Shown here one piece after another: positions 1 to 64,000 of a DNA stretch of 64,000 nucleotides. Where the stretch lies: NCBI RefSeq assembly GCF_012271765.1, contig NZ_VRKO01000004.1, forward strand, positions 1-64,000. The letters run 5' to 3'. How positions within the stretch are numbered: position 1 is the first letter of the stretch; each line of letters begins with the position of its first letter. Position numbers and translations under genes: made by a program. Under the pieces are notes generated by a model. It was not told the origin of the DNA, made no database searches, and worked only from the letters and a program-made list of their open reading frames with translations. Origin of the DNA: Erwinia rhapontici. Lineage in GTDB: Bacteria > Pseudomonadota > Gammaproteobacteria > Enterobacterales > Enterobacteriaceae.

Positions 1-27
1 ATTATCAGGGTCGACCCGGCATAAAAG

Positions 28-74
28 TGTTACCTGTGTGCCCGGTCTGATCTGTTACCTATGTACCCGGTCCT
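28..74. repeat. Two 24-bp-spaced direct repeats, possible IS end relic
   Basis: Two near-identical units beginning TGTTACCT and containing CCCGGTC start at 28 and 52. Closely spaced subterminal repeats of this kind occur at the ends of some insertion sequences. No transposase lies in the window beside them, so the IS reading is a guess and the element may continue upstream of the window. Confidence 0.3.
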
Positions 75-80
75 ACACAC

Positions 81-398
81 GCCTCGCCTGCGCCCTCAAT
101 CCGCGTCGGCCTGCGGGTCGGGCATGCCCGACCCCTACGCACACCGTATTCCATAAACCGCATTCCGTAGGGGCGAGGCACGCCTCGCCCGCGTCCTCAA
201 TCCGCGTCGGCCTGCGGGTCGGGCATGCCCGACCCCTACGCACACCATATTCCGTAAACTGTACTCCGTAGGGGTGAGGCACGCCTCGCCTGCGCCCTCA
301 ATCCGCGTCGGCCTGCGTGTCGGGCATGCCCGACCCCTACGCACACCGCATTCCGTAAACTGTACTCCGTAGGGGTGAGGCATGCCTCGCCCGCGCCT
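81..398. repeat. Tandem 101-bp REP-type repeat array (3 units plus a partial)
   Basis: Units begin at 81, 182 and 283, and a truncated fourth at 384 runs up to the stop codon of the laccase-domain gene. Each unit carries two palindromes: a core around GGTCGGGCATGCCCGACC and one around GGCGAGGCACGCCTCGCC. They are linked by an ATTCCGTAAAC-like spacer. The exact 101-bp period and near identity point to recent tandem duplication of a REP/BIME-like unit. The same GGGCATGCCC core recurs at 19216-19329. The repeats create spurious open frames on both strands, which I do not call as genes. Confidence 0.85.
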
Positions 399-1112
399 TC
401 ATCGTCTGGCAATCCACGAAAATCGCTGCTGATAACCGTGCTGAACATGGCTGTTGCGGCGATAGCTGGCCTGCTCCTCCGCCATGCAGTAGGTGCATAT
501 CTGCGACAGCTCAATCTGTTCTTCCGGCACACCCGCACGCAACGCAATACGTTTTGCCAGCAACGGTAGGTCAAACCACACGCCTGCGGTGGTTCCCTGC
601 GCCTGTGGACGTACCGATGCCGGATTAGGCCAGGGGTGGGCAGACCAGGACATCAGTGCGGCCAGCTGATGCGGATCATCTTGTTCTGCCCGGTCTATCA
701 CATCCTGTCCCAGCTCATAACAGCAGGGACCAATCGCCGGGCCGATGGCAATAAACAGACTGTCCGGCGTTGCTCCGCGTTCACACAGATGCGTTATTGC
801 GTTAATCAGTACCCCGCCCAGAATCCCTTTTAAACCACCGTGTACCGCTGCAACCTGCTGCTGACGGCTATCGGCTAACAGGATCGGCAGGCAGTCAGCG
901 GTGTAAATCGCCACGGCATCCTGACCCGTCCCAATCAGTGCATCCGCGTCCTGGCTTTTTACCGGCAGGGCATCCACATCGAGGATGACCCGGGCGCTGT
1001 GGCGCTGCTGATTGTAACGCGTGCCTGCCGCAGGGCGTTCGCCTGCAGCCATAAAGGCGTGATCAAGCCAGTCAAAGCGCGAGAGTAGCGGAGAGAAATA
1101 GGGGGATGACAT
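399..1112 (-). CDS. Laccase-domain (YfiH/PgeF-like, DUF152) protein
   Basis: A 237-residue member of the polyphenol oxidase/laccase-domain family, cytoplasmic proteins related to YfiH/PgeF that act on nucleosides or muropeptides in characterised members. Family landmarks are TADCLPILL, AVHGG with the metal-binding His, GPCCYE with the metal Cys, and a C-terminal CTYC near the end. The usual AVHAGWRG motif reads AVHGGLKG, and the usual YfiH C-terminal FSxRR is only loosely kept, so this is probably a divergent paralogue rather than the housekeeping copy. The ATG at 1112 is preferred over an adjacent TTG because AGGAG lies just upstream. The gene is monocistronic, and its 3' end abuts the REP array. 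Substrate unknown. Confidence 0.8.
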   Translation of the reverse strand: MSSPYFSPLLSRFDWLDHAFMAAGERPAAGTRYNQQRHSARVILDVDALPVKSQDADALIGTGQDAVAIYTADCLPILLADSRQQQVAAVHGGLKGILGGVLINAITHLCERGATPDSLFIAIGPAIGPCCYELGQDVIDRAEQDDPHQLAALMSWSAHPWPNPASVRPQAQGTTAGVWFDLPLLAKRIALRAGVPEEQIELSQICTYCMAEEQASYRRNSHVQHGYQQRFSWIARR

Positions 1113-1227
1113 CAAGTACTCCTGGTCAGTCAGTGTGGCGTCATTGATGCTAGCGCGAAAACGGTATTGAGACCATGGATGTCATCCTGGGGGCGGAGCG
1201 CTTTTCTGGTCCGCCCGGCAGCATCAT

Positions 1228-3267
<2,040 letters not shown>

Positions 3268-3350
3268 TCAAATGACCGTGATGAAAGTGCAGTTAATCGG
3301 TTTGTGATGAATGCCACTGAATACGTCGGGGAGAAAGGGCAACGTGGTTC

Positions 3351-3404
3351 ACGTTATGCGTAACATTGATTTAGTAACATGATTTTTGGTGATCTGATTC
3401 ACAG
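3351..3404 (+). promoter_or_regulatory. Candidate GntR/IdnR box and CRP site upstream of idnD
   Basis: An imperfect palindrome ACGTTATGCGTAACAT (3351-3366) resembles the ATGTTA-N4-TAACAT operator bound by GntR/IdnR-type regulators. About 20 bp downstream, GTGA-TCTGAT-TCAC (3389-3402) has the CRP half-site spacing. The pair lies 60-115 bp before idnD, which fits gluconate/idonate induction plus catabolite control as in E. coli. Pattern match only. Confidence 0.6.
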
Positions 3405-3464
3405 TTTTGCATGTTAAACATCGATTTGATAGGCGCCATGAACTGACACGTACTGGAGAACACC

Positions 3465-4496
3465 ATGAGCACCACCACACAGTCCTGCATGATTAACGGC
3501 AAAGAGCAGGTTGAAGTCATCAGCCAGCAGGTCAATTACCAGGGCGAAGGCACGCTGGTGCGCATTACGCGCGGCGGTATCTGCGGTTCGGATCTGCACT
3601 ACTATCAGCACGGTAAAGTGGGCAGCTTTGCGGTAAAAATGCCGATGATCCTCGGTCATGAAGTGATCGGTCATGTGGTGAAAAGCGACAACCCCGCGCT
3701 AAAAGAGAACCAGAAGGTGGCGGTTAACCCGTCAAAACCCTGTGGCCACTGCAAATACTGCCTGGCGGATGAAGAGAACCAGTGCACCACCATGCGTTTC
3801 TTCGGCAGCGCGATGTATTACCCGCATGTGGACGGCGGTTTCACCCAGTACAAAGTCGTGGATAGCAGCCAGTGCATTCCTTTCGACAATGCCGCTGACG
3901 ATAAAGTGATGGTCTTTGCTGAACCTCTGGCGGTCTGCATTCATGCGGCTAACCAGGGCGGCGATTTGCAGGGCAAAAAAGTCTTTATCTCTGGCGTAGG
4001 CCCAATCGGTTGCCTGATTGCGGCGGCAGCCATAGCGAAAGGCGCAGCAGAAGTGGTCTGTGCGGATGTCAGTGAGCGTTCGCTGGCGATGGCAACGGCG
4101 ATGGGCGCCACCCACACGATCCACGCGGCCAACGGTGATTTCACGCCGTATCTGGCCGACAAAGGTTACTTCGACGTGGCGTTTGAAGCCTCCGGTCATC
4201 CGTCTTCACTGACGCGCTGCCTGGAAGTGACGCGTGCAAAAGGCACGCTGGTGCAGGTGGGCATGGGCGGCGATGTTCCGGGTTTCCCGATCATGATGCT
4301 GATTGCTAAAGAGATCAAACTGGTCGGCTCGTTCCGCTTCACCTTCGAGTTCAACACCGCCGTGGAGTGGCTGGGCAACGGCACCGTCAACCCGCTGCCG
4401 CTGTTCAGCGGGGAATACGACTATCAGAACATTGACGCTGCGCTGCAATTTGCCGGTGACAAAACCCAGGCCGCCAAAGTGCAACTGACATTTTAA
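3465..4496 (+). CDS. idnD: L-idonate 5-dehydrogenase
   Basis: A 343-residue zinc-dependent medium-chain dehydrogenase. It oxidises L-idonate to 5-ketogluconate, the first step of the idn pathway. Visible features are the catalytic-zinc region GGICGSDLHYYQHG (about residues 37-50), GHEVIGHV, the structural-zinc cysteines CGHCKYCLADEENQC (about 90-105), and a Rossmann segment around GVGPIGCL. Size matches the E. coli IdnD family. It is the first gene of the idnD-idnO-idnT operon; idnO begins 9 bp after its stop. The upstream region carries the candidate IdnR/CRP sites. Confidence 0.93.
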   Translation: MSTTTQSCMINGKEQVEVISQQVNYQGEGTLVRITRGGICGSDLHYYQHGKVGSFAVKMPMILGHEVIGHVVKSDNPALKENQKVAVNPSKPCGHCKYCLADEENQCTTMRFFGSAMYYPHVDGGFTQYKVVDSSQCIPFDNAADDKVMVFAEPLAVCIHAANQGGDLQGKKVFISGVGPIGCLIAAAAIAKGAAEVVCADVSERSLAMATAMGATHTIHAANGDFTPYLADKGYFDVAFEASGHPSSLTRCLEVTRAKGTLVQVGMGGDVPGFPIMMLIAKEIKLVGSFRFTFEFNTAVEWLGNGTVNPLPLFSGEYDYQNIDAALQFAGDKTQAAKVQLTF

Positions 4497-4505
4497 GGGA
4501 TGACC

Positions 4506-5270
4506 ATGACGACGCTTTTCTCGCTCGATAACAAACGTGTACTGATCACCGGCTCTGGCCGCGGTATTGGTTTCCTGATGGCGAAAGGGCTGGCACAGGC
4601 CGGAGCCGAAGTGATCATCAACGCCACCACCCAGCAAGGTGCCGACAAAGCGGCTGCGGAACTGACAGAGCAGGGCTTCAAAGCCCACGCGGTGGCCTTC
4701 AACGTCACGCAGTCGGCGGAGGTGAATGCCGCCGTTGAGAAGATTGAACGTGAAATCGGTCCTATCGATGTGCTGGTCAATAACGCCGGTATTCAGCGTC
4801 GCCGCCCGTTCCTGGAGTTCCCGGAGCAGGACTGGAACGATGTGATCGCCGTCAATCAGACAGCGGTGTTCCTCGTCTCTCAGGCGGTGGCCCGCCAGAT
4901 GGTGACGCGCCAGAAAGGCAAAATCATCAATATCGGTTCGATGCAGAGCGAGCTGGGGCGCGACACCATTACTCCTTACGCCGCCTCAAAAGGCGCAGTG
5001 ACGATGCTGACGCGCGGCATGTGTGTGGAGCTGGCTCGCCATAATATTCAGGTCAACGGCATTGCGCCGGGCTATTTCAAAACCGAAATGACCCAGGCAC
5101 TGGCCGATGATGAAGCCTTCACCTCCTGGTTATGCAAGCGTACGCCTGCGGCGCGCTGGGGTAACCCGGAGGAGTTGATCGGGGCGGCGGTGTTCCTGGC
5201 CTCTAAAGCCTCTGATTTTGTGAACGGGCACTTACTTTTTGTAGATGGTGGGATGCGCGTCGCGGTCTAA
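4506..5270 (+). CDS. idnO: Gluconate 5-dehydrogenase (5-ketogluconate reductase)
   Basis: A short-chain dehydrogenase of 254 residues, the length of E. coli IdnO. It reduces 5-ketogluconate to D-gluconate. Seen are the TGSGRGIG cofactor loop, NNAGIQRR, the catalytic Ser of IGSMQSELG, the YAASK catalytic motif, and the substrate-side stretch NGIAPGYFKTEM. The second in-frame ATG (4506) is chosen because it gives proper spacing from the AAGGGA ribosome-binding site overlapping the idnD stop, and matches the family N-terminus; ATG 4500 is too close. Second gene of the idn operon. Confidence 0.93.
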   Translation: MTTLFSLDNKRVLITGSGRGIGFLMAKGLAQAGAEVIINATTQQGADKAAAELTEQGFKAHAVAFNVTQSAEVNAAVEKIEREIGPIDVLVNNAGIQRRRPFLEFPEQDWNDVIAVNQTAVFLVSQAVARQMVTRQKGKIINIGSMQSELGRDTITPYAASKGAVTMLTRGMCVELARHNIQVNGIAPGYFKTEMTQALADDEAFTSWLCKRTPAARWGNPEELIGAAVFLASKASDFVNGHLLFVDGGMRVAV

Positions 5271-5330
5271 ACAGCTATACCCTTAGTCATTAACAACACC
5301 TGTACCTCTACTTTTTAAAGGAAGTGCTTT

Positions 5331-6650
5331 ATGCCCATTACAATAATAGCTATTGGCGTAATCCTGCTGCTGGTGCTGATGATCGTCTTCAAGGTCAACG
5401 GCTTCATCGCATTAGTCTTTGTTTCTGCCGTGGTCGGGGTTGCCGAAGGGATGACGCCGCTGGCGGTTATCGCATCGATTCAGAAAGGCGTGGGCGGCAC
5501 GCTCGGCAGCCTGGCGCTGATCCTGGGCTTCGGGGCGATGCTCGGGAAGCTAGTTTCTGACACCGGGGCGGCACAGCGCGTGGCAACCACGTTGATTGCC
5601 TCCTTTGGTAAACAGCGCGTGCAGTGGGCGCTGATGGTCACCGGACTGATCGTTGGTCTGGCGATGTTCTACGAGATTGGCTTCGTGCTGCTGCTGCCGC
5701 TGGTGTTTACCGTGGTGGCTGCTTCAGGGATGCCGATGCTGTATGTCGGTCTGCCGATGGTGGCCGCACTGTCGGTAACCCACTGCTTCCTGCCGCCACA
5801 TCCGGGACCGACCGCCATTGCGACGATCTTTGGTGCAAACCTCGGGACTACGCTGCTGTACGGCATGATCATCACCATTCCAACGGTGATTATCGCCGGT
5901 CCGATTTTCTCGAAATTCCTGAAAGGTTTTGAAAAATCGCCACCGGAAGGGCTGTATAACCCGAAAATCTTTGAAGATCATGAAATGCCAGGCTTCTGGA
6001 CCAGTATCTTCGCGGCGGTTATCCCGGTGATCCTGATGGCAGTCGCGGCGGTGTTTGAGCTGACCACGCCAAAAGAGAATGTGCTGCGCCAGTTCTTCGA
6101 ATTTGTCGGTAACCCGGCGGTCGCGCTGTTTATCTCTGTGGTGATCGCCGTGTTCACGCTGGGCCTGCGCAACGGGCGTAAAATGGAAGAAGTGATGGAG
6201 ATGTGCAGCTCCTCCATTGCGGCTATCGCCATGATCGTCTTTATCATTGCCGGTGGCGGTGCCTTCAAGCAGGTGCTGGTGGACAGCGGCGTGGGTGACT
6301 ACATCGCTAACATGATGAAAGGCTCATCGCTTTCTCCGTTGCTGATGTGCTGGACCGTGGCGGCTATGCTGCGTATCGCGCTCGGCTCTGCTACCGTCGC
6401 GGCTATTACCACTGCCGGTATCGTTACGCCAATCATCGCCATTACCCACGCCGATCCGGCGCTGATGGTGCTGGCGGTAGGTTCCGGCAGCGTGATCGCT
6501 TCCCACGTCAATGACCCAGGCTTCTGGCTGTTTAAAGGTTACTTCAACCTGAGCGTGATTGAGACGCTGAAAACCTGGACGGTGATGGAAACGCTGATCT
6601 CCTTCCTCGGCCTGGCTGGTGTGTTGATCCTGAACGCCATAATTCATTAA
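5331..6650 (+). CDS. idnT: L-idonate/gluconate:H+ symporter, GntP family
   Basis: A 439-residue inner-membrane permease, the exact length of E. coli IdnT, with about 12-14 hydrophobic segments. Highly conserved GntP-family blocks include LGFGAMLGKL near residue 70, the HCFLPPHPGPTA loop near 160, and SHVNDPGFWL in the C-terminal third. It imports L-idonate and related aldonates for IdnD/IdnO. An AAGGAAG ribosome-binding site precedes the ATG. It lies about 60 bp after idnO with no obvious terminator between, so it is likely co-transcribed. Confidence 0.93.
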   Translation: MPITIIAIGVILLLVLMIVFKVNGFIALVFVSAVVGVAEGMTPLAVIASIQKGVGGTLGSLALILGFGAMLGKLVSDTGAAQRVATTLIASFGKQRVQWALMVTGLIVGLAMFYEIGFVLLLPLVFTVVAASGMPMLYVGLPMVAALSVTHCFLPPHPGPTAIATIFGANLGTTLLYGMIITIPTVIIAGPIFSKFLKGFEKSPPEGLYNPKIFEDHEMPGFWTSIFAAVIPVILMAVAAVFELTTPKENVLRQFFEFVGNPAVALFISVVIAVFTLGLRNGRKMEEVMEMCSSSIAAIAMIVFIIAGGGAFKQVLVDSGVGDYIANMMKGSSLSPLLMCWTVAAMLRIALGSATVAAITTAGIVTPIIAITHADPALMVLAVGSGSVIASHVNDPGFWLFKGYFNLSVIETLKTWTVMETLISFLGLAGVLILNAIIH

Positions 6651-6737
6651 TATCAGGCCGGGTATATCCGGCCACTCCGTTACCCTTACCAGGGGCCAGG
6701 CTTGCCTGGCCCTTTTCACGTTTAAATGGAACCCCCA

Positions 6738-7733
6738 ATGCGCGCGCACCGTATCTCGCTCCAGGACATCGCCACGCTGGCTGGCGTCACGAAAATGACG
6801 GTCAGCCGCTACCTGCGTACACCCGATCGCGTGTCGCCGGAAACCGGGGCGAAAATCGCGCAAATTATCGAAGAGATTAACTACATTCCCAATCGTGCGC
6901 CGGAGATGCTCCTCAGTTCGAAGAGTTACACCCTGGGCGTACTGATCCCCTCGTTTAAAAACCAGATCTTTGCCGATCTCCTCAGCGGGATAGAGGCGGC
7001 CACCAAAGAAGGGCGCTACCAGACACTGATCGCCAACTACAACTACGACAAGCAGACCGAAGAGGAGCAGATCATCAATCTGCTCTCGTACAACATTGAT
7101 GGCATTATCCTCAGTGAAAAGGACCATACCCTGCGTGCGGTGAAGTACCTGCGGGCGGCGCAGATCCCGATTGTCGAAGTGATGGATACCCAGGGCAGTT
7201 GCCTGGATATGCAGGTGGGATTTAACAACTTCAGTGCAGGCTACGATATGACGCGCACGCTGCTCGATCAGGGGCGTAAACGGGTGATTTACTTCGGTTC
7301 CCAGGACGATCGGCGTGATGAGTTTCGCTATCGCGGCTACTGTCAGGCGATGGAGGAGCGCGGTGGCAGTGGGAATCGGGTCAACCCGAAGGCTATCTCA
7401 TCGCAGAAACTGGGCGCGGCGATGCTGGCCAGCGCGCTGGAGCAGTTCCCTGACCTCGATGCGATTTTCTGTACTAACGACGACCTTTCACTCGGTGCAT
7501 TACTGCACTGCCAGCGCCACGGCATCGCCGTTCCGGGCCGCATTGCGATTGCCGGATTCCACGGGCTGGATATCAGCCGCGAAATGTACCCGACAATGGC
7601 CAGTGTGATTACCCCGCGTTACGCCATTGGGTATACCGCGGCCGAGCTGTTGTTGAAAAAGATTGGCGACAGCCGTTTTTCGGCCGACTCGGTGGACCTG
7701 AGTTACCAGATATTTATGGGTGAAACGATCTGA
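6738..7733 (+). CDS. idnR: LacI-family regulator of idonate catabolism
   Basis: A 331-residue LacI/GalR-family regulator. The N-terminal helix-turn-helix is ISLQDIATLAGVTKMTVSRYLR, followed by a hinge and a periplasmic-binding-protein-like ligand domain with SYNIDGIILSEK and CTNDDLSLGALL. These agree with IdnR, which activates the idn genes with idonate or 5-ketogluconate and cross-talks with GntR. ATG 6738 (MRAHRIS) is chosen over ATG 6726 because it matches the family N-terminus. It is the last gene of the idn cluster, 87 bp downstream of idnT. Confidence 0.9.
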   Translation: MRAHRISLQDIATLAGVTKMTVSRYLRTPDRVSPETGAKIAQIIEEINYIPNRAPEMLLSSKSYTLGVLIPSFKNQIFADLLSGIEAATKEGRYQTLIANYNYDKQTEEEQIINLLSYNIDGIILSEKDHTLRAVKYLRAAQIPIVEVMDTQGSCLDMQVGFNNFSAGYDMTRTLLDQGRKRVIYFGSQDDRRDEFRYRGYCQAMEERGGSGNRVNPKAISSQKLGAAMLASALEQFPDLDAIFCTNDDLSLGALLHCQRHGIAVPGRIAIAGFHGLDISREMYPTMASVITPRYAIGYTAAELLLKKIGDSRFSADSVDLSYQIFMGETI

Positions 7734-8174
7734 AGTGTAAATCTGATTAAATAAAATCAACTTTGCTGACAGTAATTGATAAATCACGTCACTAATTAAT
7801 AAATAGAGTTGAAGCAGGGAGATAATTATTCCTTCTTATCCTCTTCTGAGTTAGTGTCACTTTTATTAGTTACATAAAGAGATTTACGTTTTTATATTAG
7901 ATGCGTGTTTCCTGATTTATTTTATTTCGCTCCTTTGTTGTTCGTATCATCTATATGATAAATGGCTATATTTTTTGTTTATTATCAATGATTTCATTCA
8001 TCAATAAGTTTATATTATTTTATTTCCATGCCTGTTTAACTCAATTTAATAAAGCACATTTAATTAACATTACATTTCGGTTATTTATTATCACTTAAGA
8101 TTAATCTTAATCACTTCCGGTTAACTAAGATGTTAGAACTTATTTCACATTTTCCCCGGAAGAGAGATTCTATT
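7734..8174. other. AT-rich intergenic region with a perfect 16-bp palindrome
   Basis: No gene is supported in this stretch, which is much richer in A/T than its neighbours. It holds the perfect palindrome TTAAGATTAATCTTAA at 8095-8110, shortly upstream of the carbonic anhydrase gene. This could be an operator or part of its promoter. Several TATAAT-like sequences are present but none is decisive. Confidence 0.6.
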
Positions 8175-8798
8175 TTGACGACCCTCAAACCCCTGTTAGC
8201 TAAAAACCGCAGTTGGGCTTTACAGCGACGCCAACGTGATCCGCACTATTTCCGGCAAAATGTGGACGGGCAGCAGCCTCACTCTTTGTGGATCGGCTGT
8301 TCTGACAGCCGTGTACCGGCGGAGGTGCTGACCGGCGCCCACCCGGGCGAGCTTTTCGTCCATCGCAACATTGCCAATATGGTGGTCAGCAATGACGACA
8401 ACTTTATGAGCGTATTGCAGTATGCGATTGAATATCTTAAAGTTTCACACATTGTTCTCTGTGGTCATTACGGCTGCGGCGGCGTGCAGGCGGCGCTGAC
8501 GCTGCCGGATATTCCGCTGGGGGATGAAAACTCAGCGCTGGCGCGGCGCATCACTCAGCTGCGCCACGGCATCGCCTCCGAACTTGCGCCGCTGAGTACA
8601 GAAGAACTGCCGGGGGATCATCTGAATCGGCTGGTGGAAGCCAATGTTCTGACACAGTTCAGCCAGTTAGTAAAAACCGCCCCGGTGCTGAAAGCCTGGC
8701 GTGACGGCGTGGCGCTGGATGTGTTCGGCTGTGTGTACGATCTGCACAGCGGGCATTTGAAGGAACTAATCCAGCAGGCAGAAGAGGACAGCGTATGA
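8175..8798 (+). CDS. Beta-class carbonic anhydrase
   Basis: A zinc enzyme interconverting CO2 and bicarbonate in the cytoplasm. The beta-class signatures are CSDSR (zinc Cys plus the Asp-Arg pair), HRNIANMV, and HYGCGGVQAA (zinc His and Cys). The family start is read at TTG 8175 (protein MTTLKPLLAKNRSW..., 207 residues). A GGAAGAGAG ribosome-binding site sits 8 bp upstream, and this N-terminus aligns with Can-type enzymes. An in-frame ATG at 8130 would add 15 residues but has a poor ribosome-binding site. The gene overlaps the following SulP transporter by 4 bp (ATGA), so the two are translationally coupled and likely cooperate. Confidence 0.9.
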   Translation: MTTLKPLLAKNRSWALQRRQRDPHYFRQNVDGQQPHSLWIGCSDSRVPAEVLTGAHPGELFVHRNIANMVVSNDDNFMSVLQYAIEYLKVSHIVLCGHYGCGGVQAALTLPDIPLGDENSALARRITQLRHGIASELAPLSTEELPGDHLNRLVEANVLTQFSQLVKTAPVLKAWRDGVALDVFGCVYDLHSGHLKELIQQAEEDSV

Positions 8799-10273
8799 AT
8801 CTGAATACCTTACGTCAGGATATTCCAGCGGGGCTGGTGGTCTTCCTCGTGGCGCTACCGCTGTGCCTCGGGATTGCTCAGGCCAGCGGATTGCCACCCT
8901 TCGTCGGGCTGCTGACGGGCGTCATCGGTGGCCTGGTGGTCACCACCTTCAGCCCGTCGAAATTTGCGGTCAGTGGCCCTGCGGCGGGCCTGGTGACCAT
9001 TGTGACGGGGGCTATCGAGACCCTGGGATCGTTCTCCGCACTGCTGATGGCATTGATGATCGCTGGCGTATTGCAGTTTTTGCTGGGCGCATTGCGTGCC
9101 GGGCGTTTTATCTCGCTGGTGCCGGGAAGCGTGATCAAAGGGATGCTGGCCGCGATTGGTATCCTGCTGATTATTCAGCAAATACCGGTGGCGCTGGGTG
9201 CTGCGGGTGAAGAGGGCTGGTCATCACTGCTGCATGAGGGGGCAATCAATGTGTCACTTCCTGCGGTAGCGGTAGCATTTGCCGGGCTACTGGTGCTCGG
9301 GCTGTGGACCACGCCTGCTATCAAGCGGAATCGTTGGCTGGGATGGATGCCCGGCCCGCTGGTGGCGGTGCTGCTCGGCTGTCTGGCGACGGTGCTTGGA
9401 GGGCGTTTTTTCCCGGATATCGCCAGCCATCTGCCGCGCATCTCGCTGCCCGCTTTTGACAGTATTGCCACGTTAACCGGGGAGCTGGAGCGGCCGGACT
9501 GGCTGGCGTGGCAGAACCCGGCGGTCTATATCGTTGCCGCCACGTTGGCGATTGTCGCCAGCCTGGAAACCCTGCTTAGTCAGGAAGCGCTGAAGAAACT
9601 GCGTACGCAAACCCCGGCCCCCTCTCCTGATAAGGAGATGCGCGCTCAGGGTATCGGTAACCTGCTGTCCGGCTTTATGGGGGGGCTGCCGATCACTGCC
9701 GTTATCGTGCGCAGTTCGGTCAACGTCAGCGCGGGCGCTCGCAGTAAACTTTCTATATTGATCCACGGTGTGCTGCTGCTGGTGTGCGGCTTGTGGTTCA
9801 GCGGATTGCTGAATGCGATCCCGCTGGCGAGCCTTGCGGCGGTGCTGCTGTATACAGGCTATAAGCTGGCTACGCCGGGGCTGTTTGTGTCACAAATCCG
9901 CCAGGGAGCGCCGCAGTGGGTGCCGTTTATGGCGACCATCGGCGGTATTCTGATTTTCGGAATGCTGGCGGGGATTGGCATTGGTCTGGCGACGCAGATC
10001 CTGTTCAGCATCTATAAAAGCCATCGTAATGCGATGTTGCTGACGCGCTATGACGATCATTATGTGCTGCGTTTTCAGCAGAACCTGACCTTTATGCATA
10101 ATCCGCGCCTCAAAGGCCTGCTGGCGCAGATCCCGGAGAACAGCGTGGTGATTGTGGACCACGATAATGCCGAATACATCGATCCTGATGTGGAAGCGAT
10201 ATTACAGGACTTCGGCGAGGGGGCGAAAAAACGGGGGATCCAGCTGAATCAGTGGCCGGTGAAACTGGCGTAA
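8795..10273 (+). CDS. SulP-family anion (probable bicarbonate) transporter
   Basis: A 492-residue membrane protein with the SulP core: PAGLVVFLVALPLCLGIA at the start, the FSPSKFAVSGPAAGL sulfate-transporter signature region, then about 10-12 hydrophobic segments. The C-terminal 100 residues or so are soluble and may form a short STAS-like domain. SulP proteins move sulfate, dicarboxylates or bicarbonate. Overlap with a carbonic anhydrase gene strongly suggests bicarbonate here, by known SulP/CA pairings. Substrate is inferred, not visible in the sequence. Confidence 0.85.
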   Translation: MNLNTLRQDIPAGLVVFLVALPLCLGIAQASGLPPFVGLLTGVIGGLVVTTFSPSKFAVSGPAAGLVTIVTGAIETLGSFSALLMALMIAGVLQFLLGALRAGRFISLVPGSVIKGMLAAIGILLIIQQIPVALGAAGEEGWSSLLHEGAINVSLPAVAVAFAGLLVLGLWTTPAIKRNRWLGWMPGPLVAVLLGCLATVLGGRFFPDIASHLPRISLPAFDSIATLTGELERPDWLAWQNPAVYIVAATLAIVASLETLLSQEALKKLRTQTPAPSPDKEMRAQGIGNLLSGFMGGLPITAVIVRSSVNVSAGARSKLSILIHGVLLLVCGLWFSGLLNAIPLASLAAVLLYTGYKLATPGLFVSQIRQGAPQWVPFMATIGGILIFGMLAGIGIGLATQILFSIYKSHRNAMLLTRYDDHYVLRFQQNLTFMHNPRLKGLLAQIPENSVVIVDHDNAEYIDPDVEAILQDFGEGAKKRGIQLNQWPVKLA

Positions 10274-10292
10274 TCCGCGTCACTTAGCTGAC

Positions 10293-10316
10293 AAGGCCAC
10301 AGGGGGTGGCCTTTTT
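10293..10316. terminator. Intrinsic terminator after the SulP gene
   Basis: Stem AAGGCCAC/GTGGCCTT with a 5-nt loop is followed by a T-run. It lies between the convergent SulP and cI genes and marks the edge between host backbone and the phage-tail island. Confidence 0.85.
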
Positions 10317-10330
10317 TGCGGCTGGCCTGC

Positions 10331-10945
10331 TTACAACGGGGTGCAGGCAATCACGATACGGGCCAGCGGGACCAGCTCATTCAGGGCGCATTCAAACTGC
10401 TGCTGACCGTTAGCAACGCGCACGCGTCCGGGAGGAATACGCGTCAGGCTGCGAATACTCACCTGGCCTTCCAGCGACACCAGCCAGTCACCATCCAGGA
10501 CCTCACTGAATGCCTGCTCAGCAATAAACTGCTGGTTGCCTTCAACAATCACCAGCGGCTGTTCAATGGCGCTGGGCCAGGCCTCAAAGAACGCCGCGTC
10601 GACGGCAATGCTGGTGAGCGTTGTCAGCTTTCCGGCGTCCAGGCGTTGACGGGCAAGCGTCTGGGTATTTCCGTTTTGCGAGGGCGGCGTGCGGTTTTCT
10701 GCCGGGCCTGGCTGCTCACCCTCTCCGGTTGCCAGCCACTGCAATGAGGCCTGCGTATCGGCCATGCAGCGGATGACGATATCTGAGGGGAAATAACCGC
10801 GCGAATAGCGATTCGCCAGGCTGCTGCTGGCAATCCCTAAATGCTCAGCCAGCGCCAGTTTCGTGGTAAAGCCGTAGGCCTGGAGCACGCGATCCAGCAC
10901 CTCTTTTGCACCGCTTTGAAAATCGATTTTTAGGCTCACGCTCAA
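10331..10945 (-). CDS. cI: 186-type phage CI repressor
   Basis: A 204-residue repressor closely resembling coliphage 186 CI. The N-terminal DNA-binding domain has the block IASSSLANRYSRG (about residues 37-49) and WLATGEGE (about 70-77). A variable linker follows. The C-terminal oligomerisation domain includes VDAAFF, GDWLVSLEG, SIRSLTRIP and FECALNEL. It would hold the tail operons silent. It lacks an obvious RecA-cleavable Ala-Gly pair with Ser/Lys catalytic residues, as expected for 186 CI, which is inactivated by an SOS-induced antirepressor instead. It is transcribed leftwards, divergent from the LexA-boxed gene at 11407. Confidence 0.87.
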   Translation of the reverse strand: MSVSLKIDFQSGAKEVLDRVLQAYGFTTKLALAEHLGIASSSLANRYSRGYFPSDIVIRCMADTQASLQWLATGEGEQPGPAENRTPPSQNGNTQTLARQRLDAGKLTTLTSIAVDAAFFEAWPSAIEQPLVIVEGNQQFIAEQAFSEVLDGDWLVSLEGQVSIRSLTRIPPGRVRVANGQQQFECALNELVPLARIVIACTPL

Positions 10946-11370
10946 ACTCCTGGTTTATTTCATTTTTTGGGGAGTGTGCAATTTGAATTGTAGCTTTATG
11001 GGCACATCAGGACGGCGAGCACATCAATTATCAAAGATTTTGCCCGATGATGGGTGTTTTTACAACCTGTAAACCCGCTGTCTTTGTCAGTACGGCTCTC
11101 ACATTCATCTTTAGTGAATAGGCGAGTTCATCCGGGAATGAACAGCCCGTTCGCCCCCGTATAACGTGAGCAACGCTAATTTATTTCACCCGTATGAATC
11201 TCATTTTCATACGCTGAACCCCCCATGGCGGGCGTGCAGGCCTGAAATAAATACGGCAGGCGATGGTATGTTTCTTCTTTAGAGCAATAGTAATAATTTG
11301 ATAATTATCATGGTGATAAAGATTGTCTGCAGTACAAGCAAAAAACTTTTCTTATTGTTAAGCGCTATGA
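10946..11370. promoter_or_regulatory. Repressor control region with repeated TTTATTTCA half-sites
   Basis: The 425 bp between cI and the LexA box hold no supported gene. A 9-mer TTTATTTCA occurs at 10954-10962 and 11180-11188, and its complement TGAAATAAA at 11243-11251. Between the last two lies a palindrome CGTATGAA-N7-TTCATACG (11191-11213). These are candidate CI operators or promoter structures; which protein binds is not visible. Confidence 0.5.
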
Positions 11371-11390
11371 TACTGTATGTATGTACAGTG
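11371..11390 (+). promoter_or_regulatory. LexA (SOS) box
   Basis: TACTGTATGTATGTACAGTG matches 17 of 20 positions of the E. coli LexA consensus, including the invariant CTGT-N8-ACAG. It lies 17 bp before the GTG of the 62-residue gene, where bound LexA would block its promoter. Confidence 0.9.
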
Positions 11391-11406
11391 ATATGGAGGG
11401 GGAGTT

Positions 11407-11595
11407 GTGGACAAAGAATTAGCTGAACGCGTCATTCTGGAACGCGTAGAACTGATAGCAAGATTAACCTCTGAAGGCACCTGCCGGGAGCGTGACCGCG
11501 AGATAGCACTGCATTTGATTGCCGATATTGCCCGTGGCGTCGAGCTCAAAAACACGCAGTTTTCGGTCGTCTTTTCTCCACCGCCTGAGTGCTAA
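11407..11595 (+). CDS. Small SOS-controlled protein, candidate antirepressor
   Basis: A 62-residue, mostly helical, charged protein starting at GTG with a strong GGAGGGGGA ribosome-binding site. I do not recognise a family. It sits directly behind a LexA box and diverges from a 186-type CI gene. In phage 186 that position and control belong to tum, whose product inactivates CI after DNA damage. I infer an analogous role, but this protein is less than half the length of Tum and I see no clear sequence similarity. An alternative is a small late-gene regulator. It reads as a genuine gene because of the start signals and defined stop before a terminator. Confidence 0.7.
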   Translation: MDKELAERVILERVELIARLTSEGTCRERDREIALHLIADIARGVELKNTQFSVVFSPPPEC

Positions 11596-11775
11596 CGCCT
11601 TCCTGACAGCCTGGCGGGTACACATTGTTCCCCGCGGGTGCAGGCCCTCGCGTACCCGGAACGGATCCCACCCCCTCTGCGCGATGTTCTGCTGATGCCC
11701 CCGTTTAGGGGGTTTTTTTTGCCTTTTTTTCGCCGTTCAGAGGCGACTCATCTCATCTGTCTGATGCCCTTGCGT
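11596..11775. other. Leader/spacer with intrinsic terminator
   Basis: No gene is seen. The stretch ends the small SOS gene transcript at the terminator listed separately and separates it from the Ogr-type late promoter. Confidence 0.5.
11698..11720 (+). terminator. Intrinsic terminator after the SOS gene
   Basis: CCCCC-GTTTA-GGGGG stem-loop is followed by eight T residues. It insulates the SOS-controlled gene from the tail operon. Confidence 0.85.
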
Positions 11776-11793
11776 TGTCACACCCTCCCTACA
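11776..11793 (+). promoter_or_regulatory. Ogr/Delta activator box of the first tail operon
   Basis: TGT-CACACCCTCCCT-ACA has the TGT-N12-ACA dyad bound by P2 Ogr/Delta proteins, normally centred about 55 bp before the late transcription start. That places the start near 11840, about 90 bp before gene X. A second box at 17413 has the same geometry and a similar pyrimidine-rich core. Confidence 0.85.
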
Positions 11794-11930
11794 ACAGCCC
11801 CGGATTGAGCCGCGATCGTCGAAAACGCACACTGATTGTGCTTACCCGGCAGAGTGAGATTGCGGTGAGGTGACCGTTCCCACGCTTTGCCGTTTCTATT
11901 ATCGCAATACCCGTTACGGGGGAGTGAAAC

Positions 11931-12134
11931 ATGAAAATTTATGCCCTGCAGGACGACAGCGTCGATGAGATCTGTTTTCGCCACTATGGCCGTACGCGGC
12001 AGGTCGTGGAACAGGTTTACGCTGCCAACCCCGGGCTGGCTGAACGGGGGGCACTGCTGCCTCATGGCTATCCGGTAGAACTTCCAACGCTTTCACTGTC
12101 AGCCACGCATGAAACGCTGAATCTGTGGAGCTGA
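11931..12134 (+). CDS. X: P2-like tail protein X
   Basis: A 67-residue protein matching P2 gpX, a small LysM-like tail protein needed for tail completion or stability. Seen are the N-terminal MKIYALQDDSVDEICFRHYG and a central VYAANPGL segment typical of LysM-like folds. It is the first gene of the Ogr-driven operon X-holin-lysozyme-lysB-lysC-R-V-W-J-I-H, with GGGGGAG upstream of its ATG. Confidence 0.88.
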   Translation: MKIYALQDDSVDEICFRHYGRTRQVVEQVYAANPGLAERGALLPHGYPVELPTLSLSATHETLNLWS

Positions 12135-12137
12135 CTG

Positions 12138-12365
12138 ATGGAAAAAAACAGCTCCCTGATTGGGTACCTGGTCAGCGCGATCATGATGTGGTCAGGGCGC
12201 CACACGGTGCAGGACATCGCTTTTATGGTGGGCGCGCTGGTGGCGGTCATCACGCTGGGCATCAACATCGCGAATTTCTTTATCAACTGGCATTACCGCC
12301 GTAAGACCTGGCGGCTGATGCAACAGCGGCAAACGGGCAGGAATGTGGATGAATTCAACAGCTAA
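12138..12365 (+). CDS. Small holin
   Basis: A 75-residue protein with one strong and possibly a second weaker transmembrane segment (about residues 7-20 and 26-50), followed by a basic tail HYRRKTWR. It resembles class II/HP1- or P21-type holins. It overlaps the lysozyme gene, which has a SAR-type N-terminus, a pairing used by pinholin systems. It would depolarise the membrane so the producing cell lyses and releases particles. Confidence 0.8.
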   Translation: MEKNSSLIGYLVSAIMMWSGRHTVQDIAFMVGALVAVITLGINIANFFINWHYRRKTWRLMQQRQTGRNVDEFNS

Positions 12366-12858
12366 GAAGTGTGCGGTGCTGGTGGTGATGGCACTGGCGA
12401 TCTCACTGCCTTCCTTTTCCACGCTAACCATCTCCAGCGAAGGATTGCTGCTGCTGGCCAACGCCGAAGGTTGCCGTACCTCGCCGTATCAGTGCAGCGC
12501 CGGCGTCTGGACTAACGGGATTGGACATACCCGGGGCGTTATACCGACCACGGAGGTGAATGAACGGCAGATCGCGGTAAATCTGATTGATGACGTACAG
12601 CGAGTGGAAAGCGGTATTGCACGCTGTATGCCCGTTGCCATGCCGCAGGGGGTGTATGACGCCACGGTTTCTTTCGCGTTTAACGTCGGAGTGGGTGCCG
12701 TTTGCCGCTCGACTTACGCCCGGCTGATCAATCAACAACAGTGGGCGGCGGCCTGCGATCAACTGATGCGCTGGGTCTATGTGAAGGGGGTGCGCAATAA
12801 GGGGATTGAGACGCGGCGAACGGCAGAGCGCGCCCTGTGCCTGAAGGGGGCGCAATGA
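12349..12858 (+). CDS. SAR-type phage lysozyme (endolysin, GH24)
   Basis: A 169-residue muramidase. The catalytic Glu-Cys-Thr arrangement reads EGCRTSPYQC then T fifteen residues after the Glu, the E-X8-C/D-X5-T spacing of P21-like lysozymes. NGIGHT and FNVGVGAVCRST follow. The N-terminus (about residues 3-30) is a weakly hydrophobic, alanine/serine-rich segment, consistent with a signal-arrest-release anchor exported by Sec. ATG 12349 is preferred over 12343 on ribosome-binding-site spacing. It overlaps the holin at its start and lysB at its stop. Confidence 0.87.
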   Translation: MNSTAKKCAVLVVMALAISLPSFSTLTISSEGLLLLANAEGCRTSPYQCSAGVWTNGIGHTRGVIPTTEVNERQIAVNLIDDVQRVESGIARCMPVAMPQGVYDATVSFAFNVGVGAVCRSTYARLINQQQWAAACDQLMRWVYVKGVRNKGIETRRTAERALCLKGAQ

Positions 12859-13358
12859 ATCGCCTGTGGATTGTTTTGCTCCTGCTACTGATGGGGATGC
12901 TGGGCGGCGCAGCCCTTTATATGGCGCACCTGTACAGCGAGCAGATTGCGCTGCAACGGACGAATGCGCAGCTCACCACCGGAATGATCCAACGCGATGA
13001 GGTGATCACACAGCTACAGGGCGAGATCGCCCGCCAGGCCGAGGCAGAACGCACGCTGCGTCAGTCACTCCTGAGCGCACGCGATCTCACAATGAAACAA
13101 CAACTTAACGATCAAAGGATCATACGCAGCAATGAAGCACTTCAACGCTGGAGCGATGCTGCTTTGCCTGACGGCATTATCCGGTTGCAGCAGCACCCCG
13201 CTTTCGCCACCCCCAACGATTATCTGGCGTGGTTGTCCGATCGTCAGCAGCTGTTCGATCCCGGCCAGTCAGCCGGAAACACAGGGGGATCTGCTGAACA
13301 CGATCCGCCAGCTGGAGCAGGCACTGCTGACGTGCGGCCTGCAAGTCGAAACCCTTAA
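12855..13358 (+). CDS. lysB: LysB/Rz-like inner-membrane spanin
   Basis: A 167-residue protein with one N-terminal transmembrane helix (about residues 4-25), a long charged coiled-coil region (about 30-100), and a low-complexity tail. This is the Rz/LysB layout. With LysC it links inner and outer membranes and completes lysis. It starts by ATGA overlap with the lysozyme stop. LysC is nested in its 3' half in another frame, as in P2. Confidence 0.82.
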   Translation: MNRLWIVLLLLLMGMLGGAALYMAHLYSEQIALQRTNAQLTTGMIQRDEVITQLQGEIARQAEAERTLRQSLLSARDLTMKQQLNDQRIIRSNEALQRWSDAALPDGIIRLQQHPAFATPNDYLAWLSDRQQLFDPGQSAGNTGGSAEHDPPAGAGTADVRPASRNP

Positions 13359-13446
13359 ACAGTGTCAGGAGCAACATGATGTTAAAGCCCAACCAGCTAC
13401 GCGAGGCGTTACTGGCCCGCGTACCGCAACTCAAGGATCACCCTGA
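13132..13446 (+). CDS. lysC: LysC/Rz1-like outer-membrane spanin lipoprotein
   Basis: A 104-residue frame nested out of phase within lysB. It opens with a signal peptide and lipobox LTALSGC, followed by proline-rich SSTPLSPPP, the hallmark of Rz1 proteins. It extends past lysB and overlaps the start of gene R. The partnership and nesting copy P2 lysB/lysC. The longer C-terminal tail is less certain to be functional. Confidence 0.75.
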   Translation: MKHFNAGAMLLCLTALSGCSSTPLSPPPTIIWRGCPIVSSCSIPASQPETQGDLLNTIRQLEQALLTCGLQVETLKQCQEQHDVKAQPATRGVTGPRTATQGSP

Positions 13447-13837
13447 ACGGCTGACAATCGCGCTGGAACAGGGCGTGGTGGCCTGCACGCCCGCCGCCTC
13501 ACTGAGTTTTGAATATCAGTACCGGTTACGCATCACCCTCAGCGAGTCCGGTGGTGACATCGACCCTCTGGTGGTAGCTCTGCTGCTGTGGCTGCGGGAG
13601 AACCAGCCTGACCTGATGACCACCCCTGCGAGGCGCGAGAACGGCATGGTGTTCAGCAGCACTACCAACGGCGATTTCACCGTGGTGATCCTGCTGACCG
13701 AGCGGGTGCTGGTCAGCGAAGACGACGGGGCGCTGCACGTCACGCACGTCCCGGAACCGCTGCCGCCGGAAGCCGTTTCCCGCCCCTGGAAACTTTATAT
13801 CAACCAACAACTGGTCAGTGAATGGCCCGCTATCTGA
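13379..13837 (+). CDS. R: P2-like tail completion protein R
   Basis: A 152-residue protein matching P2 gpR, which acts at the head-proximal tail end: MLKPNQLREALL start, LWLRENQPDLMTT, LLTERVLVSEDDGALHV and RPWKLYINQQLVS. ATG 13379 is chosen over 13376 because AGGAG spacing and the P2 N-terminus favour it. In P2 gene S follows R; here V follows directly, so S is absent. A tail that never joins a head may not need S. Confidence 0.88.
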   Translation: MLKPNQLREALLARVPQLKDHPERLTIALEQGVVACTPAASLSFEYQYRLRITLSESGGDIDPLVVALLLWLRENQPDLMTTPARRENGMVFSSTTNGDFTVVILLTERVLVSEDDGALHVTHVPEPLPPEAVSRPWKLYINQQLVSEWPAI

Positions 13838-13856
13838 GATGACGGAGGAGAGCGTT

Positions 13857-14447
13857 ATGAATGAATTTGTCAGTGAAACCCGGCGCCAGCTGCACAACCT
13901 GCTGCGCATTGGCACCGTCAGCGAGGTGGATACCGTCCGGGCACGCTGTCGGGTGCAAAGTGAAGGCAACCTCACCGCCTGGCTGCCCTGGTTAAGCGGG
14001 AGTGCAGGGCAGGTCCGCAGTTGGCATGCCCCCTCTCCAGGGGAGCAGGTACTTCTGCTCGCTCTGGGGGGAGAGCTGAATACCGCCTTTGTGCTGCCGG
14101 GCATTTTTTCGGATGCCTTTCCGGCCCCTTCGGCCTCACAGAATGCGGTGCACTGGACGTTTCCCGATGGCGCGCAACTGGCCTATGAACCGGAAAGCGG
14201 GGCACTGACGGCCAGTGGCATTCAGTCTGCGTGTATCACGGCGGCGGTCAGCATCACCCTCGATGCGCCGCTGGTGGAGTGCACGCAGCAGCTGAAAGCT
14301 GCAACGTTTGAACTGACCGGGGGAGGCACCCTGAAGGGCAATATCAGCCACAGCGGGGGCAGCCTGTCGTCTAACGGCATTGTCGTTCACAGCCACGTCC
14401 ATGCGGGTGTGGAAAGTGGCGGCAGCAAAACAGCGGGGCCGCAATGA
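13857..14447 (+). CDS. V: Baseplate assembly protein V (spike)
   Basis: A 196-residue protein like P2 gpV, the trimeric membrane-piercing spike at the tail tip. An OB-fold-like first half contains RIGTVSEVDTVRARCRV and WLPWLSGSAG. The C-terminal half is beta-helical with repeats of short strands and ends GIVVHSHVHAGVESGG. That HxH motif is the type that binds metal at the spike tip in P2 gpV. ATG 13857 has a GGAGGAG ribosome-binding site, which rejects an upstream in-frame ATG at 13818 lying inside R. It overlaps W by 4 bp. Confidence 0.9.
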   Translation: MNEFVSETRRQLHNLLRIGTVSEVDTVRARCRVQSEGNLTAWLPWLSGSAGQVRSWHAPSPGEQVLLLALGGELNTAFVLPGIFSDAFPAPSASQNAVHWTFPDGAQLAYEPESGALTASGIQSACITAAVSITLDAPLVECTQQLKAATFELTGGGTLKGNISHSGGSLSSNGIVVHSHVHAGVESGGSKTAGPQ

Positions 14448-14791
14448 GTACAGAAAACTATCTCGGTATGCAACGTGACAGCGGTCTGGCCCTGACGGAT
14501 CGGGATCATATCCGTCAGTCGGTACGCGACATTTTGCTCACGCCTCAGGGCAGCAGGGTGATGCGCCGCAACTATGGATCGTTGTTGTCGATGTTGATCG
14601 ACCAGCCACAAAACGAGGCACTGCGCCTGCAAATTATGTCGGCCTGCTATGTGGCGTTATTGCAGTGGGAGCCGCGCATTGCGCTGGACAGCATCAGCTA
14701 CCAGCCCGGATTCGACGGCAGCATGGTGGTGGCGCTGCAGGGCAGCCTCAGCCAGTCCCCTTTTTCTCTTTCCATTCCAGTGAGTGAATGA
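14444..14791 (+). CDS. W: Baseplate wedge protein W (gp25-like)
   Basis: A 115-residue protein of the gpW/gp25 lysozyme-related baseplate wedge family. Conserved blocks are LTDRDHIRQSVRDILLTPQGSRVMRRNYGS and LRLQIMSACYVALLQWEPRI, including the family EPR-type motif that links sheath and baseplate. It overlaps V (ATGA) and is followed at once by J, as in P2. Confidence 0.9.
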   Translation: MSTENYLGMQRDSGLALTDRDHIRQSVRDILLTPQGSRVMRRNYGSLLSMLIDQPQNEALRLQIMSACYVALLQWEPRIALDSISYQPGFDGSMVVALQGSLSQSPFSLSIPVSE

Positions 14792-14793
14792 TT

Positions 14794-15702
14794 ATGGCCA
14801 CGATTGATTTAAGTCAGCTACCTGCGCCGAACGTTGTTGAGGCGCTCGATTTTGAAACGTTGTTGCAGGCGCGCAAGGTCGCGCTGGTGGCGCTATATCC
14901 GGCCGACCAGCAGGCGGCGATAACCCGGACCCTTGAGCTTGAGTCAGAGCCCATCGTCAAGCTGTTGCAGGAGAACACCTACCGCGAGCTGATCCTGCGA
15001 CAGCGCATCAATGAAGCCGCCAAAGCCACGATGGTGGCCTGGGCTACCGGAGGCGACCTCGATCAGCTGGGAATGAACAACGGCGTGACCCGCCTGGTGC
15101 TGAGCCCGGCTGACAGCAGCACGCTGCCGCCGACCGCTGCGGTGATGGAAAAGGATGAGGACTTCCGTCTGCGCATTGCTCAGGCCTTTGAAGGGCTGAG
15201 CGTGGCGGGACCGGCGGGGGCTTATGAATACCATGCCCGCAGTGCTGATGGCCGTATTGCTGACGTGAGCGCCACCAGCCCGGCTCCGGCGGAAGTGCTG
15301 ATCACCGTGCTGTCGCGTGAAGGGCGTGGGGAGGCCAGTGCCGCGCTGCTGTCCGCGGTCAATATTGCTCTTAACGATGAAAATGTGCGCCCGGTGGCCG
15401 ATCGCGTCAGCGTGCAGTCCGCCAACATCGTTGAGTACAGCGTTGATGCCACGCTGTTCCTCTACCCCGGCCCGGAGGCCGAGCCGATCCGCGCCGCAGC
15501 GGAAGCACGGCTTGCCGCCTTTGTCACCGCACAAAGCCGGCTGGGACGTGATATCCGCCGCTCAGCCCTCTTCGCCGCCCTGCATGTGGAAGGGGTGCAG
15601 CGCGTGGAACTGGCCCAGCCCGCGCAGGATGTGGTGCTGGATAAAACCCAGGCGGGCTGGTGCTCCGGGCGTGCGATCAGCGTGGGAGGTTCCGATGAGT
15701 GA
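14794..15702 (+). CDS. J: Baseplate assembly protein J
   Basis: A 302-residue gpJ, the baseplate wedge protein related to T4 gp6. It begins MATIDLSQLPAPNVVE, matching the P2 N-terminus, so ATG 14794 is preferred over 14788. Conserved blocks include LQENTYRELILRQRINEAA, FEGLSVAGPAG and LYPGPEAEPIRAAAEARL. It overlaps I by 8 bp, as in P2. Confidence 0.9.
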   Translation: MATIDLSQLPAPNVVEALDFETLLQARKVALVALYPADQQAAITRTLELESEPIVKLLQENTYRELILRQRINEAAKATMVAWATGGDLDQLGMNNGVTRLVLSPADSSTLPPTAAVMEKDEDFRLRIAQAFEGLSVAGPAGAYEYHARSADGRIADVSATSPAPAEVLITVLSREGRGEASAALLSAVNIALNDENVRPVADRVSVQSANIVEYSVDATLFLYPGPEAEPIRAAAEARLAAFVTAQSRLGRDIRRSALFAALHVEGVQRVELAQPAQDVVLDKTQAGWCSGRAISVGGSDE

Positions 15703-16222
15703 TCGTCTGCTGCCTGTCGGGTCGTCTGCGCTGGAAGTCGCGGCCGCAGAAGCCTGTGCCAGCCTCCAGCAGCTGCCGGTGCCGCTGCGCACGTTGTGGA
15801 ATCCGCAAACCTGCCCGGTCGCGCTGTTGCCCTACCTGGCCTGGGCCTGGTCAGTTGATCGCTGGGATCAAACCTGGCCGGAGGAGACGAAGCGCGCGGT
15901 GGTTGCCTCCTCGCAGTTCGTTCACCGCCGTAAAGGCACTATTGCTGCGATCCGACGCGTGGTGGAACCGCTGGGGTATGTGATCAACGTGCATGAATGG
16001 TGGCAAACCAGTGAGCCACCTGGCACGTTTCGCCTGGATATCGGCGTGCTGGATTCCGGCATTGATGAAGCCATGTTTAACGAGATGGAACGACTGATCG
16101 CAGATGCAAAAGCAGTCAGCCGTCACTTAACCGCCCTGACGATCACCCAGGATATTCAGGGCATCGTCTGGACAGGCGCCGTTCAGTATGACGCTGAAAC
16201 GGTGACTATTTTTCCCGCTTGA
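15695..16222 (+). CDS. I: Tail protein I (baseplate)
   Basis: A 175-residue match to P2 gpI: RLLPVGSSALEVAAAEAC, LWNPQTCPVALLPYLAWAWSVDRWD, HRRKGTIAAIRRVVEPLG and MFNEMERLIADAKAVSRHL. The protein begins at ATG 15695, overlapping the end of J; the open frame extends far upstream inside J but that part is not coding here. It joins baseplate wedges to fibres. Confidence 0.9.
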   Translation: MSDRLLPVGSSALEVAAAEACASLQQLPVPLRTLWNPQTCPVALLPYLAWAWSVDRWDQTWPEETKRAVVASSQFVHRRKGTIAAIRRVVEPLGYVINVHEWWQTSEPPGTFRLDIGVLDSGIDEAMFNEMERLIADAKAVSRHLTALTITQDIQGIVWTGAVQYDAETVTIFPA

Positions 16223-16232
16223 GAGGTTTTAA

Positions 16233-17261
16233 ATGGCTGTAAAATATAAGTCTGTCGTAACAACGGCAGGGCAGGCACGCATCGCCGCTGCGATGCAGGG
16301 CGGTACTCAGGTTGATATCAAAACCATGGTCGTGGGGGACGGCAACGGCCAGCCCACCACACCGAGCTCCAGCCAGACGACGCTGGTCCATGAGGTATAT
16401 CGCAAGGCGGTTAACTCGGTCAAAGTCGATAAGACGCACAAAAATTGGCTGGTGACGGAGGTGATCATCCCTGCCAGCGCAGGTGGTTTCTGGATGCGTG
16501 AGCTGGGGCTGCTGGCGGGAGACGGTACGCTGCTGGCGGTGTGTAATATGGCGGAAACCTATAAGCCTGCGCTGGAAGAGGGGTCTGGCCGTACGCAAAC
16601 TCTGCGCATGGTGATCGCCGTTAGCGGGAGCGAGGCGATAGCGCTGACGCTGGATGACAGCCTGGTGTTCGCGACAGAAGAGTATGTGAATCAGCAGGTT
16701 GCTGCACGAAATGTTGTTGATGAGATTTATCCTGTCGGCATCGTCACCTGGTTTGCGCAGAATAAAAACCCGAACACCCTGTTCCCCAATACGACCTGGA
16801 ACTCTATCGGTGAGAATAAAACTATCCGGTTAGCGAAAGCGGACGGCAGCGATGTGATGACAATCGGGGGTAAGGATATTTATCAGATTGAAAAGAATCA
16901 TTTACCGTCACTTTCATTGGGCTTATCCGGCAGAACGTCATCAAACGGGGGGCATACTCATACACGCGGCACAATGAATATTACGGGGAATATTGAAGCA
17001 AATCAGCTAACTAAAGTTGGTGGTGGGAGGGCTACAGGGGCATTTAGCTCTTACAGATCAGGATTGGATGGTGTTGCAAGTATGTCGAGTAATTCTGATG
17101 GCTTTAATTTTGATGCATCTAAATCATGGACAGGAAATACGTCAAATAGTGGTGTTCATGATCACACATTTTCGGGTAATACAGAAATTATGGGTTCGGG
17201 ACTAGAGTTTAATGTTACTAACAGTTTTATTAAACTGATGGGCTGGTATCGCAGCGCGTAA
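16233..17261 (+). CDS. H: Tail fibre protein H (mosaic)
   Basis: A 342-residue fibre, much shorter than P2 gpH (669 residues by memory). Residues 1-150 are the conserved baseplate-attachment domain: MAVKYKSVVTTAGQARIA, VVGDGNG, GGFWMRELGLLAGDG. From about residue 165 the sequence becomes a collar-type receptor-binding tip with NPNTLFPNTTWNSIGENKTIRLA, GGHTHTRG, GVHDHTFSG and a terminal FIKLMGWYRSA. The paired His-x-His motifs recall iron-binding fibre tips. The C-terminal half is markedly AT-richer than the rest of the operon, suggesting the specificity module was swapped in. No fibre chaperone gene (P2 G) follows. Confidence 0.87.
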   Translation: MAVKYKSVVTTAGQARIAAAMQGGTQVDIKTMVVGDGNGQPTTPSSSQTTLVHEVYRKAVNSVKVDKTHKNWLVTEVIIPASAGGFWMRELGLLAGDGTLLAVCNMAETYKPALEEGSGRTQTLRMVIAVSGSEAIALTLDDSLVFATEEYVNQQVAARNVVDEIYPVGIVTWFAQNKNPNTLFPNTTWNSIGENKTIRLAKADGSDVMTIGGKDIYQIEKNHLPSLSLGLSGRTSSNGGHTHTRGTMNITGNIEANQLTKVGGGRATGAFSSYRSGLDGVASMSSNSDGFNFDASKSWTGNTSNSGVHDHTFSGNTEIMGSGLEFNVTNSFIKLMGWYRSA

Positions 17262-17291
17262 TCTCTTACCTAAAACGTGTTATTTCAATAC

Positions 17292-17326
17292 GGCTCCCCT
17301 GCTGGCAACTCAGGGGAGCCTTTTTA
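17292..17326 (+). terminator. Strong intrinsic terminator after gene H
   Basis: A perfect 10-bp stem GGCTCCCCTG/CAGGGGAGCC with a 9-nt loop is followed by TTTTTATT. It ends the first tail operon. Confidence 0.92.
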
Positions 17327-17412
17327 TTGGTTCCATGCGTGTAAAAGCAGATCTTTATTTATTTTCTTATCCATATAACTTTCTGTTTTTAAATGACTTT
17401 TAAATTCCACGT

Positions 17413-17430
17413 TGTCCCTTACTCCCCACA
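17413..17430 (+). promoter_or_regulatory. Ogr/Delta activator box of the second tail operon
   Basis: TGT-CCCTTACTCCCC-ACA fits TGT-N12-ACA. A start about 55 bp from the dyad centre would be near 17476, just before FI. This supports FI starting at ATG 17502 rather than 17469, which would lie upstream of the transcript. Confidence 0.87.
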
Positions 17431-17501
17431 ACGCCCATCGCATGCCTGCATATTAAATTCTTGTCATCATGACCTCACCCCAACAACGGAGTGCAATAAA
17501 G

Positions 17502-18671
17502 ATGGCTAATTATCACCACGGCGTCCGCGTCGTAGAAGTGAATGACGGAACCCGCAGTATCTCAACGGTTTCCACTTCCATTGTCGGCATGATCTGTACC
17601 GCAGAAGATGCCGATGCCACCACCTTCCCGCTGAATACCGCGGTGTTGATCACCGATGTGCTGGCCGCCGTGGGCAAAGCCGGTACCAAAGGTACGCTGG
17701 CACAGTCGCTGCGTGCCATTGCTGACCAGAGCAAACCGGTCACCGTGGTCGTTCGTGTCGCGGAAGGTCAAGACGCTGCCGAAACCACCAGCAATATCAT
17801 CGGTGGCAGCGATGCCAACGGCCGCTATACCGGCATGAAAGCCCTGCTCAGTGCGCAGACCGATCTCGGCGTCAAGCCGCGCATCCTCGGTGTACCGGGC
17901 CATGACTCTCTTGAAGTGTCTACCGCACTGGCAGCGGTCTGCCAGCAGCTGCGCGCCTTCGGCTATATCTCGGCGTATGGCTGCAAAACCATTACCGAGG
18001 CGATCGCTTATCGCGAGAACTTCAGCCAGCGTGAGCTGATGGTGATCTGGCCGGACTTTGTGGCCTGGAACACCACCACCAGCGCGGCGGATACCGCGTA
18101 TGCCACCGCACGTGCGCTGGGCCTGCGCGCCAAAATCGACAATGACACCGGCTGGCATAAAACCCTGTCCAACGTTGGCGTTAACGGCGTAACGGGCGTC
18201 TCCGCCTCGGTATTCTGGGACCTTCAACAGGAAGGGACCGATGCCGATCTGCTGAACGAAGCCTGCGTCACCACGCTCATCCGCAAAGACGGTTTCCGCT
18301 TCTGGGGCAACCGCACCTGTAGCGATGACCCGCTGTTTGCCTTTGAAAACTACACCCGCTCGGCGCAGGTGATTGCTGACACGATGGCCGATGCGCACAT
18401 GTGGGCCAACGATAAACCGCTGTCACCGACGCTGGTGCGCGACATTATCGCCGGCATCAACGCCAAGTTCCGTGAGCTGATCAACGCGGGCTATCTGCTG
18501 GGCGCCAACTGCTGGTACGACGAAAGCGCCAACACCCAGGAAACCCTGAAGGCGGGCAAACTGTTTATCGACTACGACTACACCCCGGTGCCGCCGCTGG
18601 AAGATATGACGCTGCGCCAGCGCATTACTGACAGCTATCTGGCGAACTTTGCCGCTTCCGTCAACAGCTAA
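17502..18671 (+). CDS. FI: Tail sheath protein FI
   Basis: A 389-residue contractile sheath subunit very close to P2 gpFI: MANYHHGVRVVEVNDGTRSISTVST start, IADQSKPVTVVVRV, the long conserved block GWHKTLSNVGVNGVTG, DGFRFWGNRTCSDDPL, KLFIDYDYTPVPPLEDMTLRQRI. Contraction drives the tube into the target envelope. First gene of the second Ogr-controlled operon FI-FII-E/E'-T-U-D. Confidence 0.95.
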   Translation: MANYHHGVRVVEVNDGTRSISTVSTSIVGMICTAEDADATTFPLNTAVLITDVLAAVGKAGTKGTLAQSLRAIADQSKPVTVVVRVAEGQDAAETTSNIIGGSDANGRYTGMKALLSAQTDLGVKPRILGVPGHDSLEVSTALAAVCQQLRAFGYISAYGCKTITEAIAYRENFSQRELMVIWPDFVAWNTTTSAADTAYATARALGLRAKIDNDTGWHKTLSNVGVNGVTGVSASVFWDLQQEGTDADLLNEACVTTLIRKDGFRFWGNRTCSDDPLFAFENYTRSAQVIADTMADAHMWANDKPLSPTLVRDIIAGINAKFRELINAGYLLGANCWYDESANTQETLKAGKLFIDYDYTPVPPLEDMTLRQRITDSYLANFAASVNS

Positions 18672-18683
18672 GGAGACACTCTT

Positions 18684-19193
18684 ATGGCACTGCCAAAAAA
18701 ACTGAAATACCTGAATTTGTTTAACGATGCCAACAGCTACCAGGGTGTGGTGACCTCGCTGACGCTGCCAAAACTGGCACGCAAACTCGACCCGTATCGC
18801 GGCGGCGGTATGAACGGCGTGGCGCACATTGATAACGGTCTGGAAGACGATGCGCTGGATCTGGAATGGACCATTGCCGGGCTGGATGACCGCATTCTCA
18901 GCCAGTGGGGCGGAGCAACGGTGCCGCTGCGTTTTATGGGCTCTTATCAGCGTGACGACACCGATGAAACGGTGGCGGTTGAGGTGGAGCTGCGCGGTAA
19001 GCACCAGCAGTTCGACTTCGGTGAGAGCAAGCAGGGTGAAGAGAGTGAAACCAAAATCACCACCAAATGCACTTACTACAAGCTGACCTGGAACGGTAAG
19101 GCGCTGATCGAGATCGATACCATCAATATGGTTGAGATCGTGAACGGCGTCGATCGTCTGGCGCAGCACCGTCAGAACATCGGTCTGGCGTAA
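18684..19193 (+). CDS. FII: Tail tube protein FII
   Basis: A 169-residue major tube protein like P2 gpFII: MALPKKLKYLNLFNDANSY, LPKLARKLDPYRGGGMNG, TTKCTYYKLTWNGK, and a terminal VDRLAQHRQNIGL. It forms the inner tube within the sheath. It lies 12 bp after FI with a good GGAG site. Confidence 0.93.
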   Translation: MALPKKLKYLNLFNDANSYQGVVTSLTLPKLARKLDPYRGGGMNGVAHIDNGLEDDALDLEWTIAGLDDRILSQWGGATVPLRFMGSYQRDDTDETVAVEVELRGKHQQFDFGESKQGEESETKITTKCTYYKLTWNGKALIEIDTINMVEIVNGVDRLAQHRQNIGLA

Positions 19194-19215
19194 TCCGCAG
19201 GGACGTGCCTGCCAG

Positions 19216-19329
19216 CCCCACATCGGCAATTCACAGGGGTTGGGCCTGCCCGCCCCACATCGGCAATTCGCAGGGGTTGGGCCTGCCCGCCCCACATCGG
19301 CAATTCGTAGGGGTTGGGCATGCCCGACC
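19216..19329. repeat. Three 37-bp REP-like repeats between FII and E
   Basis: Units starting at 19216, 19253 and 19290 share CCCCACATCGGCAATTC and a GGGGTTGGGC-TGCCCGCC/GACC palindrome. The last unit has GGGTTGGGCATGCCCGACCC, the core found in the 101-bp repeats at the window start. They are host-type REP elements inside a phage-derived operon. Confidence 0.85.
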
Positions 19330-19358
19330 CGCATTCTCTCTAAACGTAAGGAAAGTCC

Positions 19359-19655
19359 ATGCAACAGCAAGACAACCTGGTCACCCTGGTGACCCCCATT
19401 GCCCGTGGTGAAACCCTGATTACCAGCGTAGAGGTGACCAAACCCAACGCCGGTGCACTGCGCGGAACCCGGCTGGTGGATCTGGCCGGATCGGACGTTG
19501 AGGCACTGATCACCGTGCTGCCACGCATCACCCTGCCAAACCTGACCAAATCAGAATGCCTGAATCTGGACCCGGTCGATCTGATCGAACTCGGTGGCAG
19601 GGTGATCGGTTTTTTATCCGCGAAGCCGGACACGTCCGCTGGCCCGACGACCTGA
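19359..19655 (+). CDS. E: Tail protein E
   Basis: A 98-residue match to P2 gpE, a small tail assembly protein encoded ahead of the tape measure. Features include VTLVTPIARGETLI, KPNAGALRGTRLVDL and PNLTKSECLNLDPVDLIELGG. Near its 3' end lies the slippery heptamer that produces the E/E' fusion. Both forms are thought to act as tape-measure chaperones, in a set ratio. Confidence 0.88.
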   Translation: MQQQDNLVTLVTPIARGETLITSVEVTKPNAGALRGTRLVDLAGSDVEALITVLPRITLPNLTKSECLNLDPVDLIELGGRVIGFLSAKPDTSAGPTT

Positions 19656-19792
19656 CGGTGGATGATCTGATGGCCGACATTGCGACCGTTTTTCACTGGC
19701 CGCCATCAGAAATGAACCCCATGTCGCTGGCGGAACTGATCGACTGGCGGCATAAGGCGATCGTGCGCAGCGGCATGCAGAGTGGAGAATAG
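19359..19792 (+). CDS. E': E/E' fusion made by -1 ribosomal frameshift
   Basis: In phase with gene E the sequence reads (GG)T-TTT-TTA at 19610-19616, a textbook X-XXY-YYZ slippery heptamer. Slipping back one base enters the frame that continues IREAGHVRWPDDLTVDDLM...DIATVFHWPPSEM...LAELIDWRHKA and stops at 19792. The fusion would be about 144 residues, close to the P2 E+E' product. The E' extension has no good start of its own. Feature joins 19359-19616 with 19616-19792. Confidence 0.88.
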
Positions 19793-19794
19793 CG

Positions 19795-21282
19795 ATGAGT
19801 ATTAACCTTGGTCTGGACGGCCTGCGCAAAGCGGTGATCCGGTCGAATTTGTTCCTCAATGATCTGCCGGGGGAGACCAAATCCCTCGGTAATGCGATGT
19901 TTCAGCAGCGTATCGCCCTGAAGGCGGCCACGTTAAGTGATGAGGTCAACCAGCGCCATCGTAAAGAGGGGCTGAAGCTGAGTGAGGAGCGGTTGCAGCA
20001 GATCGCCCGTCAGCGGACAGACGAACGGCGTCAGCAGGCCAGCGAGCGGCGGCAGACGCTAAGTAAGGGTATGGATAATGTCGGCCAGCGCTATCAGGCC
20101 GGGCAGGCGGTCGTGGACAAAGTCAGCAGCTTCAGCAGCCGGGCAATGGGCGTTGCCTCCTTTGGTGCAAAGCTGCTGAAACCGGGCTATGAACAGGCGA
20201 CTGCCGGTACTGCAGCGGTGAGTGCAGCGTCAGGAGCCGCTGTAGTACCGCAGGCTGATAACCTGGCAGGGGACATCGGTCAGCTCAATGCAGCCATTGA
20301 CGGCATCAGCCTGACGGTGTTCACCCAACTGGACGGTACGCTGCGTTCCCTGACGCAGACCGCCACCGGGCTGTTAACCGGCGTTGATCAATGGATCCAG
20401 GACAACCCCACGCTGGCGGGCGGGATCACCCAACTGGTGGCGGGGGGCGGGCTGCTGATTGCCGCACTCGGCGGGATCGGTTCCGTGGTGGTGCCGGTAC
20501 TCAGTGGCCTGAATCTGTTGATGGCGGGTGCCGGGATCCTGAGTGGCGTGTTTACCTTTGCTGGTGGGGCGATTGTTGCTGCGCTGGGGGCAATCACGTT
20601 GCCTGTCGGAATAGCCATTGCCGCTATCGTCGGCGCTGCTGCGTTGATTTACCAGTACTGGGAGCCGCTCAGCGCGTTCTTTGGCGGGGTGGTTGAAGGG
20701 ATCAGTGCTGTGCTGACGCCACTATTCGAGGCATTTAAACCGTTAACGGTCATTTTTGATGAGGCAGGTAAGCAGATTGACAGTGCTTTTGACAGTATAA
20801 AGGCGTTTTTCTCACCGATTGAAATGACGGCGCAGAAGCTGGAGCAGCTGGGGAATCTTGGGCGTTTTGTCGGTGAGGCCCTGGTAAATGGATTGAGTTT
20901 ACCCCTGACGATTTTACGTACGCTCGGTGGGAAAGTCAGCTGGCTGCTGGAAAAGCTTGGGTTAGCCGATAAAAAAGCGGCCGATGCAGATGCCTTGCTG
21001 GATGACGATCCGTCAGCACAACGTCCCTCGGTCGCCCTGGGGGGCGCAGACTTTGCTGCGCCGGATACTCCCGCGCCTGTCGTCTTTGGCGGTGCCCGCT
21101 ATCAACCCGTCACTGCGGCCAGCACCAGCAACAGCCAGCAGAACACCTTTAACAGCAGCTATGTGATCAACGTTCCTACAAGCATGGGGGAAGCGGAGGT
21201 TCGCACGATGATCGACAACCATCAGCAGCAAACGCAGGCGCGTGCCGCTATCAACCAACGCAGCAGCTTCTGGGGGCAATAA
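19795..21282 (+). CDS. T: Tape measure protein T (short)
   Basis: A 495-residue protein in the gpT position, directly after E/E'. It has a charged helical first third with REDxxQ-like heptads (KLSEERLQQIARQRTDERRQ), a hydrophobic Gly/Ala-rich middle (about residues 205-285) with several membrane-like segments, and a C-terminal tail region ending RAAINQRSSFWGQ. P2 gpT is about 815 residues by memory, so this protein predicts a tail of roughly 60 percent of P2 length, if the usual length ruler relation holds. Confidence 0.87.
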   Translation: MSINLGLDGLRKAVIRSNLFLNDLPGETKSLGNAMFQQRIALKAATLSDEVNQRHRKEGLKLSEERLQQIARQRTDERRQQASERRQTLSKGMDNVGQRYQAGQAVVDKVSSFSSRAMGVASFGAKLLKPGYEQATAGTAAVSAASGAAVVPQADNLAGDIGQLNAAIDGISLTVFTQLDGTLRSLTQTATGLLTGVDQWIQDNPTLAGGITQLVAGGGLLIAALGGIGSVVVPVLSGLNLLMAGAGILSGVFTFAGGAIVAALGAITLPVGIAIAAIVGAAALIYQYWEPLSAFFGGVVEGISAVLTPLFEAFKPLTVIFDEAGKQIDSAFDSIKAFFSPIEMTAQKLEQLGNLGRFVGEALVNGLSLPLTILRTLGGKVSWLLEKLGLADKKAADADALLDDDPSAQRPSVALGGADFAAPDTPAPVVFGGARYQPVTAASTSNSQQNTFNSSYVINVPTSMGEAEVRTMIDNHQQQTQARAAINQRSSFWGQ

Positions 21283-21285
21283 ACC

Positions 21286-21759
21286 ATGATGATGATACTC
21301 GGCATGTTTATTTTTAAACGCCGCACTTTGCCATTTCAGACGATGACGCAGGAAAGTGCGTATCGTTGGGCAGCGGGCAGCCGTATTGGTACTCGCCCCG
21401 CACAACAGTTTCTCGGTGTCGGCGATGAAAACATCACGTTGCAGGGCGAGTTACGCCCGGAAATCACCGGGGGAGCTCCTGCGTTGGCGGCGCTGATGGA
21501 TATAGCAGAAGCGGGGCAGGCATGGCCTTTACTCAATGGTGAAGGATTTCTTTATGGCATGTTTGTCATTGAAAATATCAACGGTGTGCATGCTGACTTA
21601 CTGGAAAACGGCACGGCACGGAAGATCAATTTTACGCTAAAACTGAAACGAGTCGATGAATCGAGAAGTGCCATGTTTGGTGATCTCAAACAGCAGGCGG
21701 AGCGAATTTACGGCAATGTGAGTTCCCAGGTCTCAACCCTGGCAGGGAGCATCTTATGA
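21286..21759 (+). CDS. U: Tail protein U
   Basis: A 157-residue match to P2 gpU: MMMILGMFIFKRRTLPFQTM, YRWAAGSRIGTRPAQQFLGVGDENITLQG, AWPLLNGEGFLYGMFVI and LKLKRVDES. gpU belongs to the LysM-domain tail-tip group that connects tube and spike. It overlaps D by 4 bp. Confidence 0.9.
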   Translation: MMMILGMFIFKRRTLPFQTMTQESAYRWAAGSRIGTRPAQQFLGVGDENITLQGELRPEITGGAPALAALMDIAEAGQAWPLLNGEGFLYGMFVIENINGVHADLLENGTARKINFTLKLKRVDESRSAMFGDLKQQAERIYGNVSSQVSTLAGSIL

Positions 21760-22895
21760 ATAACAGTTTACCGGTGGATATCGGTGCGCCGTTGGCACCT
21801 GATTATCTGATCCAACTGAATAATCTGGATATTACTGAGAACCTGAGGCCACGCCTGCTGAGTATGACCATTGATGATGCTCGCGGTTTAGAAGCTGACG
21901 CGCTGACGCTGTTACTGGATGACAGTGATGGCAGGATCATGATGCCGCAGCGTGGCGCTATCCTGCGGGTGTATATCGGCTGGCAGGGCAGGCCACTGTT
22001 CTGCAAAGGGGATTTTGTTATTGAAGAGTTGCATCACAGCGGTGCTCCCGATCAGTTGAAGCTGGTCGGGCGCAGCGCCAATCTGAGTGATTCGTTAATG
22101 GAAAAGGGAAACCATTCATACGATAAGACCACGCTGGGGGCCATGGTATTGCAGATTGCGAAACGCAATGAACTTGGGGCAGAAGTGGCTGATGAACTGG
22201 CCTCAATTGAGATTGATCATGAAGATCAGAGTGGTCTTACCGATGCGCAATTTCTGACCACGATGGCGACAAAATATGGTGCAACGGTCACGATCAAGAA
22301 GGACAAAGTGTTGATGCTGGTACGGGGGGCGAACAAAACCGTCAGCGGGCAGGCGATCCCACAACTTCTGCTCACACGTAAAGACGGTGATAAGCATGAT
22401 TATCAGGTGGTATCACAGATGCATTTTAGTGGCGTTAAGGCCAAATGGATGCAGCTCGATAAAGCCAGCAGTGGCACGGTGAGAGTGTTCCGAGTCATTC
22501 CTGAAAACCAACCCGATCGTTTTCCCGGCGCGGCCAGGCAGGACATCCCGCAGCCGCTTTATGAACGTTATGCTCTGATACCTGGGGTATTTAAAACCCA
22601 GGAAGAGGCGATGGAAGCCGCGAAGGCTGACTGGAAGAAACGCCAGGCGATGACCGCTAGCATGAGTTTTGTGATTGCTCAAGGAATGCCGGTGTTGATA
22701 CCGGAAACACCGATACGGTTGAGCGGGTTCAAAACGATGATTGATGCCCAACAGTGGACAGTAATCAAAGTGAATCATGTGATTGATAATAATGGATTTC
22801 GTACAACGGTGAACCTGGAAAAATCGGTGGGTGGTGAAACCTGGGACATTGACGTTAAACCGAGTAAAGTCACAGGAAGTGAAAAAACCACTTGA
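21756..22895 (+). CDS. D: Tail protein D (baseplate hub)
   Basis: A 379-residue gpD, the hub protein on which gpV sits (T4 gp27-like). Conserved blocks include APDYLIQLNNLDITENLRPRLLSMTIDD, GRIMMPQRGAILRVYIGW, SDSLMEKGNHSYDKTTLGAMV and VDNNGFRTTVNLE-like C-terminal text. It is the last gene of the second tail operon. Codon usage is a little more AT-rich from T to D than in FI/FII. Confidence 0.92.
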   Translation: MNNSLPVDIGAPLAPDYLIQLNNLDITENLRPRLLSMTIDDARGLEADALTLLLDDSDGRIMMPQRGAILRVYIGWQGRPLFCKGDFVIEELHHSGAPDQLKLVGRSANLSDSLMEKGNHSYDKTTLGAMVLQIAKRNELGAEVADELASIEIDHEDQSGLTDAQFLTTMATKYGATVTIKKDKVLMLVRGANKTVSGQAIPQLLLTRKDGDKHDYQVVSQMHFSGVKAKWMQLDKASSGTVRVFRVIPENQPDRFPGAARQDIPQPLYERYALIPGVFKTQEEAMEAAKADWKKRQAMTASMSFVIAQGMPVLIPETPIRLSGFKTMIDAQQWTVIKVNHVIDNNGFRTTVNLEKSVGGETWDIDVKPSKVTGSEKTT

Positions 22896-22899
22896 TGAT

Positions 22900-22916
22900 T
22901 CACTTAAAGTGAATAT
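22900..22916. promoter_or_regulatory. Palindrome between D and ogr
   Basis: ATTCACTTAAAGTGAAT is a near-perfect palindrome in an AT-rich spacer upstream of ogr. It may be an operator or a weak hairpin; no binding protein can be named. Confidence 0.4.
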
Positions 22917-22970
22917 AATTAGTTTTATTCACAATGTGTGAGTTTAACTGATGACCATTGGAGGTCAACC

Positions 22971-23189
22971 ATGATGCCATGCCCGATTTGCCAACATAAC
23001 AGCCATGCCCGTTCCAGCCGTATTCTCAGCAGCGAAACCAAGGAGCGTTATCATCAGTGCCAGAACCTGAACTGTAGTTGCACCTTCAAGTCGATGGAGA
23101 GTATTACCGGGATTGTTGCCCGCCCGCTGGAGGCTACGCCGCCGCCTGTGGCGCCGGTGAAAACCCGCACCAGCCGTCTTGGAAGTTAA
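22971..23189 (+). CDS. ogr: Ogr/Delta late-gene transcription activator
   Basis: A 72-residue zinc-finger protein, the same length as P2 Ogr. Zinc ligands are C4, C7, C30 and C35 (CPIC...CQNLNC), and KERYHQCQN matches the P2 protein. It recruits RNA polymerase alpha at TGT-N12-ACA boxes, two of which precede the tail operons here. ATG 22971 follows a GGAGG site; an upstream in-frame ATG at 22938 has none. It is last in the island, 75 bp after D. Confidence 0.92.
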   Translation: MMPCPICQHNSHARSSRILSSETKERYHQCQNLNCSCTFKSMESITGIVARPLEATPPPVAPVKTRTSRLGS

Positions 23190-23288
23190 CCGCCAGCGGC
23201 GGGTTCGCGCCCGCCCTGGTTTTGCATTCCCCTGTTCCGCCTAATCTGCGCTATCATCATCTGTCTTCCTGACATCGCTGGCGCCCCC

Positions 23289-24323
23289 ATGACACACACT
23301 TCTCCGACTCCCATCTTTGACGGCCATAACGATCTACTGCTGCACCTGTGGCTGCATCATCCTGAAAACCCGGCTGCGGCGTTTCTGCATCAGCGTCTGA
23401 GCGGGCATCTCGACCTGGCGCGGATGCGTGAGGGCGGTTTTGCGGGTGGGCTGTTTGCCGTCTTTGTGCCACCCGCTGACTACGTGGCGAAATTTCCCAC
23501 GCGCCAGGCGGAGGTGCATGATCCGCTGGCGATCACCGAACAGCAGATGGCGATTTTGCAGCAGCTGGAAGCACAGTCGGCAGGCCAGGCAAAAATCTGC
23601 CGCAGCGTCAGCGAGATTGAACACTGTATCGCCAGCGGCGTGCTGGCGATGGTGATGCATATTGAAGGGGCGGAAGCGCTGGATGATGACTTAAGCCAGT
23701 TGGATCGCTGGCAGCAGGCCGGATTGCGCAGCATCGGGCCGTTCTGGAATCTGCCTAACCGTTTTGGCGTGGGCATTAACGGCAGCTTCCCTGGCTCGCC
23801 GGATACCGGAGCAGGGCTGACTGACGCCGGAGAGCGGTTGATCCGGGCCTGCAACCAGCGTGGGCTGATGATCGATCTGTCGCATATGAACGAAAAAGCC
23901 TTCTGGCAAACGGCGCGGCTGAGTACAGCACCGCTGGTCGCCAGCCATTCTAACGTGCACGCCTTATGCCCTCAGCCACGTAATCTGACGGATGCTCAGA
24001 TGGGCGCGATTGCCGACAGCGACGGACTGGTCGGGCTGAATTTCGGTACCTCTTTTCTGCGCAGCGATGGCAAACGTGACGGCGATATGCCGCTCAGCGT
24101 CATGGTGCAGCATCTGGATTACCTGCTGGAGAAACTGGGGGAAGATCGTGTTGCCTTCGGTTCTGATTTCGACGGCATAAACCTGGCCGATGATCTGGGT
24201 GACGTTACCGGGCTGCCCCGTCTGCTGGCCGCACTGCGTCAGTCGGGCTATGACGATGCGCTGCTGAACAAGCTGTGTCGCGCTAACTGGCTGCGGGTCT
24301 TGCGAAAAACCTGGAAAGAATAA
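23289..24323 (+). CDS. Membrane-dipeptidase-family (renal dipeptidase, M19) protein
   Basis: A 344-residue zinc dipeptidase of the M19 family. Metal-site elements are FDGHNDLL (His-x-Asp, residues 10-17), MHIEGAEAL (bridging Glu), SHSNVHALCPQPRNLTD (His plus the Arg-Asn-Leu signature) and FGSDFDGI (Asp). No signal peptide is evident, so it is probably cytoplasmic. It sits directly upstream of pqqA on the same strand. Peptidases next to pqq genes may help trim the PqqA-derived product, but that role is inference. Confidence 0.87.
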   Translation: MTHTSPTPIFDGHNDLLLHLWLHHPENPAAAFLHQRLSGHLDLARMREGGFAGGLFAVFVPPADYVAKFPTRQAEVHDPLAITEQQMAILQQLEAQSAGQAKICRSVSEIEHCIASGVLAMVMHIEGAEALDDDLSQLDRWQQAGLRSIGPFWNLPNRFGVGINGSFPGSPDTGAGLTDAGERLIRACNQRGLMIDLSHMNEKAFWQTARLSTAPLVASHSNVHALCPQPRNLTDAQMGAIADSDGLVGLNFGTSFLRSDGKRDGDMPLSVMVQHLDYLLEKLGEDRVAFGSDFDGINLADDLGDVTGLPRLLAALRQSGYDDALLNKLCRANWLRVLRKTWKE

Positions 24324-24331
24324 CGCCTGAT

Positions 24332-24353
24332 TTTTGAACCAAATAGTTCAAAA
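24332..24353. promoter_or_regulatory. Inverted repeat TTTTGAAC-N6-GTTCAAAA upstream of pqqA
   Basis: Perfect 8-bp arms separated by CAAATA lie just after the dipeptidase stop. The pattern looks like an operator; without a T-run it is a poor terminator. It is about 150 bp before pqqA. Confidence 0.5.
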
Positions 24354-24503
24354 CAGCATAAACCGTGCAGATTTTAGGGTTGATATCGATTTATCATAGG
24401 CGCAACATCTGTGCCGCCAAATTCCTGTAATTTGACAACATGCCGATTACTCTACGAAACTGGAGTATATCGCCTGTTTTTTAAACACCTTGAGGATATT
24501 ACT

Positions 24504-24575
24504 ATGTGGACTAAACCGACCTTTATCGATATGCGTCTGGGCTTAGAAGTTACCTTATACATCTCAAACCGCTAA
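24504..24575 (+). CDS. pqqA: PQQ precursor peptide PqqA
   Basis: A 23-residue peptide, MWTKPTFIDMRLGLEVTLY plus ISNR. The Glu15 and Tyr19 that are cross-linked by PqqE to become pyrroloquinoline quinone are both present in the invariant E-x3-Y arrangement. A TTGAGGA site precedes the ATG. It is separated from pqqB by ERIC DNA and an intrinsic terminator. Confidence 0.96.
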   Translation: MWTKPTFIDMRLGLEVTLYISNR

Positions 24576-24579
24576 TTAG

Positions 24580-24697
24580 CCGTCATACTTCAAGCTGCAA
24601 CTGCGTTGGCTGCGTGTGCTCACCCCGGTCACTTACCTGAGTAAGCTCCCGAGGATTCTCACACTTGCCGCCTTGCTGCAACTCGAATTATTTAGGC
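24580..24697. repeat. ERIC element between pqqA and pqqB
   Basis: About 118 bp opening CGTCATACTTCAAGCTGC and closing CTCGAATTATTTAGG, with the ERIC core GCTCACC...GGTCACTTAC...GTAAGCTCC...GGATTC. A second full copy is at 45215-45333. It would form a long hairpin in the pqq transcript. Confidence 0.9.
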
Positions 24698-24709
24698 TAA
24701 TGCCTGGTC

Positions 24710-24750
24710 ATCATACTTTGAGCTGCAACTGTAACTCGAACGATTCAGGC
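24710..24750. repeat. Internally deleted ERIC remnant
   Basis: The sequence fuses an ERIC left end (TCATACTTTGAGCTGCAACTG) to a right end (AACTCGAACGATTCAGG) with the centre missing. It lies 13 bp after the full ERIC copy. Confidence 0.65.
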
Positions 24751-24761
24751 AAGTAATGTGG

Positions 24762-24790
24762 ATGCCTGCGCTGTAGCAGGCATTTTTATT
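24762..24790 (+). terminator. Intrinsic terminator/attenuator between pqqA and pqqB
   Basis: Perfect stem ATGCCTGC/GCAGGCAT with loop GCTGTA and a following TTTTATT. It would reduce read-through into pqqB-F and so keep PqqA peptide in excess over the enzymes. Confidence 0.88.
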
Positions 24791-24808
24791 CCTTCTCCCG
24801 GTTTACCC

Positions 24809-25720
24809 ATGAAAATCAAAGTCCTCGGCTCTGCGGCAGGCGGCGGTTTCCCGCAGTGGAACTGTCATTGTCCCAACTGCCAGGGTGTCCGTGACGGTAG
24901 CGTTCCGGCCACCGCACGTACCCAATCCTCGATTGCGGTCAGTGATAACGGCACCGACTGGGTGCTGTGTAATGCCTCGCCTGATATCTGCCACCAGATT
25001 GCGGCCAACCCTGAGCTGCATAAACAGGGCGTATTGCGCGGTACGGCGATCGGCTCGATTATCCTTACCGACAGCCAGATCGATCACTGCACCGGCTTGC
25101 TGAACCTGCGTGAAGGCTGCCCGCATTCCGTGTGGTGTACCCCGGAAGTGCATGCGGATCTGACCAGTGGCTTTCCGATCTTTACCATGCTGAAGCACTG
25201 GAACGGTGGATTAGTGCATCACGCCATCCAGCCCGCGGAACCCTTTTCCGTGGCCGTCTGCCCGGCACTGCGTTTTACCGCGATTCCGATCCTCAGCAAT
25301 GCGCCGCCGTATTCGCCGTATCGCGGACGACCGCTGCCCGGCCACAATATTGCGCTGATGATTGAAAACACCACCACTGGCAGCAAACTGCTGTATGCGC
25401 CAGGCCTGGGTGAACCGGATGCTGCGCTGCTGGCGTTGATGGCGCAGGCCGACTGCCTGCTGATCGACGGCACGCTGTGGCAGGACAACGAGCTGGCCAC
25501 CACCGGCGTCGGGCGTAATACCGGCCGTGATATGGGCCATCTGGCGCTGGGCGAAGAGCAGGGGCTGATGGCGGTACTCAGCGAGCTGCCTGCGCAGCGT
25601 AAAATCCTGATCCATATTAACAACACCAACCCGATCCTTGATGAGTCCTCCGCTGAGCGCCAGGCGCTGACCCGGCGTGGCATTGAGGTCAGTTATGACG
25701 GCATGAGTATTGAACTATGA
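24809..25720 (+). CDS. pqqB: PQQ biosynthesis protein PqqB
   Basis: A 303-residue metallo-beta-lactamase-fold protein that hydroxylates the tyrosine part of the PQQ intermediate. It opens [21 protein letters not shown] and has the CXCXXC-like zinc cysteines (residues about 19-24), [18 protein letters not shown], and DMGHLAL near the C-terminus. ATG 24809 matches the family N-terminus; an upstream in-frame ATG at 24758 lies before the terminator and is rejected. It overlaps pqqC by 4 bp. Confidence 0.95.
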
Positions 25721-26472
25721 CCAATCCGACGTTGATGACCCCGCAACAGTTTGAACAGGCGCTGCGCGATCGCGGTGCTTATTACCATATCCACCACCCG
25801 TTCCATATCGCCATGCATAACGGCGAAGCAACGCGTGAGCAGATCCAGGGCTGGGTAGCGAACCGCTTTTACTACCAGACCAGCATTCCGCTGAAAGATG
25901 CGGCGATTATGGCGAACTGCCCGGACCCGCTGACCCGACGTAAATGGGTGCAGCGCATCCTCGATCATGATGGTCAGGGTGACAGCGATGGCGGCATCGA
26001 AGCCTGGCTGCGTCTCGGTGAGGCGGTCGGTCTTGATCGCGATGTACTGCTGTCTGAGCAGATGGTGTTGCCGGGCGTGCGCTTTGCCGTGGATGCCTAC
26101 GTCAGCTTTGCCCGCCGTGCAGTGTGGCAGGAAGCCGCCTGTAGCTCACTGACCGAACTCTTTGCCCCACAGATCCACCAGTCGCGCCTGGACAGCTGGC
26201 CGCAGCACTACACCTGGATTGAAGAAGAGGGTTACGGTTATTTCCGTGGTCGTCTCAGCCAGGCGCGTCGCGACGTGGAGCATGGTCTGCAACTGGCGCT
26301 GGAATACTGCGACACGGTGGAAAAACAGCAACGTATGCTGGAAATCCTGCAGTTCAAACTCGATATTCTGTGGAGCATGCTGGACGCCATGACCATGGCT
26401 TACGCCCTTAACCGCCCGCCATACCACACGGTGACGGATCAGCCGGTCTGGCATAAAGGAAAACTGCTGTGA
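25717..26472 (+). CDS. pqqC: Pyrroloquinoline-quinone synthase PqqC
   Basis: A 251-residue helical oxidase that performs the final ring closure and eight-electron oxidation to PQQ. Typical blocks are [39 protein letters not shown] and [27 protein letters not shown], containing active-site His, Tyr and Arg residues. It is translationally coupled to pqqB and pqqD. Confidence 0.96.
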
Positions 26473-26750
26473 TCAATGAACAAATGACCCCAATGTTCCG
26501 CCGTGGTTACCGCTTACAGTGGGAAGAAGTGCAGGGCTGCCATGTGATCCTCTACCCGGAAGGCATGGCAAAACTGAACGACAGCGCCACGATGATCCTC
26601 GAGCTGGTGGATGGGCAACGTACGCTGTCAGAGATTATCCTGGCGCTGAACACGCGTTTCCCGGAAGCGGGCGGCGTGGATGATGATGTGAAAGATTTTT
26701 TCGCCGCCGCGCGTGAACAGAAGTGGATTATTTTCCGTGAACCCGCTTAA
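26469..26750 (+). CDS. pqqD: PqqA-binding chaperone PqqD
   Basis: A 93-residue RRE-type peptide chaperone that presents PqqA to Pqq[44 protein letters not shown] and [17 protein letters not shown] start overlaps the pqqC stop by 4 bp. Its 3' end overlaps pqqE by 14 bp, matching tight physical partnership. Confidence 0.95.
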
Positions 26751-27885
26751 TCCTGCCGTAAAACCGCCGCTGTGGCTGCTGGCCGAGCTGACCTATCGCT
26801 GCCCGTTGCAGTGCCCGTACTGCTCTAACCCGCTGGACTTTGCGCAGCAGGAAAAAGAGCTGAGTACCGCGCAGTGGATCGAGGTATTTAAACAGGCACG
26901 GGCGATGGGCGCAGTGCAGATCGGCTTCTCCGGCGGGGAACCGCTGGTGCGTAAAGATCTGCCCGAGTTGATCAAAGCCGCCCGCGATCTGGGTTTTTAC
27001 ACCAACCTGATCACCTCCGGGATTGGCCTGACGCAGAAGAAGATCGATGCCTTTGCCGAAGCCGGGCTGGATCATATTCAGATCAGCTTCCAGGCCAGCG
27101 ATGAAGTGCTGAATGCGGCGCTGGCCGGATCGAAGAAAGCCTTCCAGCAGAAGCTGGAGATGGCGCGTGCGGTGAAAGCGCACGGCTATCCGATGGTGCT
27201 GAACTTTGTGCTGCATCGCCACAATATTGACCAGATCGACCGGATTATCGAACTCTGCATCGAGCTGGAAGCGGATGACGTAGAACTGGCAACTTGTCAG
27301 TTCTACGGCTGGGCGCAGCTCAACCGTGAAGGGCTGCTGCCCACGCGTGACCAGATTGAGCGGGCGGAAGCCGTGGTGCACCGCTATCGCGAGAAAATGG
27401 CTGCCAGCGATAACCTCGCGAACCTGCTGTTCGTCACGCCTGATTATTACGAAGAACGTCCAAAAGGCTGCATGGGGGGCTGGGGAGCGATCTTCCTCAG
27501 TGTGACGCCAGAAGGCATGGCGTTGCCGTGCCACAGTGCGCGTCAGCTGCCGGTTCAGTTCCCGTCGGTGCTGGAGCAGAGCCTTGAGGATATCTGGTTT
27601 AACTCGTTTGGTTTTAACCGCTATCGCGGCTTTGACTGGATGCCGGAACCCTGCCGCTCCTGCTCGGAAAAAGAGAAGGACTTTGGTGGATGCCGCTGCC
27701 AGGCGTTTATGTTGACGGGCGATGCGGATAATGCCGACCCGGTGTGCAGCAAATCAGAGCATCACCATATGATCCTGGAAGCGCGTGAACAGGCCAACTG
27801 CACCAATATTCAGGTCAGCCAGCTGCAGTTCCGCAACCGCGCTAACTCTGAGCGGGTGAATGCTCAGCTGATCTTCAAGGTCTGA
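26737..27885 (+). CDS. pqqE: Radical SAM PqqA glutamate-tyrosine cross-linking enzyme PqqE
   Basis: A 382-residue radical SAM enzyme that forms the carbon-carbon bond between Glu and Tyr of PqqA. The CX3CX2C cluster motif is CPLQCPYC near residue 25. SAM-binding [10 protein letters not shown] follows. A SPASM region in the C-terminal third supplies CMGGWG, PCHSAR and [16 protein letters not shown] auxiliary-cluster cysteines. GTG 26737 is chosen over GTG 26713 because it matches the short N-terminus of known PqqE proteins; the alternative would add 8 residues. Confidence 0.95.
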
Positions 27886-27888
27886 CGC

Positions 27889-30267
27889 ATGCAGCATCAA
27901 CAGCGGCGCTTGCACAACGGTTTACGGGTTGAGTTGATCTCAGACCCGCAGGCCACGCGTGCCGCCGCGTTGATGCAGGTGGATGTGGGAAGCCATCATG
28001 AGCCGGATGCCTGGCCGGGGCTGGCGCATCTGCTTGAGCACCTGCTGTTTGCCGGCAGCCCGGCTTTTCAGGATGACCAGCGTCTGATGGCCTGGCTGCC
28101 TGCCCGGGGAGGGCGGCTGAACGCCACCACCCTCGGCAGCAGCACCGCGTACTTTTTCGAGTGCGCCCCCGAACAACTGGCCGATGCACTGCCCCGCCTG
28201 ACGGATATGCTGGCGGCGCCGCTGCTGTCTGCCAGCGCGATCCGCCAGGAAGTCGCGACCATTGATGCCGAATGCCGCCTGCTCGCCGACCATCAGGACA
28301 CCTTGTGTGATGCGGCGCTGAGTGTCGCCTTTGCTGCCCATCCGTGGCAACGCTTCCAGACCGGCAATGCAGCGGGCTTTGGCGACGATCACACGGCGCT
28401 GCGTGCGGCGCTGCAACAGTTCCATCAGCGGTATTACCATGCGGATACGGTGACGCTGTGGCTGCAGGGGCCGCAGCCGATCGAGGCGCTGTGGCGGCTG
28501 GCCCAGCAGGCCGCAGAAGCCTTCCCGGCGGGCGCGGTGCTCCCCCCCGCGCTGCCTGCATTAGCGCCTGCTGCTGAGTGTGATATCGCCCTGCAACTGA
28601 ACGGTGCACCGCGGCTGCGCCTCTCTTTCCTGCTGGATCAGCGGATCGACGGCGGCCTGGCGTTGCTGCGCCAGCTGCTGCTGGATGAGGCGCCGGGCAG
28701 CCTGATGGCCTCGCTGCGCGAGCAGGAACTGTGCGACGGTGCCCGCCTGCTGCTGCCGTACCGCAGCGCGCAGCAGACGGTGATCTCCCTTGAACTGGTA
28801 CTGGTGGATGCCGGGGATGCCGATCGGGCTGAAGCGCGGGTGCATCACTGGCTGGCACAGCTGGCACGGCTCACCCCGACGCAACGCGATCATTATGCGC
28901 AGTTGTCCAGCCGCCACTTCGCGCAGTTACCCGTGATGGATCAGTTGCGTGAAAGTGCCTTTGGTTTTGCTCCGGCCGGGGACGACGAGGGCGCAATACT
29001 GTTCGCACTGCTGTCTGCCGCGCCATTATCACGGCTGTGGATTGCTGACAGCCCCCCGTTGGATCAGCTCGACGTGCAGGGCTGGACGCTGGCCTGCCAG
29101 CCGGGCGTGCGGGCACCGGTTCAGCCTGATACATCAGGTGAGGCGTTCGTGTTCTTCCCACAACCCCTGCCGCCTGCCATCCCCACGTTGCCTGCGCGTC
29201 AGGCAACGCTGGCCCATCATCGCCGCGATGAATCGCCCGCTGTGTTGCTGCTCAGCCCCGAAAGCAACCTGCCATCGCCCTGGGGGCAGATCGTGCAGGC
29301 CCGTCTGCGTGCGCTGGCGGCGAGCTGCGCCCATCGCGGGGGCGAACTGGCGATCGGTTGCCCGCAGGGACACTGGCTGATCCAGTTACAGGGGGAGGCG
29401 GCGCTGATGGTCAGTACGCTGGCATCGCTAAATGCGCTACTGGCGGATATCCCGCCAGGGGTGATCGCACGCGGTGAGCGTGAGTCTCTGCGCCAGCGTC
29501 AGGCGCTGCACGATGATATTGCCGTGCGGGCATTACTCGGTGCACTGCCGGAAACGTTGCAGCCGTTGCACAATCCCGCTGGCGGCCAGACGCCGCTCAA
29601 CCTCCCCTGGCGGGCGCTGCTGGAGGGCGGCGACCGCGAGCTGCATCAACAGCTGGCCTGCCTGCTGAGTGCCTTTCCGGCGCTGATCAATCCTGCGGTG
29701 AGTGCGCTGCCGCAACCCTTGCCCCCTCAGTCCGAATACCGGGTGGCGACCCGCAGCCCGGAGGCCGCACTGCTGCGCTTCTGCCCGCTGGTGGAGGAGA
29801 GTACCGCGTGCCTGGCCGCCTGGCAGTTGTTAGCAATGATTTATCAGCCGCTGTTTTTCCAGCGCCTGCGTGTGGAACAGAACATTGGCTATGTGGTGAG
29901 CTGTCGTTTTTATCAGGCGGCGGGGCGATCGGGTATCCTGTTTGCGCTGCAATCCCCGCATCTCACGACGGCGGAGCTGGCGGCACGCATAGACCACTTC
30001 TTAGTGCAGATGAATACCGGGCTGGCGGCGCTCAGCCCGGAGGCGCTGTGGGAAACATGCCAGATAGTGCTGAAGGAACAGCAGCAGGTGCCAACCGGGG
30101 CGCTGGAGGCCAGTCGCGATCGCTGGCTGCGGGCGCAGCAGATGATTCCTCAGCCCAATATCACCGACTTGCAGGCGCTGACGCCTGACAGCGTGCTGGC
30201 GTTCCATCAGAGCCTGCTGGCCGACGGGCGGCACGCCTTCTATCTGGTTAACCATTCCCTTTTCTGA
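27889..30267 (+). CDS. pqqF: PQQ-associated M16 metalloprotease PqqF
   Basis: A 792-residue pitrilysin-family zinc protease. The inverted zinc motif HLLEH is at residues 47-51, with the distal Glu in the ATIDAECRLL region. The C-terminal half is a catalytically inactive M16-like repeat (LRVEQNIGYVVSCRF). PqqF trims the cross-linked PqqA to release the Glu-Tyr core. It begins 3 bp after pqqE and ends the operon, tail-to-tail with a TetR gene. Slightly longer than the Klebsiella protein (761 by memory). Confidence 0.92.
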   Translation: MQHQQRRLHNGLRVELISDPQATRAAALMQVDVGSHHEPDAWPGLAHLLEHLLFAGSPAFQDDQRLMAWLPARGGRLNATTLGSSTAYFFECAPEQLADALPRLTDMLAAPLLSASAIRQEVATIDAECRLLADHQDTLCDAALSVAFAAHPWQRFQTGNAAGFGDDHTALRAALQQFHQRYYHADTVTLWLQGPQPIEALWRLAQQAAEAFPAGAVLPPALPALAPAAECDIALQLNGAPRLRLSFLLDQRIDGGLALLRQLLLDEAPGSLMASLREQELCDGARLLLPYRSAQQTVISLELVLVDAGDADRAEARVHHWLAQLARLTPTQRDHYAQLSSRHFAQLPVMDQLRESAFGFAPAGDDEGAILFALLSAAPLSRLWIADSPPLDQLDVQGWTLACQPGVRAPVQPDTSGEAFVFFPQPLPPAIPTLPARQATLAHHRRDESPAVLLLSPESNLPSPWGQIVQARLRALAASCAHRGGELAIGCPQGHWLIQLQGEAALMVSTLASLNALLADIPPGVIARGERESLRQRQALHDDIAVRALLGALPETLQPLHNPAGGQTPLNLPWRALLEGGDRELHQQLACLLSAFPALINPAVSALPQPLPPQSEYRVATRSPEAALLRFCPLVEESTACLAAWQLLAMIYQPLFFQRLRVEQNIGYVVSCRFYQAAGRSGILFALQSPHLTTAELAARIDHFLVQMNTGLAALSPEALWETCQIVLKEQQQVPTGALEASRDRWLRAQQMIPQPNITDLQALTPDSVLAFHQSLLADGRHAFYLVNHSLF

Positions 30268-30270
30268 TCG

Positions 30271-30855
30271 CTATTTCTTCTCTGCCAGCAGCGCTGCTTT
30301 TGCGGCCGTCAGGAATTCATCTGACAGGTTATCCCCGGAGGTGGCACGTGCCAGCGTCAGTGCGCCGATAAGCAGGGAAAACTGCACCAGAGCATGCTGA
30401 CGACGCTGTGCTTCATCATCGATATTCGCAACCGACTCCAGCATTCCCAGCATGCCTTTCACGCCGTCGAGATACACTTCACGTACCGGTTTATCCGCGC
30501 TTTCCCTGGCGATATCGCTGGCTAACGCCGTAATGGCACAGCCATCCTGTACGCCATCCCGATGAGCGGGAGAAAGATAATGTTCGGCCAGTGTGCGCAA
30601 CGTGTGATGATTCGGCTGCTGATTGATCGCCTGCCAGCGCGCCGCAGAGTCGTCAAAGGCCTTGCGGCTGGCGATGGCGGCCAGCTCATCTTTTGACTCA
30701 AAGTGCCCGTAAAAACCGCCGTGCGTTAACCCGGCGGCGGCCATCAAATCATTGACGCTGACGCCGTTTAATCCCCGCTCACGGAAGAGCTGCGAAGAGA
30801 CCTTGATAATCTCCTCGCGGTTACGCTCCATCTGCTGTTTAGATACACGGGCCAT
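30271..30855 (-). CDS. TetR/AcrR-family repressor
   Basis: A 194-residue regulator. The N-terminal helix-turn-helix is IIKVSSQLFRERGLNGVSVNDLMAAAGLTHGGFYGHFESKDEL. The C-terminal ligand domain has DGCAITALASDIAR, typical of the AcrR/NemR-like group responding to electrophiles or small hydrophobic molecules. A GGGCATCATCT/AGATGATGCCC inverted repeat lies just upstream, and related CATCATCTA motifs occur in front of the neighbouring oxidoreductases, so it may control them and itself. Confidence 0.88.
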   Translation of the reverse strand: MARVSKQQMERNREEIIKVSSQLFRERGLNGVSVNDLMAAAGLTHGGFYGHFESKDELAAIASRKAFDDSAARWQAINQQPNHHTLRTLAEHYLSPAHRDGVQDGCAITALASDIARESADKPVREVYLDGVKGMLGMLESVANIDDEAQRRQHALVQFSLLIGALTLARATSGDNLSDEFLTAAKAALLAEKK

Positions 30856-30875
30856 CGTCTGCTCCTGTTGTTTGA

Positions 30876-30923
30876 GGGCATCATCTTAGGGGATGTGTCT
30901 CGCACCATCAATAGATGATGCCC
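30876..30923. promoter_or_regulatory. Inverted repeat upstream of the TetR gene
   Basis: GGGCATCATCT (30876-30886) and AGATGATGCCC (30913-30923) are exact inverted copies spaced by 26 bp. They flank the likely promoter of the TetR gene and share the CATCATCT core with 32034-32071. Confidence 0.6.
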
Positions 30924-30939
30924 TTCATCAATAACTCAC

Positions 30940-31980
30940 TCAGGCCCGCGGCCAGGCTTTGACAAACTCACCGCCGCCTTGTGCTCTCGGCAGGGTGCTG
31001 GCAATCTGATCGTGTGGCGTGCCTGCTGAAATGGCGCTGACGGCATCCAGTCGGGCAATCTGAGCGTTATCTAACCTCACTTCCAGCGCCTGTAATGTGT
31101 CGTTTAACTGCGCCAGATTACGGGAACCGAGGATGGGGATCAGGCTGGTACTGGAACGCGCGGCTTTGTCTTGCAGCCACGCGATGGCCACTTGAAGTGG
31201 CAGGACATTCAGCTCCCCGGCGACGGCAAAAACGGTATCCAGCAGCGTGGTGTCCTGTTCGGTATGCACCAGCCGCCCGCCGAATCCGGTGAGGCGTCCT
31301 TCGTTACTTTGACGGTATTTTCCTGTGAGCAGACCGCCGCCAAGGGGTGACCAGAGTGTCGCTGCCAGCCCAAGTGCTTCAGCCATTGGCAGCAGCTCTC
31401 GCTCGGCGGTGCGCTGCACCAGGCTGTATTCCACCTGAATGCCGGCAATGCGCGACCAGCCGCGCAGTTCAGCGATTGTGTCTGCCCGGGCAATGCGCCA
31501 GGCGGGGAAATTGGACAATCCGGCGTACTGGATCTTACCTGCGCGCACCAGATCGTCGAACGCACGCACGATCTCCTCGAGTGGGGTGAGCTGGTCGTCA
31601 AAATGTGCCCACAGCAGATCAATACGATCTGTTTTCAGTCGCTTAAGGCTGTTTTCGACCGACTGGATCATATTTTTACGACTGTTGCCGGTACGCGAGA
31701 TGCCCGGCTCTGGTGAGGCGCTTAAGCTGTATTTTGTGGCGACAACGAAGCGGTCGCGCTCTGCGGCGATAAACTCCCCGACTATCTCCTCAGACTGCCC
31801 AAACTGGTAAGCGTCTGCGGTATCAATAAAGTTTCCACCGGCTTCGACGTAGCGGTCAAAGACCTGTTTTGCTTCTTCTCTTTCTGAACCGTAACCCCAG
31901 CCAGTGCCGAAGTTTCCGGTGCCCAGTGCCAGTGCAGAAACGCGTAAACCGCTGTTACGACCAAACGTGGTGTAGTTCAT
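30940..31980 (-). CDS. Aldo/keto reductase
   Basis: A 346-residue AKR TIM-barrel oxidoreductase. The catalytic tetrad is visible as Asp and Tyr in FIDTADAYQFG, Lys in VATKYS, and His in LLWAHFDD. The NADPH-binding C-terminal stretch is SLIPILGSRNLAQLND. ATG 31980 (MNYTTFGRNSG) is chosen with GAGGG upstream; the in-frame extension to 32040 crosses the promoter. It lies downstream of a TetR gene and divergent from an MDR oxidoreductase. Substrate unknown; it may detoxify aldehydes or ketones. Confidence 0.87.
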   Translation of the reverse strand: MNYTTFGRNSGLRVSALALGTGNFGTGWGYGSEREEAKQVFDRYVEAGGNFIDTADAYQFGQSEEIVGEFIAAERDRFVVATKYSLSASPEPGISRTGNSRKNMIQSVENSLKRLKTDRIDLLWAHFDDQLTPLEEIVRAFDDLVRAGKIQYAGLSNFPAWRIARADTIAELRGWSRIAGIQVEYSLVQRTAERELLPMAEALGLAATLWSPLGGGLLTGKYRQSNEGRLTGFGGRLVHTEQDTTLLDTVFAVAGELNVLPLQVAIAWLQDKAARSSTSLIPILGSRNLAQLNDTLQALEVRLDNAQIARLDAVSAISAGTPHDQIASTLPRAQGGGEFVKAWPRA

Positions 31981-32011
31981 GCTATTGCCCTCGTGGGTTT
32001 TAAATGTTGTT

Positions 32012-32070
32012 TGACATTTATTATATATGTCATACATCATCTAAAAACACAATGATGATAACCATCATCT
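32012..32070. promoter_or_regulatory. Divergent promoter region with palindromes
   Basis: TGACAT-N9-ATGTCA (32012-32032) is an inverted repeat. It is followed by CATCATCTA at 32036-32041 and ATGATG...CATCATCT at 32052-32070. The CATCATCT word is shared with the TetR inverted repeat at 30876-30923, so a common regulator is plausible. Confidence 0.55.
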
Positions 32071-32096
32071 ATAAAACCCACAAAAGAGAGCAAACG

Positions 32097-32153
32097 ATGA
32101 ACACGATCTCCGTCGTTCTGATCACGGTTGCCCCATTCGACATCGAGGTCTGA
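32097..32153 (+). CDS. Possible 18-residue leader peptide
   Basis: ATG preceded by AAAGAGAGC opens an 18-codon frame (MNTISVVLITVAPFDIEV) ending 6 bp before the next gene. It could be a translated leader or a remnant of a lost gene. Evidence is start signals and position only. Confidence 0.3.
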   Translation: MNTISVVLITVAPFDIEV

Positions 32154-32159
32154 ACAGTG

Positions 32160-33161
32160 ATGAAAGCCTTTATTATTGAGGGTTACAGCAGCAAAAACGG
32201 CGGGCGCATCGCTGATAGACCTGAACCCGAACTGCGGGCGGATGACGTGCTGATCCGGGTGCAGGCAACCAGTGTGAATCTGCTGGATGCCAAAATTCGC
32301 AAAGGCGAGTTCAGGCTGATCCTGCCGTATAAACTGCCATTGATTTTGGGTAACGACGTGGCGGGCGTGGTGGTGAGTGTCGGGCCTGAGGTGACCCGAT
32401 TTCGTTCTGGCGACCCGGTTTATGCGCGGCCTGCCCAGCAGCGAATTGGTACCTTTGCGCAGTATATTGCGGTTAACGAGCACGATCTGGCGTTAATACC
32501 TGGCAATCTCAGCATGGAAGAAGCGGCCTCCCTCCCGCTGGTCAGCCTGACGGCCTGGCAGGTGCTGGTGGAGACCGCAAAACTGAAAAAAGGGCAGAAG
32601 GTGTTGATTCATGCCGGTTCCGGCGGCGTGGGCACCATTGCCATCCAGCTTGCCAAACATCTTGGCGCTTTCGTTGCCACCACCACCAGCACAGCCAATG
32701 TGGCATGGGTGAAAGCGCTGGGGGCTGATGTGGTTATCGACTATAAAACGCAGGATTTTGCCACCCTTCTGCATGACTACGATGTTGTGCTGAACAGCCT
32801 GGGCGGTGATGTGCTGGCAAAATCGCTGCAGGTGCTGAAACCTGGCGGCCAGCTGATTTCCATCTCCGGCCCGCCAACCCCGGCATTTGCCACGGAACAG
32901 GGGCTCTCCTGGGGGCTGAAGCAGGTGATGCGCCTGCTGAGTTTCCGCATCCGGAAGCAGGCTAAACGGCGCGGCATCCGCTATTCGTTTGTCTTTATGC
33001 GCGCCAGCGGGGCGCAACTCAGTGAGATTAGCGCACTGGTGGAGGCCGGGGTGATTAAGCCAGTGGTGGACCGGGTATTTCCCTTCGCCGGGATCAAAGA
33101 GGCGCTGGCCTATGTTGAGACCGGGCGAGCGAAAGGGAAGGTGGTGGTGCGGGTGGAGTAG
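32160..33161 (+). CDS. MDR-family NAD(P)-dependent oxidoreductase
   Basis: A 333-residue zinc-free medium-chain reductase of the quinone oxidoreductase type. Features are LILGNDVAGVVVSVGPEV near residue 60, the NADPH-binding AGSGGVGTIAIQLAKHLGA, and an FAGIKEALAYVETGRAKGKVVVRV C-terminus. ATG 32160 is preferred over GTG 32157. It is transcribed away from the aldo/keto reductase and likely shares its regulation. Confidence 0.87.
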   Translation: MKAFIIEGYSSKNGGRIADRPEPELRADDVLIRVQATSVNLLDAKIRKGEFRLILPYKLPLILGNDVAGVVVSVGPEVTRFRSGDPVYARPAQQRIGTFAQYIAVNEHDLALIPGNLSMEEAASLPLVSLTAWQVLVETAKLKKGQKVLIHAGSGGVGTIAIQLAKHLGAFVATTTSTANVAWVKALGADVVIDYKTQDFATLLHDYDVVLNSLGGDVLAKSLQVLKPGGQLISISGPPTPAFATEQGLSWGLKQVMRLLSFRIRKQAKRRGIRYSFVFMRASGAQLSEISALVEAGVIKPVVDRVFPFAGIKEALAYVETGRAKGKVVVRVE

Positions 33162-33205
33162 GTTGATCGGAAAAATGAACCGCCCAATAACGTTGAACCC
33201 GCCTC

Positions 33206-34510
33206 TTATCCCAGGCGGGCGATACGCGATCTGGCCTCGTCAAGGTGGCGGCGTAAGGCCTCAAGGCAGGGGGTGAAACTGGCGGAAAAGCGATCGCAGC
33301 TGCTGGCTATAGCAAAGAAGTTCTCCGCCAGACCCAGTGCTTCCCGCCAGACATCCCCACTAATCACTTCCGATAGTGACGCGGGTCGAAGCTCGTTCAC
33401 GATTGCGCCACTCGCTTTGGGTGCGAACCCCATAGGCAGAACGTCATAGGCTGGTGCGAGGTGATATGGGCGACCATGGTGACTGATGAACGACAGGTTT
33501 CCGTGGTGCATATCGGTATTGCCAATCAGGACCCCGAATGCCCAAAGCCGTGCGGTGTCAACGGCGGCATCAGCATGGACATGGCCTTCCGTAATCAGGC
33601 TATTGACCAGCGCTGGCCATGAAGCCCTGGCATTACCGACAAACTCTGCATCCAGTGCCCGCAGCGAGAAGACGCCGACACGGCCCATTTGGCCAATGCG
33701 ATCGAATCGGGGGATCTCGAGGAAGCGCTGTCCAGCAAAATCAAATACCTCTGTTTTAACACCCAGCACCTTTAGCGCCAGGTGTTCGGCCAGCAGGAGG
33801 TCGCGCCAGCGTTCGCTAACCGGGTTGTCATCCGGGGCCGAGAATTTCACTAACACATGGCCACGTTCTGTATAGGTGCAGAATTTCGGCTGTTCACCAC
33901 CCGCAGATGATCCTGGCGCCTCACCCGCAGCCGCCGCCACGGCCAGCTCGGGGTAGGTTGTGTCGCGATCAACGGGGTGGGGTTCTGGCATCTCCAGGAA
34001 ACGCTCCCGTGCCTGCTCCCCTATCAGCAGGTTGCCGATCGCATCATGACCCTGTGCGAGCAACGCCCTGACCACATCCGCGTCTGACCATTGCTCTGGG
34101 TTCGCCGCCAGGCCCAGCCCGACCGCGTGCGTCGATGCCCAGGCTCGCCCGAGATATCCTTGCGGTCGCATGTCAAACAGCCACCACGGCAGCCCGTCGC
34201 TATGGAGGCTCACATTGTCGGTTTGCACCATGACAAACCCGTCAGGGCGAACCGGAATCAGCTCGCCAAGAGGCTGAACGCGCCCTTCATCGGTGATGCG
34301 GTAAACAGGTGCAGACCTGAATCTGCGCCAGGTATCGCGCAGGGCATATTGAATAGAGGGACCCGCCCCGAATCGAACAAGATCGTCACCAAGCTGCCTC
34401 AATGCACGGGACAGTGTTGGCTGGCTAATTTTCATTTTTTCAATCAGTTGCCGTGCTTGCATTGGCCCCTGACTGAGCAACTGGCGTATCGTGTCGAAGC
34501 GATCAGGCAT
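33206..34510 (-). CDS. yjjJ: YjjJ-type HipA-like kinase
   Basis: A 434-residue protein with a fused winged helix-turn-helix (about residues 5-50, MKISQPTLSRALRQLG) and a HipA kinase domain. Kinase landmarks are the glycine-rich GGEQPKF, the VKFSAP lysine region, LAEHLALKVLGV, catalytic loop GNTDMHHGNLSF, and the metal-binding APAYDVLP. E. coli YjjJ has the same layout and HipA proteins phosphorylate tRNA synthetases. The helix-turn-helix may stand in for a separate HipB antitoxin. It is monocistronic; three 12-bp direct repeats lie just upstream. Confidence 0.87.
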   Translation of the reverse strand: MPDRFDTIRQLLSQGPMQARQLIEKMKISQPTLSRALRQLGDDLVRFGAGPSIQYALRDTWRRFRSAPVYRITDEGRVQPLGELIPVRPDGFVMVQTDNVSLHSDGLPWWLFDMRPQGYLGRAWASTHAVGLGLAANPEQWSDADVVRALLAQGHDAIGNLLIGEQARERFLEMPEPHPVDRDTTYPELAVAAAAGEAPGSSAGGEQPKFCTYTERGHVLVKFSAPDDNPVSERWRDLLLAEHLALKVLGVKTEVFDFAGQRFLEIPRFDRIGQMGRVGVFSLRALDAEFVGNARASWPALVNSLITEGHVHADAAVDTARLWAFGVLIGNTDMHHGNLSFISHHGRPYHLAPAYDVLPMGFAPKASGAIVNELRPASLSEVISGDVWREALGLAENFFAIASSCDRFSASFTPCLEALRRHLDEARSRIARLG

Positions 34511-34524
34511 AATGTTGAATCACT

Positions 34525-34560
34525 GAGTGAATAGATAAGTGAATAGATAAATGAATAGGT
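34525..34560. repeat. Three 12-bp direct repeats upstream of yjjJ
   Basis: GAGTGAATAGAT, AAGTGAATAGAT and AAATGAATAGGT follow without gaps, beginning 15 bp before the yjjJ start codon. Their position suggests operator iterons, perhaps for the YjjJ helix-turn-helix itself. Confidence 0.6.
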
Positions 34561-34786
34561 ATCCTATCAATTAATATGTCACTCGTCACCTCCCCGTTGG
34601 GGGAGTGGGCTGAGTACGTCAACGCCCCACGTATCGTTCTCGGACAGCGTCATACCGGTAATATATATATTGAAGCCATGCCAACTATCTAAACACTCAG
34701 TCCGATACTTTTTTTGCATAACGAAAATGACAATTCATCAATTCGAATAGAGATGAAACAATCAGATAGCTTAAAAAGGAGAACTT

Positions 34787-35785
34787 ATGCATACCCGAAA
34801 TCTATCTCAAAACCTCTCTGTCAGTTCTGTTGGCTATGGTGCCATGGGGCTGAGCGAATTTTATGGTCAGACTGACGATCAGGCCTCCCTGAAGCTCTTA
34901 CATAAACTCGTTGACCTCGATATCACCTTTATTGACACCGCAAACCTGTATGGCCGTGGCCACAATGAACGTCTGATCGGCCATTTTCTTGCCGGTCTGG
35001 ACAAGACGACTCGTGAGCAGTTCAAAATCGCCACCAAGTGTGGCATCGATCGCTCGCCTGATGAATCCTACGCCCGCACCATCAACAACCAGCCTGACTA
35101 CATCACCCGCTGCTGTAATGAATCTCTCAAAAGACTGGGCGTTGAACGTATTGATCTTTTTTATCTGCACCGGGTCAGCCAGGCGACGCCCATCGAAGAG
35201 AGCATGGAATGCCTGAGCCGCCTTGTTAAAGAAGGCAAGATTAACCACATCGGTCTTTGTGAAGTCTCTGCGGCTACCCTGCACCGGGCACATGCCGTAC
35301 ACCCGCTGGCAGCCCTGCAGACCGAATATTCACTCTGGACGCGCGATATTGAACAGGAAATCCTGCCAGCTGTGAAAGCGTTGGGCATTGGTCTGGTTCC
35401 CTACTCTCCTCTGGGCAGAGGTTTCCTGACCGGTAAGTATCGTAATAATAGTGATTTTGCAGAAGGTGACTTCCGCAAAAACAATGAGCGGTTCATCCAG
35501 TCGAGTCTTGATCACAATGCTCAGTTGCTTGATGTTATGGGCCCGCTCGCGAAAAAATATGGCTGCACTACGGGTCAGATTGCGCTGGCCTGGTTGCTTG
35601 CACAGTATGACAAGCTGGTGCCTATCCCAGGAACCAAGCACATCAGTTACCTGACCGAGAATGCGCAGGCGGCCAATATTGTTCTGGAAGCAACCGATAT
35701 CACCCTGCTGAACAACATTCATCAGCGCGTTGAGATCAAAGGCGGCCGCTACTCTGAGGAGGGCATGAAAGGCGTTAACGCCTGA
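34787..35785 (+). CDS. Aldo/keto reductase
   Basis: A 332-residue AKR of the YajO/AKR13-like type. Catalytic residues appear in FIDTANLYGRG (Asp, Tyr), IATKCGID (Lys) and LFYLHRVS (His); LVPIPGTKHISYLTENAQA binds the cofactor phosphate. AAAAAGGAG precedes the ATG. The gene is AT-richer than the upstream backbone. Its native terminator now appears split by an IS relic. Confidence 0.88.
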   Translation: MHTRNLSQNLSVSSVGYGAMGLSEFYGQTDDQASLKLLHKLVDLDITFIDTANLYGRGHNERLIGHFLAGLDKTTREQFKIATKCGIDRSPDESYARTINNQPDYITRCCNESLKRLGVERIDLFYLHRVSQATPIEESMECLSRLVKEGKINHIGLCEVSAATLHRAHAVHPLAALQTEYSLWTRDIEQEILPAVKALGIGLVPYSPLGRGFLTGKYRNNSDFAEGDFRKNNERFIQSSLDHNAQLLDVMGPLAKKYGCTTGQIALAWLLAQYDKLVPIPGTKHISYLTENAQAANIVLEATDITLLNNIHQRVEIKGGRYSEEGMKGVNA

Positions 35786-35798
35786 GTACTGAGCTCAT

Positions 35799-36438
35799 AA
35801 AAAACCGGGCAATGCCCTAATGCCGATCCGGTGGCTGGTATAAAAAGGGTTCATGTTCATCATGGACCCTTTTTAAATGGAACTTTCATAAGCCCTCGGC
35901 ATTATCAATGCCACCTTCCCAGAGTACGCCCGTAGCCTCTCAGACCTCATTCCTGCTGAATTCATTCAGAAAGCGTTAACGTTGACTGACACTGTCACGC
36001 TCCGCAAACACAAACTTCCTCTTGAATCCATGGATGGTGTTGTCTGGCGCACGGCAGACACGCCGGAAAACAGCGCTGCCTTCAGCCGCTGAAAACACAC
36101 ACACACAATATCAAGTCGTGCGTACAGACCAGAATCGCTATCCGGGCAATAATATCAGTGACTTATATCGACACAGATGGAAAATCGAACGGGGTTATCG
36201 GGAAGTGAAACAGGGAATGTTGGACAGTCGCTGGACGTTACGCAGCAAGTTGCCAGAACTGGTGCGGCAGGAGTGGCGAGCTAACAACGTTGTATGAGAA
36301 AGAAAATGGCGGGTATTACCGGGGGAGAAGAGAGCGAAGTTACCCTCGGAAACGAAGAGTAAATGCACAGAAATATTCGGCGAGAAAAACGGCTGATCAC
36401 CTTAAGTGACCAGCATTAGGGCATTGCCCGGTTTTTTT
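35799..36438. mobile_element. IS4-family relic flanked by terminator halves
   Basis: The relic itself runs from TAATGCCGATCC (35818) to GACCAGCATTA (36419), about 602 bp. That is under half a normal IS4-sized element. Flanking bases form GGGCAATGCCC on the left and GGGCATTGCCC on the right, and the whole 25-mer AAAAAACCGGGCAATGCCCTAATGC is exactly inverted at 36414-36438. Removing the relic would restore a hairpin plus A/T-runs between the convergent genes, a bidirectional terminator. Confidence 0.75.
35880..36300 (+). pseudogene. IS4-family transposase, internally deleted
   Basis: Reading the + strand gives fragments of an IS4-type transposase: an N-terminal piece with TDTVTLRKHKLPLE, then DGVVWRTADTPENSAAF matching the region with the first catalytic Asp. 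An abrupt break near 36090 follows. The C-terminal YREVKQG...LRSKLPELV block (DLYRHRWKIERGYREVKQ, carrying the catalytic Glu of the YREK-like motif) completes it. Stops and large deletions make it inactive. Confidence 0.8.
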
Positions 36439-36462
36439 ATTTCTGGATATGACGGCTGACTG

Positions 36463-37647
36463 TTAGCTTTTCTGCCGGTAAACGCTCAGCGCGACACCTT
36501 CGCCACCGCCAACACACAGTGCAGCCATACCGCGTTGGCTGTTGGTTCGTATCAGGCCGTGTACAAGCGTGACCAGTATACGGCACCCCGACGATCCAAT
36601 AGCATGACCAAGCGCGATAGCACCACCGTAAGGGTTGATGCGCTCTTGTGAAATGCCTGTCTGAGCGATAACTGCGAGAGCCTGCGCCGCAAACGCCTCA
36701 TTTGATTCGAGATGTTCAATGTCTTCTGGCTTCCAGCCTGAACGGGTAAGGCAGTCTGTGATTGCCTGTATCGGAGCGGCACCCATTAGTGCCGGCTTGA
36801 TACCTGAGTTGGTGAACTCTCCCAGAGAAGCCAGAACCGGCAATCCCTGTGCCTCAGCCGTACGCCGGGTGCACAGAAGAACAGCGGCGGCACCGTCGTT
36901 AAGTGAGGAGGCATTACCAGCAGTTACTGTGCCCCCCTTTCTGAATACAGGTTTGAGCTTATCGAGCTTTTCAATGCTGGTCTGACGCGGACCTTCATCA
37001 GTATCAACCCTCTGCGTTTCACCCTTTCTGTTCTGCCACTCTACAGGAACAATTTCGCGTTCAAAGAGGTGCTGCTCCTGCGCCCTGATTGCCTTCATGT
37101 GAGATAAAAGCGCGAATTCGTCCTGCATTTCACGAGTGATACCAAACTCATCCGCCACGTTTTCAGCAGTAACGCCCATGTGGGTATCATCAAAAGCATC
37201 CCACAGCCCATCAGATACCAGACTGTCTTTCATCTCGCTGTTTCCGAGACGTGTCCCGGTACGCGACGATGTCAGGATATGCGGTGCACTGGACATGCTT
37301 TCCTGACCACCAGCAATCACAAACGTTGCCTCTCCGGTGAGCAGTGCCTGCATACCCAGATGAACCGATTTCAGGCCCGAACCGCAGACTTTGTTGATGG
37401 TCATACACTGTGTTTCGACAGGCAGTCCGGCTTTCAGTGCGGACTGGCGTGCGGGGTTCTGACCGCAGCCGGCGGTCAGAACCTGTCCCATAATGACCTG
37501 TGAAATCTCACTGGCTTTGACGCCGGACTCTTCAAGAAGCGCGCGTATAACATGACTTCCCAGCGCGACGGCCGAGTGCCCGGACAGTACACCCATAAAT
37601 GCACCGGTTGCCGTGCGTCTTGCAGAAACAATCACTACTTCATTCAT
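36463..37647 (-). CDS. Acetyl-CoA acetyltransferase-type thiolase
   Basis: A 394-residue thiolase. The nucleophilic Cys is in NKVCGSGLKSVH (about residue 89), the general-base His is in GGAIALGHAIGSSG, and the second Cys is in LCVGGGEG. It resembles AtoB-type biosynthetic thiolases that condense two acetyl-CoA into acetoacetyl-CoA. ATG 37647 has GGAAAAAG upstream; the longer frame is rejected. Last gene of the eight-gene operon, overlapping the previous stop by 4 bp. In this setting it could make a beta-ketoacyl building block. Confidence 0.88.
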   Translation of the reverse strand: MNEVVIVSARRTATGAFMGVLSGHSAVALGSHVIRALLEESGVKASEISQVIMGQVLTAGCGQNPARQSALKAGLPVETQCMTINKVCGSGLKSVHLGMQALLTGEATFVIAGGQESMSSAPHILTSSRTGTRLGNSEMKDSLVSDGLWDAFDDTHMGVTAENVADEFGITREMQDEFALLSHMKAIRAQEQHLFEREIVPVEWQNRKGETQRVDTDEGPRQTSIEKLDKLKPVFRKGGTVTAGNASSLNDGAAAVLLCTRRTAEAQGLPVLASLGEFTNSGIKPALMGAAPIQAITDCLTRSGWKPEDIEHLESNEAFAAQALAVIAQTGISQERINPYGGAIALGHAIGSSGCRILVTLVHGLIRTNSQRGMAALCVGGGEGVALSVYRQKS

Positions 37648-38057
37648 GCACTTTTTCCTTTCAGACCGGGTAATGTATGCCCGGTTGCCGCCATTGCGGC
37701 ACGATAGGCAGTCAGGCCATTCATACAAGCCGGGACGCCTGCATAAACCGCCATCTGAATTACGATTTCAAGCAACTCCTCGGGCGTGACGCCGGTATTG
37801 AGCGCCGCTCTCATATGCAGCTCCAGCTGCGGCATCGCATTACCCAGCGTGACAAGTGATGCCACTGTCAGCATTTCACGGGTCTTGAGGTCCAGCCCGG
37901 GGCGTCCCACCACTGCACCAAATGCGTAGTCGGTGATCAGGGCCGGTAATGAAGGATCAAGTTCAGCCAGTCGTCCGGTGACTTTATCGGCAAGACCGGG
38001 TTCAAGGCGGTCCATGATGTCTTTGCCATAACGGGTCAGATCGCTAGCTTCACTCAT
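37644..38057 (-). CDS. Carboxymuconolactone-decarboxylase-family protein
   Basis: A 137-residue helical protein of the CMD/AhpD-like family: LDPSLPALITDYAFGAVVGRPGLDLKTREMLTVASLVTLG and LELHMRAALNTGVTPEELLEIVIQMAVYAGVPACMNGL. It lacks the CxxC of AhpD, so a PcaC-like lactone-handling role is more likely than peroxidase activity. It overlaps both operon neighbours. Confidence 0.85.
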   Translation of the reverse strand: MSEASDLTRYGKDIMDRLEPGLADKVTGRLAELDPSLPALITDYAFGAVVGRPGLDLKTREMLTVASLVTLGNAMPQLELHMRAALNTGVTPEELLEIVIQMAVYAGVPACMNGLTAYRAAMAATGHTLPGLKGKSA

Positions 38058-39264
38058 AAGATTTCTCCAGAACGTTTTGTGCAGACGCCACGCGCGTCGG
38101 GATAGCCGCCACCAGCAGTACAGAGAGCCCGATGGCCACGCCGGCTACGACGTAGAGCATCGGAACTGAAAATGCGGATACCATCCACGCACCGGCAGAG
38201 GCACCGATACCGATAGCAGTGTTGAAAAATGAAACGTAAACCGCAGAGGCAGGAAAGGTTTTATCTTCAGCCAGGCGCAGGACCCACGTCTGGAAGCCCA
38301 CAAAGATTCCGGATACTGCCACGCCCCAGATAACCATAGCGGTGAAGACAGCATTGCCTGAAAGCGCTGAACCGGAAGTTCCCAGGAATACCAGTACCGC
38401 ACAAATGAGCAGTACTGAAATGGATACTGTCGCCTTAAGATATTTATCAATCATCATGCCGGTCAGGAAATTGCCGGCAAGTCCCGCAATACCGTATACA
38501 AACAGCACAGCCGGAATAACAGATGTGGCCAGTGAATGCTGCGTGTGCAGCCAGGGTTCAATGTACGTAAAGGCAGCAAAGTGCGCGGTGACAGCGAGCA
38601 GCGTAGCAGAATAGATTTTCCACAGTGCAGATGATTTCAGTACGCTTTTGAGCGCCTCAAAGCCAATTGCGCTTTTGCTGGTGATCTGTGGGATCAGCAC
38701 GCTGATACCGGCAAATGCCACCACGCTGAGTATCGCCATCAGCCAGAACGCCTGCCGCCAGCCGAAGTGAATGCCGATATAGTTTGAAACCGGCACGCCA
38801 AACACACTGGCTGCAGATACGCCACCAAATACGATTGAGGTAGCGGCACCAATATATCTTGTCGGCACAATGGAGACGGCCGTTGCCCCAATCATTGCCC
38901 AGAATGCACCGTGTGCCAGCGCTCCCAGCACACGTGCAGCCAGTAGTACCGTGTAAGTGCTCACCGTCGCGGCCAGTACGTTAGACAGGAAAAGGATCAC
39001 GGTGAGCGTAAGCAGCAGCCGCTTCTTGGCCACATTGCCCAGAAACACTGATGCAAAAAGTGCGCTCAGTGCACCTACCCATGCATACAGTGAGACCGTC
39101 ATACCCACGGCTGATTCAGACGCATGCAGGCCGTTTGCGATTGGCGTCAGCAGGCCAACAGGTGCCAGCTCTGTGGTGACGATCGTAAACGTTGAGAGAG
39201 CCAGAATAAAAAGAGCAAGCCACGACCTTAAGGTCATATCCTGCGGAGTGCTTTCTACGTTCAT
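38050..39264 (-). CDS. MFS efflux transporter (DHA1/SotB-AraJ-like)
   Basis: A 404-residue 12-helix major facilitator. The loop between helices 2 and 3 reads GNVAKKRLLL and the N-terminal half has LAPVGLLTPIANGLHASESAVGMTVSLYAWVGA, typical of the arabinose/sugar efflux and chloramphenicol-resistance-like group. In this operon it probably exports the product. It overlaps the downstream gene by 8 bp. Confidence 0.87.
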   Translation of the reverse strand: MNVESTPQDMTLRSWLALFILALSTFTIVTTELAPVGLLTPIANGLHASESAVGMTVSLYAWVGALSALFASVFLGNVAKKRLLLTLTVILFLSNVLAATVSTYTVLLAARVLGALAHGAFWAMIGATAVSIVPTRYIGAATSIVFGGVSAASVFGVPVSNYIGIHFGWRQAFWLMAILSVVAFAGISVLIPQITSKSAIGFEALKSVLKSSALWKIYSATLLAVTAHFAAFTYIEPWLHTQHSLATSVIPAVLFVYGIAGLAGNFLTGMMIDKYLKATVSISVLLICAVLVFLGTSGSALSGNAVFTAMVIWGVAVSGIFVGFQTWVLRLAEDKTFPASAVYVSFFNTAIGIGASAGAWMVSAFSVPMLYVVAGVAIGLSVLLVAAIPTRVASAQNVLEKSYE

Positions 39265-39286
39265 AATTTTTTACCTCTGGAATGAT

Positions 39287-39937
39287 TTAAATAACGGGCC
39301 AGTGTTGGTGAATCGCATGACTGGCAAGCGATGACTTCTTTCCTACGCAAATCGGATGGCCGACGGATTCAAGCATGGGAATATCGGAGAGATCGTCTCC
39401 ATAGGCATAGCAATCCGCAGGACTGATTTCTTTTCCGCGACAGAACGCAATAAGCGCCTCCCGTTTGCCACTGCCAATGGTCTGCGGCGTGCCTATTTCA
39501 CCTGTCAGTGTTCCTGCCTCAGTGAGTTCCAGTGGGGCACAGAGAATCTCCGTGACACCCAGATATCGGGCAACCGGTGCAAGTACAGGACGCATCGATC
39601 CTGAAACAAAGATAGTCAGTCTGTTTTCCGCCTGATGCTGCTTAAGGGCTGCGACGGCACTGTTAATAAAGAGAGTTTTTACACACTGTGATCGGAACCA
39701 TTTTTCACCCACCTCTTCCAGTTTTTTATAACTGACCCCTGAGAACTGTCGGTAATACTCTCTGTTCAGATACTCGCGACTCGTTCCTTTTTTAACGTTT
39801 TCCTTAAACTGCGTCATATAGCATTCAAGCGTGTTCATTTCATTATTTTCACGACACCAGAATGCGTAAAAATCAAACATGCTTTTAATTGTTATAAGGG
39901 TCTCGTCGACATCAAAAAATGCGGCTGATTTCTGCAA
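39287..39937 (-). CDS. HAD-IB family phosphatase
   Basis: A 216-residue SerB-like HAD hydrolase. Motif I is D9-V-D11-E-T13, motif II is FVSGS, and motif IV is YGDDLSDIPM. It removes phosphate from a small molecule. In actinobacterial butyrolactone pathways a phosphatase acts after the AfsA step, so this gene fits such a role. It sits 3 bp after the tautomerase gene. Confidence 0.87.
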   Translation of the reverse strand: MQKSAAFFDVDETLITIKSMFDFYAFWCRENNEMNTLECYMTQFKENVKKGTSREYLNREYYRQFSGVSYKKLEEVGEKWFRSQCVKTLFINSAVAALKQHQAENRLTIFVSGSMRPVLAPVARYLGVTEILCAPLELTEAGTLTGEIGTPQTIGSGKREALIAFCRGKEISPADCYAYGDDLSDIPMLESVGHPICVGKKSSLASHAIHQHWPVI

Positions 39938-39940
39938 AGC

Positions 39941-40165
39941 TTATTCCTCGTAACTCTTTCTTCGGCTTTTTACCGGGAAATCTTTATGATCGCCGGGAAT
40001 ACCTGCATCAGACCAGCGTGAGGGCTGTATTTCAGAAATCACTACAGAGATTTTATCCAGCGGTGCTCCGGTGTTTTTATGCACGGCATAGGTAATGTCC
40101 TCATGCAGCCTGAGCATGTCGCCTTCGTCTTTAGCAGGCCAGGTCGTGATATGTACAAATGGCAT
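39941..40165 (-). CDS. 4-oxalocrotonate-tautomerase-family protein
   Basis: A 74-residue tautomerase-fold protein. After Met removal the N-terminal Pro (MPFVHITTWPAK) is the family catalytic base. NTGAPLDKISVVISEIQPSRWSDAG matches the second strand and arginine region. It likely interconverts keto and enol forms of a pathway intermediate. Confidence 0.85.
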   Translation of the reverse strand: MPFVHITTWPAKDEGDMLRLHEDITYAVHKNTGAPLDKISVVISEIQPSRWSDAGIPGDHKDFPVKSRRKSYEE

Positions 40166-40172
40166 TTTTAAC

Positions 40173-41006
40173 TCACTTTACGGTAATTAATTCATCGAAT
40201 GAGCGGCTTTTCAGTTTCAGATGTGCATGGATATCACCACCCAGCCCATACAGCCCAATTGCGCCCCCGTAGCTCTGGCGGGAACTCATATAAAGGACAA
40301 CCACGTTAATTACCCGATTATCATTGCGTTCATGTGCCGGGAACGGATCGGGTAACTCCGCCCAGTAATCCGCATTGCCATCGTGGTCGGTAATAAATAC
40401 GTTAGGGATACCCAGCGGTCCCGGCCGGCTTGGATTTTCAGTTGCCAGATCCTGCTCACGCAGGCTCATTACGGTATAAACACTGTCGGGAACCAGGTTG
40501 CGAAATGAGAACCTGAACAGCGCGCGCCGGCTGTCTCCTGACAGAAACACCTCAAGACTGCCTTCAGCGCGTAACCAGTCTGCCAGCGTGACAGGCGGGA
40601 TCTGACGTTTACCGTCACTGCTGCGGTAATCTGCGATGTAGCCTTCATGCAAAGGCAGGCTAGGCCGGCTTTCGGTATTAGCCTGTGGCCGCTGCTCTGG
40701 CGCGAACAGCATCCCGTAATTATTCAGCGGTACCGGCAGCGGAAGGGTATGCAGGATCACGTCCTTCAGTTCTGCCTGTGACATGTCATCGATATCACGC
40801 AATATTTTGTAGGGTGCCGTTTCTCCAAAGCCCGGAAGCGGGCTGTCTGCCGCCACAATCATGCTGCGCCATGCCAGGCCGTTGTCTCCTGGCACCATAC
40901 CCACCACGACAAAGTTACCATCCTGATCCATTACCTCCGCAGGGGGATAAAGCGGCCCCTGCGTGGTAGCAGTCAGACGGTATTTCTGACTGCTTATTTC
41001 AGGCAT
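40173..41006 (-). CDS. Unknown 277-residue protein of the AfsA operon
   Basis: I do not recognise a family. There is no signal peptide or membrane segment. The second half looks beta-rich, with FRNLVPDSVYTVMSLRE, GIPNVFITDHDGNADYWAELPDPFP and YGLGGDIHAHLKL. It may be a small-molecule enzyme or binding protein. It overlaps the AfsA-like gene by 8 bp, suggesting the two act together. Confidence 0.8.
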   Translation of the reverse strand: MPEISSQKYRLTATTQGPLYPPAEVMDQDGNFVVVGMVPGDNGLAWRSMIVAADSPLPGFGETAPYKILRDIDDMSQAELKDVILHTLPLPVPLNNYGMLFAPEQRPQANTESRPSLPLHEGYIADYRSSDGKRQIPPVTLADWLRAEGSLEVFLSGDSRRALFRFSFRNLVPDSVYTVMSLREQDLATENPSRPGPLGIPNVFITDHDGNADYWAELPDPFPAHERNDNRVINVVVLYMSSRQSYGGAIGLYGLGGDIHAHLKLKSRSFDELITVK

Positions 41007-41775
41007 GCGCTACCTCAAAGGTCGCACCCTGATGTTCTACTATCGCTGCCTGCATAGCCGCCTCAGCCAGGGATTTCTCTTTCTCAGAAATCAGCCCTGA
41101 AGGGTATACGGTGAATGAGACGTCCATGCTGGCGCAAAGCATCTGATGCTGCGTTACGCGCACCTGGGCTTTGAAACGGCCACGGCGGTCATTAACGTCC
41201 TTCTCAAGATACTCAAAATGAACCAGCGCAGGTAAAGGAAACAGAAAACTCGAAAAGTTTATCGCCATGCTGTTAATGACGTAGTAACGCTCCGTTTCCT
41301 GCTTGTAGATAAATTCTTCAGTAATGGCGATAAACGCCTGACGGCTTGCCTCTACCAAAAGCATTCCCTGAATATGCTGACCGGTCTGATGATCGGCCAT
41401 CAGCTCACAGCGCTCATCGATCAACAGCGGCATAGCAAAAAGATTACTGTTGTGCTCAGTCTGTTCTGCAGGACCTATCAGGACATTCTGCTCCAGCCGT
41501 TTATGGCAGTGTTCATTCTTTTTATCGTTAACAAGCTTTTCAAGAGAACACATTTTTAGTTTATTGCCGTGAATGGTATTTCTCGCCTGATTTGAAAGCA
41601 CTTTCCCGGCAAAATCCTTACGCACACCCTGCCCGATAATAATTTCATGTTCTTTATCGATGATATTTGCAGGGATTTGCGTTAACAGCTCCAGCTGAGA
41701 AATAGTCAGGACATCTTTTCCATTTGCGAATTCATTGAATTTATCGCCGACAACAACCAGTTTCTTACAATTCAT
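40999..41775 (-). CDS. AfsA/ScbA-like hotdog protein
   Basis: A 258-residue protein whose central block resembles the A-factor biosynthesis hotdog domain (AfsA family). HKRLEQNVLIG is at residues 91-101 and DHQTGQHIQGM then LLVEASRQA at 128-147; the His/Gln/Glu-Ala-x-Arg-Gln pattern is the family hallmark. Actinobacterial AfsA joins a beta-ketoacyl chain to dihydroxyacetone phosphate, giving a butenolide phosphate. AfsA has two hotdog repeats; here one is clear and the N-terminal part (residues 1-85) is divergent. The match is from memory. Neighbouring phosphatase, thiolase and exporter support a related pathway. Confidence 0.75.
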   Translation of the reverse strand: MNCKKLVVVGDKFNEFANGKDVLTISQLELLTQIPANIIDKEHEIIIGQGVRKDFAGKVLSNQARNTIHGNKLKMCSLEKLVNDKKNEHCHKRLEQNVLIGPAEQTEHNSNLFAMPLLIDERCELMADHQTGQHIQGMLLVEASRQAFIAITEEFIYKQETERYYVINSMAINFSSFLFPLPALVHFEYLEKDVNDRRGRFKAQVRVTQHQMLCASMDVSFTVYPSGLISEKEKSLAEAAMQAAIVEHQGATFEVAHA

Positions 41776-41785
41776 GAATCATTCC

Positions 41786-42397
41786 TCAGCAACAACAAGC
41801 ACGATAGATACGGGTATAGAGGCCTTCATTTCCTCCGGTAATATAGTTATCACCTGCCTGCTGAATGATTTCCTGGTAGCGTGCATTGGTAAAGGCTTCT
41901 TTATACGTTTCTTTATCGCCATTGAACGCAGAAATGAACATCACACCTGGCACGCCACTGATGAGCGAGTGAAAAGCTTCAAAGCTTTCGATCTTGTCTT
42001 TATTATCTCTTACAACGTTGAAGATCGTTTCGTCGCGCCACTGGCGATACTGCTCATAATTGTGTGCAGGAACTTCAACATGGCGCAGCTGAATATATTT
42101 TGTCTCAGGGAGATCTCTCTTGCTGTCGATAGGTGACTCGACAAACTTCAGAAGTTCTCTGCGAATATCCGCGGAAAGAACGTCAGCAAACTGATGGAAC
42201 ATAGATTCCATCTCTTCTTCCACCCATGATACTTCTTTAATGTCGTTAAACGAACGAAGTTCCAGTAATTCATTTACACCCTGTTCTTCACAAAAATAAT
42301 AGCGCGTGCTCTCAGTGTTTTTTAATGACGAGAAAGTATCAGCAGAAACAGTATTTTTTAATGGGAATCGAGACACCAGCACATAGTTAGATGACAT
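41786..42397 (-). CDS. Unknown 203-residue protein, possible dimeric alpha/beta-barrel
   Basis: First gene of the operon, 10 bp before the AfsA-like gene. No family is certain. The sequence seems to contain two ferredoxin-like halves; the second (about residues 100-175, YIQLRHVEVPAHNYEQYRQWRDETIFNVVRDN...GVMFISAFNG) looks like a NIPSNAP/ABM-type dimeric alpha/beta barrel used by monooxygenases, isomerases and cyclases. It ends in three cysteines (CCC), which is unusual. It may be a pathway cyclase or isomerase; that is inference. Confidence 0.75.
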   Translation of the reverse strand: MSSNYVLVSRFPLKNTVSADTFSSLKNTESTRYYFCEEQGVNELLELRSFNDIKEVSWVEEEMESMFHQFADVLSADIRRELLKFVESPIDSKRDLPETKYIQLRHVEVPAHNYEQYRQWRDETIFNVVRDNKDKIESFEAFHSLISGVPGVMFISAFNGDKETYKEAFTNARYQEIIQQAGDNYITGGNEGLYTRIYRACCC

Positions 42398-42588
42398 TAT
42401 TATCTCCGAAAGGATATGGGATTAGATTTCGAGTGTAATTTATCAATCTGTGACGCAGGTGGAATTGTTAAATGTGTAATATAAATTTTGTATTACTGTA
42501 AAAGAGCCTTTTTCTGAAATGAAATTCCGTGTTATATCTTTACGTATAAATAAGATAGAATAATTTTTCTATTTGAAGGATGGAATCT
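42398..42588. promoter_or_regulatory. Divergent promoter region of the operon and the LysR gene
   Basis: An AT-rich 190-bp spacer between the eight-gene operon and the LysR gene. LysR regulators commonly bind such divergent spacers. A T-N11-A motif is not decisive by eye. Confidence 0.5.
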
Positions 42589-43515
42589 ATGGCAATTGCA
42601 GAACATTTAATCAGTAGCAACCTCCCCAGCGTTAAGCAGCTTCAGTGCTTTCTCGCTGTCGCACATGAGCTGAACTTCCGCAGAGCCGCAGAACGTCTCA
42701 GGATGACCCAACCTCCTCTGACCCGTCAGATAAAGTGCCTGGAAGCTGTGCTGGAGATACAGCTGTTCAGCCGCAGCACGCACGAGGTCAGTCTGACAGA
42801 GGCTGGTCGCGAACTGGTTATCAGGGCAGAGAAGCTCCTTCAGCAGCTCAGCGAAATGAAAACGGCTTCACCTTCCTCAAAGAAGAATCTGCGTATCGGT
42901 CTCACCCGTACGCTGAATTTTGAGCTGATAGAGCCTATCAACAAACAGCTCAATAAACTGGATGCCGGCGATGATGTTGAAACTCCCAATCTGACATCGG
43001 CGCAGCTGCTTCAATGTCTGTCAAAAAACACGCTTGATCTTGTGCTGACTGGCGAGAAAGGCACCGGTCATGAAGACATCGTCCAGTACCGTTGGGTCTA
43101 CCGCGAGCCGCTGTTAATGGCAATGCCGGCTATGCATCCTGCAAGCCTGAAAGAAAAAGTCTCGCTGGAAGACATCTGTGATTTACCGCTCTTCTGGTTT
43201 GCAAGAAGCGCCAATCCCACCTTCTACGATAAGTGCGAAAGCTACTTCGATCGGCTCAGGTTTCCGCTTAAGCGGATCAAAGAGCCAGATGACTCACTGG
43301 TTATGCTCACCCACATCGCCCGGGGCAAGGGGTTTGCCTTGATGCCGCAGTCAAAGTGCACGTTCAATCAGGAGGGTCTATGCTACCGGGAGCTGTCCGA
43401 TCACGAATCGTCAAAGCTGAATATCGATGTCTACGCGGCTACCCGACTCAATGAAAAGCGAGAAGACATCCTGAATGCGCAGGACGTGTTATGTTGTAAC
43501 AATCTGTCAGAGTAG
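42589..43515 (+). CDS. LysR-family regulator of the AfsA operon
   Basis: A 308-residue LysR regulator. The helix-turn-helix is LQCFLAVAHELNFRRAAERLRMTQPPLTRQIKCLE. A weakly conserved substrate-binding domain follows. ATG 42589 is chosen because GAAGGA is 8 bp upstream; ATG 42580 is too close to that site. It is divergent from the operon and probably activates it in response to the product or an intermediate. Confidence 0.9.
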   Translation: MAIAEHLISSNLPSVKQLQCFLAVAHELNFRRAAERLRMTQPPLTRQIKCLEAVLEIQLFSRSTHEVSLTEAGRELVIRAEKLLQQLSEMKTASPSSKKNLRIGLTRTLNFELIEPINKQLNKLDAGDDVETPNLTSAQLLQCLSKNTLDLVLTGEKGTGHEDIVQYRWVYREPLLMAMPAMHPASLKEKVSLEDICDLPLFWFARSANPTFYDKCESYFDRLRFPLKRIKEPDDSLVMLTHIARGKGFALMPQSKCTFNQEGLCYRELSDHESSKLNIDVYAATRLNEKREDILNAQDVLCCNNLSE

Positions 43516-43922
43516 ATTGGGGTATATAGTCAAAACTTTCTTCACGCCAGACTTCGCCCCACTAATGATGAAAATCAGGGCACACAACAGCGAAGCACAG
43601 ACCACAGATGCCCACCCGTTGCATAACGAAGATAAGTATTGCCCGTTTCTAATTAACGTTGATAAGCGCGGCAAGATCTTGCCATGACGCTGATGGCCTG
43701 ACAGATCTCATACTACAAGCAAATTTGTTTAAGGCTGACGAAGCCGGCTTCTTTGTCACGCCGCTCACTCACTTTCTTGTCGAGTCTGTCAAACAGGCTC
43801 CTATGTTCTGTGTGCTGATAGCAGGTGATGCAGCATGTGGATGACATCACCCACTACCTCACCTGTAACGCCAGAAAACAAAAAGGACTCAGCCAGTTTC
43901 CTGTCTAAGTCCTTGATAAATT
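43516..43922. other. Intergenic remnant zone before tRNA-Ile2
   Basis: About 400 bp hold short open frames in several phases but no gene with a convincing start, length or family. It looks like decayed coding DNA near the tRNA gene, a common place for island insertion. Confidence 0.5.
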
Positions 43923-43999
43923 TGGTGGCCCCAGCTGGACTTGAACCAGCGACCAAGCGATTATGAGTCGCGTGCTCTAACCAACTGAGCTATGGGGCC
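43923..43999 (-). tRNA. tRNA-Ile2 (CAU anticodon)
   Basis: The minus strand reads a 77-nt cloverleaf from GGCCCCATAGCTCAG to the encoded CCA. The anticodon loop ACTCATAATC gives CAU, and the GCUGGUUCAAGUCC T-arm is normal. It matches E. coli ileX/ileY-type tRNA, in which tilS lysidinylates the CAU wobble C so it reads AUA. CAU alone could also be Met, but the acceptor stem and anticodon stem match Ile2. Confidence 0.92.
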
Positions 44000-44144
44000 T
44001 GAGGCGCAGGATTATAATGTAACTCTGCGGCACGATCCAGCGCTTAACATGTGTATGATGCATTTCCAGGCAAAAATACGATATCGCGAACTGGTTGAAT
44101 CATAACCATTATCTCTCCAGACCTGCTCTCATGCGCCTTTAGCG

Positions 44145-44699
44145 CTAAATCACCGGTGGATGATAAATGGCGCTGCTCCAGTAGCGGCTGCTGGCGTGTT
44201 TCTCTCCCAGCCAGCCAAGATGACGTAAGCGGCGTGCAATCAGCTTATTCATAATGCCGTGACCCACCAGCAGTACATTGCCTTCGGCAGACAGGGCGAT
44301 CAGGCGATCGGCGGCGAGCACCGCACGCTGTTTTGCCTCAGCGTAAGACTCTACCTGTCCGGCGTAGCCCAGCAGCCACATCACCCGCAGCAGCGGCAGC
44401 CACAGCAGCGGCGATAAAGCCGGGAAGGCCAGCGGCATAACGGGCAGTGCCACTTCACGATAGACTGCATCGACCCGGTTGGCCTGCCTGCCGAGTTTTG
44501 CCAGCGACGAAATGGCACGCGGTAATGTGCTGGTGACAATCCAATCCGCCTCTGCGGCCAGCCTCAGGCTGCGTTCTGGCGGCAGGTCACAGATCTCGGC
44601 CAGATCGTAGGCCTCGCACCATTCCGCCATCGCCAGTGACGAGCGGCGGCCTGGCAGAGAGTGATCGGGCTTGCCGTGGCGCATTAATGTAATCGTCAT
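44145..44699 (-). CDS. Histidine phosphatase superfamily protein
   Basis: A 184-residue phosphoglycerate-mutase-like phosphatase. The RHG motif LMRHGKPDHS is at residues 5-14, with the second catalytic His in LLVGHGIMNKL. A membrane-like stretch at about residues 95-112 (FPALSPLLWLPLLRVMWLLG) is unusual for the family and may be a hydrophobic helix. Substrate unknown. Confidence 0.82.
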   Translation of the reverse strand: MTITLMRHGKPDHSLPGRRSSLAMAEWCEAYDLAEICDLPPERSLRLAAEADWIVTSTLPRAISSLAKLGRQANRVDAVYREVALPVMPLAFPALSPLLWLPLLRVMWLLGYAGQVESYAEAKQRAVLAADRLIALSAEGNVLLVGHGIMNKLIARRLRHLGWLGEKHASSRYWSSAIYHPPVI

Positions 44700-45333
<634 letters not shown>

Positions 45334-45384
45334 AAACGACCTTTCGTCATGGCTTTATAACACGGCCTGTTCACTGGCGAATTT

Positions 45385-45399
45385 TCCTCCGACGGAGGA
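45385..45399 (+). promoter_or_regulatory. Hairpin TCCTCC-GAC-GGAGGA in the MHS leader
   Basis: A perfect 6-bp stem with a 3-nt loop lies 53 bp before the transporter start, in a leader that also has GCCAGGGATGGC. The GGAGGA arm is Shine-Dalgarno-like but is not placed near the start codon. A structured 5' leader is possible; I cannot name a riboswitch class. Confidence 0.45.
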
Positions 45400-45451
45400 G
45401 TGCGTGCCAGGGATGGCGCCGAATAAAACTCCTCACATCAGGGAATTTTTC

Positions 45452-46846
45452 ATGTCTACACCTCAAAGCGTTGCACAGGATACTGCAATGTCGGCCAACT
45501 CGGCGGCAGATGAACGTTTAGCCACCCCGGAAGGGCGTAAGGATTTTTGGCGGGCAACATTCTCGTGCTGGCTTGGCACAGCAATGGAATATGCCGACTT
45601 CGCTTTATATGGGCTGGCCGCCGGGATTATCTTCGGTGATGTCTTCTTCCCCGAAGCAACGCCAGAAATGGCACTCCTCTCTACCTTCGCGACCTGGTCG
45701 GTTGGCTTTATTGCCCGCCCGATTGGCGCACTGTTCTTTGGCTGGCTCGGCGATCGTAAAGGTCGAAAAGTCGTCATGGTCTCCACCATCATCCTGATGG
45801 GTGCCTCCACCACACTGATTGGTCTTATCCCCAGCTATGCCTCTATTGGCCTTTGGGCACCGGCGTGTCTGGTGCTGCTACGCTTTAGTCAGGGCTTTGG
45901 TGCGGGTGCAGAGCTGTCCGGCGGTACGGTGATGCTGGGCGAATACGCACCCGCGCAGCGTCGCGGTCTGGTCTCCTCCATTATTGCGCTCGGTTCTAAC
46001 AGCGGCACGCTGCTGGCATCGCTGGTCTGGCTGGCGGTGGTGCAGATGGACCAACAATCACTGCAAGAGTGGGGCTGGCGTATTCCGTTCCTGTGCAGTT
46101 CGCTGATTGCGCTGGTGGCGTTATGGATCCGTCGTCACTTACGTGAAACCCCGGTATTTGAACGCAAAAAAGCAGAGCTGGAAGCCGAACGTGAGCAGGT
46201 GCTGGCCGCCGCGCCCGTCGTAGAGGATACCCGTGGATTCTGGCGCCGTAGCCGTGCCTTCCTGACCATGGTTGGTCTGCGTATCGGTGAGAACGGTCCA
46301 TCCTATCTGGCGCAGGGCTTTATTATCGGTTATGTGGTGAAAGTGCTGGCAGTGGATAAATCGGTGGCGACCACGGCGGTGTTTATTGCTTCGCTGCTGG
46401 GCTTCCTGATTATCCCGCTGGCGGGCTGGTTGTCGGACCGCTTTGGTCGCCGTATTACCTATCGCTGCTTCTGCCTGCTGCTGATCCTCTATGCGTTCCC
46501 GGCCTTTATGCTGCTGGACTCGCGTGAACCGGCCATTGTCATCAGTACGATCGTCGTCGGGATGGGATTGGCATCGCTGGGGATCTTCGGCGTACAGGCG
46601 GCCTGGGGCGTGGAGATGTTTGGCGTTCATCATCGTTATACCAAAATGGCCACTGCTAAAGAGCTGGGGTCGATTCTTTCAGGCGGTACGGCACCGCTGG
46701 TGGCGTCGGCACTGCTGGCCTGGACGGGTCACTGGTGGCCGATTGCCACTTATTTTGCGGTGATGGCAGGTATCGGTTTCCTGACCACGTTTGTGGCACC
46801 GGAAACACGCGGTCGCGACCTTAACGCACCGGAAGATGCGATTTAA
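45452..46846 (+). CDS. MHS-family MFS transporter
   Basis: A 464-residue metabolite:H+ symporter. Family landmarks are FWRATFSCWLGTAMEYADFALYG, WSVGFIARPIGALFFGWLGDRKGRK, RFSQGFGAGAELSGG, LREWGWRIPF-like text (LQEWGWRIPFL), and SDRFGRR. The MHS group carries organic acids, osmolytes and related compounds. ATG 45452 gives the natural N-terminus; the frame runs upstream through the ERIC. With a LacI regulator and nucleoside hydrolase downstream, a nucleoside or analogue substrate is plausible but not shown. Confidence 0.87.
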   Translation: MSTPQSVAQDTAMSANSAADERLATPEGRKDFWRATFSCWLGTAMEYADFALYGLAAGIIFGDVFFPEATPEMALLSTFATWSVGFIARPIGALFFGWLGDRKGRKVVMVSTIILMGASTTLIGLIPSYASIGLWAPACLVLLRFSQGFGAGAELSGGTVMLGEYAPAQRRGLVSSIIALGSNSGTLLASLVWLAVVQMDQQSLQEWGWRIPFLCSSLIALVALWIRRHLRETPVFERKKAELEAEREQVLAAAPVVEDTRGFWRRSRAFLTMVGLRIGENGPSYLAQGFIIGYVVKVLAVDKSVATTAVFIASLLGFLIIPLAGWLSDRFGRRITYRCFCLLLILYAFPAFMLLDSREPAIVISTIVVGMGLASLGIFGVQAAWGVEMFGVHHRYTKMATAKELGSILSGGTAPLVASALLAWTGHWWPIATYFAVMAGIGFLTTFVAPETRGRDLNAPEDAI

Positions 46847-46862
46847 TCACGGATGAAAGCGG

Positions 46863-46893
46863 AAAAGAGTGTGGGTTTTCCCCCGCTCTTTTT
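46863..46893 (+). terminator. Probable terminator after the MHS gene
   Basis: AAAGAG...GGG-TTTT-CCC...CTCTTT with an internal loop, followed by TTT. It is weaker than the other terminators listed and would allow some read-through to the LacI gene. Confidence 0.55.
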
Positions 46894-46974
46894 CCCTTAA
46901 TTGCATTATCTAAGGGACTCACGGGCCGGATTGTTATCCGGCCCGACGCTGTTTATTTGTGAGGAAGACTGCCT

Positions 46975-48006
46975 GTGGCAAAACAGATTCATCATCGTGC
47001 TACCCGTGCAGATGTGGCAAAAGTCGCCGGAACTTCCGTTGCCGTAGTGAGTTACGTTGTGAATAACGGACCGCGACCGGTTGCGCCCGCGACACGTGAA
47101 CGCGTGCTGGCGGCGATTAAAAGCACCGGTTACCGCCCGAACAGTGTGGCGCGTGCGCTGGCTTCAGGCACCACGAGAACCTATGGACTGGTGGTGCCGA
47201 ATATTGGCAATGCGTTTATTGCTTCGCTGGCCCATGAGCTGCAACAGCAGGCGCTGGCGAACGATATGGTGATGCTGCTGGGCGATGCCGGTGACAGCCG
47301 AAAACGCGAGTTGCAGCTGATCAACAATCTGCTGGGCCAGCAGGTGAATGGCCTGTTTTACATCAGCGTTGACCGCCATCCCTATATTGATCTTCTGCAA
47401 TCCAGCGGCACTCCGTTTGTGATGCTCGACCGGGTTGATCCCAGCTTGCAGGTGAATGTGATCCGCGTGGATGAACGCGAGGCGTCGCGTCAGGTGACGG
47501 CCCATCTGCTGAGCCACGGCTATCAGCATGTCGGCATTATTTGCGGCCCGCCGGAGATGCTGAATACGCAGGATCGTCTGCAAGGCTGGCGCGATGCGTT
47601 GGCGGATCATGGCGTGGAAGAACGCCCGGAGTGGATATTCCATACCCCCTATACCCGCGTGGGTGGCTATCAGGCCGCACAGCGCATGATGCAGAGCGAG
47701 ACGCGCCCGCGTGCTCTGTTTGCATCGAACGAAGCGCAGGCGATTGGCTGTATTCGTGCTTTGTCTGAACACCGTATCCGCGTGCCGGATCAGCTGGCGC
47801 TGGTCTGTTTTAACGGCACCGATCAATCTGCCTATCATGTGCCATCGCTGACGACTGTTCGTCAACCCGTGCGCGAGATGGCAAAGACCGCTATCAACAT
47901 GCTGGCGGCGTGGAAAGGGGAGAGCATGCTGAGTGAGTTCTCTCATCATCTTGAACTTGGCGAGTCCTGTGGCTGCAAGCTGGCCGATAATAAGATAACG
48001 ATATGA
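46975..48006 (+). CDS. LacI-family regulator
   Basis: A 343-residue LacI/GalR protein. Its helix-turn-helix is TRADVAKVAGTSVAVVSYVVNNGPRPVAPATRERVL, hinge TGYRPNSVARALASG, and ligand domain with QVNGLFYISVD and LFASNEAQAIGC. It begins at GTG 46975 with GAGGAAG upstream. The stop overlaps the nucleoside hydrolase start (ATGA), so it is translationally coupled to the enzyme it probably controls. Ligand presumably a nucleoside or its breakdown product. Confidence 0.9.
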   Translation: MAKQIHHRATRADVAKVAGTSVAVVSYVVNNGPRPVAPATRERVLAAIKSTGYRPNSVARALASGTTRTYGLVVPNIGNAFIASLAHELQQQALANDMVMLLGDAGDSRKRELQLINNLLGQQVNGLFYISVDRHPYIDLLQSSGTPFVMLDRVDPSLQVNVIRVDEREASRQVTAHLLSHGYQHVGIICGPPEMLNTQDRLQGWRDALADHGVEERPEWIFHTPYTRVGGYQAAQRMMQSETRPRALFASNEAQAIGCIRALSEHRIRVPDQLALVCFNGTDQSAYHVPSLTTVRQPVREMAKTAINMLAAWKGESMLSEFSHHLELGESCGCKLADNKITI

Positions 48007-48989
48007 AACGATTAATTATTGATTGTGATCCGGGGAATGGTATTACGGGGGCCAACGTCGATGACGGGTTGGCGATTGCACTGGCGCTGGCTGCACCGGA
48101 AATTTCGCTGGAGCTGATCACCACCGTGGCGGGAAATACCCCAAGCCAGGTGGGATACAGCGTGGTGAAAGATCTGATGGAGCGTATCGGGCAGTCGGTA
48201 GCGGTGGTGAAAGGGGCCGATGCGGCCTTATGCGAGCCGACGCAACCGTGGCGCGAAGCGTTAGATCAGCGGGTGCACAGCAACCAGCTGGCGCATCTGT
48301 GGCGTGGCGTGCGTCAGCCGCAGTCTTTTACCGCCCCGGCTCTGGAAGCCGCGGATGCGATGGGCCAGCTGATTTGCGCGAATCCGGGGAAAATCACCCT
48401 GGTGGCGATTGGTCCGCTGACCAATGTGGCGCTGGCGTTAGAACGTTATCCGGAGATGGCCGATGCGGTGCAGGAGATCGCCATTATGGGCGGTGTGTTT
48501 GCGCTGGATGATTTTATTAAAGACACCAACTTCGGCATTGATCCTGAGGCCGCACATAAGGTGCTGACCAGCGGCGCGAATATCACGCTGGTGCCGATGG
48601 ATGTGACCAGTCAAACGCTGATGACGCATCAGGATCTGAATCGCATTGCACAGATTGATACACCGCTGGCGCGTTTTGTCACCGAGACGCTGCGCCCGTG
48701 GATTGATTACTCGATTCAGACCCGTCATCTGCCGGGCTGCTGGATCCACGATGCGCTGGTAGTGGCCTGGTTGCTGAACCAGCGAGTGAGCACGGCGGCG
48801 GATTATTTTGTCGACGTGGAGCTGCGCGAGGGGATGACGCGCGGTAAGTCATGGCGTTTCCGTCAGCCGTTGCGTGTGGATGTGGGCATCGGTGAGCCGC
48901 AGGGTGGCCAGGTGCATGTGTTGCAGACGGTGGATAACCAGTTGTTGCTGGCGATGCTGGAGCATTATCTGGCGAAGCCGTTAGCGTAA
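48003..48989 (+). CDS. Nucleoside hydrolase
   Basis: A 328-residue inosine-uridine-type nucleoside hydrolase that splits ribonucleosides into base and ribose. Calcium-binding Asp residues are in the N-terminal CDPGNGITGANVDDG. The conserved TTVAGNTP, VAIGPLTNVALAL and IMGGVFA blocks follow, and the catalytic region WIHDALVVAWLL is in the C-terminal third. The N-terminal loop between the Asp residues is longer than in the usual DTDPGIDDA motif. Last gene of the transporter-regulator-hydrolase set. Confidence 0.88.
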   Translation: MKRLIIDCDPGNGITGANVDDGLAIALALAAPEISLELITTVAGNTPSQVGYSVVKDLMERIGQSVAVVKGADAALCEPTQPWREALDQRVHSNQLAHLWRGVRQPQSFTAPALEAADAMGQLICANPGKITLVAIGPLTNVALALERYPEMADAVQEIAIMGGVFALDDFIKDTNFGIDPEAAHKVLTSGANITLVPMDVTSQTLMTHQDLNRIAQIDTPLARFVTETLRPWIDYSIQTRHLPGCWIHDALVVAWLLNQRVSTAADYFVDVELREGMTRGKSWRFRQPLRVDVGIGEPQGGQVHVLQTVDNQLLLAMLEHYLAKPLA

Positions 48990-49122
48990 AGCCTGCCCGC
49001 GGATTTTGCCGATCCGGCGTGCTTAAGCTGGCCTCAGACCTGAAGCCAAACTGTCAGCCACAAAAAATGAGTGGGGATCCCTCAGGGGGCGACCCTTTTT
49101 TCCGGTCACCCCGTATTGATGA

Positions 49123-50538
49123 TCAGGCGTGCACTGCACGCCGCCAGCGCCACACATCCACGCCCAGTAACACCAGCAAACTCACGCCCATCACCGGCAA
49201 ACAGACCGCCGTAATCAACGTGATCACCAGCAGCAGAAAACGTGCGCTAATCGACAACGGTTGCCAGCAGCCCAGTAGCGTATCCAGTGGGGAAATCTGC
49301 CCACCCTGCGGGCGGCGCAGCCACCACATGCGATAGCCAATCACAATCATCACGCACAGCCCGGCCCCAAACAGTGCCAGGACCAGCTGATTCGCCACCC
49401 CGAACAACACGCCCATATGGGCATCCACGCCCCAGCGCGTCAGTTTGGCCAGCAGGCCAAAGTTGGCGAACTCCACCTTATCAATCACCGCATTGCTCTG
49501 CGGATCTACCGCCACGCTGTCGACCTGCGTTGGCCAACTGCGGTCAATCTCATTCACCGTCCAGGCTTTATCAGCCCGGTATGACGGGCGGATCTCCAGT
49601 TTGGCCGCATCAATCCCCGCCGCACGCGCTGCGCTCAGCACGCCATCGAACTGCGCCGGATTGACCGTAGCCGGAGCGGCATCCTGCGTCATCATCATAT
49701 GACCCTTATGCTCCGCATGCTCATCCATTGGCATATCCATCATCATCGCGGATTCAGAATGCAGCACGGTATTCACCGAGGGCGTCATCCAGCCAAAATG
49801 ATTGCGCATCAGGGAGATATTATCCCCGGCCCAGCGTGACCAGGTCAGCCCGGTGGCGGAGAAGAACACCAGCCCGAGCAGCAATGCCAGACCCAGCGTC
49901 GTGTGCCAGTGGCGTTGCCCCGCCAGACGCTGGGCGCGCGTTGGGGTAGATCGCAAGGGTTTACGGCGCGGCGTGCGGCTGGTGGCCCAGAGCAGGGCAC
50001 CCCCCAGAGCGGCAATCCACAGCCAGCTCGCCGCCAGTTCGCTGTAATTGCGACCCACGTCACCCAGCAGCAGATTGCGGTGCAGATAATCCAGCCAGGT
50101 GCGGAAGGGCAGAACGCCGCTGGTGCCGTAAACCGTCATTTCGCCACGGATTTCCAGCGTCTTTGGATCAACAAACACCGCCCGGGTTTCCGATGGGCCG
50201 AGATCGGCACTGGCAAACATCACGCGCGTGGTTTCACCGGGATGGGGTGCCGGGCGCACGGCGGCGATTTTCGCCTTCGGCCCCATCAGGGCACTGGCGG
50301 TGGCGATCTGGGCTGAGATCGGCTGGTCCGGTCCGGTTGATGAGGTAAACAGCTGTGACTGATACAGCACATTTTCCAGCTGAGGCGTCAGCACATACAG
50401 CGTGCCGGTCAGGGCTGCGACAAAGATAAAGGGGGCGATAAACAGCCCGATATAGAAATGCAGGCGACGCAGCAGCGGGATCAGCGCGCTGCTGCTGCGG
50501 GTGGCGTGCGTGGTCGCACGTCGGATATTTTCTGACAT
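49123..50538 (-). CDS. PepSY-associated membrane protein with Met/His-rich loop
   Basis: A 471-residue inner-membrane protein with four or five transmembrane helices: HFYIGLFIAPFIFVAALTGTLYVL early, and pairs near residues 180, 350 and 440. PepSY-type periplasmic segments lie between them. A loop near residues 250-280 is rich in Met and His (MMMDMPMDEHAEHKGHMMM). Such loops bind copper in many periplasmic proteins. ATG 50538 follows GGAAGAGA; 50550 is an alternative. It is downstream of a DUF2946 gene and probably co-transcribed. Confidence 0.85.
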   Translation of the reverse strand: MSENIRRATTHATRSSSALIPLLRRLHFYIGLFIAPFIFVAALTGTLYVLTPQLENVLYQSQLFTSSTGPDQPISAQIATASALMGPKAKIAAVRPAPHPGETTRVMFASADLGPSETRAVFVDPKTLEIRGEMTVYGTSGVLPFRTWLDYLHRNLLLGDVGRNYSELAASWLWIAALGGALLWATSRTPRRKPLRSTPTRAQRLAGQRHWHTTLGLALLLGLVFFSATGLTWSRWAGDNISLMRNHFGWMTPSVNTVLHSESAMMMDMPMDEHAEHKGHMMMTQDAAPATVNPAQFDGVLSAARAAGIDAAKLEIRPSYRADKAWTVNEIDRSWPTQVDSVAVDPQSNAVIDKVEFANFGLLAKLTRWGVDAHMGVLFGVANQLVLALFGAGLCVMIVIGYRMWWLRRPQGGQISPLDTLLGCWQPLSISARFLLLVITLITAVCLPVMGVSLLVLLGVDVWRWRRAVHA

Positions 50539-50604
50539 TGTCTCTTCCATCAGCCTGTTTTACAGGCATTCGCAGGGACTGTGGGGGAACCCACAGATCA
50601 ATTG

Positions 50605-51054
50605 TTATTTGAAGCGTGCGGTGAGGAAGAGAGGCGGGGCGCGGGGATGGAAGAAGCGGGGAACAAAACGCGCCACCACGGGTTGAAAAAGAGGAACATC
50701 CGGCTGGGTGGCGGCCTGTAATGTCGACCACAGCAGCGGCAGTGTCATCAGGTCGAGCGGCAGATGCACCAGCAGCACGCAATAACCGCAGGCGCTGTCA
50801 TCCATCATCGACATCGGATGATGTTCCTGTTTCGTCGCGCTAGTGGAGGTGGCGTCCATATCATGATGCATGTCCGGCATCTCAGACATGTCCATCGCCA
50901 TCCCATGATGCATCATCATCATCATGCTGTTACTGCCGCGCGTCTGCGCCAGTGATTTTGAAATCACCGGAGCAATAAACAGCAGCAGTATTGCCAGCAG
51001 ACCAAGCCAGGCGGCGAGGCGATTGCGGGGGGCAGAAAATGAGATCAGTGACAC
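50605..51054 (-). CDS. DUF2946-family Met/His-rich protein
   Basis: A 149-residue protein with an N-terminal signal anchor (about residues 12-32), then a very Met/His-rich stretch NSMMMMMHHGMAMDMSEMPDMHHDMD (listed here in part only by its composition from about residue 42), a CGYC pair, and a second hydrophobic segment. DUF2946 proteins occur in copper loci. Role likely periplasmic copper binding or delivery, by inference. Confidence 0.82.
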   Translation of the reverse strand: MSLISFSAPRNRLAAWLGLLAILLLFIAPVISKSLAQTRGSNSMMMMMHHGMAMDMSEMPDMHHDMDATSTSATKQEHHPMSMMDDSACGYCVLLVHLPLDLMTLPLLWSTLQAATQPDVPLFQPVVARFVPRFFHPRAPPLFLTARFK

Positions 51055-51464
51055 GTCTTTTCTTTCAGCAGGAATACCGCAAGGAGTGTACTTGAATTTA
51101 GTAGAACAGGGGAAAGGTAATCTCTGTTTCCGTTTTTAATATCGACAATTTAAGGGCCAGTCGGCGCTATATAACTGAGGAATAATCTTAACTATTTCTA
51201 CTTGTTTCCGGTTAATTTCCTGAGAGTGATTTGACTTATGTGTATTTTTGTATTTTTTCTAATATATAGATTATCTTTATGATAAATAGCATTTTTTACA
51301 TTAATTTTTGTGCCTGATATTAGGATTTTCCTTATGTTGTCGTTGTTATAATCATCATTCAATTGTAAGCGTTATGTAAGTTTAGGAACAATCCTGGATA
51401 AGAAATCGTTAAAGTACCTGGCATCAACATCGTATAAATAATAAACCTTGCTCAGGGCATTACT
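51055..51464. other. AT-rich region upstream of cdiB
   Basis: No gene is supported. The 400 bp are strongly AT-rich compared with both neighbours, a composition typical of H-NS-silenced promoters in front of horizontally acquired loci. No specific operator stands out. Confidence 0.6.
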
Positions 51465-53168
51465 ATGCTACGGATTGCGTCTGGAAAAGACGGGATAACC
51501 CCTGCTCGTCTCAGTAGTTTGGCCGTTATTATCAGTCTCTTTCATGTCACGAATGTGGCTGCTGCCACGATCGGCGATCAGCAATTAATTAACCAGCAGG
51601 AACGTCAGCGCGCCACTGAACGTCAGCTGGCACCTCCTGCCCCGGACGTCCGTTTACAGGCGCCGGGCAGCTTTTTCAGCCGTATTCAGTTTCCTGCTGA
51701 AGAGCCGTGCTTTGCGCTGCAACATATCGAGTTACAGGGGCGAGAGGCATTCCCGCATTGGATGCCGTTGCAAAAGCTGGCCGATCAGGCGCAGGGACAG
51801 TGCCTTGGCGGTAAGGGTATTAACCTGCTGATGAGTGCCTTGCAGAACCGTCTGGTGGATCACGGCTACGTCACCGCCCGCGTGCTGGCCCCGCCCCAGG
51901 ATATTAATAGCGGCACCCTGAAGCTGTTGCTGGTACCGGGCAAGGTGCGCAATGTCCGCCTGACGCCAGACAGCGATCGTTACGTTCAGCTCTGGAGCGC
52001 CATGCCGGCCCATGCCGGGAATTTGCTGGATCTGCGTGATATTGAACAGGGGCTGGAAAACTTACAGCGCCTGCCCACCGTGCAGGCCGATATGCAGATT
52101 GTTCCCGGTGAGCAGCCGGGCGAAAGTGATATCAACGTCAGCTGGAAGCAGTCGCGCCACTGGCGACTCGGTGCCACGCTGGATGACTCCGGTAGCAAAA
52201 GTACCGGGCGCTATCAGGGCGGCCTGACGCTCTACCTCGATAATCCTCTGTCACTCAGCGATATGTTCTACGTATCCGCAGGTAAGGATTTAGAGCAGGG
52301 CGGCGACAAAGGCAGCAAAAATACCCTGATCCACTACTCAGTGCCGTTTGGTTACTGGACGACGGGCGTCACCTTCAGCGACTACGACTACCACCAGTCG
52401 GGTCTGGGCAGTGGTTTTGACTACCAATACAAGGGTAAGAGCAAAAGCATGAACCTCCAGCTCGGGCGCGTACTGCACCGCAGCGGCAGCCAGAAAACCT
52501 CGTTCAGCTATGAAGTGATGACGCGTCAGTCGCGCAACTACATCGAAGATACCGAGATTGAGCAGCAGCGTCGTCAGACCGCCGCCTGGCGTCTCGGTTT
52601 GCAGCATCGTCACTATATCGGCCAGGCCACGCTGGATACCGGCGTGAGCTATCAGCGCGGGACGCGCTGGTTTGGCGCGGAACCAGCACCGGAAGAGAGC
52701 TATGGCGAAGGCACCGGACTGGCGAAGATTATTCAGCTTTCCGTGCAGCTGAATGCACCGTTCCAACTGTGGGGGCAATCCTTCCGTTATAACGGGCAGT
52801 TCCAGCGCCAGATGACCCATTCTCCGCTGACACCGCAGGATCAGATGTCCATTGGTAACCGCTGGACGGTACGCGGCTTCGATGGTGAATACACTCTGAA
52901 CGGTGACGAAGGCTGGTTTGTACGTAATGACATCGCCTGGCAAACCCCGTTGCCGAATCAGGAACTCTACCTCGGCGCGGACTATGGCGAAGTGAAAGGC
53001 GGCATCGATTATCAGGTCGGTCACCATCTGGCAGGCGGGGTCATCGGCCTGCGCGGCAACGTATTGAATACCGGCTACGACCTGTTTGCGGGCGTGCCGT
53101 TTTCCAAACCGGATGGTTTCAGCACCAGCCCGGTCTCCCTCGGTTTCAATCTGAGCTGGGAATACTGA
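51465..53168 (+). CDS. cdiB: CdiB-type two-partner secretion transporter
   Basis: A 567-residue outer-membrane TpsB protein (ShlB/FhaC family). A signal peptide ends near VAAATIG. Then come an N-terminal alpha-helix, two POTRA domains (about residues 75-235, with [12 protein letters not shown] and [17 protein letters not shown]), and a 16-strand barrel. The VRGF motif of barrel loop 6 reads [11 protein letters not shown] and is intact. It exports CdiA. First gene of the cdiBCA operon. Confidence 0.92.
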
Positions 53169-53169
53169 T

Positions 53170-53688
53170 ATGACGATCCCCGTTAATGGTTTTCAGGTGA
53201 TTTCCCCGCTGTTGAGCAGCGGGTTCAGCGAGTCTGAAGTGCTGGGTGCCAGCGTCTGGTTATGGATGCATTCGGCACAGCACCGCGACATTCCCCTCAG
53301 TGCGCTCCCCACGCTGCTGCTGCCTGCGATCAAGCATCAGCAGTTTGCGCTGGCGATGCGTGACGATAAGCCAGTGTTTTTCCTTAGCTGGGCCTGGCTG
53401 GATGATGAAGCCGAGCAGCGTTATCTCACGCAGCCCGGCATTCACGTTCAGGAGCGGGACTGGAACAGCGGTGACCGTCTGTGGATCCGCGACTGGATTG
53501 CGCCGTTTGGCGATCAGCAGGCACTGCGTCGCCTGGTCGGCGGCACGTTATTTCCGCATCACTGCGTACGTTCGCTGTATCACAAAGGTGAGGAGCGCGG
53601 TCTGCGCGTCATGAATTTTCGTGGTGATGCGGTAACGCATCAGGATTTCGCACGCTGGCAGCGCGACACCCCGCTGGCAAGCCATTAA
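53170..53688 (+). CDS. cdiC: CdiC, toxin-activating lysine acyltransferase
   Basis: A 172-residue HlyC-type acyltransferase. The catalytic His is H38 in HSAQHRDIPLS, with the conserved PAIKHQQFALAM...KPVFFLSWAWLDDEAEQRYL block. HlyC acylates lysines of RTX toxins. CdiC between cdiB and cdiA occurs in one group of CDI loci and may acylate CdiA. It begins 1 bp after the cdiB stop. Confidence 0.87.
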   Translation: MTIPVNGFQVISPLLSSGFSESEVLGASVWLWMHSAQHRDIPLSALPTLLLPAIKHQQFALAMRDDKPVFFLSWAWLDDEAEQRYLTQPGIHVQERDWNSGDRLWIRDWIAPFGDQQALRRLVGGTLFPHHCVRSLYHKGEERGLRVMNFRGDAVTHQDFARWQRDTPLASH

Positions 53689-53707
53689 CTGGAAGGGATG
53701 AACCCAG

Positions 53708-56700
53708 GTGAATAAGAATCTGTATCGCGTAATTTTCAACAAGGCGCGTGGCCTGTTGATGGTGGTGGCCGAAAACGGCCGTGGTCATGGTAAAGGTCCG
53801 GCGGTGAGCGGCGAAGGGCATACGCTCAGCCAGCTGATTGGCCAGCTCTCCCCGCTGGCATTCTTCACGCTGGGGGCGCTGGGCATGGTGGCGCTGATGC
53901 CACAAGCGCAGGCCGCAGGGATTGTCGCCGATGGCAGTGCGCCTTCGGGCCAGCAGCCGATGATCGGGAAAACAGCCAACGGCACGCCGCAGGTGAATAT
54001 TCAGGCACCGAGCGCGGGTGGCGTATCGCGTAATACCTATAGCCAGTTCGACGTTGATAAAAAAGGCGTGATCCTCAATAACTCCCACCGCAATACACAG
54101 ACGCAGCAGGGCGGCTGGGTGGCGGCGAACCCTTATCTGGCACGCGGAGAAGCCAAAGTGATCCTCAACGAGGTGAACTCACGCGACCCCAGCAAGCTGA
54201 ATGGTTATATCGAAGTCGCGGGTAAAAGGGCGCAGGTGGTGATCGCTAACCCCGCCGGTATCACCTGTGACGGCTGCGGTTTTATCAATGCGAACCGTTC
54301 TACGTTGACCACGGGTAAAGCCATTATGCAGAACGGCCAGCTGACCGGATATCAGGTCAATGGCGGGGAGATTGTGGTGCAGGGGGCGGGAATGGACAGC
54401 AGCCGCCAGGACTATACCGATCTGATTGCGCACACGGTGAAAGTGAACAGTGGTATCTGGGCCAGCGATCTGAAAGTGACGACCGGTAAAAACCGCGTCA
54501 GCGCTGACGGCGCCAGCGTCAGCAAAAATACGGACAGTGATAACGATGTGAAGCCAGCGCTGGCGCTGGATGTGGCCAACCTTGGCGGCATGTACGCCGG
54601 GAAAATCCAGCTGATTGGTACAGAAAGCGGTGTTGGCGTACGTAACGCGGGAACGCTGGGGGCGCAGGCCGGTAGTGTCACCCTCAGCGCCGACGGGCAT
54701 ATCGAAAACAGCGGTAAGATCAACGCCAGTGAAGATATTCAGGTGAGTGGTCGTGCGCTGAGCAACAGCGGTACGCTGTATGCCGGACGCGATACGCGTG
54801 CCAGCGTCAGCGGTCAGTTGAACAACGATGGCATGGTGGTCGCGGCGCGTCACACCAGCGCCCGTGCAGGTGAAATCAACAGTAGCAAAAATGCCGTCTT
54901 TGGCGGTGGGGTGAAAACCGATGGCCGCCTGGGAGAAAGCGGCGATCTGGATCTCACCAGCACCGGCAAGCTGGCCAGCCACGGGCAGAACCTGGCGGCC
55001 GGAAAACTCACCGTGCAGGCGGCCGATATTGACCTCAGCGACAGCCAGACCAGCGCAGCGGAGGTGGCATTGACCACTCAGGGCACGCTGAATAACGATC
55101 GTGGAACGGTCTCTGCGCACAGCGGCGATCTGACCCTGACCAGCAGTCAGTTAAGCAACAGCGGGGGGACGCTGTATGCCGGACGTGATATGCATACCAG
55201 CGTCAGCGGACAGCTGAATAATGACGGGCTGATCGCCGCCGGACGCGATACCCGCGCCAGCGCCGGTGAGCTGAACAGCAGTAAAAATTCGGTGTTCGGC
55301 GCGGGGATTAATGCGGATGGCGGCGTGGGAAATAGCGGCAATCTGACGCTGACCAGCACCGGGAAACTGGCGAGTAACGGGCAGAATCTGGCCGCCGGAA
55401 AACTCACGGTGCAGGCTGCAGAGATCGACCTGAGCGACAGTCGCAGCGCGGGATCGGACGTCACCCTGACCTCGGGCGGCGCACTGAATAACGATCGCGG
55501 GATGATCTCCGCACTGAGCGGCGATCTCTCCCTGACCAGTGCGCAGCTTGATAATAACGGTGGGCGTCTGGAGTCGGCGGGCAAGGTGCAGGTGCGCAGC
55601 GCCGGGATTAACAACGTTGGCGGAACGATGGTTGGCCAGCAGTTGACGCTGGACAGCGCTGGCCAGGCACTCAACAACCAGAATGGCGGCATTGCGGCGA
55701 CGGAGGGCGTCACGCTTACGGCAGGTGCGCTGAATAATGAGGGCGGCAAGGTGATTGCCGGGAAAAACCTCAACGCCGGCGTTCAGTCGGTGAGCGGTAA
55801 CGGGCAGTTGCTCTCACTCGGAGACATGCAGCTGGCGGTCAACGGTGACTTCAGTAACGTGGGCAGTACGCTGGCGAACGGCAATCTTGACCTTAACGTG
55901 CAGGGCGCGCTGGATAACGCCGGGCAACTCAATGCCGGCAAGCAGTTAGCGGTGACGGCCGCCAGCCTGAACAACCAGCAGAGTGGCGATATCAGTGGTC
56001 AGATCACCCACGTGGATGTCGGTAGCAGCCTGACCAACCGTGGCATTATTGACGGTGTGGAAACCGTGCTGCGTGCCGGAACGCTGAACAATATCGGCAG
56101 CGGACGTATTTATGGCGATCATCTGGCGATCCAGGCCGGTGAGTTGAATAACGTGGCGGAAGGTGAGAGTGCGGCGACCATTGCTGCACGCCAGCGCCTG
56201 GATCTCGGTGTCGGAACGCTGAATAACAGCGCCCACAGCCTGATTTACAGCGATGGGGATATGTCGATTGGTGGTCAGCTGGATGAGAACAATGCCGCCA
56301 GCGGCCGGGCGACGACGATCAACAACCACAGCGCGACGATCGAATCTATCGGCAACATGCTGATCAATACCGCCACCCTGAACAATATTAACGACCACTT
56401 TGCTACCGAGATGGTGCACCTCTCGGACGAGCAAAAAGAAGAATATATGGTGGTCGGTCTGAATAATGGTGTGCATTACGGCACCAGCGATTATGACATC
56501 AGCTTCTATCATGACGAAGTGCAGCACATCTGCATTAGCGGCGTGGTGTGTAATCAGGATCATTACTACCAGTATGCTTACACCCAGAGCACCTGGCAGG
56601 AACAGATCACGGAAAGCGATCCGGCGCAGATCCTTGCGGGCGGCAGTCTGGCGATCAACGCTGACAATACCCTTAACGATAAGAGCCGCATTATTGCCGG

Positions 56701-59700
56701 GGGCGATCTGCTGGTCAGCAATGCCAACCTGAACAACGTGGAACTGGCCGGAACGCTGCTGGTGCAGAAAGTGGGGCAGGTGATCGAGTGGGATCGTATC
56801 CACAAGAAAGGTCACGACAAGCAGAAACATGATGCCTCCGCTTATACACCACCGGATGAGATCCAGTCGATTGCCCTGTCACCGAGCGTGGCGAAAGGCA
56901 ACACGAAGGTGGACAGCAGTTCGCCTGCGCTCAGCGGTTTCAGCCTCGGTTTACTGAACAGTGAGGACTTGGCTTCACTGCCTGGCGGTCAGCGCATTGA
57001 GATCGCGGGCAGCACCGATGCCACGGTGATCCGCTCACAGGTGCCGGACACCACGCTGCCAGAGAACAGCTTGTTTAACCCACTGCCATCGTCCTCCAGC
57101 AATTACCTGATCGAAACCGATCCCCGCTACACCAACCAGAAAAACTGGCTCAGCTCTGACTATATGCTGTCGCAGCTGCGGTCCGATCCTGATATCACCC
57201 AGAAACGCCTGGGGGATGGCTTCTACGAGCAGCGCCTGGTGCGCGAACAGCTGGTGGAGTTGACCGGCGAGCGTTATCTGGCGGGCTATCAGAGCGATGA
57301 GGATCAGTACAAGGCGCTGATGGAAGCCGGGGTCGCTTTCGGGCAAGCCTTTAATCTGGTGCCGGGCGTGGCGCTGACCGCCAGCCAGATGGCGAACATC
57401 TCGAGCGATATGGTGTGGCTGGTGGCGCGTGATGTCACACTGGCTGATGGCAGTCGTCAGAGTGTGCTGGTGCCGCAGGTTTATGCCCAGGTGAAACAGG
57501 GCGATATCGATGGCAGCGGCGCGCTGCTGTCCGGGCGTAATATCGCGGTGGGTGTCAGCGGCAATATGCTGAACTCGGGCCGCGTAAATGCCACCCAGCT
57601 GCTGAGCATCAGCGGCGATAGCATTACCAACGTGGGGGGGATCATCAGCGGCGGCAACGTGCAGCTGCTGGCGAACAATGATCTGACCAACAATGGCGGC
57701 ATCATCCAGGCGCAGACCTCGCTGGTGGCCAGCGCGGGACGCGACCTCAACCTTGTGTCGCAAACCACCCATACGGAAAGCACCAACGGCAGCAACACCT
57801 TTAGCCGCGATACGGTGTCGCGCGTGGCAGGCATGTATGTGCAGCAGGATGACGGCAAACTGGCCTTACAGGCGGTGCGTGACGTCAATCTGCAAGGGGC
57901 GAAGGTGGTGAATACGGGCGAAAACAGCCAGACCACTGTGCTGGCCGGGCGTGATGTGAATCTGACAACGGTCAACTCCGGTGCCAGCGACAATGTGGTA
58001 TGGAATAAAGACAACCACCTGAGCCAGAGCAACACCACGGCGGTGGGCAGTGAAATTACGGGCGCCGGCGATGTGGCGGTGCAGGCGGCAAACAATATTG
58101 CAGCGGCAGCGGCCACGCTGAATGCCGGTAGCGGCCTGAGCCTCGCCGCGGGCAATGACATCACCATTGGCACGGCCAGTGAGCAGTCGTCGCTGGATAT
58201 GGCCTCCAAAGTGAAAGGGTCGGGCTTCCTCTCCAGCAATACCACTACCACGCGAGCCGGATTTGAGGCAGAAAACGCAGCAGCCAGCAGCCTGGGCGGA
58301 GAAAATATTACCCTGTCGGCCGGGCACGATCTTGGCATCAGCGGCAGCAATGTGGCTGCCGATAAGAGCCTGACTGCAAAAGCGGGCAACAATCTGACGG
58401 TTGATACCGCTGAGGAGAGCCGCGACGGTTGGGCGATGAAGCAGAAAACCAAGTCCGGCCTGATGAGCAGCGGTGGCATTGGCGTCACCATTGGCTCCAC
58501 CTTCGATAAATCCACCGATGAAACCACCAGTCTGACGGCGCAGGGCAGCCAGCTGGGATCGGTCAACGGCGATACCACGCTGATCGCCGGTAACGATTTG
58601 AAAATAAAAGGATCGGAGGTGATCGCCGGTAACGATATTAATCTGATCGGTAAAAACGTTGAAATCGGCTCAGCAGAAAATCGCGCCAGTAAACACAGTA
58701 CAACAGAGTCGCGTTCCAGCGGGCTGAAGCTGGCATTGTCGGGTGTGGCGGGATCGGCGTTAAATACCGCGAAAACCATTTCTGAGATGGAAACGGATAA
58801 GCAGGACAGCCGCATGGCGGAACTGCAAAGGGTTAAAGCCGGGCTGGACGGCTATCAGGCCGCGCAGGCCGTGCGCGGCGCGATCCAGGATCCAACCAAC
58901 ACCGAGTTTGTCGGCATCAGCCTGTCGCTGGGCATGCAGAAATCACGGAGTGAAAGCCAGAGTGATCAGATGACCTCGGCGGGCAGTGCTATTCAGGCAG
59001 CCCAGAATCTGAATATCTTTGCTAACGGCACCGACGGTTCAACGCAGGATGGCGATATTCTGGTGCAGGGCAGCAAGGTTCAGGCTGGTAATGAAATGTT
59101 GCTGTCAGCGGCGCGCGATATCACGCTGAAATCCGCCGAAAATACGCAGTTGACCAGCAGCAGTAACAGCAGTGGCGGTGGGGAAATTGGCGCCAGCATC
59201 GGTGTCGGCAACGATGGAGCGGGTATCAGCATCTTCGCCAATGGCAACAAAGGCAAAGGCAATGAGAAGGGTGATGGCCTGACTCATAACGAAACCACCC
59301 TGGATGCCGGTAACAAAGTGACGCTCCTGAGTGGCCGTGATACCACCCTGACTGGTGCGCAAATTAGCGCCGACCGCGTGGTGGCGGATGTCGGGCGTGA
59401 CCTGACCATCACCAGCGAACAGGACAGTAACCACTACGATTCAAAACAGCAGAACATCAGCGGTGGCCTGAAATTCACCCTGGGCACAATGAATGCCAGC
59501 GGCAACTTGTCGATCAGCAAGGATAAGATCGACAGCAACTACGACAGCGTGCAGGAACAAAGCGGCATCTTCGCCGGGGACGGCGGCTACGATGTCACCG
59601 TCGGTAATCATACCCAACTTAATGGGGCGGTGATTGGCAGTACCGCTGAGGCGGCGAAAAACCGTCTGGATACCGGCACGTTAGGCTTTAGTAATATTGA

Positions 59701-61519
59701 GAATAAGGCCGATTACGCGACGTCTGGTGTCAGCGTCGGGCTGTCCAGCCAGTTCAAGCTGGAAAAAGACAGTGGGGCATCTGCTGAAGACAGCAGTAAA
59801 GAAAAAAAACCTCTGGCACCGATACTGACTCAGTTGGGCCAGAATGTTGCGCCAACGTCGATGTCAGCGATTCAGGCCTCCGGGGACGACTCCAGCACCA
59901 CTCACTCGGCGGTCTCTGATGGAACGCTCATCGTGCGTAATGGTGACAGCCAGCAGCAGGATGTCAGCACCCTGAGCCGTGATGTGGAACATGCTAATCA
60001 GACGCTCAGCCCGATCTTTGACAAGGCCGCAGAGCAGAAGCGCCTGCAAAAAGTGCAGTTGATCGGGTCTATCGCTGCTTCAACCATGAACACCGTACTC
60101 ACCGAACGCCAGCTGTATGCTAACCAGCAGGGCATGGATGCGGTAGGTGAAAAACCGGGGGCTAATGCCACATCTCAGGATCGTGCAGATTACTGGACGG
60201 CAGTAAAAGAGAGCAGTGCCTATAAAGAAGCGATCAAAGGTTACGAGCCGGATGACACCTGGGTTAAGGCAGGAAATGCGGCTGTCACGGCAGTGGGCGC
60301 ACTGGCAGGCGGCGACCCGGCGAAAGCGCTGGCGCAGGCCTCGGCGCCTTACCTGGCGGGTGTGATTAAAGATGTCACCTATAACGATCCTGACCATCCA
60401 ACGACGCAGGAAATAGCCACTAACGCCTTTGCCCATGCGATCCTCGGCGGTGTCGTCGCCGAAATGAGCGGGCAGAATGCGCTGGCAGGCGCCGTGGGTG
60501 GTGGGGGTGGCGAACTGGCTATCCGTGCAATCCATCAGTCACTTTATCCGGATGTCGCCACGGATAAACTGGACGACCAGCAGAAGAAAACGATTAAGAA
60601 CCTGGCTCTTATTGCCACCAGCCTGACCGGCTCACTGGTGTCCGGCGATACCGCGGGCGCTGTGGATGCCTACAAGGCGGGCGACAACGCGATGACCAAT
60701 AATTACCTGAAGCCTGAGCAGATTGATAAGTTTGCAGCGAAAGCTCAGGGATGTAAGGCACGCGGTGACTGCGCAACGGTCAGAAAAGAGATGCAGGAAC
60801 TCAGCCTGAAACAGCAGGATGAGCTGATTGCGGTCTGTGCCACCGATGCGGCGGCCTGTAAGGCTAACTTTGGCGATGTGACCGCCAATGGCATGCTGGT
60901 TCGCGAGGCGATCGATCGGGTGCTGGGCGCCGATGACGTGCCCTGGCAGATGAAGAACGACATGTCGTCACTCTATGCCCAGCAGATTGAGGCGGAAGGG
61001 GTGGTGTCCAGCACGGAGTTTGCGAAGCAGTTGCAAAGCCGCTACGGGATGGATTCTGAGCGAGCGCAGCTTCTGGCCGGTGCCGCGCTGGGGGCGCTGA
61101 GTGGCGGAATTAAGGGATCACGCACCCCGACGGTGAGCAGCAGCAAGGGCAGCAGTCCTGTCAGCGGTAGCGGCGGAACGGGCAGCAACGTCACGCCGAC
61201 GCCGCCGGTAACCGGTAGCGTACGCGACCCGGCACTGCCGCTGGGCAGCAAACAAAACCAGATGAATCAGCCTAAAAACCCGTCTTATCAGCCGGTAAGA
61301 AACGAGGTGGGCACGATCAGCAACCGCGAGTATTCAGGTCACGCTTTAGATAGAATGCAGGACCGTGGCATCATGCCGTCGGTGGTGGAAAACACCATTA
61401 AAACAGGCAATGCTACCTCAAGCCGGGGTAATACAACGGTCTATTACGATGCCACCAATAATGTCTCGGTGGTCACGAACAGCTCTGGAAAAGTGGTGAC
61501 GGTCAAATATGGTAAATAA
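53708..61519 (+). CDS. cdiA: CdiA contact-dependent inhibition effector
   Basis: A 2603-residue TpsA exoprotein with a GTG start. Residues 1-25 are the extended signal peptide region (MNKNLYRVIFNKARG). The TPS domain to about residue 330 has NPYL and NPAGITCDGCGF. FHA-type repeats with a 132-residue duplication span about 350-620. The receptor-binding segment lies near 890-1200, with a YIETDPRYT-like text (LIETDPRYTNQKNWLSSDYM). FHA-2 repeats follow. A pretoxin region ends in DNAMTNN, where a VENN is expected. The C-terminal toxin (about 2510-2603) has GHALDRMQDRGI and resembles DUF4258/BECR-type ribonucleases. CdiC may acylate it. Confidence 0.9.
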   Translation: MNKNLYRVIFNKARGLLMVVAENGRGHGKGPAVSGEGHTLSQLIGQLSPLAFFTLGALGMVALMPQAQAAGIVADGSAPSGQQPMIGKTANGTPQVNIQAPSAGGVSRNTYSQFDVDKKGVILNNSHRNTQTQQGGWVAANPYLARGEAKVILNEVNSRDPSKLNGYIEVAGKRAQVVIANPAGITCDGCGFINANRSTLTTGKAIMQNGQLTGYQVNGGEIVVQGAGMDSSRQDYTDLIAHTVKVNSGIWASDLKVTTGKNRVSADGASVSKNTDSDNDVKPALALDVANLGGMYAGKIQLIGTESGVGVRNAGTLGAQAGSVTLSADGHIENSGKINASEDIQVSGRALSNSGTLYAGRDTRASVSGQLNNDGMVVAARHTSARAGEINSSKNAVFGGGVKTDGRLGESGDLDLTSTGKLASHGQNLAAGKLTVQAADIDLSDSQTSAAEVALTTQGTLNNDRGTVSAHSGDLTLTSSQLSNSGGTLYAGRDMHTSVSGQLNNDGLIAAGRDTRASAGELNSSKNSVFGAGINADGGVGNSGNLTLTSTGKLASNGQNLAAGKLTVQAAEIDLSDSRSAGSDVTLTSGGALNNDRGMISALSGDLSLTSAQLDNNGGRLESAGKVQVRSAGINNVGGTMVGQQLTLDSAGQALNNQNGGIAATEGVTLTAGALNNEGGKVIAGKNLNAGVQSVSGNGQLLSLGDMQLAVNGDFSNVGSTLANGNLDLNVQGALDNAGQLNAGKQLAVTAASLNNQQSGDISGQITHVDVGSSLTNRGIIDGVETVLRAGTLNNIGSGRIYGDHLAIQAGELNNVAEGESAATIAARQRLDLGVGTLNNSAHSLIYSDGDMSIGGQLDENNAASGRATTINNHSATIESIGNMLINTATLNNINDHFATEMVHLSDEQKEEYMVVGLNNGVHYGTSDYDISFYHDEVQHICISGVVCNQDHYYQYAYTQSTWQEQITESDPAQILAGGSLAINADNTLNDKSRIIAGGDLLVSNANLNNVELAGTLLVQKVGQVIEWDRIHKKGHDKQKHDASAYTPPDEIQSIALSPSVAKGNTKVDSSSPALSGFSLGLLNSEDLASLPGGQRIEIAGSTDATVIRSQVPDTTLPENSLFNPLPSSSSNYLIETDPRYTNQKNWLSSDYMLSQLRSDPDITQKRLGDGFYEQRLVREQLVELTGERYLAGYQSDEDQYKALMEAGVAFGQAFNLVPGVALTASQMANISSDMVWLVARDVTLADGSRQSVLVPQVYAQVKQGDIDGSGALLSGRNIAVGVSGNMLNSGRVNATQLLSISGDSITNVGGIISGGNVQLLANNDLTNNGGIIQAQTSLVASAGRDLNLVSQTTHTESTNGSNTFSRDTVSRVAGMYVQQDDGKLALQAVRDVNLQGAKVVNTGENSQTTVLAGRDVNLTTVNSGASDNVVWNKDNHLSQSNTTAVGSEITGAGDVAVQAANNIAAAAATLNAGSGLSLAAGNDITIGTASEQSSLDMASKVKGSGFLSSNTTTTRAGFEAENAAASSLGGENITLSAGHDLGISGSNVAADKSLTAKAGNNLTVDTAEESRDGWAMKQKTKSGLMSSGGIGVTIGSTFDKSTDETTSLTAQGSQLGSVNGDTTLIAGNDLKIKGSEVIAGNDINLIGKNVEIGSAENRASKHSTTESRSSGLKLALSGVAGSALNTAKTISEMETDKQDSRMAELQRVKAGLDGYQAAQAVRGAIQDPTNTEFVGISLSLGMQKSRSESQSDQMTSAGSAIQAAQNLNIFANGTDGSTQDGDILVQGSKVQAGNEMLLSAARDITLKSAENTQLTSSSNSSGGGEIGASIGVGNDGAGISIFANGNKGKGNEKGDGLTHNETTLDAGNKVTLLSGRDTTLTGAQISADRVVADVGRDLTITSEQDSNHYDSKQQNISGGLKFTLGTMNASGNLSISKDKIDSNYDSVQEQSGIFAGDGGYDVTVGNHTQLNGAVIGSTAEAAKNRLDTGTLGFSNIENKADYATSGVSVGLSSQFKLEKDSGASAEDSSKEKKPLAPILTQLGQNVAPTSMSAIQASGDDSSTTHSAVSDGTLIVRNGDSQQQDVSTLSRDVEHANQTLSPIFDKAAEQKRLQKVQLIGSIAASTMNTVLTERQLYANQQGMDAVGEKPGANATSQDRADYWTAVKESSAYKEAIKGYEPDDTWVKAGNAAVTAVGALAGGDPAKALAQASAPYLAGVIKDVTYNDPDHPTTQEIATNAFAHAILGGVVAEMSGQNALAGAVGGGGGELAIRAIHQSLYPDVATDKLDDQQKKTIKNLALIATSLTGSLVSGDTAGAVDAYKAGDNAMTNNYLKPEQIDKFAAKAQGCKARGDCATVRKEMQELSLKQQDELIAVCATDAAACKANFGDVTANGMLVREAIDRVLGADDVPWQMKNDMSSLYAQQIEAEGVVSSTEFAKQLQSRYGMDSERAQLLAGAALGALSGGIKGSRTPTVSSSKGSSPVSGSGGTGSNVTPTPPVTGSVRDPALPLGSKQNQMNQPKNPSYQPVRNEVGTISNREYSGHALDRMQDRGIMPSVVENTIKTGNATSSRGNTTVYYDATNNVSVVTNSSGKVVTVKYGK
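54769..55560 (+). repeat. Two 396-bp direct repeats within cdiA
   Basis: The blocks beginning GTLYAGRD at 54769 and 55165 encode parallel 132-residue units, each running through SGQLNNDG, INSSKN/LNSSKN, SLASxGQNLAAGKLTVQAA and ALNNDRG. They are recent in-frame duplications of filamentous-haemagglutinin repeat DNA. Confidence 0.82.
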
Positions 61520-61796
61520 GGCGCAGTTGATTGAACGGGGAGCGCGGGCGTCGGAGGATTTGTTTGCCTGGGCCAGTTTTGTCGCAGAGACCGAGTTTCT
61601 GTGGCAGGACAGCGCCCTGGTTAAGGATGCCGATGCCTGGCAGAGCCTGTGGTTTGAGCTGGAAATCGTCAATGGCCTGGCGCTGGCAGAGTGGGAAGAA
61701 CAGGGGCGCCCCGCTGACTGGTCGGCAGTCTGGTGCGAAAACTACCGCCAGGATGCCCGCGAGCTGGTGGCGGAGCTGCTGGCCCTGACCGCCTGA
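61509..61796 (+). CDS. cdiI: Candidate CdiI immunity protein
   Basis: A 95-residue acidic, helical, soluble protein. Its start overlaps the cdiA stop by 11 bp, the expected place for the immunity gene matching the CdiA toxin. I do not recognise a Pfam name. Conserved features are LFAWASFVAETEFLWQDSALV and LWFELEIVNGLALAEW. A close copy, also 95 residues, lies at 63378-63665. It should bind and block the toxin domain in the cytoplasm. Confidence 0.8.
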   Translation: MVNKAQLIERGARASEDLFAWASFVAETEFLWQDSALVKDADAWQSLWFELEIVNGLALAEWEEQGRPADWSAVWCENYRQDARELVAELLALTA

Positions 61797-61818
61797 TAGC
61801 CCACAAGGAGAAATGCTG

Positions 61819-62400
61819 ATGTTCCGTCAAACCACGCTGTCCCTGCTGCTGGTCGCCACCAGCGGCTGTAGCCAGTTTCCGCATAATTCGTTCTTTACTC
61901 CGCCTGCGCCAGGCCCGGATACGGCATCGGTGCGCATTGTTGGCGGCACCGAGCTGGCGTCAATTCAGCAGGAAAATGAGGGCCAGCTTACGGGGGGGCT
62001 GGTGCGCAGTAGTGAATTTATCTTAACTCACACTCAGGACGGCGGGATGCCGGTGGCCAGTGGACAGGATAAAGCGTCCTGGAGCGATTTTTATGAAACC
62101 CCGGTGATAGCGGGCAGAAAAACCCGTATTGGCCTGGTGTATCACGGCAGTAATAACCAGTGCAGCAGTTCGATGACGTTTGTACCGCAGAAAGGTCACT
62201 ACTACCAGTTTGGCCTGCAGGTTGACTTGCGTCTGCGCCAGTGCCGTGGTTTGCCGTATGAGCTGACAAAAAATAACCGGGGAGAGTGGCAGCTTCAGCG
62301 TATCAGCGATGTCGTCTGGGGGGGGAAATATGGTCATGAAGATGCAAACTGGCAAAAAATGCCGGATACACAGGTGCCTCCCAAAGTCTTAGCACCTTGA
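61819..62400 (+). CDS. Small lipoprotein L1 of the immunity array
   Basis: A 193-residue lipoprotein. The signal peptide ends in a near-lipobox VATSGC. The mature region has FFTPPAPGP, ASVRIVGGTELASI, GGLVRSSEFIL, FYETPVIAGRKTRIG and KGHYYQFGLQVDLRLRQC. Four cysteines are paired in two CxxxxxxC-like positions. ATG 61819 fits AAGGAG at 8 bp; ATG 61813 is too close. Paralogues L2 (62786) and L3 (63665) alternate with immunity-like genes. Unknown family. Confidence 0.82.
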   Translation: MFRQTTLSLLLVATSGCSQFPHNSFFTPPAPGPDTASVRIVGGTELASIQQENEGQLTGGLVRSSEFILTHTQDGGMPVASGQDKASWSDFYETPVIAGRKTRIGLVYHGSNNQCSSSMTFVPQKGHYYQFGLQVDLRLRQCRGLPYELTKNNRGEWQLQRISDVVWGGKYGHEDANWQKMPDTQVPPKVLAP

Positions 62401-62768
62401 GTGCGCTGAAAAGAGAAGGCATTTATCAGGCCGTGATCGCCAGCGCCCGTGGATTGTCACTCGGCGCCCTCTGGCAACATCTTGAGGTTGAGTGCCGCAG
62501 CATTGCGGATAACAGCGCCCTGAGAAAAGAGCTTTTCTTTGATCTGTTGCAGCAACTGATGAAGAGCGGTCAGGTCCGGCTGGCGTGCGACGGTACCTGG
62601 CTGACGGGCACGGTTGAGGAACAGCTTAAGTGTCTGAATGAGGCCTGGCCGCAGCCCGACTCTGACGATGAGTTAGACGATCTTGATGATACTGGCTTCT
62701 GGTTTCTGGCAAAAGCGCCCGCCGGGCTGGTGTGGATCACCGCTGACGGGCAGGAAGTCTGGACCTGA
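62397..62768 (+). CDS. DUF596-family CdiI-like immunity protein
   Basis: A 123-residue protein that fits DUF596, a family seen as CDI immunity proteins. Landmarks are ARGLSLGALWQHLEVECRSIA, FFDLLQQLMKSGQVRLA, GTVEEQLKCLNEAWP and APAGLVWITADGQEVWT, with an acidic DSDDELDDLDD. It starts at TTG overlapping the previous stop (TTGA). It is not homologous to the 61509 protein, so it probably answers a different toxin. Confidence 0.82.
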   Translation: MSALKREGIYQAVIASARGLSLGALWQHLEVECRSIADNSALRKELFFDLLQQLMKSGQVRLACDGTWLTGTVEEQLKCLNEAWPQPDSDDELDDLDDTGFWFLAKAPAGLVWITADGQEVWT

Positions 62769-62785
62769 TACTGTGGAGTAAGTCG

Positions 62786-63352
62786 ATGCATTATCAACGG
62801 ATATTACCGCTGGCGGTGCTGCTGCTTAGCGGCTGTAGCCTGCTGCCACAGCAGGAATTCTTCACCCCCCCACCTGCGGGGGCTGAGGTTGCCGGGCTGC
62901 GCATTATGGGCAGCACCGAGAGTAATGCCTTGTATCAAATGGAGAACGGTAAACTGCGCGGCGGGCTGATTCGTGAAAGCAACTGGGTGTTGCGCAATAC
63001 GCAGGATCAGGGCATGCCAAAGGTCAGCGGTAAGGAAGCCACTTACACCAGTGATTATTTCGAAACGCCGATTTATGCGGGCCGAAAAACCACGGTATAT
63101 CACAGCTATAATCGCGGTAAGAACCGCTGCATGAACATCGTCAGTTTTGTTCCGGAAAAGGGCCACTACTATCAGTTGAGCCAGGCGGTTGATCTGAAAA
63201 TGTATCGGTGCCGTGCCTGGCCGAATGAGCTGGTCAAAAACGCAGATGGTCAGTGGGTGCTGAAACCTATTGCTAACGTCACTTACGGTAATAAATATCT
63301 GCCACAGGATGGCGGCTGGCAGAAGATGGTGCGACTTGTCACTGAAGGGTAA
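62786..63352 (+). CDS. Small lipoprotein L2 of the immunity array
   Basis: A 188-residue lipoprotein with a canonical lipobox LLSGC (residues 13-17). The mature part aligns with L1: FFTPPPAGAEVAGLRIMGSTES, GGLIRESNWVLRNTQDQGMPKVSG, FETPIYAGRKTTVYHSYNRGKNRCM and KGHYYQLSQAVDLKMYRC. It diverges more from L1 and L3 than those do from each other. Function unknown; likely periplasmic or outer-membrane. Confidence 0.85.
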   Translation: MHYQRILPLAVLLLSGCSLLPQQEFFTPPPAGAEVAGLRIMGSTESNALYQMENGKLRGGLIRESNWVLRNTQDQGMPKVSGKEATYTSDYFETPIYAGRKTTVYHSYNRGKNRCMNIVSFVPEKGHYYQLSQAVDLKMYRCRAWPNELVKNADGQWVLKPIANVTYGNKYLPQDGGWQKMVRLVTEG

Positions 63353-63377
63353 GTCAGACTCTGGTGGGTGGTTGACG

Positions 63378-63665
63378 ATGACGGGTGTGCAGGCCAGTGA
63401 AAACCTCTTCTGCTGGGCCCGCTTTGTCGCTGATAGCGAGTTGTTGTGGCAGGACAGTGCGTTGGTATCGGATACCGACGCCTGGCAACGCCTGTGGTTT
63501 GAGCTGGAGATCGTCAATGGTCTGGCGCTGGCGGAGTGGGATGAGGAGGGGTGTCCGGCAGAAGGGTTGGCAAGCTGGCGTGAAAACTATCAGCAGGAGG
63601 CCAGGGCGCTGGCGAATGAACTACTGGCACTGATCTCGTCTGATAACGACAAGAAGAAGCGTTGA
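63378..63665 (+). CDS. Second copy of the candidate CdiI immunity protein
   Basis: A 95-residue protein very similar to the 61509 product: ASENLFCWARFVADSELLWQDSALVSDTDAWQRLWFELEIVNGLALAEWDEEG. The start at ATG 63378 gives the same length as its paralogue; the frame upstream lies inside L2. No toxin gene is next to it, so it is an orphan immunity-like gene or part of a duplicated module. Confidence 0.82.
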   Translation: MTGVQASENLFCWARFVADSELLWQDSALVSDTDAWQRLWFELEIVNGLALAEWDEEGCPAEGLASWRENYQQEARALANELLALISSDNDKKKR

Positions 63666-64000
63666 TGTATCGCCAGATGACGCTGTCCCTACTGCTGACG
63701 TATGCCAGTGGCTGTAGCCAGTTTCCACACCATGCATTTTTCACGCCGCCTGCCGCAGGGCCGCATACGGCCTCGGTGCGGATTGTTGGCGGCACCGAAC
63801 TGGCCTCCATTGAGCAGGAGGTCAATGGCCTGCCTACCGGTGGCCTGGTGCGCAGCAGTGAGTTTATCCTGACGAATACCCAGGATCGCGGGATGCCGGT
63901 AGCCCGCGAGCAGGACAAATCGTCCTGGCGCGATTATTACGAAACCCCGGTGATCGCTGGCAGACAAACCCATATCGGGCTGGTTTATAAGGGGGCCAAT
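63665..64000 (+). CDS. Small lipoprotein L3, partial at window end
   Basis: The first 112 residues of a third lipoprotein. Its SGC lipobox, FFTPPAAGPHTASVRIVGGTELASI, GGLVRSSEFILTNTQDRGMPVA and DYYETPVIAGRQTHIGLVYKGAN are closest to L1. It starts 1 bp inside the preceding stop (TGATG). It runs off the window; the array probably continues. Confidence 0.85.
   Translation, partial: MYRQMTLSLLLTYASGCSQFPHHAFFTPPAAGPHTASVRIVGGTELASIEQEVNGLPTGGLVRSSEFILTNTQDRGMPVAREQDKSSWRDYYETPVIAGRQTHIGLVYKGAN

Follow-up and report, generated by a model that had tools for sequence, protein, structure and literature searches.

What might an enterobacterium make with an operon built around an AfsA-family gene? The question is raised by a 64,000-nucleotide stretch of the Erwinia rhapontici genome (contig NZ_VRKO01000004.1; hereafter the window), in which eight minus-strand open reading frames lie end to end (junctions from thiolase to UNK203, in order: -4, -8, 22, 3, 7, -8, and 10 bp) beside a divergent gene for a LysR-type regulator. 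A first-pass annotation had read this row, with gaps of at most 22 bp, as an operon for a possible new signalling or antibiotic metabolite, and the row was found where it had been placed, 22 bp being its largest gap. The proposed extent of the unit (36463..43515) was too narrow, because a tenth gene, encoding an aldo/keto reductase, had been overlooked. The whole block spans 34787-43515 and comprises ten genes, the convergent reductase and the divergent LysR included:

34787..35785, plus strand: aldo/keto reductase, 332 aa (PF00248, 261.5 bits), convergent to the operon
35799..36437, no strand: IS4-family remnant with 30-nt inverted ends that include terminator-stem sequence
36463..37647, minus strand: thiolase, 394 aa (Thiolase_N/C; TIGR01930 above cut-off)
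37644..38057, minus strand: CMD (carboxymuconolactone-decarboxylase family) protein, 137 aa (PF02627, 72.3 bits)
38050..39264, minus strand: MFS transporter, 404 aa (PF07690)
39287..39937, minus strand: HAD-IB phosphatase-type protein, 216 aa, TTG start (PF12710; TIGR01490)
39941..40165, minus strand: 4-oxalocrotonate-type tautomerase, 74 aa (PF01361, 28.1 bits)
40173..41006, minus strand: UNK277, core gene of no recognised family, conserved in Ruegeria and Streptomyces
40999..41775, minus strand: AfsA-family protein of the single-hotdog type, 258 aa (PF03756, 47.4 bits)
41786..42397, minus strand: UNK203, core gene of no recognised family, conserved in Ruegeria and Streptomyces
42461..42496, no strand: putative LysR operator (palindrome plus adjoining conserved 23-mer)
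42580..43515, plus strand: LysR-family regulator, 311 aa (PF00126/PF03466), divergent

A synteny survey recovered the block as a unit at 12 complete loci in about eight distinct flanking contexts, and its G+C content (0.500) departs from that of the remainder of the window (0.571); the block is therefore not a chance grouping. The IS4-family remnant sits in the terminator between the reductase and thiolase genes, a terminator that is uninterrupted in one relative (L056), and breaks no gene of the block. Pfam searches returned the AfsA, HAD, Thiolase_N/C, Tautomerase, CMD, MFS_1, and LysR domains, in agreement with the gene identities first assigned.

The AfsA-Family Protein and Two Core Proteins of No Recognised Family

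In a Pfam profile search, the 40999-41775 product matched PF03756 with 47.4 bits (cut-off 24) over residues 91-222, so that its initial description as an AfsA-like hotdog protein holds; a profile search of the host genome returned this gene as the only PF03756 match (48.6 bits). Two hotdog domains are part of the definition of the ScbA/BarX gamma-butyrolactone synthases. The Erwinia protein possesses one detectable hotdog and some 85 aa of N-terminal sequence instead of two hotdogs, and it reached 20.4 bits against the ScbA/BarX model NF041195, whose cut-off is 200; together, these two results rule out a synthase of this type. On a profile built from most of the short-type AfsA proteins, these proteins scored 129-417 bits, and seven double-hotdog enterobacterial proteins (334-335 aa) scored 41-65 bits. 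The earlier suggestion that AfsA plus a phosphatase reflects the logic of butyrolactone synthesis thus stands for the membership of the two proteins in PF03756 and the HAD-IB family, and falls for the ScbA/BarX-type synthase.

The two proteins that the first-pass annotation could not recognise, of 277 and 203 aa, are without a Pfam match. Searches with seven relatives of each, up to an E-value of 10, gave scattered weak matches only (best E-values of 0.0067 for UNK277 and 0.1 for UNK203), and PDB sequence searches with AfsA, UNK203, and UNK277 gave no convincing match. The predicted structures of UNK277 and UNK203 are of such low confidence (mean pLDDT 36.9 and 48.1, respectively) that they are unfit for use. 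Both proteins are nevertheless conserved: UNK277 is 54% identical to its Ruegeria and 49% to its Streptomyces counterpart, and UNK203 reaches 59% identity (over 64%) in Ruegeria and 34% (over 85%) in Streptomyces. Distant relatives of UNK277 occur in other gammaproteobacteria (27-36% identity over about half of the length), and some of them have, in our own reading, signal-like N termini.

The Other Enzymes and the Transporter

The thiolase, whose most probable start codon is the ATG at 37647 and not the TTG of the mechanically called reading frame, belongs to the superfamily described by TIGR01930 (427.6 bits; cut-off 240.55), and among the best 25 of 44 families no equivalog cut-off was reached. 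Its alignment contains Cys/His/Cys motifs, whose roles we take to be those usually assigned to them. The HAD protein is a HAD-IB hydrolase by TIGR01490 (134.5 bits; cut-off 98.3), which upholds its designation as a HAD phosphatase, and carries FFDVDET and GDDxSD-like motifs, presumably in their customary roles. In the tautomerase, proline follows the methionine in all 13 aligned sequences. The CMD protein scored 79.9 bits against the PcaC equivalog TIGR02425, below its cut-off of 155.7, and is present in 11 of the 12 complete loci (absent from L061). All 12 carry the aldo/keto reductase, whose best-matching solved sequences are those of perakine reductase; it is 52% identical to the Ruegeria (L007) and 43% to the Streptomyces (L008) protein. 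The nearest models for the MFS transporter, both matched below cut-off, are PRK03545 (244.3 bits) and the chloramphenicol efflux model Cmx/CmrA (173.5 bits). The better-scoring of the two is named a sugar transporter, which counts against a role in export or immunity.

A Killing Cluster of Similar Content in Ruegeria pomeroyi DSS-3

It had been stated at the outset that no described pathway has such a gene content. This does not hold, since R. pomeroyi DSS-3 carries nearly the same gene set, described genetically as a 'GBL' cluster for diffusible killing and self-immunity (mSystems 2020, PMC7426152). According to the available portions of that paper, killing is lost when a transposon sits in afsA, SPOA0341, or SPOA0344, and the mutant of the regulator SPOA0344 shows the greatest sensitivity; most of the cluster needs afsA to be transcribed, and an afsA mutant is changed in just 21 genes, 10 of which are the cluster itself; the same portions describe killing without naming the compound (PMC7426152). 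In the open-licence PMC literature we found neither a later identification of this compound nor a study of the present operon in Enterobacteriaceae.

The window and R. pomeroyi share the order UNK203-AfsA-UNK277-tautomerase-HAD, and both possess the MFS transporter, the CMD protein, and the aldo/keto reductase (42%, 51%, and 52% identity, respectively) as well as a LysR gene beside the cluster; across the shared proteins, identity ranges from 37 to 59%. As in R. pomeroyi, afsA is flanked in the window by homologues of SPOA0341 (UNK277) and SPOA0343 (UNK203), the locus tags being matched by gene order and by the numbering in PMC7426152. By this order, we infer that UNK277 corresponds to SPOA0341, one of the genes required for killing. 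The clusters differ in several respects. The window has its own thiolase gene, whereas the annotation of the Ruegeria region (18.7 kb) lists none, and the MFS and CMD genes lie inside the window's operon but in R. pomeroyi in a divergent row together with the reductase. The Ruegeria LysR is not orthologous to that of the window (a 65-aa HTH match only, 38.5 bits; 25.8 bits for a second Ruegeria LysR), and the putative operator was not found in the Ruegeria region. The AfsA proteins are only 37% identical (over 96%), so the product may differ from the R. pomeroyi compound.

LysR-MFS Loci in Genomes Without AfsA

The putative LysR operator consists of the palindrome GTAATA-N9-TATTAC at 42476-42496 and an adjoining conserved 23-mer at 42461-42483. 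A search for sigma-70-like promoters in 42300-42700 found none, a weakly informative result as 1.5 are expected by chance. The LysR protein best matches AlsR.

The new observation is that of stand-alone LysR-MFS loci, sharing this putative operator, in genomes that lack the cluster's AfsA. Eleven genomes (AfsA in 0/11) keep the MFS gene, whose presence is by construction as the loci were collected by an MFS search, and the orthologous LysR adjoins. The LysR gene is divergent from the MFS gene in 10 of the 11 loci and convergent in one (L102); in L077 it adjoins a kept gene row that includes the MFS gene. The same putative operator lies upstream of the kept genes in all 11 (in L102 in the MFS-reductase gap, where it was located on a second look). 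The motif was the top scorer among some 240 candidate 23-mers, and the loci compared are related, so that the counts from shuffled sequences err on the optimistic side. Five of the 11 loci retain the reductase, two the CMD gene, and seven one or the other. Pairwise dN/dS values for MFS, LysR, and reductase, among the AfsA-less pairs computed, are 0.02-0.16. The MFS gene occurs without AfsA in seven of nine MFS-positive family genomes and in three of six MFS-positive Enterobacter-set genomes; UNK277, used as a control, is found in 2/392 family genomes and 3/61 Enterobacter-set genomes, exactly those with the full cluster, and never alone. Within Enterobacter, full, decayed, and minimal states occupy one chromosomal site, with gene pieces remaining in L070 and L077. 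A contrary case is the decayed relative L064, which has kept UNK203 and AfsA pieces as well as LysR, with no MFS gene within 18 kb.

Retention of LysR and MFS, the low dN/dS, the operator in 11/11 loci, and the Enterobacter series at one site suggest, at the level of sequence, that LysR plus MFS may be an immunity module retained by non-producers. In genera other than Enterobacter, the cluster might be the younger of the two, in which case the stand-alone pairs would not be its relics.

A Proposed Function and Its Alternatives

The data are best read as an operon for the biosynthesis of a small, diffusible molecule. By analogy, the block is rather probably the enterobacterial counterpart of the R. 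pomeroyi DSS-3 killing cluster, which would make a small exported antimicrobial, probably a self-inducing one. Of the two options initially offered, signal or antibiotic, a pure signal fits less well than an antibiotic that doubles as an inducer of its own genes, because killing by R. pomeroyi depends on the cluster, and most of the cluster depends on afsA to be transcribed. In the scheme that we propose, the thiolase would make acetoacetyl-CoA, the AfsA-family protein would join it to dihydroxyacetone phosphate to give a phosphorylated short butenolide, and the HAD protein would take off the phosphate; the tautomerase, the CMD protein, UNK203, UNK277, and perhaps the aldo/keto reductase may then finish or rearrange the ring. 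LysR would sense the product and activate the operon via the putative operator at 42461-42496, and the MFS pump, with help from the reductase and CMD protein, would export it and so confer immunity, LysR and MFS being the portion that non-producing relatives would retain. The initial idea that the thiolase supplies a beta-ketoacyl unit receives some support, since a beta-ketoacyl-making enzyme stands beside AfsA and HAD in three cluster types: a thiolase in the window, a thiolase in a separate cluster (L062), and KASIII plus ACP in Streptomyces (L008).

Could the block instead be a pure signalling cassette, whose gamma-butyrolactone or butenolide pheromone is non-toxic and sensed by LysR, with Ruegeria killing due to genes switched on elsewhere? 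AfsA proteins do produce signals in Streptomyces, and the available text on R. pomeroyi, where cluster transcription needs afsA, leaves a signal open (PMC7426152). We regard this as improbable: with 10 of the 21 afsA-responsive genes being the cluster itself, few outside genes could make a separate toxin, and the transporter that non-producers have kept is more easily squared with a toxic product than with signalling alone. A catabolic operon, in which thiolase, CMD protein, tautomerase, and LysR would serve the breakdown of an aromatic or lactone compound imported by the MFS protein, draws on the fact that PcaC-like CMD proteins, 4-oxalocrotonate-type tautomerases, and beta-ketothiolases commonly belong to beta-ketoadipate and meta-cleavage pathways, and on weaker matches of LysR to BenM and CatM. 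No ring-cleaving oxygenase or CoA transferase was recognised among the ten genes, however, AfsA is a synthase family, and the R. pomeroyi relative is, in the portions available, required for killing (PMC7426152), all of which makes catabolism very unlikely.

A further explanation bears on the immunity part only and is compatible with the preferred reading of the cluster: the stand-alone LysR-MFS pairs could be an older general efflux module captured by the cluster and neither relic nor specific immunity. The pairs are spread over several genera and intermingle with producers on an MFS tree, in which several nodes are weakly supported, and the nearest curated MFS models are general transporters. 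Against this stand the Enterobacter states at one site, with pieces in L070/L077, and the reductase or CMD gene still accompanying the pair in 7/11 loci; we hold capture to be a serious but rather unlikely alternative.

More tentatively, the antimicrobial reading can be extended to a mobile cassette for a new, acetoacetate-derived butenolide-type antimicrobial, against which non-producers of several genera would keep a 'listening immunity' made up of a product-sensing LysR and its matching pump, in some cases with a detoxifying reductase. If this is true, the full-decayed-minimal series at one site in Enterobacter would show that production was lost long ago and immunity stayed; the stand-alone loci would record immunity outliving the production of the weapon and would predict compound-resistant bacteria. 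Fast-growing Enterobacteriaceae with so similar a set of genes also offer a tractable route to the R. pomeroyi killing compound, and the window's own thiolase points to the starter unit.

Comparison With Known Systems

We know of no compound assigned to any member of this AfsA cluster group. Besides R. pomeroyi, a plasmid cluster of Streptomyces sp. YIM 121038 (L008) shares AfsA, HAD, UNK203, UNK277, and the aldo/keto reductase with the window (28-49% identity), but has KASIII, ACP, and a TauD-type dioxygenase instead of the thiolase; tautomerase, CMD, and MFS had no match in its region, and no study of it was found in the open-licence PMC literature. Among plasmid records, UNK277 occurs in two (Ruegeria and Streptomyces YIM 121038) and UNK203 in these and one E. 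hormaechei record. Neither AfsA nor UNK203 had a match in phages, and the 7.1 kb operon DNA had none among 20,395 E. coli records (megablast).

The ICEPan antibiotic locus of Pantoea ananatis is likewise enterobacterial, carries an AfsA-like gene, and lies on a mobile element; its description, as far as available, lists relatives of Fom1/Fom2, SsfC/SsfD, and StrU, a different gene content that sets it apart as another system (PMC4458695). The Pantoea products PNP-1 to PNP-5 were set apart by their available descriptions, which name no AfsA, thiolase, or butyrolactone (PNP-1 is an oxyvinylglycine; PNP-2 consists of six genes including a ferredoxin reductase).

The canonical AfsA, ScbA, and BarX synthases have the PF03756 hotdog in common with the window's protein, which differs by its single detectable hotdog, its distinct N-terminal region, and its sub-cut-off NF041195 score; in contrast to canonical A-factor systems, the ten genes of the block include none for a TetR-type receptor. 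For AfsA-type and AvrD-type enzymes, the texts available describe, largely as proposals, the coupling of beta-ketoacyl chains with C3 or C5 partners. A parallel in mode of action is the pathway proposed for methylenomycin in S. coelicolor, in which, according to the accessible part of the source, an acetoacetyl thioester and a sugar-derived partner yield a butenolide that is then rearranged to the antibiotic (PMC12593393). Its enzyme MmyD is described as AvrD-like and as acting on a pentulose partner, unlike what is proposed for the window's AfsA, and its efflux gene mmr confers resistance, as the proposed MFS pump of Erwinia would (PMC12593393).

Gene content of the block

Eight minus-strand ORFs (36463-42397) and a divergent LysR gene (42580-43515) lie where the first-pass annotation had placed them, with operon junctions in the window spanning -8 to 22 bp. 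Pfam assigns six of the eight operon products (thiolase, CMD, MFS, HAD, tautomerase and AfsA) but gives no family for UNK277 (277 aa) and UNK203 (203 aa), which are encoded on either side of AfsA. The AfsA call was borne out by a PF03756 score of 47.4 bits (cut-off 24), and a search of this genome found the AfsA gene as its sole PF03756 match. The proposed genes are real, but the extent of the unit had been drawn too small, since it omitted a convergent aldo/keto reductase gene.

Additional features of the block
34787-35785, plus strand, aldo/keto reductase gene, convergent to the operon
35799-36437, IS4-family remnant, between the aldo/keto reductase gene and the operon
42461-42483, putative operator (23-mer), in the gap separating LysR from the divergent operon, recurring across loci

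The IS4-family remnant has 30-nt inverted ends and is inserted in the terminator separating the two convergent genes. At L056, a 93% identical relative, the reductase gene directly adjoins the thiolase gene around one terminator-like stem, the uninterrupted version of the terminator that the remnant splits in the window. L067 (6031-6981), L068 (7003-7743) and L069 (7015-7755) encode proteins with signal-like N termini that share 27-36% identity with UNK277 in its C-terminal half; a single genome has as many as three such matches.

Proposed source of the beta-ketoacyl unit

AfsA, HAD, UNK203, UNK277 and the reductase are common to the window, Ruegeria and a plasmid cluster of Streptomyces sp. 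YIM 121038. Beside these shared genes, a thiolase would be the beta-ketoacyl source in the 12 complete enterobacterial loci, whereas the Streptomyces cluster has KASIII, an ACP and a TauD-type dioxygenase instead; none is annotated in the Ruegeria region. A separate enterobacterial AfsA cluster (L062, 7857-16355) encodes HAD, AfsA, thiolase, flavin monooxygenase, aldo/keto reductase, MFS, a further aldo/keto reductase and LysR, so that a thiolase again adjoins AfsA and HAD. This recurrence of beta-ketoacyl enzymes beside AfsA and HAD in different clusters supports the earlier suggestion that the thiolase feeds AfsA, to which it would supply a beta-ketoacyl unit. We infer that this unit may be acetoacetyl-CoA, because the best thiolase models (TIGR01930 and PRK05656, the latter matched below its cut-off) belong to the acetyl-CoA acetyltransferase/acyltransferase class, although such matches do not settle the substrate.

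Conservation and genomic context

Twelve complete loci were compared: the window, six from its own genus (L056-L061) and five from Cedecea, Buttiauxella, Enterobacter and Lelliottia records (L002-L006); L066 and L020 repeat the L002 contig and were left out of the counts. Nine of the ten block genes were found at all 12 loci, AfsA by construction since it served as the query, and the CMD gene at 11, being missing from L061. A blastn comparison (E 1e-20) of at most about 10 kb of flanking sequence gave matches only within L004/L005/L006 and within L058/L059/L060; the 12 loci hence occupy about eight contexts. In the window, the G+C content is 0.500 inside the block and 0.571 outside. Judged from these sequence comparisons, the ten-gene block behaves as a transferable cassette.

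On one side of the cassette lies a gene (33206-34510) whose HipA-like product has a winged-helix match at its N terminus, and on the other a tRNA-Met gene (43923-43999). Elsewhere in the window (51465-61519), a ShlB/FhaC-type transporter gene and the 2603-aa ORF after it resemble a two-partner secretion pair.

Short-type (single-hotdog) AfsA is present in 7 of 37 own-genus genomes. PF03756 proteins of any kind occur in 20 of 392 family-sample genomes, 15 of which have proteins outside the short type according to our own profile. Double-hotdog AfsA proteins of 334-335 aa (367 aa in L012), distinct from the short type, are encoded in several enterobacterial genomes, at L010-L016 and L018.

A putative operator for LysR

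The 23-mer recurs in the gap between LysR and the first gene running away from it at each of the 11 other complete loci, with 0-5 mismatches, and at 10 loci that lack AfsA, with 1-5 mismatches. The eleventh AfsA-less locus, L102, has LysR and MFS convergent and no such site in the gap between them; a second look found it in the MFS-reductase gap, directed at MFS, with 4 mismatches (0 of 300 shuffles as good), which brings the AfsA-less loci to 11 of 11. For the other 21 sequences, first-order shuffles gave an equally good match at most once in 1000; these counts overstate the case, as the loci are related and the 23-mer was the top choice among about 240 candidates. A pattern derived from it occurs a single time in the window. 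No putative operator was found in Ruegeria, where 803 of 1000 shuffles were as good and the best match in the whole locus had 8 mismatches.

LysR and MFS genes at loci without AfsA

Matches to the MFS query were found in 8 of 37 own-genus genomes (7 with AfsA), 9 of 392 family-sample genomes (2 with AfsA) and 6 of 61 Enterobacter-set genomes (3 with the full cluster). In none of the remaining 11 MFS-positive genomes was the short-type AfsA found at E 0.01; the same query matches in 7 own-genus genomes, our positive control. As a further control, a search for UNK277 at a looser threshold found it in 2 of the 392 family-sample genomes and 3 of the 61 in the Enterobacter set, precisely those with the full cluster.

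At all 11 AfsA-less loci, an orthologous LysR gene (46-81% identical) adjoins MFS or the row holding it, divergently in 10 and convergently in L102. The aldo/keto reductase is also present at five (L077, L078, L079, L101, L102) and the CMD gene at two (L096, L097), L096 being a 7 kb contig past whose ends genes are not visible. L077 retains the tautomerase gene along with fragments of UNK203, HAD and thiolase. In Enterobacter, full (L004-L006), decayed (L070/L077) and minimal (L078, L079) states have common flanks, beside uhpT/DUF1198 and nepI in the annotation of L070 (E. hormaechei). The alignment of L078 with L079 is unbroken throughout, so their minimal state may be a single event.

Pairwise dN/dS values (NG86; six pairs from nine of the 11 loci, L099 and L102 left out) were 0.07-0.16 for MFS, 0.07-0.14 for the reductase, which three pairs have, and 0.02-0.10 for LysR, where one pair could not be computed; several dS values were >1. 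The kept genes are thus under purifying selection in the absence of the biosynthetic genes. The LysR and MFS pair seems to outlive the weapon, a genomic pattern that suggests a role in immunity. The pump is not always kept: the decayed locus L064 has a short-type AfsA at 61% identity, with pieces of UNK203, cut-off AfsA and LysR (8256-10945) but no MFS in 18 kb.

Comparison with the killing cluster of Ruegeria pomeroyi

The operon and its AfsA assignment hold up, but a pathway of this kind had already been described genetically in the marine bacterium R. pomeroyi DSS-3. Its megaplasmid carries the best plasmid match of the window AfsA (37.3% over 96%), with UNK203, AfsA, UNK277, tautomerase and HAD in the same order as in the window, and the region additionally has aldo/keto reductase, CMD and MFS genes, as the window does; the regulators of the two systems are not orthologous. 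From gene order, SPOA0341 would correspond to UNK277, SPOA0343 to UNK203 and SPOA0344 to the LysR gene adjoining them.

In a screen of 10,000 R. pomeroyi mutants for killing, six full non-killers fell in the cluster: three in afsA, two in SPOA0341 and one in SPOA0344 (Sharpe et al., 2020; PMC7426152). The afsA mutants remain immune, SPOA0341 mutants show reduced recovery and the SPOA0344 regulator mutant drops below detection (PMC7426152). Compared with an afsA mutant, the wild type has 4- to 60-fold higher levels of ten cluster genes, SPOA0344 not among them; the authors did not identify the killing compound (PMC7426152). Homologues in gammaproteobacteria and actinobacteria had already been noted there, with a SPOA0342 homologue in 35 organisms and both neighbours too in 29 (PMC7426152). 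What the present comparison adds is a thiolase-bearing enterobacterial variant, its extent of ten genes, and a LysR and MFS pair that seems to persist after the weapon is gone.
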